A DNA stretch of 35,369 bases from an uncultured Prevotellaceae bacterium (lineage in GTDB: Bacteria > Bacteroidota > Bacteroidia > Bacteroidales > Bacteroidaceae), in contig CADCFA010000020.1 in assembly GCA_902800595.1 (NCBI GenBank), forward strand, positions 4,033 to 39,401. Direction: 5' to 3'. Position 1 is the stretch's first letter. Each line of letters begins with the position of its first letter. Shown here in pieces: positions 1 to 35,369 of this stretch. A program made the position numbers and the translations under genes. The notes below the pieces were generated by a model that worked only from the letters and a program-made list of their open reading frames with translations, had not been told where the DNA came from and made no database searches.

Positions 1-35
1 ATTCTTCCATATGTTTAAGAAAGCATATGAGCGAT

Positions 36-68
36 AAAAAAACCATCCCTTGCGGGGATGGCTTTAAA
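36..68 (-). terminator. Intrinsic terminator-like hairpin
   Basis: CCATCCC (43-49) and GGGATGG (55-61) form a 7-bp stem with a 5-base loop. Seven A residues at 36-42 give a U7 tract on the - strand, while the + strand side has only a weak T run. It may close a + strand gene left of the window, or act in both directions. No - strand gene that would need it is visible to its right. Confidence 0.5.
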
Positions 69-178
69 AATGGAGTAGTATCGTGATGCCTTGCTCCAAT
101 TATTTCTGAAAGTTGCAAGTATTTCGCATTTTATTTTCATTTTTTACCCCCAAGAACGTTTAATTCCCAATTTTTTAG

Positions 179-186
179 TATTTTTG
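179..186 (+). promoter_or_regulatory. Possible Bacteroidota -7 element
   Basis: TATTTTTG matches TAnnTTTG. No TTG lies at the expected 19-21 base distance upstream. It precedes the small ORF at 256 and its terminator at 375, making a self-contained short unit. Confidence 0.35.
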
Positions 187-255
187 CAACGTCCATACCC
201 ACGCCCTCGGGCGGATGGGGTGAGGACAGCGACGATAGCACGTGAAGCCGCCATC

Positions 256-354
256 ATGGATAAAGCGAGATCTTTCGGCAGGTATATAGGCAAGGAAAGT
301 CTGGAACAGCCATATGCCCAATGGATCAAAGAGCATGCTGACGACTACTGTTAA
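256..354 (+). CDS. Small hypothetical protein (32 aa)
   Basis: Thirty-two residues from ATG 256, starting MDKARSFGRYIGKE and rich in charged and aromatic residues. The reading frame is open further upstream, but the -7-like element at 179-186 makes the upstream starts unlikely. No convincing ribosome binding site is seen, which is common in this phylum. A strong + strand terminator follows 20 bases after the stop, so a short transcript is plausible. I do not recognise a family. The unit could instead be a small RNA. Confidence 0.3.
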   Translation: MDKARSFGRYIGKESLEQPYAQWIKEHADDYC

Positions 355-363
355 ACCTTAAAA

Positions 364-513
364 TGCGATTGAAGAGTGCGATTGAACTATCAAAGTCAAT
401 CGCACTTTTTTTATTGAAAAATTTTTTTCGCAGATAAACACAGGGCTTTCGAGCGTTTTTGCCTTGCGATTGAAAATGCGATTGAGGAAACATGACTCAA
501 TCGCATAATCGCA
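364..513. repeat. Two clusters of TGCGATTGA repeats
   Basis: Direct copies of TGCGATTGA lie at 364-372, 377-385, 465-473 and 477-485. Inverted copies lie at 396-404 and 497-505, with a partial inverted copy (AATCGCA) at 507-513. Each cluster has the same plan: two direct copies 12-13 bases apart, then an inverted copy 19-20 bases after the second. The first cluster forms the stem of a terminator; the second overlaps the -33 region of the promoter at 517. The spacing suggests a protein-binding array, an operator or iteron-like set. Confidence 0.75.
375..412 (+). terminator. Strong intrinsic terminator
   Basis: AGTGCGATTGA (375-385) pairs perfectly with TCAATCGCACT (396-406), an 11-bp stem with a 10-base loop, followed by a T7 tract (406-412). 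It ends the small unit carrying the ORF at 256. The stem is built from two TGCGATTGA repeat units. Confidence 0.8.
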
Positions 514-524
514 TTCTACTTTTG
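477..524 (+). promoter_or_regulatory. Promoter with inverted-repeat operator for the island genes
   Basis: TACTTTTG (517-524) is a perfect TAnnTTTG -7 element about 100 bases before the ORF at 624. There is no -33 TTG at normal spacing. Instead the arms TGCGATTGAG (477-486) and CTCAATCGCA (496-505) occupy the -33 zone, so expression probably depends on a bound regulator. The Rha/KilAC protein encoded at 997 is a natural candidate, though this is inference. Confidence 0.6.
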
Positions 525-623
525 CACTGTCGAAATTAATCGGCGGTGCTCTCAAACTAATTGCTACACAGGACACGGCAGGCAGGCCTGCGCGAACATT
601 ATTCATCTAATCAAGCAAAAGAA

Positions 624-908
624 ATGGAAACAAAAATTTTAAGAGTGGTACGCCAGGGCGAGGCCTTCAGCGTACAGTCATCAAAGAGTGACAATGGTTC
701 CATCCAGAAGTGCAACATCGTGTTGCGCGAGTTGGGTGGTTCAAAGTTTGAAAACGAGTATGTGTGCGCTATGCTGGGTAACCTGGCGGCGTGCAAGTTC
801 TACGAAGGTGATGTGGTTGCGGCCACCCTTCGTTTCTCTACACACGAGTATCAGGGACAGGTATTCCAAGAGATACTGGCTACGGATGTGGTAAAAGTAA
901 AAGGGTAA
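624..908 (+). CDS. Small OB-fold-like protein (DUF3127-like)
   Basis: A 94-residue protein from ATG 624; an in-frame start at 561 lacks support and would put extra residues in the leader. The pattern of alternating hydrophobic strands, with a central CNIVLREL strand, a MLGN turn and a GDVVAATLRF strand, resembles the small OB-fold DUF3127 proteins of Bacteroidota. Such folds often bind single-stranded DNA. The position just before an antirepressor and a primase-helicase suggests an accessory replication role for a mobile element; that is inference. The C-terminus runs into an A-rich repeat that also supplies the stop codon. Confidence 0.6.
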   Translation: METKILRVVRQGEAFSVQSSKSDNGSIQKCNIVLRELGGSKFENEYVCAMLGNLAACKFYEGDVVAATLRFSTHEYQGQVFQEILATDVVKVKG

Positions 909-920
909 AAAAGTAAAAAC
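889..920 (+). repeat. Stop-codon-seeded GTAAAA repeats
   Basis: The end of the OB-like gene and its downstream spacer consist of imperfect copies of GTAAAA(A), including the stop TAA at 906-908. One of six such repeats at gene ends in this window. Confidence 0.6.
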
Positions 921-922
921 CT

Positions 923-990
923 GAGTTGAAGTGAGGAGGATGTTCCCGGGTAAATGCGCAAAGATTCCAACCTTCTTCTCACAAAAACTC
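923..990 (+). promoter_or_regulatory. Inverted repeat in the leader of the antirepressor gene
   Basis: GAGTT-N3-GTGAG (923-935) is mirrored by CTCAC-N3-AACTC (978-990), a two-block inverted repeat ending 6 bases before the ATG at 997. It could be an operator or a leader hairpin affecting translation of the Rha/KilAC gene. Confidence 0.35.
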
Positions 991-996
991 AAAACA

Positions 997-1680
997 ATGA
1001 AGAAAATTATTAAGATAGAGCAGAATAAAGATTTCTGCCAAACTATGACGTCGCTCGAGATTGCCGAGCTGACAGGTAAGCAACACAAACACTTGATGGA
1101 GGCCATCCGAAAGATGGAGCCTGCATGGGTGAAAGTACATGGGTCGAAATTTCGGCTGATGTTCCGAGAGGTAGCTATTGGTAATGGAGCGGTTCGTCGC
1201 GATCCCTGTTACCAACTCACCAAAACCGAGTGTCTTTACATCGCCACGAAGTTCAATGACGAGGCGCGTGCCAAGTTGGTGCTGCGCTGGGAGGAACTCG
1301 AACTGCAGGAACAGAAATGCCACCAGCAATTGGCCTTGCCCAGTCCGAAGCAAATCCTCGCTGCGGCGGACGAGATCATCGGCACGGGATTGCGACTGTT
1401 GAACGAACCCGCTGAGGACACGCTGACCGCCACGCAGGTAGCGAAGACGTTTAACATGACGGTCTTTGATTTCAACCATGTGCTTAGCGACATGGGCATT
1501 CAGTTCCGTCGCGATGGCCACTGGAACATCTCTGATGATCTCGCCAACCGCAATCTGGTGCGCATGCGTACACACGTCTCTTATTCGCTGAAAGGCAAGA
1601 AGAAAGTGAAGATCTATATGACGTGGACGCTTGATGGCGTGCGTTTCTTGAATTCCAAACTTGGTTATCCTAATTTCTAA
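997..1680 (+). CDS. Rha/KilAC phage-type antirepressor
   Basis: A 227-residue protein from ATG 997. An in-frame start at 931 is rejected because it falls inside the inverted repeat and adds residues unlike the family. The N-terminal part (about residues 15-100) matches the phage regulatory protein Rha family: MTSLEIAELTGKQHKHLMEAI, then a CYQLTKTECLYIATKF block and a RWEELE helix. The C-terminal part (about 120-227) matches the phage antirepressor KilAC domain: LTATQVAKTFNM, then an MGIQFRRDGHW block and a final TWTLDG strand. This two-domain arrangement is usual for prophage antirepressors. It lies between the OB-like gene and the primase, 7 bases before the latter, and may bind the repeats around 477-513. 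Confidence 0.8.
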   Translation: MKKIIKIEQNKDFCQTMTSLEIAELTGKQHKHLMEAIRKMEPAWVKVHGSKFRLMFREVAIGNGAVRRDPCYQLTKTECLYIATKFNDEARAKLVLRWEELELQEQKCHQQLALPSPKQILAAADEIIGTGLRLLNEPAEDTLTATQVAKTFNMTVFDFNHVLSDMGIQFRRDGHWNISDDLANRNLVRMRTHVSYSLKGKKKVKIYMTWTLDGVRFLNSKLGYPNF

Positions 1681-1687
1681 ATCGACT

Positions 1688-4030
1688 ATGAGCGTACATT
1701 ATGTTTATAAAAGGGATGGCGGCGCAAAGTTCATGCGCCCCATCCACACCCGCGAGGAATATCTGAGCCTACGCAACGGCGGTGAACAGATTCCTTTTGT
1801 GAAACGCATCAGGGCAGGTGAGGTGAAGTTGAAATCAGAGTTGGTGGAAATGAACTATTCCTGTCTGCCGAATGAGGACGGCAGTCTGAAAGGCTCGAAG
1901 ACGATGAGTACCACGGTGGGGATGGACATCGACCATCTATCGCCCGATGAGATGCCTGTAGTGCGCGAGCGTATCCTCAACAAGAAGGATGAACTGGGAC
2001 TGCTGATGCTGGAAGAGAGTGCCCGTGGCGGAGGCTATCATCTGGTGTTCAAGCGCCGTCCTGACCTGTCGCAAGAAGCGAATCTGAAGTGGGCCAGCGA
2101 TCTGCTGGAAGTCGCTTATGACTCTCAGGCCAAGGATATCACAAGGGTTTTCTTTACGACATCAGGCGATCAGTTGATTTATCTCGACGATGCGATCTTC
2201 GAGATTCAGGCAGCGGACTTAGTACTGGGGACAGACCCTAAGATTAATCCTTCGGCAGGCTCAGGAACCGTCTCAGAGACCGTGAGCGCTAAGCAGTTCC
2301 CGACGGATTATCACGGGATTCCGTTTACGGTGATCATCAAGAAGTACTGGGAGGTGAATAACCGAGGCTTTGAACCTACCGAGGGCGACCGCGATACACT
2401 GACCTATCAGTTGGCTTGCGACCTAAGGCATATCTGCGGACGTTCGTTCGAGTGGCTCGATCAGGGGTTCCCGTTGGAAGAGAAACGTGCGAAGATCAAG
2501 AGTGCGCTTGCGTCGGAGTTTAATGGGTTCCCAGTGAGGCTGAGGAATGTGTTGAATCTCTTGGCTGTGTCCCCTAAGTTCTTTGCAAAGCAAAGCGGCA
2601 TAGCCGAGCGAGGGGACGACAGGGGTCTGAACGAGGGAATTGATATCGATGATTGTTCAGACCCCCAACCCCCTAACTTAGGGGGCTTGAAGAAAATGCC
2701 AATGGGTATTAAAGAAAGTATCGATGCGGTGGGCCCTCAGTTGGCAATGCCGGTGGTGACGGCGATTTGTCCTTGTATCGGTACGCTGGCAACGGGCGTG
2801 ACGCTCGATGTTCACGGGCAGAAGAAGGGGCTGAACCTGATCTCGTACATCGCAGGTGATTTTGCCAGCGGCAAGGGCGGGATCGACCCAGTGGTGGAGG
2901 CTTGGATGAGTGAGGTGGCGGCACTCGACAAGATGTATCAGATGCAGGAAGACGAGTGGCGTGCCAAGAAACGGGCGGCGAAGAACAAGAAGGAACAGCC
3001 CGAGGAACCAAAACTGCCCGTGCGCTGTCTGACACTGAACAACACCGTTGCCAATCTCGCCGAGCGACTGGCTAATACAGAAGGTAAACATGCCTTTTCG
3101 TTCACTCCTGAGGCCGACACGGTGGCGCAGAAGTGGAAATCGACGATGAGCGACTTCTCGGTGATGCTGCGTCAGAGTTATGACGGTACTAAATATGAGC
3201 GTGAGGCCCGATCAGCAGATGCCGTGAATGTGCATATCGACAAACTGTTGTGGAACGTCACGATGTGCGGTACGCCCGATGCCCTTTATCGCGTGGTGAA
3301 CAACTACACCGACGGTTTCCAGAGCCGTATCGCCGTGGCGCGCACACCCGACAACACGTTTGCACCGCTGGAAGACAAGCCTTTCGTACTGACCGATCGC
3401 CAGCGCGAACGCATCCAGCAGATTGCTCACCTTCTGCCTTTGATGTATGGTGAGGTGGTGCTGCCGAAACTGGAGGCGAAAGGTCGTGAATGGGTGGAGC
3501 GTATCCGTCTGGAAACGATGAAGAACGACGATAGGACGAAAGCCCGTCAGCGTTTCCGAGTGTGTGTCACGGCTCAGCGCATGACCTGTTGTCTGATGCT
3601 CTGTAAGGTGTGCGAGACGTTGATTCAGAAGCACGGCCTGAATGGTGCCGAGACGCAATTAAAGCAAAATCCGAACCTGTGGAAAGAGATGTTGCTAAAG
3701 GCGCAGACACCCACGATGCTGGAGGCCTACGATGTAATAGCCGACTCGCTCATTGAAAATGCCCTTTACTTCTTCCGTGACCGTATTGAGAACGCTTTCA
3801 TGAGTCGTGACTATGCAGGCGGTCTGAGCGGGGAGCGACAGAAGCGTGGCAAGAATGATTCGATCTTTGAGCGACTGGATATCCAGTTCTCGTTCGAGCA
3901 GGCGATGCAGCATTCGGTTGCGGTAAAGGGTGCCAATGTGAACCACAACACCGTGCGGCAGATGCTGAAGAACTGGCGCAAGCAGGGGCTTGTGGTACAG
4001 GAAGAGGACGGGAATTATCGGAAGTTGTAA
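1688..4030 (+). CDS. BT4734-type primase fused to DUF3987 NTPase
   Basis: A 780-residue protein from ATG 1688, 7 bases after the previous stop; an in-frame ATG at 1661 overlaps the previous gene and is less likely. Residues 1-180 match the BT4734-like (VirE N-terminal) family, placed from memory in the archaeo-eukaryotic primase superfamily. The expected catalytic motifs are visible: D80-I-D82 in GMDIDHL, H118 in GGGYHLVF and D150 in KDITR. Residues about 340-760 match DUF3987, with a Walker A-like loop GDFASGKGG (390-398) that lacks the usual Ser/Thr. The linker near residues 327-333 is encoded by a G/C palindrome. A primase-helicase of this type would replicate a mobile element or plasmid; no integrase or capsid gene is nearby. 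Confidence 0.8.
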   Translation: MSVHYVYKRDGGAKFMRPIHTREEYLSLRNGGEQIPFVKRIRAGEVKLKSELVEMNYSCLPNEDGSLKGSKTMSTTVGMDIDHLSPDEMPVVRERILNKKDELGLLMLEESARGGGYHLVFKRRPDLSQEANLKWASDLLEVAYDSQAKDITRVFFTTSGDQLIYLDDAIFEIQAADLVLGTDPKINPSAGSGTVSETVSAKQFPTDYHGIPFTVIIKKYWEVNNRGFEPTEGDRDTLTYQLACDLRHICGRSFEWLDQGFPLEEKRAKIKSALASEFNGFPVRLRNVLNLLAVSPKFFAKQSGIAERGDDRGLNEGIDIDDCSDPQPPNLGGLKKMPMGIKESIDAVGPQLAMPVVTAICPCIGTLATGVTLDVHGQKKGLNLISYIAGDFASGKGGIDPVVEAWMSEVAALDKMYQMQEDEWRAKKRAAKNKKEQPEEPKLPVRCLTLNNTVANLAERLANTEGKHAFSFTPEADTVAQKWKSTMSDFSVMLRQSYDGTKYEREARSADAVNVHIDKLLWNVTMCGTPDALYRVVNNYTDGFQSRIAVARTPDNTFAPLEDKPFVLTDRQRERIQQIAHLLPLMYGEVVLPKLEAKGREWVERIRLETMKNDDRTKARQRFRVCVTAQRMTCCLMLCKVCETLIQKHGLNGAETQLKQNPNLWKEMLLKAQTPTMLEAYDVIADSLIENALYFFRDRIENAFMSRDYAGGLSGERQKRGKNDSIFERLDIQFSFEQAMQHSVAVKGANVNHNTVRQMLKNWRKQGLVVQEEDGNYRKL
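2669..2685 (+). repeat. REP-like palindrome inside coding sequence
   Basis: CCCCCTAACTTAGGGGG is a perfect 17-base palindrome around one central base, preceded by a second C-run (2662-2666). It is read in frame as a Pro/Gly-rich stretch between the primase and NTPase domains. Similar C5TAA...TTAG5 palindromes are known to me as dispersed repeats in many bacterial genomes. Confidence 0.6.
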
Positions 4031-4054
4031 TGCGGTCAAAATGTCAAGGTCATT

Positions 4055-4432
4055 ATGATTGAGATTCAAAATTCCCAAGAATGCTTCGTGATGCTCTGGC
4101 GGAAGTTGGAGCGCACGAGGCGCCTCCTCGGAGGTCAGTGCAAGCGTTTCTGTATCCGGAACGTCATGAAGTCGTGGTTTGGCTATGAAGCCAATGATGA
4201 TTGCATCTGGAAGGTGTGTCACCTATGCGAGCAGGAAGGCTGGAATGAACTGCCTGAGCCCTCGCTCTTTCCGCGCCAGCATCGAGAGTTCTTGCGTGCT
4301 ATCGTAGCCGTGAAGACGGGCGTCAGTTATTGGAGAATCAATCTGAAAGCCCTCGACGCAACCTATAGCATCGCATTCCCTAACAGTACACCGATTAATA
4401 TTAACAAAAAATGTAAAAATTTAAAAATGTAA
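4055..4432 (+). CDS. Hypothetical protein of the phage-like island
   Basis: A 125-residue basic protein with three cysteines in the N-terminal half and an aromatic-rich middle. I do not recognise a family. It starts 24 bases after the primase gene and ends 13 bases before the muramidase-like gene, so it is co-transcribed with both. ATG 4091 (MLWRKLERTRR) is an alternative start. The last residues (KNLKM) and the stop are encoded by an A-rich tandem repeat, so the tail is probably not functionally constrained. Confidence 0.55.
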   Translation: MIEIQNSQECFVMLWRKLERTRRLLGGQCKRFCIRNVMKSWFGYEANDDCIWKVCHLCEQEGWNELPEPSLFPRQHREFLRAIVAVKTGVSYWRINLKALDATYSIAFPNSTPININKKCKNLKM

Positions 4433-4445
4433 TAATGTAAAAATT
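4411..4445 (+). repeat. Stop-codon-seeded ATGTAAAAAT repeats
   Basis: Three imperfect copies of ATGTAA(AAAT) span the end of the hypothetical gene, including its ATG-TAA end at 4427-4432, and the spacer before the next start. Confidence 0.65.
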
Positions 4446-4865
4446 ATGTTACCAAGAGGAATTAGAAACAATAATCCACTGAATATCCGCAGAGGTAAAG
4501 ATCAGTGGCAGGGCTTGAGAGCCCAACAGACAGACGCTCAGTTTTGCCAGTTTGAGACATTAGAGTATGGTTGGCGGGCTGCCTTCGTGCTGCTCACACG
4601 TACGTATTATCATAAGTACCGTCTTTATACAATCAGGATGATTATCAACAAGTGGGCTCCGCCTAATGAGAATCTCACGGCTACGTATGTCCAGAACGTG
4701 AGTCGCCTGTCGGGTATCGCCCCCGACGAGCCTATCGGCATCCCCTCGGATCAGCCCCAGCGCTGGATGATGCTTGGCGTGGCGATGGCGATTCAGGAAA
4801 ATGGAACAGATTCGTTAGATTACTTCGCCATGCTGCGAGGGTGGGAAGAAGCGAGAAGCACGTGA
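4446..4865 (+). CDS. Phage-type muramidase-like protein (structural protein P5-like)
   Basis: A 139-residue protein with the hallmark N-terminus RGIRNNNPLNIR, followed by a short segment and a FETLEYGWRAAF block. This signature belongs to small phage-derived proteins usually annotated as structural protein P5 or virion-associated peptidoglycan hydrolase, related to lysozyme-like lytic enzymes. There is no signal peptide, so release would need a holin or lysis, and none is seen. It is the last gene of the island unit, 13 bases after the hypothetical gene. Whether it still lyses cell walls cannot be told from sequence. Confidence 0.7.
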   Translation: MLPRGIRNNNPLNIRRGKDQWQGLRAQQTDAQFCQFETLEYGWRAAFVLLTRTYYHKYRLYTIRMIINKWAPPNENLTATYVQNVSRLSGIAPDEPIGIPSDQPQRWMMLGVAMAIQENGTDSLDYFAMLRGWEEARST

Positions 4866-4956
4866 TCAGGGGTCGGTTCCGCTGATACTTCCAGCCTGAT
4901 GGTCTCATCGGGTTGGTACAAGATAAGGATGCAATTTGCTGACGGTCTGGTGAGTT

Positions 4957-4990
4957 TATAAAAAGAACCCCTGCTCAGTGATGAGCAGGG
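4957..4990 (-). terminator. Intrinsic terminator
   Basis: CCCTGCTCA (4969-4977) and TGAGCAGGG (4982-4990) form a perfect 9-bp stem with a GTGA loop. The A-rich stretch at 4960-4967 gives a U-rich tail on the - strand, so it should end transcription of the lipoprotein gene. It may also stop + strand readthrough from the island. Confidence 0.7.
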
Positions 4991-5017
4991 ATCCCCGTTG
5001 ATTTACAATTATGTTTA

Positions 5018-5052
5018 ATAGCTCACGGAGTGCCAAGCACTCTGTGAGCTAT
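5018..5052 (-). terminator. Second long hairpin after the lipoprotein gene
   Basis: ATAGCTCACGGAGTG (5018-5032) pairs with CACTCTGTGAGCTAT (5038-5052): 15 pairs, one of them G-U, and a 5-base loop. There is no U-tract directly after it. It lies 8 bases past the stop codon and upstream of the true terminator at 4957-4990, so it may protect the mRNA 3' end or help termination. Confidence 0.6.
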
Positions 5053-5060
5053 ATCGAGGT

Positions 5061-6953
5061 TTACTCAAACATTGCATCGGAATCAATATCTTCAACATTG
5101 AAGCCACCTACAACCTTATAATTCTCACACTTATAAGTCTTTGCCTTGGTCAATACAGAGCCCATCTTCAACTCAAGATCATAGGTTCTTCCTGCTGGCA
5201 GGGCAATTGACAACTTATCGCCAAATCTGGTGTACTTATTCTTTTCGAAAACGCGCTTAGGATTCTCCTTGTCAATAGCCTTGAATCCGAAGATCTTAAG
5301 ATTCTTGCCACCCTCTACTGTGTTAGCAACTATTTTCAAGAATCCGATATCCTGACGGTTAGGAGCAGGGATATCAACTATTGTGGAAAATTCATGAGAA
5401 CTCTCTTCGCAATCCATACCTAGAGCTACACGGTAATAGCTGTACCAGCCAACTCTGGGTTTAGCATAGAACTTAAGCTTGAAAGCAGGATCATGTGAAT
5501 CCGTCTTGGTTCCAGTAGCCTTATATACCCAACTTTCATTCACGCTGATGGTCTTATTAAAGTTTGTTTTTGTATCGAATTTTCTGCCATCAGTACCCAT
5601 TGTCGGACGGTATTCGTTGGGTATGGAAATTGAGTGACCGGCCTTCGCTCCATCAGATATCTTGCCGATAGACCACTCATCCACTTCGTATTCCTCAGTC
5701 GTTGACCAACCTGCGCCAACGCCAATACCTGCTTCTAAGTTTGCACTGGCGAAAGGTCCTTCTGCACTAATACCACCATCGGCACCACCCGATACATTAC
5801 CGTTAATGTCAAACGAACGTGTGTTACTCTTACTTGTTTTATGTGGCATGCTCTCGGGGAAAACATCTCCACCCTTTTCAGTCGTAATTATCTGCACAGC
5901 GTAGGCATTATTGGTAACTACAGGCTCAGTATAGAACTCGCACTGATGTGGGAAGAAGCGATAGCTGTCGCGATTAACTGGACCTTTCCAATAGTCTTCA
6001 ACATATCCTTTCAAAGTTTTTGAGAGATCCCAGTTCACTGTTGTCTTGATAATATAGTAATCTGCTCCCGCATTATCTAACTGCGAGAACTGATATACCG
6101 GAATGAGGTGATAGTTACATGTTACGCTGAGATAACAGTTATCATAATGTCTGATACCTTCACTATTATTGTAACTGGCAAAGCGGGGCTCTGCCTTCAA
6201 CTGAGCACATCTGTCAACACCAGGCAATTTCTTAATATCCAAGTGACCAGCTTCAGCAGCAGTGGCAGGAGTTCCTCTGGTTCCAGCAGCATCTTCTTCT
6301 GCATCATCTTCTGGAATCTCATCCTTCATAAGTTCTGCAAGGTATTTCTGCCACTCGTCATATTTCTTATCAACATCTTCTGCCCACCGAACAAAGGCTT
6401 TCATTCCCAAACTCTCCATAGGGGCAACATCCCAGATGTTACCCGAATTGAGAGCCACGGGGTCGTTTACAGCCTCTGAATCTCCATCAAGGTAACTAAC
6501 GAACTGATCACCGAAACCAGAGAGACCAAGAATTTCCAGATTCGAATAATCGGCATTGGGGTCAATACCCAGCTCTTCGGCATACTTCTTCACGTTGTCC
6601 TCACTGGGTTCCATAAGAAGCAGCAGACCATAATGATTCAGCACTTTGGCAATGTCAGCCTTGTTGTCTTCAGTAATCTGGTCGGTAATCACCACCGTCG
6701 TCTCGTCATCAACTTGGGTGGTCACATTCTCAAACCAATACATGATAACCTCATGATCAGCACTACTTTTCAGCGAGCCTAACAAAGCTACGTTGATGTC
6801 GCTAGGCTCAAAATCACTGGGGTCAGCGCCCTCTGGAATATCTCTTGATGATGACGATGAAGGATTGTCATCATTGACAGTACAAGAGGTAGGAACTGTC
6901 ATTACGCCGCAAGCAAGGATGGCGGCAAACATCCATTTCTTTAAAATTCTCAT
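5061..6953 (-). CDS. Large lipoprotein with a possible leukocidin-like pore-forming region
   Basis: A 630-residue protein with a signal peptide and lipobox (VPTSC, Cys24), then a Ser-rich linker, so it is predicted to be an outer-membrane or surface lipoprotein. Residues about 45-215 are acidic and mostly helical. Residues about 270-530 are strand-rich. Within them a Gly/Ser-rich stretch (FDINGNVSGGADGGIS, then GPFASANLEAGIGVGAGW) with alternating polarity precedes a DEWSI motif. That order resembles the stem and rim of leukocidin/hemolysin and Vibrio cytolysin-type pore formers. A small beta domain ends the protein. This call rests on pattern resemblance; an adhesin or other barrel-like surface protein is possible. 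The gene stands alone with its own promoter and terminators. Confidence 0.45.
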   Translation of the reverse strand: MRILKKWMFAAILACGVMTVPTSCTVNDDNPSSSSSRDIPEGADPSDFEPSDINVALLGSLKSSADHEVIMYWFENVTTQVDDETTVVITDQITEDNKADIAKVLNHYGLLLLMEPSEDNVKKYAEELGIDPNADYSNLEILGLSGFGDQFVSYLDGDSEAVNDPVALNSGNIWDVAPMESLGMKAFVRWAEDVDKKYDEWQKYLAELMKDEIPEDDAEEDAAGTRGTPATAAEAGHLDIKKLPGVDRCAQLKAEPRFASYNNSEGIRHYDNCYLSVTCNYHLIPVYQFSQLDNAGADYYIIKTTVNWDLSKTLKGYVEDYWKGPVNRDSYRFFPHQCEFYTEPVVTNNAYAVQIITTEKGGDVFPESMPHKTSKSNTRSFDINGNVSGGADGGISAEGPFASANLEAGIGVGAGWSTTEEYEVDEWSIGKISDGAKAGHSISIPNEYRPTMGTDGRKFDTKTNFNKTISVNESWVYKATGTKTDSHDPAFKLKFYAKPRVGWYSYYRVALGMDCEESSHEFSTIVDIPAPNRQDIGFLKIVANTVEGGKNLKIFGFKAIDKENPKRVFEKNKYTRFGDKLSIALPAGRTYDLELKMGSVLTKAKTYKCENYKVVGGFNVEDIDSDAMFE

Positions 6954-7005
6954 GTTAGATAGTTTTTAAATTAAACAATATTATAATTATTAAAGTAATC
7001 TTCTG

Positions 7006-7013
7006 CAAAGATA
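7006..7013 (-). promoter_or_regulatory. -7 element for the lipoprotein gene
   Basis: CAAAGATA on the + strand is TATCTTTG on the - strand, a perfect TAnnTTTG, 52 bases before the ATG. No TTG lies at normal spacing. The triple repeat at 7061-7119 lies upstream and may carry activator sites. Confidence 0.6.
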
Positions 7014-7060
7014 AGTGAATTTTCTTAAATAACCTTACTTTGAGGCAACAAAAAGCAAAT

Positions 7061-7119
7061 TTTTGCTGATTTTGAAACGATTTTGCTGATTTTGAAACTC
7101 GTTTTGCTAATTCTGAAAC
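7061..7119 (+). repeat. Triple tandem TTTTGCTGATTTTGAAAC element
   Basis: Three imperfect copies of TTTTGCTGATTTTGAAAC begin at 7061, 7081 and 7102, a 20-21 base period or two helical turns. They lie in the 345-base space between the divergent lipoprotein and antiporter genes, upstream of both promoters. A closely matching bipartite copy lies at 19599-19634 on the other strand. The period suggests tandem binding of a DNA-binding protein such as an AraC-type regulator. Confidence 0.7.
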
Positions 7120-7190
7120 AAGCGTTGCAGCTTCTATCCCATTTGATCGTTTCAACCTATGAGGTGGCGCAGAAAAAAAAGAAGCAAATA

Positions 7191-7222
7191 TTTGGCTGTT
7201 TGGCAAAAATTTCATACCTTTG
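7191..7222 (+). promoter_or_regulatory. Promoter of the antiporter gene
   Basis: TTTG (7191-7194), a 20-base spacer and TACCTTTG (7215-7222) give a full Bacteroidota consensus promoter, 76 bases before the ATG at 7299. Confidence 0.8.
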
Positions 7223-7233
7223 TAGCCGTAACC

Positions 7234-7258
7234 TCACACGGGGACTGTCTCCATGTGA
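7234..7258 (+). promoter_or_regulatory. Leader hairpin of the antiporter mRNA
   Basis: TCACACGGGGA (7234-7244) pairs with TCTCCATGTGA (7248-7258) with one C-A mismatch and one G-U pair. It sits about 5-10 bases after the expected transcription start, where it could stabilise the mRNA 5' end or respond to a signal. Confidence 0.4.
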
Positions 7259-7298
7259 TTGATACCACGTTAAGCCTATTCTATAAAAATTATTAAAT

Positions 7299-8588
7299 AT
7301 GGTACAAGATTTATACGTTTTGATGATTACGGCAGCTGTAGTCAGTATTCTGTTTAAGTTATTAAAGCAGCCAGTGGTGCTGGGTTATATCGTTGCTGGT
7401 GTCTTGGTTGGCCCGTATCTGTTTGGCAAGAGCCTTGTGAATCCAGACAACGTGAAGCAATGGGGCGACATCGGTGTGCTGTTCGTATTGTTCTGCATCG
7501 GTCTGGAGTTCCGTCTGAAGAACCTTATCAGCAGCGGTAAGGTGGCAGCAATAGGTGCGTTGACAATTATCGGAGGCATGATGCTCTTTGGCTACCTTGT
7601 GGGAGTGGATGCTAAATTTGACATGGTCAACTCCCTGTTCCTGGCAGGTATGCTTTGTATGTCGAGCACCACTATCGTGATGAAAGCCATCGACGAGGCA
7701 GGCATGAGCAAGGAGCGTTTCGTCAAAGGTGCGACCAGCATCCTTATCGTGGAGGATGTGGTGGCTGTGGTACTGATGGTACTGCTCTCGAGTATTGCCA
7801 TCCGCCATCAGTTCGATGGCGCTGAGTTGGCGGGTAAGGTCGTCGATCTGGTTATTACACTTGTGGCATGGTTCGTCTGCGGCATACTGATTATTCCCAC
7901 ACTGATACGCAAAGTGAAAAATCATTTGAATGACGAGACGCTTATCATCCTCGCCTTGGGTCTGTGCCTGGGTATGGTGCTGTCGGCAGAAGAAGCAGGG
8001 TTCAGCAGTGCACTCGGTGCCTTTGTGATGGGTTCTATCCTTGCCGAGACAGTAGAGTCGCATCGTATCGAAAAACTGATGACACCGCTAAAGAATGTCT
8101 TTGCTGCAATCTTCTTCATCTCTGTGGGTATGATGATTGATCCGGCTTCATTGGCGGAATACTGGATGAGTGTCGTCTATGTCAGCCTGATCATTATCAT
8201 CGGAATGATTGTCTTTGCCACCTTGGGTTGCTGGTGGGGCGGTCAGACGATGCGCGACTCCATGCTTACCAGCTTCTCGTTTGTGCAGATTGGCATCATC
8301 GTAGCATCCAGTGTGGTGACCACCTTCCTTACGCCTTATATTATGAAGGCTGCCATACCGTGCTATACGTTCTTTTATAATCACGCTCCAGAGAGCTTGC
8401 GGGCTAAGATTGACAAGCGCGAGCAGGAAATGGCTGAAGCAGAGGCAGCGGCGGCTAATCCATCTGGCGGCAAGAAATCATTGGCTGACAAGGTACGCTA
8501 TGCCGTCAGGAATACCTTTATCACGAAGCATCTTGTCAATCTGTTTATCAAGAACATGAGTGCTCATGATGAAAATAAGAATTCTTGA
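7299..8588 (+). CDS. Kef/CPA2-type monovalent cation:proton antiporter (short form)
   Basis: A 429-residue integral membrane protein of the CPA2 family, which exchanges Na+ or K+ for protons. The N-terminal helix with the QPVVLGYIVAGVLVGP motif, the FCIGLEF block, the SSTTIVMK block and the FFISVGMMID block are all in family order. The segment MLTSFSFVQIG is followed directly by IIVASSVVTTFLTPY. In relatives a further stretch of about 22 residues, including the EF after QIG, lies between these blocks, so one membrane segment appears lost in frame. The C-terminal membrane region and TrkA-type domain of longer relatives are also absent; an Ala/Glu-rich tail replaces them. Transport activity is therefore uncertain. 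Confidence 0.8.
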   Translation: MVQDLYVLMITAAVVSILFKLLKQPVVLGYIVAGVLVGPYLFGKSLVNPDNVKQWGDIGVLFVLFCIGLEFRLKNLISSGKVAAIGALTIIGGMMLFGYLVGVDAKFDMVNSLFLAGMLCMSSTTIVMKAIDEAGMSKERFVKGATSILIVEDVVAVVLMVLLSSIAIRHQFDGAELAGKVVDLVITLVAWFVCGILIIPTLIRKVKNHLNDETLIILALGLCLGMVLSAEEAGFSSALGAFVMGSILAETVESHRIEKLMTPLKNVFAAIFFISVGMMIDPASLAEYWMSVVYVSLIIIIGMIVFATLGCWWGGQTMRDSMLTSFSFVQIGIIVASSVVTTFLTPYIMKAAIPCYTFFYNHAPESLRAKIDKREQEMAEAEAAAANPSGGKKSLADKVRYAVRNTFITKHLVNLFIKNMSAHDENKNS

Positions 8589-8648
8589 CCATTTATATTA
8601 TGTGCTAAAGAATGTCTTTGAAGTGTTAACAACCTATAAAGTTATAAA

Positions 8649-9116
8649 ATGAATAAAATAATCCAATGGGTGCTTGCCGCCACCCTCATTTGCGGCGCAA
8701 GTGTTATGACCTCCTGCAAGGAGGCACGTGCTCAAGAAGACAATGCCGTGAAGGAAGTACAGAGTACCGAACTGATTCGTACCAGCCAGAGCTGGGATGG
8801 CGTGGAACTGCCCGACTATTTGCAGGGACGCCCCGAGCTGGTGGCCGTGAAATATGTGTTCCCCGCAGGTAAGAAGCTGGGCTGGCACCACCATCCCGTG
8901 ATGAACTATGGCATCTTGGTGCAGGGCGAGCTGACCATCATCGGACAGGACGGTAAGGAGAAAGTCGTGCATGAGGGCGAGCCCGTTGTCGAGATGGTGA
9001 ACACCATCCACCACGGCGAGAACCGAGGCAAGAAGGACGTAATCCTCTACATGTTCTATCTCTCGCAGAAAGATCTGCCCCTGGCTGTTCAGCATCCGGA
9101 GATCCCGCTGGAGTGA
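8649..9116 (+). CDS. Cupin-domain lipoprotein
   Basis: A 155-residue protein with a signal peptide and lipobox (VMTSC, Cys23), predicted to be membrane-anchored. Residues about 60-140 form a single cupin domain. The metal-binding set is visible: the HHHP motif in GWHHHP, a GELTI strand and a later HHGEN motif. Single-domain cupins of this kind bind a metal and may act as isomerases, oxygenases or sensors; the substrate cannot be inferred. It follows the antiporter gene by 60 bases and precedes the VgrG-type gene by 70 bases, with no strong terminator in either gap. Confidence 0.8.
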   Translation: MNKIIQWVLAATLICGASVMTSCKEARAQEDNAVKEVQSTELIRTSQSWDGVELPDYLQGRPELVAVKYVFPAGKKLGWHHHPVMNYGILVQGELTIIGQDGKEKVVHEGEPVVEMVNTIHHGENRGKKDVILYMFYLSQKDLPLAVQHPEIPLE

Positions 9117-9186
9117 GATGTAGATATAACGATGGATCTAACATCGTCTTCGTAATCAAGAAAGTAGTATCTTCAGAATATATATA

Positions 9187-12100
9187 ATGGATACAGGAAC
9201 TACGAACAATGACTTTTTCTATAGGCTGACATTCGGCGACATCATCGCTTTTGAAGGCAGGCAGCCCGAAGAGTTTATACTGGACCAGGGGATCCAAAAG
9301 GAAGTCTCCGACGATACCAATTGCTATAACCTACTGCTTCGTGGTATTAAGGTCAACCGTAAGATCTATCAGCCCACAGAGATAGAGGCTGAGATGGATT
9401 TCATGCAGGTTAATAATCGCGACACATACCATCAAGAGACTATTGCGCCACAGTTCGACGACGTAAGAAAACTGCTGTTGCAGAGAATGGTGACGCTCGA
9501 TATCGTGATAAGCAATACCGTGAGCAACGTTGTCAGGAACTGCTATGTGTATGAGATGATCCCCCAGCTGCTGAATGATGTCAACGGCACAAAGATGTAT
9601 GTGAAGTTGAGCATCTTCAGCATGGATAAACTGATGACCATCAACAAGTACAGCAAGGCATACGTAGCCCGTAAGCTCGGCTCTGAGATCCTGCAGCCGG
9701 AGAGCCTGTACTTCGGAATCGTGTCTGAAGGTGTCCCCTTGATAGAGTCCGACGTCAAAAGTCAACAGCATCTGATGTACAATGTGTCAGGCAACAATCT
9801 GGAGTTCATACAACCCTATCTGGTACAGTATAATGAGTCGTTCTATGACTTCCTGGTGCGCACGTCCAACCGCTGTGGAGAGTTCCTCTTCTTTGAGGAT
9901 GGCAAACTGGTGTTGGGCCTGCCTGACAGTTCCTTGCCTGATGCCATCGATAACTTTGTGACGGTGACAACCATGGAGAGGTCTCTCGACCCGCTGAAAA
10001 TCAATGGCTATGCCCGCGACAGCGTGAAAGACGGAAAAGGTATAGTGAAGGGGACTTCAGACGCCACAGGCGATGCATATCCCGAACTCAATATTTCAGC
10101 TATAGCCAAAGAGAAAACCGGTTTCCCCACAGATGCCTTCCCCGCCGCCACTTCGAGCAATGTCGAACAGGCTCAGGATGAATACATCTTCCCGCTTTAC
10201 GTAGGCAAGTTCACCAATAGACTCCGTGAGCTGAACTATGACGGCACGCCTGGTCAGGCAGCCTTGGCCAGAATGATGCCATTCACCAAGACCCTGTTGG
10301 GCAGTGAAATAGACGGAGCAGTAGGAGGAATTGCCCTTTTAGCGATAGAAGGACTCATAGGCGAAGCTATCCCAACCATGTTGGCTAATTTGAGGGTGCT
10401 CACGTTCAACGCTTCTCAGGCCGAGCGGTATATGGCTGTCGTGCAAGAGAATAGCGAACAATGCAGCGAAGAGAAAGCAGTGCAGTTCGGTACGCTGAAC
10501 AGTGACGGATGGACCACCCTGAACTACTATAAGGATATCCTTCAGCACGAAGAGGAACAGCAGCGGAAGATCGTGTGCATCAACATGGGCACCAACTATA
10601 TCAACGTGAAGTTAGGGCAGAAGATCAAGATCAAAGGCCTCAACGATACTTATGTCATCATTCAGATACAGCAGAACTCCGAGGAGGTCTGGGACCGCGA
10701 CTACGACAGATATGGCATGGTGGCTGATGACAAATATTCAGGCATGCGCTCGCTGAAGATCTATGCCATTCCCGCGTATGATGATGGCAAGAAGTTCATT
10801 CCTCCGGTACAACCGGTGCCTGTCGTCAGGAAGGTGGGACCTCAGGCAGCCTTCGTGACCGACAATGAAGACCCGAAGTTCCAGGGACGTGTGCGCATTG
10901 CCTTCCCATGGCAGTCACTAAAAGGTCCGGAAAGGCTCAAGCTGAAAGAAGTAGAAGGCAAACTTAAAAAGTTGGAGATTCAGGTCTTGACTCTTAAAGA
11001 AGAGGAGAGAATGCTTCTGGAAAAGGCGACAAAAGCCAAACAATATATCGAAGAGCTGAAGACATATGTAAAAGCCACGAAAGAAGAGCGTAAAGAACAG
11101 CTTCAGCCGAGGTATAGTAAAATTGAGGAACTTGAAAAAGATCTCGAGGAACTCAAGGCATTAAAGACCAGTACTGGCAGTCAGGACAAGGAAGCGAAGA
11201 TAAAAAAGATCAAGGAAGAGATAGCCGACTTTGAGGCGGCAGCCAAAGAGCACGATGAGAAGAAGGGCAAGGCCGGCTATAATGATCTTGAAAAGGATAA
11301 TACGGTCATCAGTAAGTATAAAAAAATCTATGTCAAGGAGAACAAGTCGTACCTGAAGGCAAATGCTGACTTGGAAAAGACCGAGGGTGAGAAAAAGGAT
11401 AAGCAGGGGGAAAGCAAGAAACTGCAGGAACGGATTGACAAGGAGGTGAATGCCATGGCGACGCCTTGGGTGCGCGTTGTCACGCCGATGGCTACACCAG
11501 GCGGTGGCACATTCTTCCGTCCCCGAGTAGGCGACGAGGTGCTGGTGAACTTTGAGAACGACAATGTGGAGCGTCCTTATGTCATGGGCAGCGTCTTCTC
11601 CAAGAACAACCTTACCCCCGACGAAAAGATGTATCGCCAGCGTGGCGTTGAGTTGCAAGGAAAAGATGTCTCCATATCGATGGTGTCACCCAACGGCCAT
11701 CATATCACCTTTACCGACCCCGAGGCTGGCACCAACTTCCTGGCCAATTTAATATCACCGGGATTGGGATTATGGGGATCGATAGTGGGAGCGCCATTCA
11801 ACAATCTCCTGCCAGGTGCCAAGGATCTGTCAGGTGGTATCCATATTGGTGACCGTTACGGGATGTACGAGATTGATATGAAGAGCCACAAGCGCTCCAT
11901 CGAAATCAACTCACCTTTTGGTACGGTGTCTATCAACGCCTTCTCGGGCATCACCATCAGTGCGCCCAACGGCAATGTCACCATTAGGGGTAAGAACATC
12001 AACCTGGAGGCAGGCAACAAGGTCAATATCCTCTCGGGACTGAATATCGAAGACCCTGGCTTGGGAGATCCGGATGGAAAGGCGAATCAAGCAGGTAAAA

Positions 12101-13347
12101 TCTTGACTGACCTTTTCGCCGAGATTGTCCCTGGAGAGCTCAATAAGTATATGTTCAGCTCTATAGTTGACCTGTCATATATCCGTCATGTCGTAGAGGT
12201 GTTCGTGCGCCCCGTGGACGGTACGTTGAAACTCAAGTCGAAGCGCTATCTGATGCTGGAGGCTGGTCAGGGCAATGCCACCATACGCCGTGACCGCTAT
12301 GCCAAGGCGGTGGAAGAAAAGAAGGAGTCGCAGGAGGAATTCTACAAGGCATTGCTCACCTGTGTGAAGTTCATCAGTGAGAAGGTTGATCTCTTCTACG
12401 ATACCTATGAGACGTTGTGGATAGACGGCTACAAGAAGAAGACCGAGTACCTTGAAAAGGCCGGATGGGTGTTGAAGGATGAGAAGCAACCTGACTTGGC
12501 TGAGATAGCATCAAAAGCCAATGAGTGGGACGATCAGAAGATTACCCAGGACACCTTTGAGAGTCATTTTGTTGAGACAGGTATTCTGTTCAGAGAAGGA
12601 GCGAAGCACAATCAGATTACAACCAGCCCCATCCTGAAGTTCGACTACATCAAGGATTCTGCAAGGGCCTTTGGCGAGAGTGCTTTCAAGATGTACCAAC
12701 ATATGGAGTCTTTCGATCGTTTCTTAAATGACGGCTCAGATCTTCCATTAGGCAAATTTCAGTGGATGGATAAAAACTTCTCAGCTGCGCTTATTGACCT
12801 GGATGAAAAGATCTTATGGGCAAAAGGCTGGAAAGCGGTATATAACGATGGTAATCAACATCAGCTTTTCAATGATTTGGATCCTAACCCCAAAGCAGAC
12901 AAGTTTGCGATGCAAAACAAAACATTCCACAAGCGCAAACTGCTGCTGGCTTTTATTAACGAGGTGGCTCATTCTCCGCAGAATGTTCAAAACAAGTACT
13001 TCGAGTGTAACCTCAAGATGGATTATGTGATGACGACTCAGTCACTTCGTCAGGAATATTATTGGAACCGTATGGTGGTCAACCTTGACAGAGACAAACG
13101 GCTCCAAAAAAGCCGCTACGGGCGCACGTTATGGGACAACACGTTGGGAATGATGTGGAATAAGATCAAGAGCAACTTTGTACCCTTCGACCGTGGCATT
13201 TGGAATGACAAGACCGACGGACAGATCCTCTTCTCCGACCATGAGAACTCAACCCTGAACTTCCAGGGCGAGGGTCTCCACGAGGAGAACAGTTCGAACA
13301 TCGGTACACTCGATCACCTGAAGAAAGAGCTCATGGCCATCAAGTAA
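9187..13347 (+). CDS. VgrG-type spike with coiled-coil insertion and C-terminal extension
   Basis: A 1386-residue protein. Residues 1-310 are the gp27-like base, with MDKLMTINKYSKAYVARKLG and the VQYNESFYDFLVRTSNRCGEF block typical of VgrG. The gp5-like OB domain opens at about 554-578 (VTDNEDPKFQGRVRIAFPWQ). It is interrupted by about 178 residues of Lys/Glu-rich coiled coil (579-756) and resumes with TPWVRVVTPMATPGGGTFFR (759 on) and RPYVMGSVF. Residues about 884-950 are short beta repeats of the needle. Residues about 1035-1386 are a mainly helical extension I do not recognise, which may be cargo or a docking domain. It would sit at the tip of a contractile injection apparatus, yet no other apparatus gene is in the window. 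It is the first gene of a six-gene unit. Confidence 0.8.
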   Translation: MDTGTTNNDFFYRLTFGDIIAFEGRQPEEFILDQGIQKEVSDDTNCYNLLLRGIKVNRKIYQPTEIEAEMDFMQVNNRDTYHQETIAPQFDDVRKLLLQRMVTLDIVISNTVSNVVRNCYVYEMIPQLLNDVNGTKMYVKLSIFSMDKLMTINKYSKAYVARKLGSEILQPESLYFGIVSEGVPLIESDVKSQQHLMYNVSGNNLEFIQPYLVQYNESFYDFLVRTSNRCGEFLFFEDGKLVLGLPDSSLPDAIDNFVTVTTMERSLDPLKINGYARDSVKDGKGIVKGTSDATGDAYPELNISAIAKEKTGFPTDAFPAATSSNVEQAQDEYIFPLYVGKFTNRLRELNYDGTPGQAALARMMPFTKTLLGSEIDGAVGGIALLAIEGLIGEAIPTMLANLRVLTFNASQAERYMAVVQENSEQCSEEKAVQFGTLNSDGWTTLNYYKDILQHEEEQQRKIVCINMGTNYINVKLGQKIKIKGLNDTYVIIQIQQNSEEVWDRDYDRYGMVADDKYSGMRSLKIYAIPAYDDGKKFIPPVQPVPVVRKVGPQAAFVTDNEDPKFQGRVRIAFPWQSLKGPERLKLKEVEGKLKKLEIQVLTLKEEERMLLEKATKAKQYIEELKTYVKATKEERKEQLQPRYSKIEELEKDLEELKALKTSTGSQDKEAKIKKIKEEIADFEAAAKEHDEKKGKAGYNDLEKDNTVISKYKKIYVKENKSYLKANADLEKTEGEKKDKQGESKKLQERIDKEVNAMATPWVRVVTPMATPGGGTFFRPRVGDEVLVNFENDNVERPYVMGSVFSKNNLTPDEKMYRQRGVELQGKDVSISMVSPNGHHITFTDPEAGTNFLANLISPGLGLWGSIVGAPFNNLLPGAKDLSGGIHIGDRYGMYEIDMKSHKRSIEINSPFGTVSINAFSGITISAPNGNVTIRGKNINLEAGNKVNILSGLNIEDPGLGDPDGKANQAGKILTDLFAEIVPGELNKYMFSSIVDLSYIRHVVEVFVRPVDGTLKLKSKRYLMLEAGQGNATIRRDRYAKAVEEKKESQEEFYKALLTCVKFISEKVDLFYDTYETLWIDGYKKKTEYLEKAGWVLKDEKQPDLAEIASKANEWDDQKITQDTFESHFVETGILFREGAKHNQITTSPILKFDYIKDSARAFGESAFKMYQHMESFDRFLNDGSDLPLGKFQWMDKNFSAALIDLDEKILWAKGWKAVYNDGNQHQLFNDLDPNPKADKFAMQNKTFHKRKLLLAFINEVAHSPQNVQNKYFECNLKMDYVMTTQSLRQEYYWNRMVVNLDRDKRLQKSRYGRTLWDNTLGMMWNKIKSNFVPFDRGIWNDKTDGQILFSDHENSTLNFQGEGLHEENSSNIGTLDHLKKELMAIK

Positions 13348-13371
13348 AGGTAAAAAGGTAAAAAAGGTAAG
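13342..13371 (+). repeat. Stop-codon-seeded GGTAAAAA repeats
   Basis: After AAG-TAA (stop at 13345-13347), three copies of GGTAAA(AA) fill the whole 24-base spacer up to the next ATG. Confidence 0.7.
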
Positions 13372-15336
13372 ATGGACTACATATTTAATGATTGGGAAGA
13401 GAAACTCTCGAATTTTGAGAGTAGCGTAGAGAAAGATCTGGCGGAGATCAGGAAGTGCAAGGCGGAGATGCAGCAGATGAAACTCGACGTGGTGGCTGAG
13501 TTGCAGAAGGGCCGCTATATACGTGATACCCAGCGGCTGGTGCTGTCGGCACCCGAGATCATCATCGGCAATGTGGACCGCAGCGGTACCCTCTTTGCCG
13601 GCGGTTCGAAGGTCATCGTCCGCGGCACCCAGGTGGGTGTCGAAGGTGCCGGTGAGGGAGGAAGCCTGGAGCTCCGGGCACCCAGCATCCGAGAGATTGC
13701 CGAAGACCCCGGCACCGACGGCCGCGAGCATGTAGTGGGGTCCGTGTCCGAGGTTGTGAGCCAGGCCCGTAACATCATCATCCAGAGCGACGATGCGGAA
13801 GGAGCCTTCTCTGCCCCCGCCGTCCCCACGGGCGGCAGCGGTGTGCGCATCCATGCCGACAAGACCATCGACGTGCATGCCGCCATGACGGCAGAGAGCC
13901 GTGAGGAACGCCTGTCAGACCTCATCAGCGCCACTGAGAAGCAGAAAGACTACCTGAAGGAGCAGGCTAGCGCCCATAAGGAGGCGTTCACGAATCTGAA
14001 GAAAGAAATGGAAGAGCTTTTGGAGAAGAGAGACAAATTGTCAGGCGACTATTCCGACGTCCGCACGAACTATAGGGACATCAGGAAAGTGTCTGAAGAG
14101 ATAGAAGCCCTCTCCATGTCGATTACCGAGGAGACCTATGCCTATGCGGAGATCCTGTCGATGCTGGCAGAGACCAACCGGAGGCTGCAGTGCTTCAAAA
14201 AGGAGAAGTCGAAGATCAAGAAGGGCGACGACTTCAAGAAGAAACCGACGGGTGCTGCTGTCAACATCACAGGTGAGAAAATCCAACTGGTGTCTGCCGA
14301 CGGAGAGCACAACCTGCGTGACAACGAGGGATCGGGTGTCACCATCGAGGCTAACACGGTGGGCATCACTTCCTTGGATAAGGAAGGTGCGCTGAACAAG
14401 GAAGGCAAGGTGCGCGTTGTGGCCAAGAACATTGAGATGGATACGGCAGGCGCGGCTGAATTGAAGTTCGACGATGAGGGTAAACTTGAGAAAGGCTCCT
14501 TTACTGCTGAGGGCGACTTCAAGTTGACATCGAAGAATATTACCATCGAGGCTGTTGATTATGAGGTGGCAGACAAGAAATATAAGGAGAAGAAGCTCAC
14601 TGACGACAGCAAGATCAAACTGCGTGCCAAGACCATCGAGGTATCTACCGAAAACTCCGCCAACATGGAGGTGGATGAGAAAGGCAAGATCACCAAGGCG
14701 AACTACACCTCGGAGGGTGACATCATCGTACACTCGAAGACCTTCACCATGGAGAGTGTCGATACAGACATAGAGAACGGCGAGGCCAAGGAGAAAGCCC
14801 TCACGGCAGAAAGCAAGGTGGTTATCCGTGCCGAGAAGACCGATGTATCGGCCACCGATACCGAAGGTAAGGCTACGGGCAGCGTGAACATCAATGCCAA
14901 GGCTGTCAGCCTGAAGTCGATGGATGTGGAGAAGGAGAAGCGCACCGACGACAAACTGGCGGAAGGCAGTACGATGACCATCGTGTCGGAGAAGATGTAC
15001 ATGGGTGCGAAGTCGAAGGATGTGAAGTCGAAGAAGGTGCAGGTGATGTCGGAGGAAATCGGTGCCTTTGCCGACAAGACGCTGGAGATCCAGCAGGACG
15101 AGGGCAAGGCCTTGGTGCAGCTCGACGGCGGCAATGCCTCTCTGGGCGGCAGCAAGACAGAGATCTACGGCAAGACCGAGGTGAAGGACGAACTGAAGTC
15201 GCCCAAGGCTACCATCGACAACATCGAGGCGAAGACATCGTTCAAGTCGCCTAACATCCAGGACGGCATGGGTGCCGGCGGTGGCGGTGGCAGCCTGAGT
15301 GCAAAGCTGAAGACAGAAGATGCCCCGAAAGAGTGA
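13372..15336 (+). CDS. Beta-solenoid and coiled-coil protein paired with the spike
   Basis: A 654-residue protein with no signal peptide. Residues 1-45 are helical. Residues 50-180 have short Gly/Val/Ile strand repeats like a VgrG needle (VLSAPEIIIGN, SKVIVRG, NIIIQSD). Residues about 185-290 are a coiled coil. Residues about 300-620 are a second solenoid that includes two clear 68-residue repeats and a degenerate third. The tail is Gly-rich and charged. The architecture mirrors the neighbouring spike (solenoid plus coiled coil), so the two may co-assemble, this one extending or sheathing the needle. It starts 24 bases after the spike gene. I know no named family for the whole protein; a structural or effector-carrier role is inference. 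Confidence 0.6.
   Translation: MDYIFNDWEEKLSNFESSVEKDLAEIRKCKAEMQQMKLDVVAELQKGRYIRDTQRLVLSAPEIIIGNVDRSGTLFAGGSKVIVRGTQVGVEGAGEGGSLELRAPSIREIAEDPGTDGREHVVGSVSEVVSQARNIIIQSDDAEGAFSAPAVPTGGSGVRIHADKTIDVHAAMTAESREERLSDLISATEKQKDYLKEQASAHKEAFTNLKKEMEELLEKRDKLSGDYSDVRTNYRDIRKVSEEIEALSMSITEETYAYAEILSMLAETNRRLQCFKKEKSKIKKGDDFKKKPTGAAVNITGEKIQLVSADGEHNLRDNEGSGVTIEANTVGITSLDKEGALNKEGKVRVVAKNIEMDTAGAAELKFDDEGKLEKGSFTAEGDFKLTSKNITIEAVDYEVADKKYKEKKLTDDSKIKLRAKTIEVSTENSANMEVDEKGKITKANYTSEGDIIVHSKTFTMESVDTDIENGEAKEKALTAESKVVIRAEKTDVSATDTEGKATGSVNINAKAVSLKSMDVEKEKRTDDKLAEGSTMTIVSEKMYMGAKSKDVKSKKVQVMSEEIGAFADKTLEIQQDEGKALVQLDGGNASLGGSKTEIYGKTEVKDELKSPKATIDNIEAKTSFKSPNIQDGMGAGGGGGSLSAKLKTEDAPKE
14407..14878 (+). 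repeat. 68-residue tandem protein repeats
   Basis: Unit 1 (residues 346-413, bases 14407-14610) and unit 2 (414-481, 14611-14814) align over their full 68 residues without gaps. Shared positions include K-x-x-x-x-A-K-x-I-E at the start and an EK-x-LT-x-x-S end. A third copy starts at 14815 and diverges after about 20 residues. The period is 204 bases. Confidence 0.75.
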
Positions 15337-15368
15337 AAGTGAAAAGTGAAGAGTGAAAAGTGAATAGT
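15331..15368 (+). repeat. Stop-codon-seeded GTGAAAA repeats
   Basis: GAG-TGA (stop at 15334-15336) starts a run of AGTGAAA/GAGTGAA copies that fills the spacer up to the ATG at 15370. Here the stop is TGA and the repeat carries TGA, in contrast to the TAA-based repeats elsewhere. Confidence 0.75.
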
Positions 15369-15369
15369 T

Positions 15370-16065
15370 ATGAATAATTATATTACATTTGAGTTAACTG
15401 ACCTTGCGAAGAAGTTGAAGGGCTATGTCATGCTGTTCAACTATCGACTGTCAAACCTCTGTGTCAAGGCAGAACCTACCGCCCTGATGCCCGTATCGGT
15501 CTTTGTGGCCGACACGGAGTACAATCTGGAAGAAGTGGCAAACATCATGAGACCCGACGATTTCTCCTTCGATGTCTATCCAAAGAACCAGAACAATCTG
15601 CAGGAGGTCATTGGCGGCATCTTCGAAGCGCATCCGGAGTTCAAGATGGAACTGAAGATTGATAAGGCAGAGCATGAGGGAGGGGAGGATAAAAGCCATC
15701 TGCTCTATACCATGCCGCCGGTGGACAAGAACCGCCGCAAACTGCTGGATGAGACAGCCAAGATCTTCCACAAGGAGTGCAAGGTTAACCTGGATGCCAC
15801 TTATGCTGAACTGCAGCCAAGACTCGTTGAGGCATACGCCAAGATGCCTGTTCTAGAAATCGACGAGGCGAGGAAAGCCTTCAAGAAGGCTTATGATACT
15901 GCGAGGGATCAGTGTGACAAGATGCTGGAGCAGAAGCAAAACGAGATTGAGGAGGGCTACCAGCGCTACCTGAATGAGTACAACGACCAGTATGATGAAT
16001 CAGATGCGGATAACAGCGAGATGGAGATCTCTCACGATTCCGAGATCGAGGCACTTTTCAATTAA
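15370..16065 (+). CDS. Degenerate ribosome-recycling-factor-like protein
   Basis: A 231-residue protein. Residues 24-196 can be aligned by eye to ribosome recycling factor over nearly its whole length. EYNLEEVANIMRPDDFSFDV corresponds to the strand region around the hinge and TMPPVDKNRRKLL to the conserved PPLTEERRK-L. The helix EIDEARKAFKKAYD and the ending KMLEQKQNEIEEG match the C-terminal helix. The residues that contact rRNA are lost: the R-TGRA stretch reads LCVKAEP (30-36), and RNIRR reads NLDATYA (140-146). An extra insertion lies at about 97-110 and an acidic tail at 207-231. It is therefore unlikely to recycle ribosomes. Position between spike and signalling genes suggests an adaptor, chaperone or regulator. 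Fold assignment is good by eye but not computed. Confidence 0.65.
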   Translation: MNNYITFELTDLAKKLKGYVMLFNYRLSNLCVKAEPTALMPVSVFVADTEYNLEEVANIMRPDDFSFDVYPKNQNNLQEVIGGIFEAHPEFKMELKIDKAEHEGGEDKSHLLYTMPPVDKNRRKLLDETAKIFHKECKVNLDATYAELQPRLVEAYAKMPVLEIDEARKAFKKAYDTARDQCDKMLEQKQNEIEEGYQRYLNEYNDQYDESDADNSEMEISHDSEIEALFN

Positions 16066-16086
16066 TGAGATAAATGTGTAAACAAA

Positions 16087-16497
16087 ATGAATAATGATTT
16101 TAAAGTATCAAAAAACGGTACGGCACTGATTATCACTCTTGGCAGGGATCTTATCACTTCCAATGCACCAGTATTGCAGGAAGAGCTCGCCAAGTTTATG
16201 GGCGAGAATATAGAGAAAGTTGTTTTCGATGCCTCTGAGTTGATGGCACTCTCTAGTAGTGGTCTCAGGGTGGTTTACTTTGCCAAACAAAGGTTGGGCA
16301 ATCAACCAGAAATCGTCTTCGTGAACTGTGCCAAGGAGATTTATAATACACTCAAGATGATCGGTCTTGCTCCCTCTATCAAGTTTCTGAAGGTTGACAA
16401 TAAGAAAGTAGTACGCAGCCAGAAGTCACTTGATGAATTCTCTGCCAACAACGATGTGGTGTGTTACTCCATGCGACTGGGACAAGACGATGATTAA
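16087..16497 (+). CDS. STAS-domain anti-sigma factor antagonist-like protein
   Basis: A 136-residue protein whose first 110 residues form a STAS domain of the RsbV/SpoIIAA type. The phosphoacceptor loop reads A-L-S56-S57-S58-G59-L. The usual D-S-S/T-G motif has its Asp replaced by Ser56, and Ser58 is the probable phosphorylated residue. In partner switching, the unphosphorylated form binds the HATPase kinase (encoded next, 18 bases on) and frees that kinase's other partner. A short polar tail (about 111-136) is extra. The antagonist, kinase and phosphatase genes lie together, so the switch is complete apart from its output. Confidence 0.85.
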   Translation: MNNDFKVSKNGTALIITLGRDLITSNAPVLQEELAKFMGENIEKVVFDASELMALSSSGLRVVYFAKQRLGNQPEIVFVNCAKEIYNTLKMIGLAPSIKFLKVDNKKVVRSQKSLDEFSANNDVVCYSMRLGQDDD

Positions 16498-16515
16498 CGA
16501 ATATGCTTTGAGGCT

Positions 16516-16911
16516 ATGACCAGATTGCATTTTCAACCTATTCAGGGCAAGGCGCTTGACATCATTGAAACCATCATCAAGCATGAAGAGGTGGCATCGG
16601 CAGACGACCTCTACAAAAAGCTCTACGTGGTGGTAGAAGAGATTGTGCTGAATATTGTTGATTATTCCAATTCTGACTATCTCGATGTGGAAATCATGCG
16701 TGACGAAAAGAGCATCACACTGCGTTTCCGCGATGCAGGCAAGCCGTTTAACCCGCTTGAAAAAGAGAAACCGGATTTCACCTTGCCGCTGGAAGACCGT
16801 AAGATCGGAGGACTTGGCATCTTCTTGGTTATCAAGTATATGGATTCAGTGACTTACGAACACTCGGGAGGCGAGAATGTACTGACGGTGGTGAAAAATG
16901 TAAAAATGTAA
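16516..16911 (+). CDS. RsbW-like HATPase serine kinase (anti-sigma type)
   Basis: A 131-residue GHKL ATPase-fold protein. The N box is E42-I-V-L-N46, the G1 box D73-A-G-K-P-F and the G2 box G98-G-L-G101, so ATP binding is likely intact. Proteins of this type phosphorylate the STAS partner and sequester another protein, classically a sigma factor. No sigma factor gene is nearby, so the target is open; the spike-linked proteins are possible. The C-terminal residues KNVKM and the stop come from an ATGTAAAA repeat. Confidence 0.85.
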   Translation: MTRLHFQPIQGKALDIIETIIKHEEVASADDLYKKLYVVVEEIVLNIVDYSNSDYLDVEIMRDEKSITLRFRDAGKPFNPLEKEKPDFTLPLEDRKIGGLGIFLVIKYMDSVTYEHSGGENVLTVVKNVKM

Positions 16912-16925
16912 AAATGTAAAAATTA
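16891..16925 (+). repeat. Stop-codon-seeded ATGTAAAA repeats
   Basis: Three copies of AATGTAAAA overlap the end of the HATPase gene (stop TAA at 16909-16911) and run to 5 bases before the next ATG. The first copies are translated as the protein's last residues. Confidence 0.75.
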
Positions 16926-16929
16926 AAAT

Positions 16930-17778
16930 ATGTCATATCTAAGTAAGATTTTCAATATTATCGCAGGCTCTGGCCTGCTGGCACTTGGTTATAGCCACTA
17001 CCGTACCCTGCGAGAGCTGAAGCGACTCCGTAAGGCAAACACAGAAAAGAGTCGCATTACTTCCGAGTTGCATCTGGCAAGTCAGATACAGCAGAGCATG
17101 ATGCCTATTGGACATAAGGTCTTTGACAAAGTGGATATTTACGGAACACTGTTACCCGCCCGTGAGATGGGTGGTGACCTGTTCGACCATATGATTCGTG
17201 ACGGGAAGTTCTACTTCTGTGTGGGCGACGTCTGTGGCAAGGGAGCCCCCGCCGCCATGCTCATGGCGTATGCCCACTCGCTGTTGTGGACTTTCTCACG
17301 CGACGAAAGCAATCCTGCCCGTATCATACAATCCCTCAATGAGGTGGCTAGCAAGGATAATATCTCTTGTGCGTTCTTCACCCTCTTCTTCGGTGTGCTC
17401 GACCTGACGACAGGTCATCTGCAATACTGTAATGCAGCTCACAATCCACCTTATATATTAAGTGATAAGCTCACGATGCTTGATTGTGACCCCAACCAGC
17501 CCATCGGCCCGATGGAGGATGTGGAATTTACCCTGCAGGAGACCACGCTGACTCCTGGCAGCACTATCTTCCTCTATACCGACGGACTGACTGAGGCAAA
17601 CAATACGAAAAAAGAGGAATTTGGAACGGAACGTGCTCAAAAGGTGCTGGAAGACTGCATGAAGAAGCAGTTGAAACCCCAGGAGATTGTCGACGCCGTC
17701 ACAGAAGCGGTGCATCATTTTGCCATGAATGCCGAACAAAGCGACGACCTGACCATGCTTGCCATCCGTTACCAGTAG
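16930..17778 (+). CDS. Membrane-tethered RsbU/SpoIIE-type PP2C phosphatase
   Basis: A 282-residue protein with one probable membrane helix (residues 5-21), a basic coiled linker (25-58) ending in the LASQIQQSMMP motif usual before RsbU catalytic domains, and a SpoIIE-type PP2C domain. Metal-binding motifs are intact: GGD at 81-83, GDVCGKG at 99-105, YTDGLTEA and S271-D-D-L-T. It would dephosphorylate the STAS protein encoded two genes upstream, setting the switch. No large sensor domain is present, so the input may come through the membrane helix or a partner protein. It is the last gene of the six-gene unit. Confidence 0.85.
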   Translation: MSYLSKIFNIIAGSGLLALGYSHYRTLRELKRLRKANTEKSRITSELHLASQIQQSMMPIGHKVFDKVDIYGTLLPAREMGGDLFDHMIRDGKFYFCVGDVCGKGAPAAMLMAYAHSLLWTFSRDESNPARIIQSLNEVASKDNISCAFFTLFFGVLDLTTGHLQYCNAAHNPPYILSDKLTMLDCDPNQPIGPMEDVEFTLQETTLTPGSTIFLYTDGLTEANNTKKEEFGTERAQKVLEDCMKKQLKPQEIVDAVTEAVHHFAMNAEQSDDLTMLAIRYQ

Positions 17779-17809
17779 CCCAAAACTTTTAAATCTCTGT
17801 GTAGATATG

Positions 17810-17832
17810 CTCCTTGCCCCTGGACGAAGGAG
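17810..17832 (+). terminator. Weak hairpin after the phosphatase gene
   Basis: CTCCTT (17810-17815) pairs with AAGGAG (17827-17832), followed by TGTTTCCC. The stem is short and the tail only mildly T-rich, so termination of the six-gene unit here is uncertain. Confidence 0.3.
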
Positions 17833-17874
17833 TGTTTCCCGACTGAAAAGATAATAAAATTCTTCGAAAGAATA

Positions 17875-17905
17875 TTGCTAAATTCAAGAAAAAGTTATAA
17901 TTTTG
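17875..17905 (+). promoter_or_regulatory. Promoter of the thioesterase gene
   Basis: TTG (17875-17877), 20 bases, TAATTTTG (17898-17905): a good consensus promoter 34 bases before the ATG. Confidence 0.75.
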
Positions 17906-17939
17906 CAGCCGATTTCATCGATTATATACGTTTTCAGGG

Positions 17940-18392
17940 ATGACACAAGAAGTAAACAATGGTTTCAGGCACGTACTGCCTATCCAGATCCGATTCAACG
18001 ACGTGGATAAGTTCGGCCACGTGAACAACACCGTCTATTTCCAGTTTTACGATACAGCAAAGACCGACTATATCGCTACAGTCTGCAAGGATGTGGATTG
18101 GGAGCAGGTAGCTATTGTGGTAGTGAGGATCGAGGCTGATTTTGTCTCACAAATCAAGGCAGGCGACCATATTGCCGCTCGCACGCGCGTAATAAAAGTA
18201 GGTAATAAGAGCTTCCATCTGGAACAGGAAATCATCGACGTCGATACCCAGGAGGTGAAGTGCCGCTGCTTCTCCGTGATGGTGTTCTACGATCTGGTAG
18301 AACACAAGTCGATGCCAATCCCCAATGCCTGGCGCCAAGCCATCTGCCAATACGACGGATTAAGCAACTTTCAAAATCTGCGAAAATATTAG
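17940..18392 (+). CDS. Acyl-CoA thioesterase (4HBT hotdog family)
   Basis: A 150-residue cytosolic protein of the YbgC/FadM-like hotdog family. The signature RFNDVDKFGHVNNTVYFQF carries the catalytic-region Asp and the GHVNN loop. A C-terminal segment has the usual strand-rich hotdog pattern. It would hydrolyse acyl-CoA thioesters; chain-length preference cannot be read. It has its own promoter and is followed by the AraC-type gene after 62 bases. Confidence 0.85.
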   Translation: MTQEVNNGFRHVLPIQIRFNDVDKFGHVNNTVYFQFYDTAKTDYIATVCKDVDWEQVAIVVVRIEADFVSQIKAGDHIAARTRVIKVGNKSFHLEQEIIDVDTQEVKCRCFSVMVFYDLVEHKSMPIPNAWRQAICQYDGLSNFQNLRKY

Positions 18393-18412
18393 GTGGTTTT
18401 GCGGAAAGTTCG

Positions 18413-18420
18413 TATCTTTG
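18413..18420 (+). promoter_or_regulatory. -7 element for the AraC-type gene
   Basis: TATCTTTG is a perfect TAnnTTTG element, 34 bases before the ATG at 18455. No TTG lies at normal spacing. A stretch at 18369-18388, inside the end of the thioesterase gene, resembles on the - strand the TTTTGCTGATTTTGAAAC element, so regulated or self-regulated expression is possible. Confidence 0.6.
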
Positions 18421-18454
18421 CACCGTCAACACCTTAATTTTTAAGTTGTAATCT

Positions 18455-19573
18455 ATGTTTATCGAACAGCTACCTGCAGCGTACACGTTGCTTTTCGTGC
18501 TTTACGGCGGATCAGCATTTACGGCTCTCATCGCCTGCCTTTACCTCTGCTTGCGCAAAGGTAATGCCATCGCGCCTGGCACCACACCGCCGACTTCGTT
18601 GCGCCGCTGGGCTGCCGCTTTATTTGGCTTAGCGTTTCTGAGCCATGTGTGGTGGCTTCTGTTCTACGTCTTTTCCAACGATCTCTATTCGGTGTTCTTG
18701 CTGGTGGTTGCGGTGATCGACTACGTGGGACTGCTGATCTCTATCGGTGGCTCGATGTTTGCGATGCTGCAGGATCGTAAGCGACCAGTCTGGCCCCTTG
18801 CAGTCGCCATGATCCCCTATGCGGCAATTCTCACCTTGAATGTGGCCTTTCCCAAAGATTATTTCTTGCAACTCGCCATTGGCTACCTTATGTCTGTCTT
18901 CTTGTGCTTTTCTATATATATGGTGTTTGCCGTCAGTCAATATAAGCATTGGCTGCGCGACAATTATGCCGATCTGGAGCATAAAGAGGTGTGGGTAAGT
19001 CATGTGCTGATCTTGATCGTCCTGTTATTATTCACTTTCGGCGAGATCGATGGTGTTAGTCTGACCATTAGCTATATCGTGAGGCTCATCGAAATCCCCT
19101 TGTTCTTCTTCCTGTTGTGGCGAGTAGAGACTCTGCCCCAATTGGAGAGTGCGCCCATTGAACAGCAACTGGAAGAACCACTGTCGGTGGAACCGGAACC
19201 GCAGCAGCAGAAGTCCCTGGCCATCCCCTCCAATATCGAAAAGTTGTTGGAAGAGCGCTGTGTGGGCCCGAAACTCTACCTGCAGCACGATTTGAGCCTT
19301 CTTCAGCTGGCTCAGGTTGTTGGTACCAACCGCTTTTATCTCAGCCAGTATTTCTCCCGTCAGGGCATCACATACAATGCCTATATCAACAACCTCCGCA
19401 TCAACCACTTCATCAGTCTCTATCATGAGGCTGTCGCCAGCCAGCGCCCCGTTGCGGCTCAGCAGCTGGCTCACGAAAGCGGTTACCGTAGTTACAGCAC
19501 TTTCAGTCTTGCGTTCAAGCAGCGTATGGGTCAGAGCGTAACGGCTTGGATACGCCACTCCCAGGATGCGTAA
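18455..19573 (+). CDS. Membrane-anchored AraC-family regulator
   Basis: A 372-residue protein with about six or seven hydrophobic helices in residues 10-225 and an AraC-type DNA-binding domain at about 265-370. The first helix-turn-helix is SLLQLAQVVGTNRFYLSQYF; the second is AQQLAHESGYRSYSTFSLAFKQRMG. A Pro/Glu/Gln-rich linker joins the two parts. Such regulators sense a membrane or envelope signal and act on DNA from the membrane. Likely targets include nearby genes: a bipartite GATTTTGAAAC element lies just after the gene, before the PAP2 gene. Confidence 0.85.
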   Translation: MFIEQLPAAYTLLFVLYGGSAFTALIACLYLCLRKGNAIAPGTTPPTSLRRWAAALFGLAFLSHVWWLLFYVFSNDLYSVFLLVVAVIDYVGLLISIGGSMFAMLQDRKRPVWPLAVAMIPYAAILTLNVAFPKDYFLQLAIGYLMSVFLCFSIYMVFAVSQYKHWLRDNYADLEHKEVWVSHVLILIVLLLFTFGEIDGVSLTISYIVRLIEIPLFFFLLWRVETLPQLESAPIEQQLEEPLSVEPEPQQQKSLAIPSNIEKLLEERCVGPKLYLQHDLSLLQLAQVVGTNRFYLSQYFSRQGITYNAYINNLRINHFISLYHEAVASQRPVAAQQLAHESGYRSYSTFSLAFKQRMGQSVTAWIRHSQDA

Positions 19574-19598
19574 CCCCTCCTGTGCATCATCATTCTTA

Positions 19599-19634
19599 CA
19601 AAATCAGCAATAATTGTTTCAAAATCGTCAAAAA
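19599..19634 (-). promoter_or_regulatory. Bipartite GATTTTGAAAC element, candidate operator
   Basis: Read on the - strand, two half-sites occur: TTGACGATTTTGAAAC and TTGCTGATTTTG, separated by AATTA. The arrangement matches the tandem elements at 7061-7119. It lies between the AraC-type gene and the PAP2 gene, about 50 bases upstream of the latter's -7 element, a usual place for an activator. Confidence 0.5.
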
Positions 19635-19680
19635 CAGAAGGAAGGCGTTTCTGAAATAGGACATTTTGAGGGGAATATGT

Positions 19681-19688
19681 TACCTTTG
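19681..19688 (+). promoter_or_regulatory. -7 element for the PAP2-barrel gene
   Basis: TACCTTTG fits TAnnTTTG. No TTG at proper spacing is present, in line with activator dependence. It sets the start of the next gene at 19708. Confidence 0.65.
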
Positions 19689-19707
19689 TACACAAAAACT
19701 AATCGAA

Positions 19708-21174
19708 ATGATATATTTTGCACACAAGGGTACAACGACACAGAGTTTTAGAGCTCTGTGCGTTGTTCTTTGTGTCGTCGTGTCTTGGTGTTCCGTTCAA
19801 CCTGCGAAAGCTATCGACTATTACGTCAATACCAACCCAATCCCATCGCAGAAGATGGACTTCAGCTTTTTCAAGCAGAAGACCAATCCCGATGTGAAGC
19901 CCTATAAGTTTATGGACGACCTGACGTTTGTCGGTATCCCTCTGTTTGTGGCAGGTTGGATAGCCAAAGGCGAGAAGCATGGCTTCCGCCAGAAGCAGAA
20001 ACACTCGCTGGTCACAAATTTCAGAACACACCTCGACGACTATCTGCAGTACGTCGGCCCGGTAACCACCATCGGCATGAAGTTGGGTGGCTATGAAGGT
20101 CGCAGCGACTGGCCACGTCTGATTGCAGGCACCGCACTGTCGTATGGTATCATGGCTGGTCTGGTCAACACTATCAAATATTCAACCAGGGAGATGCGTC
20201 CCGACGGCACAAGTGCTAACTCCTGGCCCTCAGGGCATACGGCAACGGCATTCGTCGGTGCCACCATCCTGCATAAGGAATACGGACTGACCCACTCACC
20301 CTGGTTCTCTGTGCTCGGCTACGGTACGGCTACGGCAACCGGTGTGATGCGTGTGCTGAATAACCGCCACTGGATCAGCGATGTGCTCTCTGGTGCCGGT
20401 ATTGGTATCATCTCAGGAGAGCTCGCCTATGCGCTCTGCGACCTGCTGTTCAAGGGTAAGGGACTGCTGCGTGGTAACATCAACAGTGATCGTAATATCA
20501 TCGAGAACCCTAACTTCTTCAGTGTCTCGATGGGTATGGGTTTCGGAACCAGGAATATAGAGTTTGACATGGATGCCATCCAAGGCTTGGAGTGTGAAGA
20601 TGACGACAAGGACGTGATGAACCTGAAATTCGGCACTTCAACCTCTGTGTCTGCCGAAGGTGCTTATTTCTTCAACAAGTACGTTGGTGTCGGCAGTCGT
20701 CTGCGCTTGAACAGTATGCCTATCAAAGGGTGGGGCAGGATTATCGACTACGGATGGCAGAACGAGACGCTCGATGATGCAGAATTCATCATTCAGAGCG
20801 ATCATCTGACAGAGTTCTCCGCAGACTTTGGCGCATATTTCAACCTGCCGATCTCTGAACGCTTTGCCCTTGGCTCAAAACTGCTGTTAGGCCGAAGCGT
20901 CATGCAGGAGGTAAATCTGGAAGCCTCACAGTCTGATGTCACCTGGGATTATTTCACTGTCGGTGGTAACAAGACCATAAAATATGGTACGGGTGCCTCG
21001 CTGACCTATGCCTACAAGAACAATTACGCCTGGAAGCTGTACCTCGACTACGACTATGCCCGCAAGACCTATACGATGACTTATAACCCCGATGGTGTGG
21101 ATGCTACCATGCAGAGCACCAAGAAGAACATGAACAACTTCGTGCTTGGCGGCTCGTTCGTGGTAAATTTCTAA
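19708..21174 (+). CDS. PAP2-family phosphatase with probable outer-membrane barrel
   Basis: A 488-residue protein from ATG 19708; an in-frame ATG at 19666 lies before the -7 element and is rejected. A signal peptide covers about residues 1-35. The PAP2 motifs are present: K157-x6-R164-P165, P174-S-G-H177, and R215-x5-H221-x3-D225. Residues about 270-488 are alternating strands ending in the aromatic FVLGGSFVVNF, consistent with an outer-membrane beta-barrel. The likely substrate is a lipid or polyprenyl phosphate at the envelope, for example lipid A or undecaprenyl pyrophosphate; this cannot be decided here. Confidence 0.8.
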   Translation: MIYFAHKGTTTQSFRALCVVLCVVVSWCSVQPAKAIDYYVNTNPIPSQKMDFSFFKQKTNPDVKPYKFMDDLTFVGIPLFVAGWIAKGEKHGFRQKQKHSLVTNFRTHLDDYLQYVGPVTTIGMKLGGYEGRSDWPRLIAGTALSYGIMAGLVNTIKYSTREMRPDGTSANSWPSGHTATAFVGATILHKEYGLTHSPWFSVLGYGTATATGVMRVLNNRHWISDVLSGAGIGIISGELAYALCDLLFKGKGLLRGNINSDRNIIENPNFFSVSMGMGFGTRNIEFDMDAIQGLECEDDDKDVMNLKFGTSTSVSAEGAYFFNKYVGVGSRLRLNSMPIKGWGRIIDYGWQNETLDDAEFIIQSDHLTEFSADFGAYFNLPISERFALGSKLLLGRSVMQEVNLEASQSDVTWDYFTVGGNKTIKYGTGASLTYAYKNNYAWKLYLDYDYARKTYTMTYNPDGVDATMQSTKKNMNNFVLGGSFVVNF

Positions 21175-21183
21175 CTTGAGAAT

Positions 21184-21220
21184 AAAAAAATGCTGCACGC
21201 GGTGAGCTTGCAGCACTTTG
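21184..21220. terminator. Bidirectional terminator between PAP2 and tRNA-Leu
   Basis: TGCTGCA (21191-21197) and TGCAGCA (21209-21215) form the stem. A7 on the left serves as a U-tract for the - strand tRNA transcript; the right side (CTTTGCTTTT) serves the + strand PAP2 gene. Confidence 0.75.
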
Positions 21221-21245
21221 CTTTTGGAGAGTTTTGTACTTAAAG

Positions 21246-21327
21246 TACCCAGAGCCGGGGTCGAACCGGCACGGGTTGCCCCACTGGTGTTTGAGACCAG
21301 CGCGTCTACCGATTCCGCCATCTGGGC
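21246..21327 (-). tRNA. tRNA-Leu (CAA anticodon)
   Basis: An 82-base tRNA. The acceptor stem is GCCCAGA with TCTGGGT, discriminator A, no encoded CCA. The anticodon stem-loop is CTGGT-CTCAAAC-ACCAG, giving anticodon CAA, which reads UUG leucine codons. A long variable arm and the GGTTCGA T-loop are present, as expected for a class II leucine tRNA. Confidence 0.95.
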
Positions 21328-21363
21328 AAGTAGCTTTCGTCGCTGTTTCTCCGAAATCGGCTG

Positions 21364-21394
21364 CAAAGTTAATATAAAAATTTGAAATACCAAA
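21364..21394 (-). promoter_or_regulatory. Promoter of tRNA-Leu
   Basis: On the - strand: TTTG (complement of 21391-21394), 19 bases, TAACTTTG (complement of 21364-21371). A full consensus promoter 37 bases upstream of the tRNA. Confidence 0.8.
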
Positions 21395-21421
21395 GGTTTC
21401 TGATAAAAAACTTAAAAATAC

Positions 21422-21452
21422 TTGTGTATATCATGGATTATGATTACCTTCG
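21422..21452 (+). promoter_or_regulatory. Promoter of the guanylyltransferase gene
   Basis: TTG (21422-21424), 20 bases, TACCTTCG (21445-21452), one mismatch to TAnnTTTG; 27 bases before the ATG. Confidence 0.55.
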
Positions 21453-21479
21453 CGGTCGAAAAATGTTTGGACTTAATCC

Positions 21480-22574
21480 ATGGAAGTAACTGAAAAGAAT
21501 AACTTCTGCGTTATACTCGCAGGTGGGAGGGGTCAGCGATTGTGGCCCGCAAGTAGAAACAACTATCCTAAGCAGTTTATCGACTTCTTCGGAACGGGAC
21601 AGACGATGTTGCAGACAACGTATGAGCGTTTTGCGAAGATTTTGCCCAAGGAGAATATATATATATGTTCATGTAAGGGATACCTGGATCTGTTGCATGA
21701 GCAGTTACCGGAGCTGTCTGAGGAGAACATCCTGTTGGAGCCGGTTCATCGTAATACGGCCCCCAGTGTGGCGTGGGCCACGATGCGTATCCTGAGGCGC
21801 GACCCTCAGGCCAACATTGTCGTCACCCCATCCGACCAGCTGGTGCTGAATCTCGACTCTTTCTATCACAGCATTGGCGTGGGCTTGGGTTATGTGACAG
21901 AGAACGATGTGCTGTTGGCAATGGGTGTGAAACCGACGCGCCCCGAACCTGGCTATGGCTATATCCAGTTGGGCGACCTGAGTTGCAAGCCCGAGGTGTT
22001 TAAGGTGAAGTCGTTTACGGAAAAGCCTGAGCGCGACTTTGCGAAGATGTTTATGGAGAGCGGTGAGTTCTATTGGAACACAGGTATCTTTATCTCGAAT
22101 GCCCGTCATCTGATAGACACCTTTGAGCATATCTTCCCACTGGTGCTTCGCAACTTGAAGGTGGAGATGCCTGACTACACCCTGGAAGAAGAACTGGAGT
22201 ACGTGGAGAAGAACTATCCCCGTTATCCCAATCTCTCGCTCGACTATGCCATCCTGGAGCAGTCGGAAGGTGTGTTTGTGATGAAGTGCGACTTCGGTTG
22301 GGCTGACATGGGTACCTGGCATGCCATCTATGAGGCCATGCAGAAAGTGGATGGGGAGAATGTGGTGCTCGATTCACAGGTGGAGCTCGATGACTGCAGG
22401 AATAACATCATCAAACTGCCTAAGGGGCGTCTGGGCGTGATCAGCGGTCTGGATGGCTATATCATTGTAGAGAAAGACAATGTGCTGCTGATCTGTAAGA
22501 GGGGGGATTCCTCAGCGTTGGTGAAGAAATTCTCCAACGAGGTGTTGATTAAATATGGTGAAGAGTTTGTCTGA
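21480..22574 (+). CDS. manC: Mannose-1-phosphate guanylyltransferase
   Basis: A 364-residue cytosolic enzyme that makes GDP-mannose from mannose-1-phosphate and GTP, feeding mannose, fucose and related sugars into surface glycans. The nucleotide-binding signature LAGGRGQRLWPASR followed by PKQF is intact. FTEKPERDFA, the WNTGIF block and the FGWADMGTW block also match the family. It is the short form without the C-terminal phosphomannose isomerase domain. It stands alone on the + strand and converges with the HIT gene; its last codons form half of a perfect palindrome. Confidence 0.92.
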   Translation: MEVTEKNNFCVILAGGRGQRLWPASRNNYPKQFIDFFGTGQTMLQTTYERFAKILPKENIYICSCKGYLDLLHEQLPELSEENILLEPVHRNTAPSVAWATMRILRRDPQANIVVTPSDQLVLNLDSFYHSIGVGLGYVTENDVLLAMGVKPTRPEPGYGYIQLGDLSCKPEVFKVKSFTEKPERDFAKMFMESGEFYWNTGIFISNARHLIDTFEHIFPLVLRNLKVEMPDYTLEEELEYVEKNYPRYPNLSLDYAILEQSEGVFVMKCDFGWADMGTWHAIYEAMQKVDGENVVLDSQVELDDCRNNIIKLPKGRLGVISGLDGYIIVEKDNVLLICKRGDSSALVKKFSNEVLIKYGEEFV

Positions 22575-22591
22575 TCAGACAAACTCTTCAC
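22558..22591. repeat. Perfect 34-bp palindrome spanning two convergent gene ends
   Basis: GTGAAGAGTTTGTCTGA (22558-22574) is followed at once by its exact reverse complement (22575-22591). Each half encodes the last codons of a gene, reading GAA GAG TTT GTC TGA, so both proteins end in E-E-F-V and the two TGA stops abut. The transcripts would form a 17-bp stem with almost no loop, possibly a bidirectional terminator. Confidence 0.9.
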
Positions 22592-22967
22592 GAATCTTAG
22601 CGGCGATTTCCTTAAATTCTTCCTCTGAGAGCTGTAGCTTCTCACGACGGAAGTCCACATCCTGTTCCGACTGCATCGGAATGAGGTGGATATGGGCGTG
22701 GGGCACTTCGAGACCCAGCACCACCTGAGCCACTTTCTTACAGGGGAAAGCCTTGCCGATGGCCTTGGCCACGCGCTTGGCGAACACCTGGTAACGGGCA
22801 AGCTCATCATCGTCGAGATCGAAGATGTAATCCACCTCACGACGGGGAATCACCAGAGTGTGACCCTTTACCAGCGGATTGATGTCGAGGAAGGCATAGA
22901 ACTCCTCATTCTCGGCACATTTGTAACTGGGAATCTCCCCAGCAGCGATCTTACTGAATATATCCAT
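22575..22967 (-). CDS. HIT-family nucleotide-binding protein
   Basis: A 130-residue protein from ATG 22967; the frame is open to a TTG at 22973, but ATG and the family's usual MDIFSKI start favour 22967. The N-terminus GEIPSYK, the FLDINPLVKGHTLVIPRR block and the histidine triad HAHIHLIP are typical of HINT/HIT hydrolases, which cleave nucleoside phosphoramidates or dinucleotides. It is downstream of greA on the same transcript, 33 bases away across a repeat spacer. Confidence 0.9.
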   Translation of the reverse strand: MDIFSKIAAGEIPSYKCAENEEFYAFLDINPLVKGHTLVIPRREVDYIFDLDDDELARYQVFAKRVAKAIGKAFPCKKVAQVVLGLEVPHAHIHLIPMQSEQDVDFRREKLQLSEEEFKEIAAKIREEFV

Positions 22968-22970
22968 ATA

Positions 22971-23006
22971 CAATAACCGTTAAACAATAACCAATAACCG
23001 TTAACC
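22971..23006 (-). repeat. Stop-codon-seeded GGTTAAC/GGTTATTG repeats
   Basis: On the - strand, the greA end GGT-TAA is followed by copies of CGGTTATTG and GTTTAACGGTTATTG that fill the gap up to the HIT start. It is a different base sequence from the A-rich repeats but follows the same rule of copying the stop context. Confidence 0.7.
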
Positions 23007-23468
23007 GACGGTAATTTTGTCAATACGTAACTTGATGGTGCCACGGGGAATCTTCACTTCCACCTCGTCGCCCACCTTGTGGTTCAGCAGACCCTGAGCA
23101 ATCGGGGTCTTGATAGAGATCTTGCCTTCGCGGAGGTTGGCTTCGCTCTCACTCACGATGGTATAGGTCATCTTCGCCTTGTTGGTGAGGTTGGTCATCT
23201 CCACCTTCGACAGGATCTGCACGGCATCGGTGCTGAGACGAGAGGTGTCAACAACCTTTGCTTCGGCAATCGTCATCTTCAGACGGTTGATCTTATCCTC
23301 CAAATGAGCCTGAGCCTCTTTGGCGGCATCATACTCAGAGTTCTCACTGAGGTCACCTTTCTCACGAGCCTCAGCAATGGCGGCAGAGGCCTTTGGGCGC
23401 TCCACACTCTCCAGTTGTTTGAGTTCGGCTACCAGCTTGTCGTAGCCTTCTTGTGACATATAAGCCAT
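23001..23468 (-). CDS. greA: Transcription elongation factor GreA
   Basis: A 155-residue protein of normal GreA length. The N-terminal coiled coil carries the acidic tip motif in EKGDLSENSEYDAA, and the C-terminal globular domain has the TPIAQGLLNHKVGDEV block. GreA rescues backtracked RNA polymerase by stimulating transcript cleavage. It lies first in a greA-HIT unit. The leader of about 120 bases holds a hairpin. Confidence 0.95.
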   Translation of the reverse strand: MAYMSQEGYDKLVAELKQLESVERPKASAAIAEAREKGDLSENSEYDAAKEAQAHLEDKINRLKMTIAEAKVVDTSRLSTDAVQILSKVEMTNLTNKAKMTYTIVSESEANLREGKISIKTPIAQGLLNHKVGDEVEVKIPRGTIKLRIDKITVG

Positions 23469-23525
23469 AATTTATACCTTTTTATTGTTTTACTTTTCGT
23501 AACTTTGATAGACATAAAACAAAGA

Positions 23526-23552
23526 ATTCCGACAAAGTTGTCGTGTCGGAAT
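23526..23552 (-). promoter_or_regulatory. Hairpin in the greA leader, possible attenuator
   Basis: ATTCCGACA (23526-23534) pairs with TGTCGGAAT (23544-23552). On the - strand the stem is followed by TTCTTTGTTTTA, a U-rich tail. It lies between the greA promoter and start codon, so it could end some transcripts early; it could also terminate readthrough from the PAP2 gene. Confidence 0.55.
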
Positions 23553-23592
23553 CCTTGCTTCTAATATGTCGTATCCTTACTTAATCTGAGTG

Positions 23593-23623
23593 CAAAGATA
23601 GACATTATTTCTGAATCAAACAA
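23593..23623 (-). promoter_or_regulatory. Promoter of greA-HIT
   Basis: On the - strand: TTG (complement of 23621-23623), 20 bases, TATCTTTG (complement of 23593-23600). It lies directly after the PAP2 stop codon, 125 bases upstream of greA. Confidence 0.75.
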
Positions 23624-23642
23624 ATTTTAAGCTGAAAAAATG

Positions 23643-24608
23643 CTAATAATGTCTTTTCGATACCGTCCAATAGGTCTGTAGCACGATGTAAAACAACACG
23701 GCAGACAGCCAGCCGGCAATCACATCGATGGCGTAATGGGCGCGGATATAGACGGTGGCAAAGCACATCAGCACGTAAAAGGGCAGGAGGATGTAGAACA
23801 GCGGACGGCTCTTGGCGCGCCAGGCAAGAAGCATCACCACGGTGCCGATGCCGACATGACTGCTGGGGAAGGCAGCTGTGGGGCGTTCGCCTGCCTCGTG
23901 GGCACTGACGATACACTGGTAGAAGAACCCCTCGCTGTTGCCAGGCATAATAAGCATCTCATCGTGTGTCAGGAAGTAGTCTTTCACATTGGGGAAGATG
24001 CCATTGGCAATATGCTCCATGCCTGCTGCCAGATAGTAGTATTGCGGACCCGTGACAGGCAGGAAGATAAAGATGATATAATAGAGGAAGAACGCCCCCA
24101 GGATGACGAATGCCGTGCGCTGGAATTCTGCGTACCGGCAGAAAAAGTAAAAGAGCGTTACGGTAGCAATCATCGGGAAGTAGGAGGCATAACCTAGATA
24201 CATCAGCTCACTGAAGATAGGGTTGTCGATGGTCTGTGGAAAGAGTAGGGCAGGCTGGCAGCCGAAGATCCCTTGTTCATAGCTGGCAAAGAGGTGGTCG
24301 AGGTTCGGGAAGAGCTTGTTAAACTCATAGGTCTCGGAATACCACCAGCCGAGTAGGAGCAGTTGCAGACAGACACGGAAGAGGAGCGTGAAGCGACAAG
24401 GCACCATCCGATAGACAGCCCAGAGGGCGGCAGTCGTAGCCACGATTCTCGCACGTCCCCAGATCATGTCCTCAGGATGGGAGAGCTTCGTATAGGTGAA
24501 GAATGTGATTAGCAGTGTCAACACCAAATACCCTAAGACAACCCACTCACAGGTGAGCAGACCTTTATGGGGCTTTTTCTCTATCTCGAATAGCTTTAAA
24601 CCTTTCAT
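23643..24608 (-). CDS. Inner-membrane PAP2-family phosphatase/transferase
   Basis: A 321-residue protein with about six hydrophobic helices and no cleaved signal. The catalytic blocks are ERPTAAFPSSHVG and RAHYAIDVIAG, as in PAP2 proteins and in the related inositol-phosphorylceramide/sphingomyelin synthase group; the wide spacing and the Y-rich central loop lean slightly to the latter. Substrate is probably a lipid phosphate or lipid head group. It follows the epimerase gene by 10 bases, so the two work in one unit, possibly in lipid or glycan assembly. Confidence 0.75.
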   Translation of the reverse strand: MKGLKLFEIEKKPHKGLLTCEWVVLGYLVLTLLITFFTYTKLSHPEDMIWGRARIVATTAALWAVYRMVPCRFTLLFRVCLQLLLLGWWYSETYEFNKLFPNLDHLFASYEQGIFGCQPALLFPQTIDNPIFSELMYLGYASYFPMIATVTLFYFFCRYAEFQRTAFVILGAFFLYYIIFIFLPVTGPQYYYLAAGMEHIANGIFPNVKDYFLTHDEMLIMPGNSEGFFYQCIVSAHEAGERPTAAFPSSHVGIGTVVMLLAWRAKSRPLFYILLPFYVLMCFATVYIRAHYAIDVIAGWLSAVLFYIVLQTYWTVSKRHY

Positions 24609-24618
24609 TGCTCGCTCT

Positions 24619-25614
24619 TTACAACCATCCGTTTTCTTTATACCAGGTAATCGTGGTTCTCACGCCGTCCTTCAGTTTCACCTTAGGCTGAAAGCCCAGT
24701 TCCTTACGGGCTGGTGTGATGTCACATCGCCAGTTGCGCTGTTTCAGAATATTGTATTTGTCTTTGTTCAGTACCGTTACCTTCCCGCTGATCCGTCCGG
24801 CATATTCGCCGAAGAACGTCAGGATGCGCAGCACCCAGGTGGGAGCCGTGATGCGCAGCCACCAGGGACAGCCTAACTCCTCGTGGATCAGATCGCTGAA
24901 GGTGGTACTCTGATAGACCTCCCCGTCGGAGAGGAAATACTTGCGCCCCGTCTTCCCCTTCTCTAAGGCGAGGAACACAGCCTGTACCACGTCGGTCACA
25001 TAAACGAAGGTGATGTCCTGACGTTGGAAACCCACGGCAAAGTCGATATGCTGTTTGATGCTCTTAGCCATCATGAAATAGTCCTTCTCACGAGGACCAT
25101 AGACACCTGTCGGACGGAGTATGACATAAGGCAGTCTTGAGTCTAACGATGCCAGATACTGCTCGGCAGCCAGCTTGCTGCGTCCGTATTCGGTGTTGGG
25201 CTGCGGTGTGTCGTCTTCACGGATCTCATCATAGGGCATCTTCTCCTTGATGGCACCGAAGACGCTGAGGCTGCTCAGATAGACCAGTCGCTTCAGGGGC
25301 ATCTTCACCTCCAGAAGTGCCTCAACCAGGTTTTTCGTCCCTTCTGTGTTGATGCGACGGAAATCAGCCTTGTTCAGGCATTTCGTCACACCGGCGGCAT
25401 GTACCACGTAGTCGAAGCCCTTTCCCCGCAACTGCTCTACCAGCTGCTCCTTCGATGAGAGGTTAAGTTCTATGAGGTGGATGCGCTCATCGTGCAGGAA
25501 ATCCAGCGAACTGCTCCTGCGTACGGCAGCCCATGTCTCGAAGCCTCGGTTGAGGGCTTCCTCCACGATAAATGAGCCGATAAAACCGCTTGCACCCGTA
25601 ATTAGTATTTTCAT
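24619..25614 (-). CDS. NAD-dependent epimerase/dehydratase (extended SDR)
   Basis: A 331-residue Rossmann-fold enzyme. GASGFIG at residues 7-13 binds NAD(P), the HAAGVT block follows strand 4, and the catalytic Y-x-x-x-K is in EYGRSK. The C-terminal half is of the 3-beta-hydroxysteroid dehydrogenase/nucleotide-sugar epimerase type. Substrate cannot be told; a lipid ketone or nucleotide sugar are the main options. The gene leads a two-gene unit with the membrane PAP2 protein. Confidence 0.85.
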   Translation of the reverse strand: MKILITGASGFIGSFIVEEALNRGFETWAAVRRSSSLDFLHDERIHLIELNLSSKEQLVEQLRGKGFDYVVHAAGVTKCLNKADFRRINTEGTKNLVEALLEVKMPLKRLVYLSSLSVFGAIKEKMPYDEIREDDTPQPNTEYGRSKLAAEQYLASLDSRLPYVILRPTGVYGPREKDYFMMAKSIKQHIDFAVGFQRQDITFVYVTDVVQAVFLALEKGKTGRKYFLSDGEVYQSTTFSDLIHEELGCPWWLRITAPTWVLRILTFFGEYAGRISGKVTVLNKDKYNILKQRNWRCDITPARKELGFQPKVKLKDGVRTTITWYKENGWL

Positions 25615-25632
25615 TTTTCTTTATTTTGGGTG

Positions 25633-25640
25633 CAAAGGTA
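25633..25640 (-). promoter_or_regulatory. -7 element for the epimerase gene
   Basis: CAAAGGTA is TACCTTTG on the - strand, 18 bases before the ATG. No clear -33 element. It is divergent from the promoter at 25659-25691. Confidence 0.6.
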
Positions 25641-25658
25641 CATATTTTTTGGGAAAAG

Positions 25659-25691
25659 TTGTAGATAATTGGTGAATTATTGTTATCTTTG
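25659..25691 (+). promoter_or_regulatory. Promoter of the DUF4491-rnr unit
   Basis: TTG (25659-25661), 22 bases, TATCTTTG (25684-25691), 33 bases before the ATG at 25725. The spacer is slightly long. Confidence 0.6.
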
Positions 25692-25724
25692 CGCATCGAA
25701 AGAAACAAATATTGACGCAAAAAG

Positions 25725-26012
25725 ATGTATTTTACAGGCATTATCATAGCAATCTGCACATTCCTGACAATCGGCATTTGGCATCCGATCGTCATCAAGA
25801 CGGAATACTATTGGGGTACACGCCCTTGGATCATCTACCTCCTGATAGGGGTGGCATCCTTGGTGGCGGCACTGTTCATAGAGAACACGGTCATCTCGGC
25901 TGTCGTGGGCGTCTTTGGCGCCTCTGCCCTCTGGGGGATAGGAGAACTCTTCCATCAGAAGAAACGTGTGGAGAAAGGCTGGTTCCCCAAGAATCCGAAA
26001 CGTCGCTATTAA
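25725..26012 (+). CDS. DUF4491 membrane protein
   Basis: A 95-residue protein with three hydrophobic helices (about 2-20, 37-50, 55-72) and a basic C-terminus. The GIWHPIVIKTEYYWG block and the final WGIGELFHQKKRVEKGWFP match DUF4491, a Bacteroidota family of unknown function. It is 21 bases upstream of the RNase R gene and co-transcribed with it. Confidence 0.8.
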   Translation: MYFTGIIIAICTFLTIGIWHPIVIKTEYYWGTRPWIIYLLIGVASLVAALFIENTVISAVVGVFGASALWGIGELFHQKKRVEKGWFPKNPKRRY

Positions 26013-26033
26013 TATTCTTAAATAAATAAGTCT

Positions 26034-28232
26034 ATGGGAAAGAAGAAAGGTGGAAAACGATTAGGGAAGAAGCAGGTTGTTGAACTGCTGCAGAACCTCT
26101 TTCAGCATCATCCGAACGAGACTTTCTCGTTCAAGCAGATTTTCAAGGTCTTGAAGTTTGACACGCATCCGTTGAAGATGCTTGCCATCGACACCATGGA
26201 GGAGATGGCATGGGATGACTTCCTCTCAAAGGTGAGCGACACGTCCTATCGTCTGAACCTGAAGACGCAGGTGCAGGAGGGCGTGTTCCGTCGTAAGGCG
26301 AACGGTCGTAACTCGTTCCTGCCGGATGATGGCGGTACGCCTGTATTTGTGGCGGAGCGCAACTCCATGTCGGCGATGGATGGCGACCGTGTGAAGGTGT
26401 CTTACATGGCGCGTCGCGACAAACATATCAAGGAGGCGATGGTGATAGAGATCGTGAAGCGTGCCCACGACCAGATCGTGGGTCGTCTGCGGGTGGAGAA
26501 GGATATGGCGTTCCTGGTTGCTCAGGATGCGACCTTCGTCCATGATATCATCATCCCCAAGCGTAAGCTGAAAGGCGGTAAGACCGACGACAAGGCAGTG
26601 GTAAAGGTGGTGCAGTGGCCTGATAGCGAGCATAAGAACATCATCGGTGCAGTGGTGGATATCCTTGGAAAGACCGGTGATAACAATGCCGAGATGCATG
26701 CCATCCTCGCGCAGTATAACCTGCCGTATAAGTATCCTAAGAACGTGGAGGAGGCAGCGGAGAAGATCGATGCCACCATCACCCAGGCGGAGATCGACCG
26801 TCGTGAGGACTTCCGTGATGTGTTCACCTGTACCATCGACCCCAAGGATGCCAAGGACTTCGACGATGCCCTGAGTATCCGTAAACTCGACAGTGGTCTG
26901 TGGGAAGTGGGTGTACATATCGCTGATGTGAGTCACTATGTGAAGGAAGGCTCCACCATCGACAAGGAGGCGTATGCCCGTGCGACGAGTATCTATCTCG
27001 TGGATCGCACCATCCCGATGCTCCCCGAACGCCTCTGCAACTTCATCTGCTCACTCCGTCCCGATGAGGAGAAACTCTGCTATAGCGTGATCTTCCAGAT
27101 GAACGATGAGGCTAACATCAAGAAGTGGCATCTCGCCCATACCGTCATCAGGAGTAACCGTCGCTATGCCTATGAGGAGGTACAGCAGATCCTGGAGGAT
27201 AACGGTGTGAAGGACGGCACAGGTGAGCCTGCGCCCCCTGCAACTAAGAAAAATCCTTATAAAGGTGAGAACGCCTTAGAGCTGATCACCCTCGACAGTC
27301 TCGCCAAGAAACTGCGTGCCGCCCGCTTCAAGAACGGCTCTGTGAAGTTCGACCGTGAGGAGCTGCATTTTGACATCGACGAGACAGGCAAGCCTATCCG
27401 TGCCTACTTCAAGACCTCGAAGGATGCCAATAAGCTCATTGAGGAGTTCATGCTGCTGGCGAATAAGACGGTGGCAGAGTCGATCGGCCGTGTGAAGAAA
27501 GGCGGGAAAGCCAAGACGCTGCCTTATCGTATCCACGACCAGCCCGATCCTGCCAAACTCGAGAACCTGCGCCAGTTTGTGGCGAAGTTCGGTTATAAGG
27601 TGAAGACCAGTGGCACGAAAGGCGCTATCACGAAGTCGCTGAATGCCCTGATGTCAGATGCCGAGGGTACCCGTGAGCAGAACGCTATCGAAACCGTCGC
27701 CCTGCGTGCGATGATGAAGGCGAAATACAGTGTTCATAATATCGGACACTATGGATTGGCATTCGACTACTATACCCACTTCACCTCGCCCATCCGCCGT
27801 TATCCCGATACGATGGTGCACCGCCTGCTGACGAAGTATCAGGATGGTGCCCGCTCTGCCAATAAGGAGAAGTACGAGGAGTATTGTGAGCACTGCAGCG
27901 ATATGGAACAGATCTCCCAGAACGCTGAGCGTGACTCTATTAAATATAAGATGGTGGAGTTTATGGCGGATAAGATCGGTAACACCTATGATGCCCATAT
28001 CAGCGGTCTTACCTCTTATGGCATCTATGCCCAGATCGATGAGACCCATTGTGAGGGTATGATTCCCATCCGCGACCTGGGTGATGACTACTACGACTTC
28101 GACGAGAAGAACTTCATGATCGTAGGTCGCCGTCATCACACGAAGTACCAGTTGGGCGATCCCATCCGTATTCAGGTGGCACGCGCCAATCTGGAGCGTA
28201 AACAGCTCGATTTTACACTTGCTGACGATTAA
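26034..28232 (+). CDS. rnr: Ribonuclease R
   Basis: A 732-residue processive 3'-5' exoribonuclease. A winged-helix and cold-shock region covers about 10-230. The RNB catalytic domain starts near residue 255, with the metal-binding motif TIDPKDAKDFDDALS. The HFTSPIRRYPD block is typical, and an S1 domain occupies the last 80 residues. It degrades structured RNA and helps rRNA and mRNA quality control. The C-terminal basic tail seen in enterobacterial homologs is absent. The gene ends one base before the convergent patatin gene. Confidence 0.95.
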   Translation: MGKKKGGKRLGKKQVVELLQNLFQHHPNETFSFKQIFKVLKFDTHPLKMLAIDTMEEMAWDDFLSKVSDTSYRLNLKTQVQEGVFRRKANGRNSFLPDDGGTPVFVAERNSMSAMDGDRVKVSYMARRDKHIKEAMVIEIVKRAHDQIVGRLRVEKDMAFLVAQDATFVHDIIIPKRKLKGGKTDDKAVVKVVQWPDSEHKNIIGAVVDILGKTGDNNAEMHAILAQYNLPYKYPKNVEEAAEKIDATITQAEIDRREDFRDVFTCTIDPKDAKDFDDALSIRKLDSGLWEVGVHIADVSHYVKEGSTIDKEAYARATSIYLVDRTIPMLPERLCNFICSLRPDEEKLCYSVIFQMNDEANIKKWHLAHTVIRSNRRYAYEEVQQILEDNGVKDGTGEPAPPATKKNPYKGENALELITLDSLAKKLRAARFKNGSVKFDREELHFDIDETGKPIRAYFKTSKDANKLIEEFMLLANKTVAESIGRVKKGGKAKTLPYRIHDQPDPAKLENLRQFVAKFGYKVKTSGTKGAITKSLNALMSDAEGTREQNAIETVALRAMMKAKYSVHNIGHYGLAFDYYTHFTSPIRRYPDTMVHRLLTKYQDGARSANKEKYEEYCEHCSDMEQISQNAERDSIKYKMVEFMADKIGNTYDAHISGLTSYGIYAQIDETHCEGMIPIRDLGDDYYDFDEKNFMIVGRRHHTKYQLGDPIRIQVARANLERKQLDFTLADD

Positions 28233-28233
28233 T

Positions 28234-29109
28234 TTATAACCTTTGTTCGAATTTACAGATTGTCTGAGAAGCTTTCCGTTGTCCAATGGCAATGAGCTTC
28301 TCAGACTTGTCGAAATCAAAGGTGCCGTAGCGGTTCATCTGGATGTCAATGAGCATGTCGGGTGCCATCAGCTTGGTCATCAGGATGGAGTTCTGGCGGA
28401 TCATCAGCGAGGTGGCACGTGAGAGCACGGTGTAATAGTTGAATCCGATATTGTCGGGCATCAGCATGTCGAGAATCTTTGTTTTCAGCGACGTGTCCTG
28501 CTTTTGTATCTCTGCCAGTCTCTCCATCTCCTCCCATTGGGTCTTATAGTTATGGCCACTCACGTCAACGCCGACCAGGATATCACCTCCATGCCTATAG
28601 ACGCGGTTCAGGGGGATGGGATTCAGCACGCCGCCGTCAATCAGGATCATATCGTCACGCTGGACGGGTTCGTAAAAGGAGGGTAGGGAGATACTGGCGC
28701 GGATCGCCTCAAACAGGCTCCCCTTGTTAAACACCACCTCTTTGCCTGCTTTCAGGTCGGTAGCCACGGCGCAGTAGGGGATAGGTAGGTCTTCAATGGC
28801 CATATCCGGCACAAACTCCATGATTGCCTCGATGATGCGCGTACCTTTCACCAGATGGTTGAGTGACAGCGAGAAGTCCGTCAGCCCGAGCATCTTCTTC
28901 CGGTCGATGGTCTTCATCCATTCGCGGAACTCTTTCAGCTTGCCTGCGGCATAGACGCCGCCGATGAGTGCCCCCATCGAACAGCCGGCAATAGAGGTGA
29001 TATGATAGCCCTTTGCCTCCAGTTCCTCGATGGCACCGATATGTGCCAGTCCTCTGGCACCGCCACTCGACAGCACCAGGGCCACGTCTTTTTTCTTTTC
29101 GTCTATCAT
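28234..29109 (-). CDS. Patatin-like phospholipase
   Basis: A 291-residue protein with all patatin landmarks: the oxyanion loop SSGGARGLAH, the nucleophile elbow GCSMG and the catalytic-dyad block DGGVLNP. No signal peptide or barrel domain is present, so it belongs to the short cytosolic RssA-like type. It would hydrolyse acyl chains of lipids. It lies 20 bases after the HAD gene in one unit and converges with rnr at a one-base gap with no terminator between them. Confidence 0.9.
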   Translation of the reverse strand: MIDEKKKDVALVLSSGGARGLAHIGAIEELEAKGYHITSIAGCSMGALIGGVYAAGKLKEFREWMKTIDRKKMLGLTDFSLSLNHLVKGTRIIEAIMEFVPDMAIEDLPIPYCAVATDLKAGKEVVFNKGSLFEAIRASISLPSFYEPVQRDDMILIDGGVLNPIPLNRVYRHGGDILVGVDVSGHNYKTQWEEMERLAEIQKQDTSLKTKILDMLMPDNIGFNYYTVLSRATSLMIRQNSILMTKLMAPDMLIDIQMNRYGTFDFDKSEKLIAIGQRKASQTICKFEQRL

Positions 29110-29129
29110 TGTATCGGGATTTTACTGGT

Positions 29130-29831
29130 TTACAAGATTTTCATGATGTCACGGAGGCTTGTCACCACGAAGGTGGGAGCCGTCGTCTTCTCATATTCAG
29201 GATAGCGGTTGAAGAACAGCGCATCGATGCCTGCAGCCATTGCCCCCATGATGTCCGTCTGCAGGTTGTCACCGATCATCAGGGTGGTCTCGCGCTGCGC
29301 ACCCGACTGTCGAAGGGCATAGTCAAAGAACAGTGGCGAGGGTTTGTTCACACCGGCATCCTCACTCAGGATGATGGTGTCGAAGTAGTCTTTCAGTCCA
29401 CAGGATTCCAGTTTTTTGTACTGCACCTCGTGGAAGCCGTTGCTGCACATGTGCATCCGGTAGCCTTTCCGACGTAGGTCGTCCATCAGCTCGTGCGCAC
29501 CATCCACAACACCCGTCTTCGATGCGCAGAACGCAAGGAAACGGTCGCTCATCTCCAGGCAATAGGCTTCAGTCGCCTCCAGACCTTCACCCACACTTAA
29601 CGGTCGGCGGAACCGTTCCACGATCAGGTAGTCGCGGGTGATCTCACCTTTCGAATACTGGGTCCACAGGTCGATGTTCGTCTGCCAGTAAGCGTCGTAG
29701 AACACCTGCGGATCAGCAAAATACCTTCCCAGTCCGAAAGCCTCATACGTCTCTTCCAGTGCAATCACGGAGTTGCCATGCGTATCGTACAGCGTATCGT
29801 CGAAATCGACAAACAGATCTTTGTATTTCAT
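29130..29831 (-). CDS. HAD-family phosphatase (YjjG-like)
   Basis: A 233-residue protein from ATG 29831; an in-frame start at 29867 lies upstream of the -7 element and is rejected. HAD motifs: DFDDTLYD (motif I, nucleophile Asp), SNGF (motif II), the Lys in NKPSP (motif III) and GDNLQTDIMGA (motif IV). The cap and motif spacing fit the YjjG-like pyrimidine nucleotidase group, acting on small phosphorylated metabolites. The expected transcript start leaves a leader of only about 8-10 bases. Confidence 0.88.
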   Translation of the reverse strand: MKYKDLFVDFDDTLYDTHGNSVIALEETYEAFGLGRYFADPQVFYDAYWQTNIDLWTQYSKGEITRDYLIVERFRRPLSVGEGLEATEAYCLEMSDRFLAFCASKTGVVDGAHELMDDLRRKGYRMHMCSNGFHEVQYKKLESCGLKDYFDTIILSEDAGVNKPSPLFFDYALRQSGAQRETTLMIGDNLQTDIMGAMAAGIDALFFNRYPEYEKTTAPTFVVTSLRDIMKIL

Positions 29832-29844
29832 ATTCACAGTGCGG

Positions 29845-29875
29845 CAAAGGTATATATTCTTTTCCAATTATGCAA
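29845..29875 (-). promoter_or_regulatory. Promoter of the HAD-patatin unit
   Basis: On the - strand: TTG (complement of 29873-29875), 20 bases, TACCTTTG (complement of 29845-29852). A full consensus, only 13 bases before the ATG. Confidence 0.8.
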
Positions 29876-29902
29876 ATTCTATTATAGAAATCGTATAATA
29901 AT

Positions 29903-29934
29903 AAAAAAGGTGCCGGGTCTCACGACTCAGCACC
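29903..29934 (-). terminator. Terminator of the SusC/SusD unit
   Basis: GGTGC (29909-29913) pairs with GCACC (29930-29934), extended inward to about 10 pairs with one mismatch. A6 at 29903-29908 gives a U6 tract on the - strand. Confidence 0.75.
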
Positions 29935-29950
29935 TCCAACTAACAAAACC

Positions 29951-30006
29951 AAAACGTGCCGTTGAAAATCCCCTGCCATTGCGGTAGCAGGGGATAAACA
30001 CGTTTT
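29951..30006 (-). other. Nested hairpins after susD
   Basis: The inner arms ATCCCCTGC (29968-29976) and GCAGGGGAT (29987-29995) lie inside the outer arms AAAACGTG (29951-29958) and CACGTTTT (29999-30006). All are perfect. The structure starts 11 bases past the susD stop, upstream of the true terminator, and may stabilise the transcript. Confidence 0.65.
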
Positions 30007-30017
30007 ATAGTTTAATA

Positions 30018-32021
30018 TTAATATCCATCATTCTGCTTACAATCAGGATTCATCAAGATCTCATTCTCAGGAATCGGCATAAACATCTTATCCATGTTGA
30101 AGTCGAAGCTACGAGCTGTACGCCACTCCTTGATCACTGTAGGACCAGCTTCGGGCAGACTGTTCTTCGGATAAACCGTGTTCACGTGCTCCTCCAGGAA
30201 GTCAGACTTATGCATGTCTGAACGCAGCAGAGGCTCAGCAGAGAACTCCTTACGGCGCTCGTTGTTGACAGCAATCTTCCATACCTCAGAGGTGTAACCC
30301 TTCTCTGCCTTAACCTTGGTGTAGTACTCCTTTGCATCGGGCACCTTCACAGTCTTCGTGTTGAATGGGAAAGGATAATTGCCATCCAAATCCACTGCAT
30401 CACCGTGACCCTGGTCACCGTAGAAGTCAGCAACCTTCTGGTGGTAATCGACATACTTAGACAGGTCCTTGCCAACCTCCAAGTTACCGAAGGCACGCTC
30501 ACGGATCTGGTTAACCAGTGCCCAGCCTTCAGCCTCCTTACCCAGACGGAAGCAGCACTCTGCCTGGTCGAGCAGTACGTTTGCATAACGCTTGAAGTAG
30601 ATGTGGTCGGGCAGCCAGAGCATACCTGTTGACCAGTCGCAACCACGGCCGTTACGCCAGTGCTTGGTTGACCATACGGTAGGAGCGGGGTCAGCAGATG
30701 CCCAGTGATAACCGTCCCAACCTACAAACTCCTGGTTGAAGGGGTTGAAACCGATTGGGTGCTGAGGATCATAGATACCATTGTCACCTTCATCTGTGAT
30801 TGCATACTTGTCATATTCAGCCTGATCGAACTGCCAGTCGGGTTTCTCTTCCGTACCCTTGTTGACATAACCACGCAAGTGGCTCTTGTTGGCATCGAGC
30901 CATTTCTGTGAAGGCTTTACACGCTGCTCCCATGTCGGGTGCTCCTTACGCAGCTCGTAAGGAACGGTAGCGGTAACCATTGAACCGTCACGGCGCTTGT
31001 CGAATGAGCCGGCGTAGTCACCGTCAAGATAGTTCTCGAATGAGTCATACAGCTCCCAAGACATCTGGTAGGTACCCCAGGCACCGTTTGATGTAGGACC
31101 AAAGTAGAAACCTGTCCAACCACGTGCACCAGCGTTCTTGGTGTTATCCCATGTACCATAGTCATCACCAGAGTTCAGCAGGATCTGCCAGATACACTCC
31201 TTAGGCCATGCCTCAGCTGCGTCATACAATGTGGTGAACGAAGGATTCAACTCGTATGTACCGCTGTTGATGATCTGCTGGAAAGCATCGTAAGCTTTCT
31301 GATAGCACTCATTGGCAGTCTCGGGAACGGTAAATGCCTTCCACATGTAAGCATCACCGAGGAATGCGAGAGCCATACCTTTGGTGCAACGACCAGACTG
31401 ATTCTGGAACGGCTCCCAGTCAAGCAGCGAAGCAGCTTCTGCGAAGTCGGCAATCACGAAGTCCCACATCTCAGCAAATGTCTCAGCCTTGGGCTTGGTG
31501 GGATCAGTCAGATAGCTCTCACCGGTCTGCAGCAGGGGCACACGTCCGAAGGTGTTAGCCAGTTCGAAGAACTCGAATCCGCGGAGGGCAATAGCCTCAC
31601 CTTTCAGATGTTGTTTTGTATTATCAGAGATATTCTCAGTGGTCTCAAGACCTGCCAGGAAGTCATTACAACGCTGGATACAGGTATAAGACTGGGTCCA
31701 GAAGGTCTTCAGCTGTGCCTGCTGGGCAGTCCACTTCTGAGTCATGAAGTCCTTATCCCAACCAGAAGCCTGAGAGTCCATTGTAGGGTGGCAACCGTTG
31801 AAGATCCAATACTTATAGGGATCGTCGTTTGTACGGGGAAGCAGCTGGTCATAGCAGCCCGTCATACCCTTGATGGCGTTAGCGTCGTTCTCATACAAAG
31901 CATCAGACGACATAAGCGAGTAGTGTGTTACGTCCAGGAACTTTTCGTTGTCGCAGGAGGTCAAGCCCAAGCCCATCGTACCGCACAACGCTGCACCTAA
32001 AATGAAATATCTTGTTTTCAT
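30018..32021 (-). CDS. SusD/RagB-family nutrient-binding lipoprotein
   Basis: A 667-residue lipoprotein (lipobox LTSC, Cys23). The N-terminus DNEKFLDVTHYSLMSSDALYE is the usual SusD start. TPR-like helices follow, with the ALRGFEFFELANTFGRVPL block and a RRKEFSAEP block near the C-terminus, then an IPENEILMNP end. It caps the SusC transporter on the cell surface and binds the incoming glycan or peptide. It is long for the family, with large aromatic-rich loops at about 260-500. The substrate is unknown because no enzyme gene lies nearby. Confidence 0.93.
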   Translation of the reverse strand: MKTRYFILGAALCGTMGLGLTSCDNEKFLDVTHYSLMSSDALYENDANAIKGMTGCYDQLLPRTNDDPYKYWIFNGCHPTMDSQASGWDKDFMTQKWTAQQAQLKTFWTQSYTCIQRCNDFLAGLETTENISDNTKQHLKGEAIALRGFEFFELANTFGRVPLLQTGESYLTDPTKPKAETFAEMWDFVIADFAEAASLLDWEPFQNQSGRCTKGMALAFLGDAYMWKAFTVPETANECYQKAYDAFQQIINSGTYELNPSFTTLYDAAEAWPKECIWQILLNSGDDYGTWDNTKNAGARGWTGFYFGPTSNGAWGTYQMSWELYDSFENYLDGDYAGSFDKRRDGSMVTATVPYELRKEHPTWEQRVKPSQKWLDANKSHLRGYVNKGTEEKPDWQFDQAEYDKYAITDEGDNGIYDPQHPIGFNPFNQEFVGWDGYHWASADPAPTVWSTKHWRNGRGCDWSTGMLWLPDHIYFKRYANVLLDQAECCFRLGKEAEGWALVNQIRERAFGNLEVGKDLSKYVDYHQKVADFYGDQGHGDAVDLDGNYPFPFNTKTVKVPDAKEYYTKVKAEKGYTSEVWKIAVNNERRKEFSAEPLLRSDMHKSDFLEEHVNTVYPKNSLPEAGPTVIKEWRTARSFDFNMDKMFMPIPENEILMNPDCKQNDGY

Positions 32022-32068
32022 ACTTTAATTCTTTTTCTTTTAACTTTTCACTATAAACTATTTACTCC

Positions 32069-35000
32069 TTAGAAAGTTACGTTAATACCGAATGCATAGG
32101 TACGAGGCATTGGGTAACGGCCGGTGTCAAGACCAGTGTAGAGCACACTACCCTGACCGCACTCAGGATCACCATACTTGTTGTAACCAGAGATACATGC
32201 AAGGTTCTGGATAGAGAGATAGACACGTGCATTCTGGATGAGCAGCATCTGTGAGATGTTCTTCGGGAGTGTGTAGCCGATCTGGATGTTAGAGATCTTA
32301 AAGAAGTCGCCGTTCTTCACCCAAGCATCGCTGGCGCGCATGTTGTAGTTCTCGTCGAGAAGTGACAGGCGAGCCTCAGAACCATTAGGATTGGTGGGTG
32401 ACCATGCGTTGTTGGCTGCAGTCTCCAGAATGTTTGGTGATGTACCATCATCTGAACTGAACATGTTGGTCAGACGCATGGCTGAGTAAGAATAGATCTT
32501 CTGGCCGAATACACCATAAGTCTGCATGGTGAAGTCCCAGTTCTTATAGTTGGCACCGAGTGTCAGACCATAGTTCAGAGCGGGGAAGCCGTCACCAAGG
32601 ATGTCCATATCCAACTCGTTGAGGGTTCCGTTGCCATCGAGATCCTTGAAGATGTAGTCACCCATCTTGGCATTCTGGCCCTGTGCGATAGCTCTGGCAA
32701 GAGTTGCCTCGTCCTTGATGATACCTTCTACGCGATAGCCATAGAATGAACCTACAGCCTCACCTTCCTTACAGATAGAGTGGTTACCCCAGTGATAACC
32801 GTCGGCAGAACCTACAGCACCAGTGTTAGAACCGTCACCGGTACCCTGACCAGATGAGTCTGAGTTAGTGTTGTAGATAGGATCACCCATCTTCTTAACC
32901 TTGTTGGTCAGAGTAGAACCAGTCAGCGTAGCGTTGATAGACCAGTCCTTGTTGATGCGCTTGTTGTAGCCAACCATGAACTCAATACCCTTGTTCTGGA
33001 TCTCACCGTAGTTGGTGTAGATGCTTGCAAAACCTGATGAAGGACGGATGTTACGCCAGAGCAGCAGGTCCTTAGAAGTACGTACGAAGTAATCCAAACC
33101 GATTACGAGCTCGCTGCCGAAGAAGGCGGCGTCGATACCGATGTTAAACTGCTCGTTGGTCTCCCACTTCAGGTTTGTGTCCTTCAGCACAGAATAGAAA
33201 CCCTTTAATACGTCGGGGGTACCTGTACCCATACCGATAGGAGATAATGCATTATAATAAACGTACGCACCATCCTGGTTCAAACCAATGACAGACATAT
33301 CGGTAGCACCACCGGAGTTACCGGTCTGACCCCAACCGAAGCGGAGCTTCAGGTTGTCAATCCACTCAACGTTCTTCATGAACGGCTCCTCAGAGATACG
33401 CCAACCGGCGGCTACTGATGGGAAAGTACCCCACTTGTTACCCTGACCGAAGTTAGAAGAACCGTCGCGACGTACGGTAGCTGTCAACAGATAGCGGTCC
33501 ATCAGGCTGTAAGAAGCACGACCGAAGTAAGAGATACCACGGCTCTCAAGATTCAGACCACCATTGGCGTTACGCTTGGTAGGCTGAGTGGTCAGTCCAA
33601 GGTCACGAGCATCCTTAGAATCGTAGCCGATAGAAGAACCACCTACCCACTGACCATACCAGCGAGAAACCTCGTTACCGAGCATCACGGTCACATTGTG
33701 AATGTCATTGCTCCAGTTGTAGGTCAAAGTGTTCTGGATACGGAGAGTCTGGTTGTCGCTGTTACCCAGGTCGAAACGATAGTTATTATTCTCTGCAGGG
33801 TTGTAGTAAGCATCACCATTACCCTGTGTCACGTCGAGCCATACGCCGTTAACCTGGTTGTAGCGCTTGATGCCACCATAGAAGTTCTCGTTAGAGCTGG
33901 CATTGTAGTCATAAGAGATCTGGGTCTTCCACTCCAAACCCTTAACCGGCTTAATGGTCAGGTGAGCATTTGAGAGGGTACGGTTGCTGCGGTTGCGACC
34001 GTTCAGCTCCATCTGCTTAGCATACATGTTACCCAGGGTTGTTCCCCAGAAACCATCGTTGAAGTTCTTACCATTTGTCACGTCACCATAGGTTCCGTCG
34101 GGGTTCACCACGTTAGGAGAAACGTAAGTACCGGCGGGAACGCCTGCATAAGTAACGGTGTTGCTGGTGACGAAGTCCATAGAAGGACATGCGAAAGCGT
34201 AGTCACGCAGAGAAGACAGGTTACCGAAGTTACCTACGGATACGTTAGAACCGTGGTTGTCGGTATGTGTCCAAGACACCTCTGCACCGAAGGCAATATA
34301 CTTGTTGACCTCAGAGTTAACGGCTGCACGGGCAGTGATACGCTGGTACTCTGTGTTGACAACAACACCCTGGTTGCGCAGGAAACCTACAGAAGCATTG
34401 TACTGGGTCTTCTCATTACCGCCAGAAGCAGAGATGTTGTAGTTCTGACGCCATGCGGCACGCGTCATCTCATCCTGCCAGTCTGTATATTTACGCTTGC
34501 CGTCGTATTCCTCAGTCCAGATGGGGTTCCACATGAGAGCTCTACCTGTTGCGGGATCTACCTGACCGTCGTTGATACGGGCCTGGCGGAGGTTAGCGGC
34601 ATAGCGGTCTCCACTGCATACATCCAGCTTAGAACCGCGGGTCTGGATACCGAAGTCAGCTGTAATATTAATATTGGTCTTACCCTTTGAACCGTGCTTG
34701 GTGGTAATCATGATCACACCGTTAGCACCTGCAGAACCGTAGATAGCGGTTGCAGAGGCATCCTTCAACACGTCGATTGACTCGATATCGCTGGGGTTAA
34801 CGAAGCTGGCATCAGAACCAACCTGTACACCGTCAACTACATAGAGAGGAGAGGCGTTACCGTTAATGGTGGCGACACCACGGATACGAACCTGAGCCTT
34901 GGCGTCAGGAGAACCGTCCTGCATGGTTACGATCACACCAGGAGCAGCACCTTGCAGACCCTGTGCGATGTTCACAGGAGCGCGCTTCATCATGTCCTCG

Positions 35001-35369
35001 GTGTTGACTGATACAACAGAACCAGTAATGTCGCTCTTTTTCATTGTACCGTAACCTACGACTACGATGTCATTCAGCATCTGAGCGTCTTCCTTCAGAA
35101 CGACTGTAATGTCGCTTTTGCCAGCTACCTTTATTTTCTGAGTCACGTAGCCAACATAAGAAATCTCAAGAGTGGCGTTAGAGCCAGCCTCGATTGAGAA
35201 CTTACCGTCAAAGTCGGTAATAGAACCCTGCTGGGTACCTTGTACTTTCACAGTCGCACCGATAACCGGCTCGCCTGCTTCATCATTCACTGTTCCCTTT
35301 ACAACGTTCTGAGCCAGTGCTCCCATAGGGAACAAACAGAGCAGGAACAGAGTTACTAATGGCTTTTGC
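32069..35369 (-). CDS. SusC/RagA TonB-dependent receptor (5' end outside window)
   Basis: About 1100 residues are visible, ending in a beta-barrel signature (AFGINVTF). The frame stays open to the window edge, where a signal peptide end is read (LFLLCLFPMGALAQ), so only the first residues are missing; a start codon at 35335 would be a TTG inside the signal and is rejected. Mature order: carboxypeptidase-D-like domain (VKGTVNDEAGEPVIGATVKV), plug domain (VVVGYGTMKKSDITGSV, then IRGVATINGNASPLYVVDG) and a 22-strand-type barrel. It imports a ligand delivered by SusD using TonB energy. The promoter lies outside the window. Confidence 0.93.
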   Translation of the reverse strand, partial: QKPLVTLFLLCLFPMGALAQNVVKGTVNDEAGEPVIGATVKVQGTQQGSITDFDGKFSIEAGSNATLEISYVGYVTQKIKVAGKSDITVVLKEDAQMLNDIVVVGYGTMKKSDITGSVVSVNTEDMMKRAPVNIAQGLQGAAPGVIVTMQDGSPDAKAQVRIRGVATINGNASPLYVVDGVQVGSDASFVNPSDIESIDVLKDASATAIYGSAGANGVIMITTKHGSKGKTNINITADFGIQTRGSKLDVCSGDRYAANLRQARINDGQVDPATGRALMWNPIWTEEYDGKRKYTDWQDEMTRAAWRQNYNISASGGNEKTQYNASVGFLRNQGVVVNTEYQRITARAAVNSEVNKYIAFGAEVSWTHTDNHGSNVSVGNFGNLSSLRDYAFACPSMDFVTSNTVTYAGVPAGTYVSPNVVNPDGTYGDVTNGKNFNDGFWGTTLGNMYAKQMELNGRNRSNRTLSNAHLTIKPVKGLEWKTQISYDYNASSNENFYGGIKRYNQVNGVWLDVTQGNGDAYYNPAENNNYRFDLGNSDNQTLRIQNTLTYNWSNDIHNVTVMLGNEVSRWYGQWVGGSSIGYDSKDARDLGLTTQPTKRNANGGLNLESRGISYFGRASYSLMDRYLLTATVRRDGSSNFGQGNKWGTFPSVAAGWRISEEPFMKNVEWIDNLKLRFGWGQTGNSGGATDMSVIGLNQDGAYVYYNALSPIGMGTGTPDVLKGFYSVLKDTNLKWETNEQFNIGIDAAFFGSELVIGLDYFVRTSKDLLLWRNIRPSSGFASIYTNYGEIQNKGIEFMVGYNKRINKDWSINATLTGSTLTNKVKKMGDPIYNTNSDSSGQGTGDGSNTGAVGSADGYHWGNHSICKEGEAVGSFYGYRVEGIIKDEATLARAIAQGQNAKMGDYIFKDLDGNGTLNELDMDILGDGFPALNYGLTLGANYKNWDFTMQTYGVFGQKIYSYSAMRLTNMFSSDDGTSPNILETAANNAWSPTNPNGSEARLSLLDENYNMRASDAWVKNGDFFKISNIQIGYTLPKNISQMLLIQNARVYLSIQNLACISGYNKYGDPECGQGSVLYTGLDTGRYPMPRTYAFGINVTF

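What the first reader, a model, noticed from the sequence alone, without database searches (positions are those of the whole stretch)
9187..17778. Spike, solenoid, RRF-like protein and partner-switching trio in one operon
Six + strand genes with gaps of 18-33 bases link a VgrG-type spike, a second needle-like protein, a degenerate RRF relative and a complete STAS/HATPase/PP2C switch. Seen directly: gene order, spacing and motifs. Known: VgrG proteins tip contractile injection systems, and partner switching usually controls sigma factors but can control other outputs. Inference: the switch may set assembly, loading or firing of an injection-type device, with the RRF-like protein as adaptor or switch target. 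No sheath, tube, baseplate or ClpV gene is in the window, so this may be an undescribed accessory module.
Basis: partly seen in the sequence, partly recalled or inferred. Interest (0 to 1): 0.85.

Follow-up and report, generated by a model that had tools for sequence, protein, structure and literature searches.

The report
Spike island with ribosome-factor-like partner
A bacterium related to gut Prevotella carries a spare tip for its protein harpoon (type VI secretion system) together with a repurposed ribosome-recycling protein and a phosphorylation on/off switch; the same pairing recurs in its relatives and was not found described in the papers searched.

Summary
The six-gene operon is real at the stated coordinates. 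It is an accessory spike island of a distinctive Bacteroidales type VI secretion system (T6SS). The sheath, tube, baseplate and ClpV genes missing from the window lie on another contig of the same genome, which holds four VgrG-needle-RRF triads. In 398 genus genomes, RRF-like genes and one sheath class go together (26 both, 5 RRF-like only, 1 sheath class only).

Most likely the RRF fold serves as a dedicated spike chaperone or adaptor and the partner switch licenses use of that spike. Both functions are inferred; no interaction was tested. In passing, the main locus carries an E1/E2/ubiquitin-like/RING set.

The parts
9187..13347 (+). VgrG-type spike protein, 1386 aa
   Evidence: PF04717 OB domain at residues 750-804, 63.5 bits; NCBIfam VgrG-related 64.6 bits, below its cut-off of 275; 57 sequences of 1100 aa or more, window included, aligned
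10939..11436 (+). charged, coiled-coil-looking insert of VgrG before the OB domain (residues 585-750)
   Evidence: 43 K/R and 38 D/E in 166 residues; least conserved stretch of the family, residues 601-750 at occupancy 0.38-0.47; coiled coil inferred from sequence only
13372..15336 (+). second needle-like protein, 654 aa, conserved partner of VgrG
   Evidence: 56 sequences, 45% mean column identity; immediately upstream of the RRF-like gene in 49 of 50 orphan islands; no family over cut-off; only weak profile similarity to the VgrG beta-helix region; no structure model obtained
15370..16065 (+). RRF-fold protein, 231 aa, acidic paralogue of ribosome recycling factor
16087..16497 (+). STAS protein with a conserved C-terminal tail (NDVVCYxMKLGQ type)
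   Evidence: PF01740 47.1 bits; Ser57 conserved in 44 of 44 STAS relatives of the fetched loci; tail pattern NDVV.Y.M found only in STAS ORFs, 16 of them, among the 4516 ORFs
16255..16257 (+). codon of Ser57, predicted phospho-acceptor of the STAS protein
   Evidence: S57 in 44 of 44; its role is by analogy with SpoIIAA/RsbV (recalled)
16516..16911 (+). RsbW-type HATPase (predicted serine kinase)
   Evidence: PF13581 62 bits; N46, D73, G75, G98, G99, G101 conserved in 16 of 16
16930..17778 (+). SpoIIE/RsbU-type PP2C phosphatase, 282 aa
   Evidence: PF07228 169.5 bits; D218, D272, D273 in 47 of 47; D83 and D100 in 43 of 47. N-terminal segment only mildly hydrophobic (best 19-residue mean 1.32), so membrane anchoring is unsure

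Best explanation
This is an orphan (accessory) spike island of a distinct Bacteroidales T6SS. VgrG and the second needle protein form an alternative tip for the machine encoded on contig C1 (shown: gene content and conserved linkage; inferred: assembly). The RRF-fold protein is a duplicated ribosome recycling factor that most likely no longer works on the ribosome and was recruited as a dedicated cytoplasmic chaperone or adaptor. It would hold or load the VgrG-needle tip, as DUF2169 proteins are proposed to do for VgrG-PIPY tips elsewhere (inferred). The HATPase phosphorylates Ser57 of the tailed STAS protein and the PP2C removes the phosphate (residues shown, reaction inferred). Sister phosphatases at other islands carry Cache, HAMP or receiver input domains. 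The phosphorylation state then licenses this particular spike. Most likely it does so by freeing or capturing a target that acts on production, loading or firing, in the way BtrU/V/W govern Bordetella type III secretion. The target is not identified.
For: Four VgrG and four RRF-like genes at the same four places of the genome, each with one of its seven PP2C matches within 10 kb (about 2e-4 for the three other islands if PP2C genes were placed uniformly). Main T6SS locus on C1: TssC (334.7 bits), DUF4280 PAAR-like (98.8 bits), and, below the curated cut-offs, ClpV, TssK, TssE and TssF; two Hcp-like ORFs. Of 72 RRF-like ORFs the needle is directly upstream in 49 of 50 orphan and 11 of 22 main copies. 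Co-occurrence with one TssC class in 398 genomes: 26 both, 5 RRF-like only, 1 TssC class only, 366 neither (Fisher p 1e-34, relatedness not corrected). RRF fold; R28, R30, R131, R134 of frr lost; net charge median -19 against +1 for the true frr; true frr separate on C42, 222 bits. Switch genes at 42 of 50 orphan against 4 of 22 main copies; with loci that show F0/g160 tube-type genes counted as main, 39 of 43 against 7 of 29, and the 4 orphan ones without a switch show at most two genes upstream before the contig end. The label 'orphan with switch' needs 9 changes on the RRF tree, at least 5 forced by well supported branches. Switch residues intact. Input domains: PDC/Cache in L017 and L019, HAMP in L018 and L019, receiver in L083. 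Precedents: PMC7498569 (passages), PMC11883445 (abstract and start of introduction).
Against: No interaction, expression or secretion data. Switch modules of the same kind also stand without a spike (L104-L110), and HATPase relatives are widespread in the genus (89 of 150 genomes at E<=1e-15), so linkage alone does not prove control of the spike. Many islands lack a HATPase: 11 of 50 orphan islands have all three genes (fused HATPase domains not counted). 8 of 50 orphan triads have no switch gene in reach, and some main-type loci do have switch genes. The RRF-like family keeps some RRF features: R111 in 60 of 61, a basic residue at R33 (K in 61 of 61), K179 in 61 of 61. 5 of 31 RRF-like genomes showed no matching TssC. 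No effector was recognised. The needle could not be modelled.
Confidence: 0.6

Rival explanations
1. The partner switch acts only on transcription: it frees an unlinked sigma factor or another regulator that turns on the island (and other genes), and has no direct business with the spike or RRF-like protein.
For: Classical RsbU/V/W output (recalled); an AraC-type regulator follows the operon in the window at 18455-19573, and members of the same sequence cluster (F9) lie near the triad in L033, L034, L038 and L040 (these members were not scanned with Pfam); the same kind of switch occurs elsewhere without a spike.
Against: No sigma factor among the 28 window ORFs scanned with Pfam; in the window the switch genes come last in the same gene string; the AraC-type genes are not a constant part of the islands.
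Confidence: 0.28
2. Hitchhiking: spike islands simply insert next to signalling operons, or share transfer routes with them, and there is no functional link.
For: In the L076-L083/L094 clade the triad sits inside a module that also exists without it (STAS, receiver-PP2C, WD40-like protein, sensor kinase, outer-membrane protein).
Against: 42 of 50 orphan against 4 of 22 main copies (p 1.5e-7); several different arrangements and input domains; repeated changes on the tree; 9 of 11 full-length tailed STAS genes in 150 genus genomes lie at an RRF-like locus.
Confidence: 0.1
3. The RRF-like protein still acts on ribosomes: either it tunes translation of the large spike mRNAs, or it is a cargo delivered to disturb ribosomes of the target cell.
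For: Complete two-domain RRF fold; R111 kept in 60 of 61, K at R33 in 61 of 61, K179 in 61 of 61.
Against: R28 and R30 replaced in 61 of 61 (N 61; C 59), R131 changed to D/E in 58 of 61; net charge median -19; up to 7 matches per genome (G713, G743), and the copies in the fetched loci stand beside a needle gene; an invariant HPE motif in a stretch that thermophilic RRF lacks.
Confidence: 0.07

Closest known systems
T6SS subtype iii of Bacteroidota (GA1-GA3; PMC4714493, PMC10781749, passages read)
   Same: TssC of PF17541, ClpV-type ATPase, Hcp-like, PAAR-like, VgrG and a TssE/F/K set on one contig
   Different: Sheath scores form a separate class (332-354 bits against 750+ for the G016 type and 418-446 for the G059 type); VgrG of about 1150-1510 aa with insert, a second needle and an RRF-fold protein; no Pfam match to a TssN/O/P/Q/R model (that such models exist is recalled) among the C1 ORFs scanned
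DUF2169 spike chaperones (PMC11883445; abstract and start of introduction read)
   Same: Small protein strictly linked to a non-canonical VgrG tip; proposed role of keeping the tip secretion-competent
   Different: Different fold: DUF2169 is reported as a novel fold, here it is the ribosome recycling factor fold; function not tested
Bordetella BtrU/BtrV/BtrW partner switch (PMC7498569, PMC8256260; passages read)
   Same: SpoIIE phosphatase, STAS protein and RsbW-type kinase controlling a secretion machine
   Different: Bordetella: type III system with a sigma factor in the locus; here: T6SS spike islands, no sigma factor among the ORFs scanned, switch genes repeated from island to island
Ribosome recycling factor (frr)
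   Different: Several arginines lost, acidic, multicopy, linked to VgrG; the true frr is a separate gene

Membership tests
T6SS (subtype iii) spike island | VgrG with gp5-type OB domain | tested here: met
   PF04717 63.5 bits
T6SS (subtype iii) spike island | Sheath, ClpV, tube, baseplate in the same genome | tested here: met
   C1: TssC 334.7 bits, DUF4280 PAAR-like 98.8 bits; ClpV 501.8, TssK 31.1 and TssE 31.5 bits (NCBIfam) and TssF 19.7 bits (Pfam), these four under their curated cut-offs; two Hcp-like ORFs named from sequence and a profile match to an ORF of the G016 locus
T6SS (subtype iii) spike island | TssN/O/P/Q/R membrane complex | tested here: inconclusive
   No Pfam match at E<=0.01 for the C1 ORFs; profiles of the main-locus families F4, F10, F11 did not match ORFs of the G016 stretch at E<=1; distant homologues not excluded
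T6SS (subtype iii) spike island | Secretion or killing through this spike | not testable with these tools
   needs an experiment
Ribosome recycling factor | RRF two-domain fold | tested here: met
Ribosome recycling factor | Ribosome-contacting arginines (E. coli R129/R132 and helix 1; role and numbering recalled) | tested here: not met
   R131 to D/E in 58 of 61, R28 to N in 61 of 61, R30 to C in 59 of 61, R134 not conserved; R33 is K in 61 of 61 and R111 is kept in 60 of 61
Ribosome recycling factor | Single housekeeping gene | tested here: not met
   four RRF-like copies (three over the Pfam cut-off) plus a true frr (222 bits) elsewhere
RsbU/RsbV/RsbW partner switch | STAS with phospho-acceptor Ser | tested here: met
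   S57 44 of 44
RsbU/RsbV/RsbW partner switch | HATPase with N, G1 and G2 boxes | tested here: met
   16 of 16
RsbU/RsbV/RsbW partner switch | PP2C metal-binding aspartates | tested here: met
   D218, D272, D273 47 of 47; D83, D100 43 of 47
RsbU/RsbV/RsbW partner switch | Cognate sigma factor in the locus | tested here: not met
   none among the 28 window ORFs scanned; an unlinked one is not excluded, and the Bordetella and other non-canonical cases show that other outputs exist

The most novel reading that the evidence does not exclude
A T6SS subtype in which a ribosome recycling factor was turned into an obligatory spike component, and in which each accessory spike carries its own serine-phosphorylation partner switch, so that the cell chooses by environmental signal which tip to mount on one shared machine ('per-spike licensing'), with the tailed STAS protein as the hand that touches the spike or its RRF-fold chaperone.
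Probability: 0.3. Interest if true: 0.88.

Novelty: new variant of a known kind. Interest (0 to 1): 0.74.

Why it matters
How a T6SS with several VgrG spikes decides which one to load is, to my knowledge, open. Here accessory spikes come with their own candidate decision module. Prevotella sp. ne3005, whose record title does not mark it as a MAG and which is therefore probably a cultured isolate, has both a main locus (L047) and a switch-linked island (L084), so the question could be tested by gene removal. A translation factor recruited as a secretion-spike protein would also be a rare change of function for RRF.

Tried and rejected
Ordinary sigma-factor regulon in the locus: no sigma factor domain in the 28 scanned window ORFs. 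Second frr: rejected by residues, charge, copy number and linkage. Phage origin of the RRF-like gene: a scan of viral contigs with A3 gave 35 pattern matches and no relative by tblastn. Needle as part of VgrG: hhalign of three needle parts against four VgrG parts gave at best probability 38.6 with the beta-helix region, inconclusive; the PDB profile search gave mostly coiled-coil look-alikes, best E 5e-4. Internal repeats of the needle: a self-BLAST gave only the full-length match. Bacteroides-type promoter pattern: the 6 matches lie at or before 7620 or from 21364 on, so none inside the operon; sigma-70-type and terminator scans near chance. Broader distribution: 1 of 393 order genomes at E<=1e-15 (the own one; the listing names two other members of the genus in that draw). 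One search used the true frr in a wrong orientation; that row was dropped and the alignment remade. VIA-align rows beyond RRF (designed bundles, CorA) were taken as common arrangements.

In print: T6SS + partner switching + Bacteroid (one paper, PMC9296628, passages read, unrelated: its T6SS count is none and its 'partner switching' is a coral term); VgrG + ribosome recycling factor + T6SS (none); T6SS/partner switching/anti-sigma factor antagonist/STAS (15 of 113 papers listed; of these PMC10418997 was looked at by passages, where the switch concerns FliA/FlgM, and PMC9239204 was not opened); T6SS + Prevotella + rumen + VgrG (one paper, by title unrelated, not opened); RRF + VgrG + spike (8 of 75 listed, none of the 8 holds 'ribosome recycling factor'). 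The library holds open-licence PMC papers only, so absence there is weak evidence.

Full report
Observation. The six + strand genes exist as described, with gaps of 24, 33, 21, 18 and 18 bases. Pfam supports VgrG (PF04717), RRF (PF01765, over its cut-off), STAS, HATPase_c_2 and SpoIIE; the second protein has no family over cut-off in Pfam or NCBIfam and only a weak unnamed hit in PHROGs.

Where it lies. The window is part of contig C20 of a 2.37 Mb, 79% complete genome. That genome has four VgrG matches and four RRF-like matches at the same four places (C1, C4, C20, C26), and each of the four places has one of the seven SpoIIE-type PP2C matches within 10 kb. The true frr is on C42 (222 bits). 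Contig C1 also carries the main T6SS locus: TssC of PF17541 and a DUF4280 PAAR-like protein, with ClpV, TssK and TssE and TssF recognised below the curated cut-offs, and two Hcp-like ORFs. The absence of sheath and tube from the window is therefore a matter of gene location.

Relatives. One scan of genome contigs with the four RRF-like proteins gave 63 loci, titled Prevotella, Prevotellaceae, Bacteroidaceae, Muribaculaceae or Bacteroidales. Most titles mark a MAG or an uncultured bacterium, several naming ruminant gut sites; Prevotella sp. ne3005 is not so marked. Among 72 RRF-like ORFs of 100 aa or more (window, own paralogues and these loci; near-copies not removed), 50 are orphan and 22 are at a main T6SS locus by my rule of T6SS genes within reach. 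The needle gene is directly upstream in 49 of 50 orphan and 11 of 22 main copies; in 10 of the other 11 main copies a PAAR-like and/or PEGA gene stands between, and L068 is rearranged. The complete six-gene order of the window is found in L033, L035, L036 and L038; L034, L037 and L039 agree up to a contig end.

Tie to a T6SS class. In 398 genus genomes the RRF-like gene is found in 31 and PF17541 TssC in 61. The TssC scores fall into groups: 750-768 bits, 418-446 bits and 332-354 bits, plus a few partial or second matches. The last group has 27 genomes, 26 of them RRF-positive. Exceptions: RRF-like without that class G086, G686, G730 (a 95-residue match at a contig start; this genome has the 436-bit class), G775, G785; class without RRF-like G766 (76% complete, 310 contigs). 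G616 carries both the 432-bit and the 337-bit class. A first pass with 150 of these genomes gave 12 of 13. In a draw of 393 order genomes only the own genome scored. The p-value of 1e-34 is not corrected for relatedness.

The switch. Any of STAS, PP2C or HATPase lies within 7 genes upstream or 5 downstream in 42 of 50 orphan and 4 of 22 main copies (Fisher p 1.5e-7, near-copies included). If loci with the tube-type F0/g160 genes before VgrG are counted as main, the figures are 39 of 43 and 7 of 29, and the 4 orphan triads without a switch show at most two genes upstream. In one search, 11 orphan islands have all three genes, 25 STAS and PP2C, 4 PP2C only, 2 STAS only and 8 none. Some PP2C proteins carry a fused HATPase domain, so the trio count is a lower bound. 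Arrangement varies: STAS upstream of VgrG, or STAS (with or without HATPase) downstream of the RRF-like gene. Of the island-linked phosphatases scanned, L017 and L019 carry a PDC/Cache sensor, L018 and L019 HAMP and L083 a receiver. On an RRF tree of 70 rows (ORFs of 200 aa or more, F0/g160 loci counted as main) the label 'orphan with switch' needs 9 changes, at least 5 forced by well supported branches, against 23.3 in shuffles. It is thus clustered by descent, yet was gained or lost several times. Catalytic and phospho-acceptor residues are intact.

Tailed STAS and spike-less switches. The window's STAS belongs to a type with a conserved tail (NDVVCYxMKLGQ). In 150 genus genomes 11 full-length members score 171 bits or more; 9 lie at an RRF-like locus and 2 (G136:C112, G136:C46) do not. 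Tail-less relatives with a HATPase and/or PP2C stand without a spike in the 9-14 kb looked at in G007, G018, G082, G083 and G088 (G007 and G082 have no RRF-like gene). None of the 24 ORFs of L104 and L106-L110 that were scanned with Pfam is a sigma factor (L105 and some other ORFs were not scanned). A citrate-type transporter precedes the switch in L106, L108 and L109. HATPase relatives at large are common (89 of 150 at E<=1e-15), but the close form (170 bits or more, 12 matches) is in 9 genomes, 7 of them among the 13 RRF-positive ones. The own genome has a stand-alone close HATPase on C13 (186 bits), which could serve islands that lack one (inference).

Mechanism and verdict. Shown: gene content, linkage, co-occurrence, fold, residue changes, intact switch residues. 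Inferred: VgrG plus needle as alternative tip, RRF fold as its chaperone, serine switch as licence for that tip. A partner switch that governs a secretion machine is known for Bordetella type III secretion (PMC7498569 and PMC8256260, passages). My searches for the same with T6SS in Bacteroidetes, and for VgrG with ribosome recycling factor, found no such report in the library (what was opened is told under Tried and rejected). I rate it a new variant of a known kind (T6SS subtype iii) with a new spike-linked component and a recurrent switch.

Limits.

Noticed in passing
L023:5370-16175 (own contig C1) and main loci among L059-L085: The main T6SS locus carries a whole ubiquitin-like conjugation set: ThiF/E1 (12 loci), E2-like protein with the HPNIR...VC(L/I)N cysteine motif (10 of 10; Pfam UQ_con E 8e-6 but just under cut-off in the own genome), a 105-107 aa ubiquitin-like protein ending PDP(F/I)PG (11 of 11; named from sequence) and a membrane protein with a RING-like C..C...C.H..H..CW motif (8 of 8). 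In the 35 kb of the G059-type locus only the E2-like profile matched. One literature search listed two papers, neither opened. This may be worth a finding of its own.
   Followed up: partly
L104-L110 (G007:C13, G082:C41, G136:C112, G136:C46, G018:C308, G083:C9, G088:C136): Related STAS/HATPase/PP2C modules without a spike. The PP2C of L104 has a receiver domain; a citrate-type transporter stands in L106, L108 and L109; L107 sits beside two Ser/Thr protein kinase genes.
   Followed up: partly
L109 (G083:C9) against window 23004-28232: The spike-less switch of G083 lies between an epimerase/PAP2/GreA string and an RNase R-type gene; the window has the same GreA, PAP2, epimerase and RNase R-type genes in the same order to the right of the spike operon. 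Possibly a shared neighbourhood where switches or islands land.
   Followed up: no
L066 (three triads in a row), L045 and L055 (two each): Tandem VgrG-needle-RRF triads, some with extra or missing members, as if spikes are amplified in place.
   Followed up: no
L103:2100-2498 (own C13) and L102:5512-6879 (own C22): Stand-alone close HATPase among genes that read like amino-acid biosynthesis (names from sequence), and a second HATPase-STAS pair beside a LuxR-type regulator.
   Followed up: partly
window 931-4030: Phage-type Rha/KilAC regulator and a DUF3987 protein some 5 kb left of the operon; possible mobile element remnant.
   Followed up: no
L021:6538-10942 (own C3): Another PP2C and a STAS gene of this genome stand either side of a 705-aa protein that reads like a glycan enzyme (name from sequence), with no spike.
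   Followed up: no
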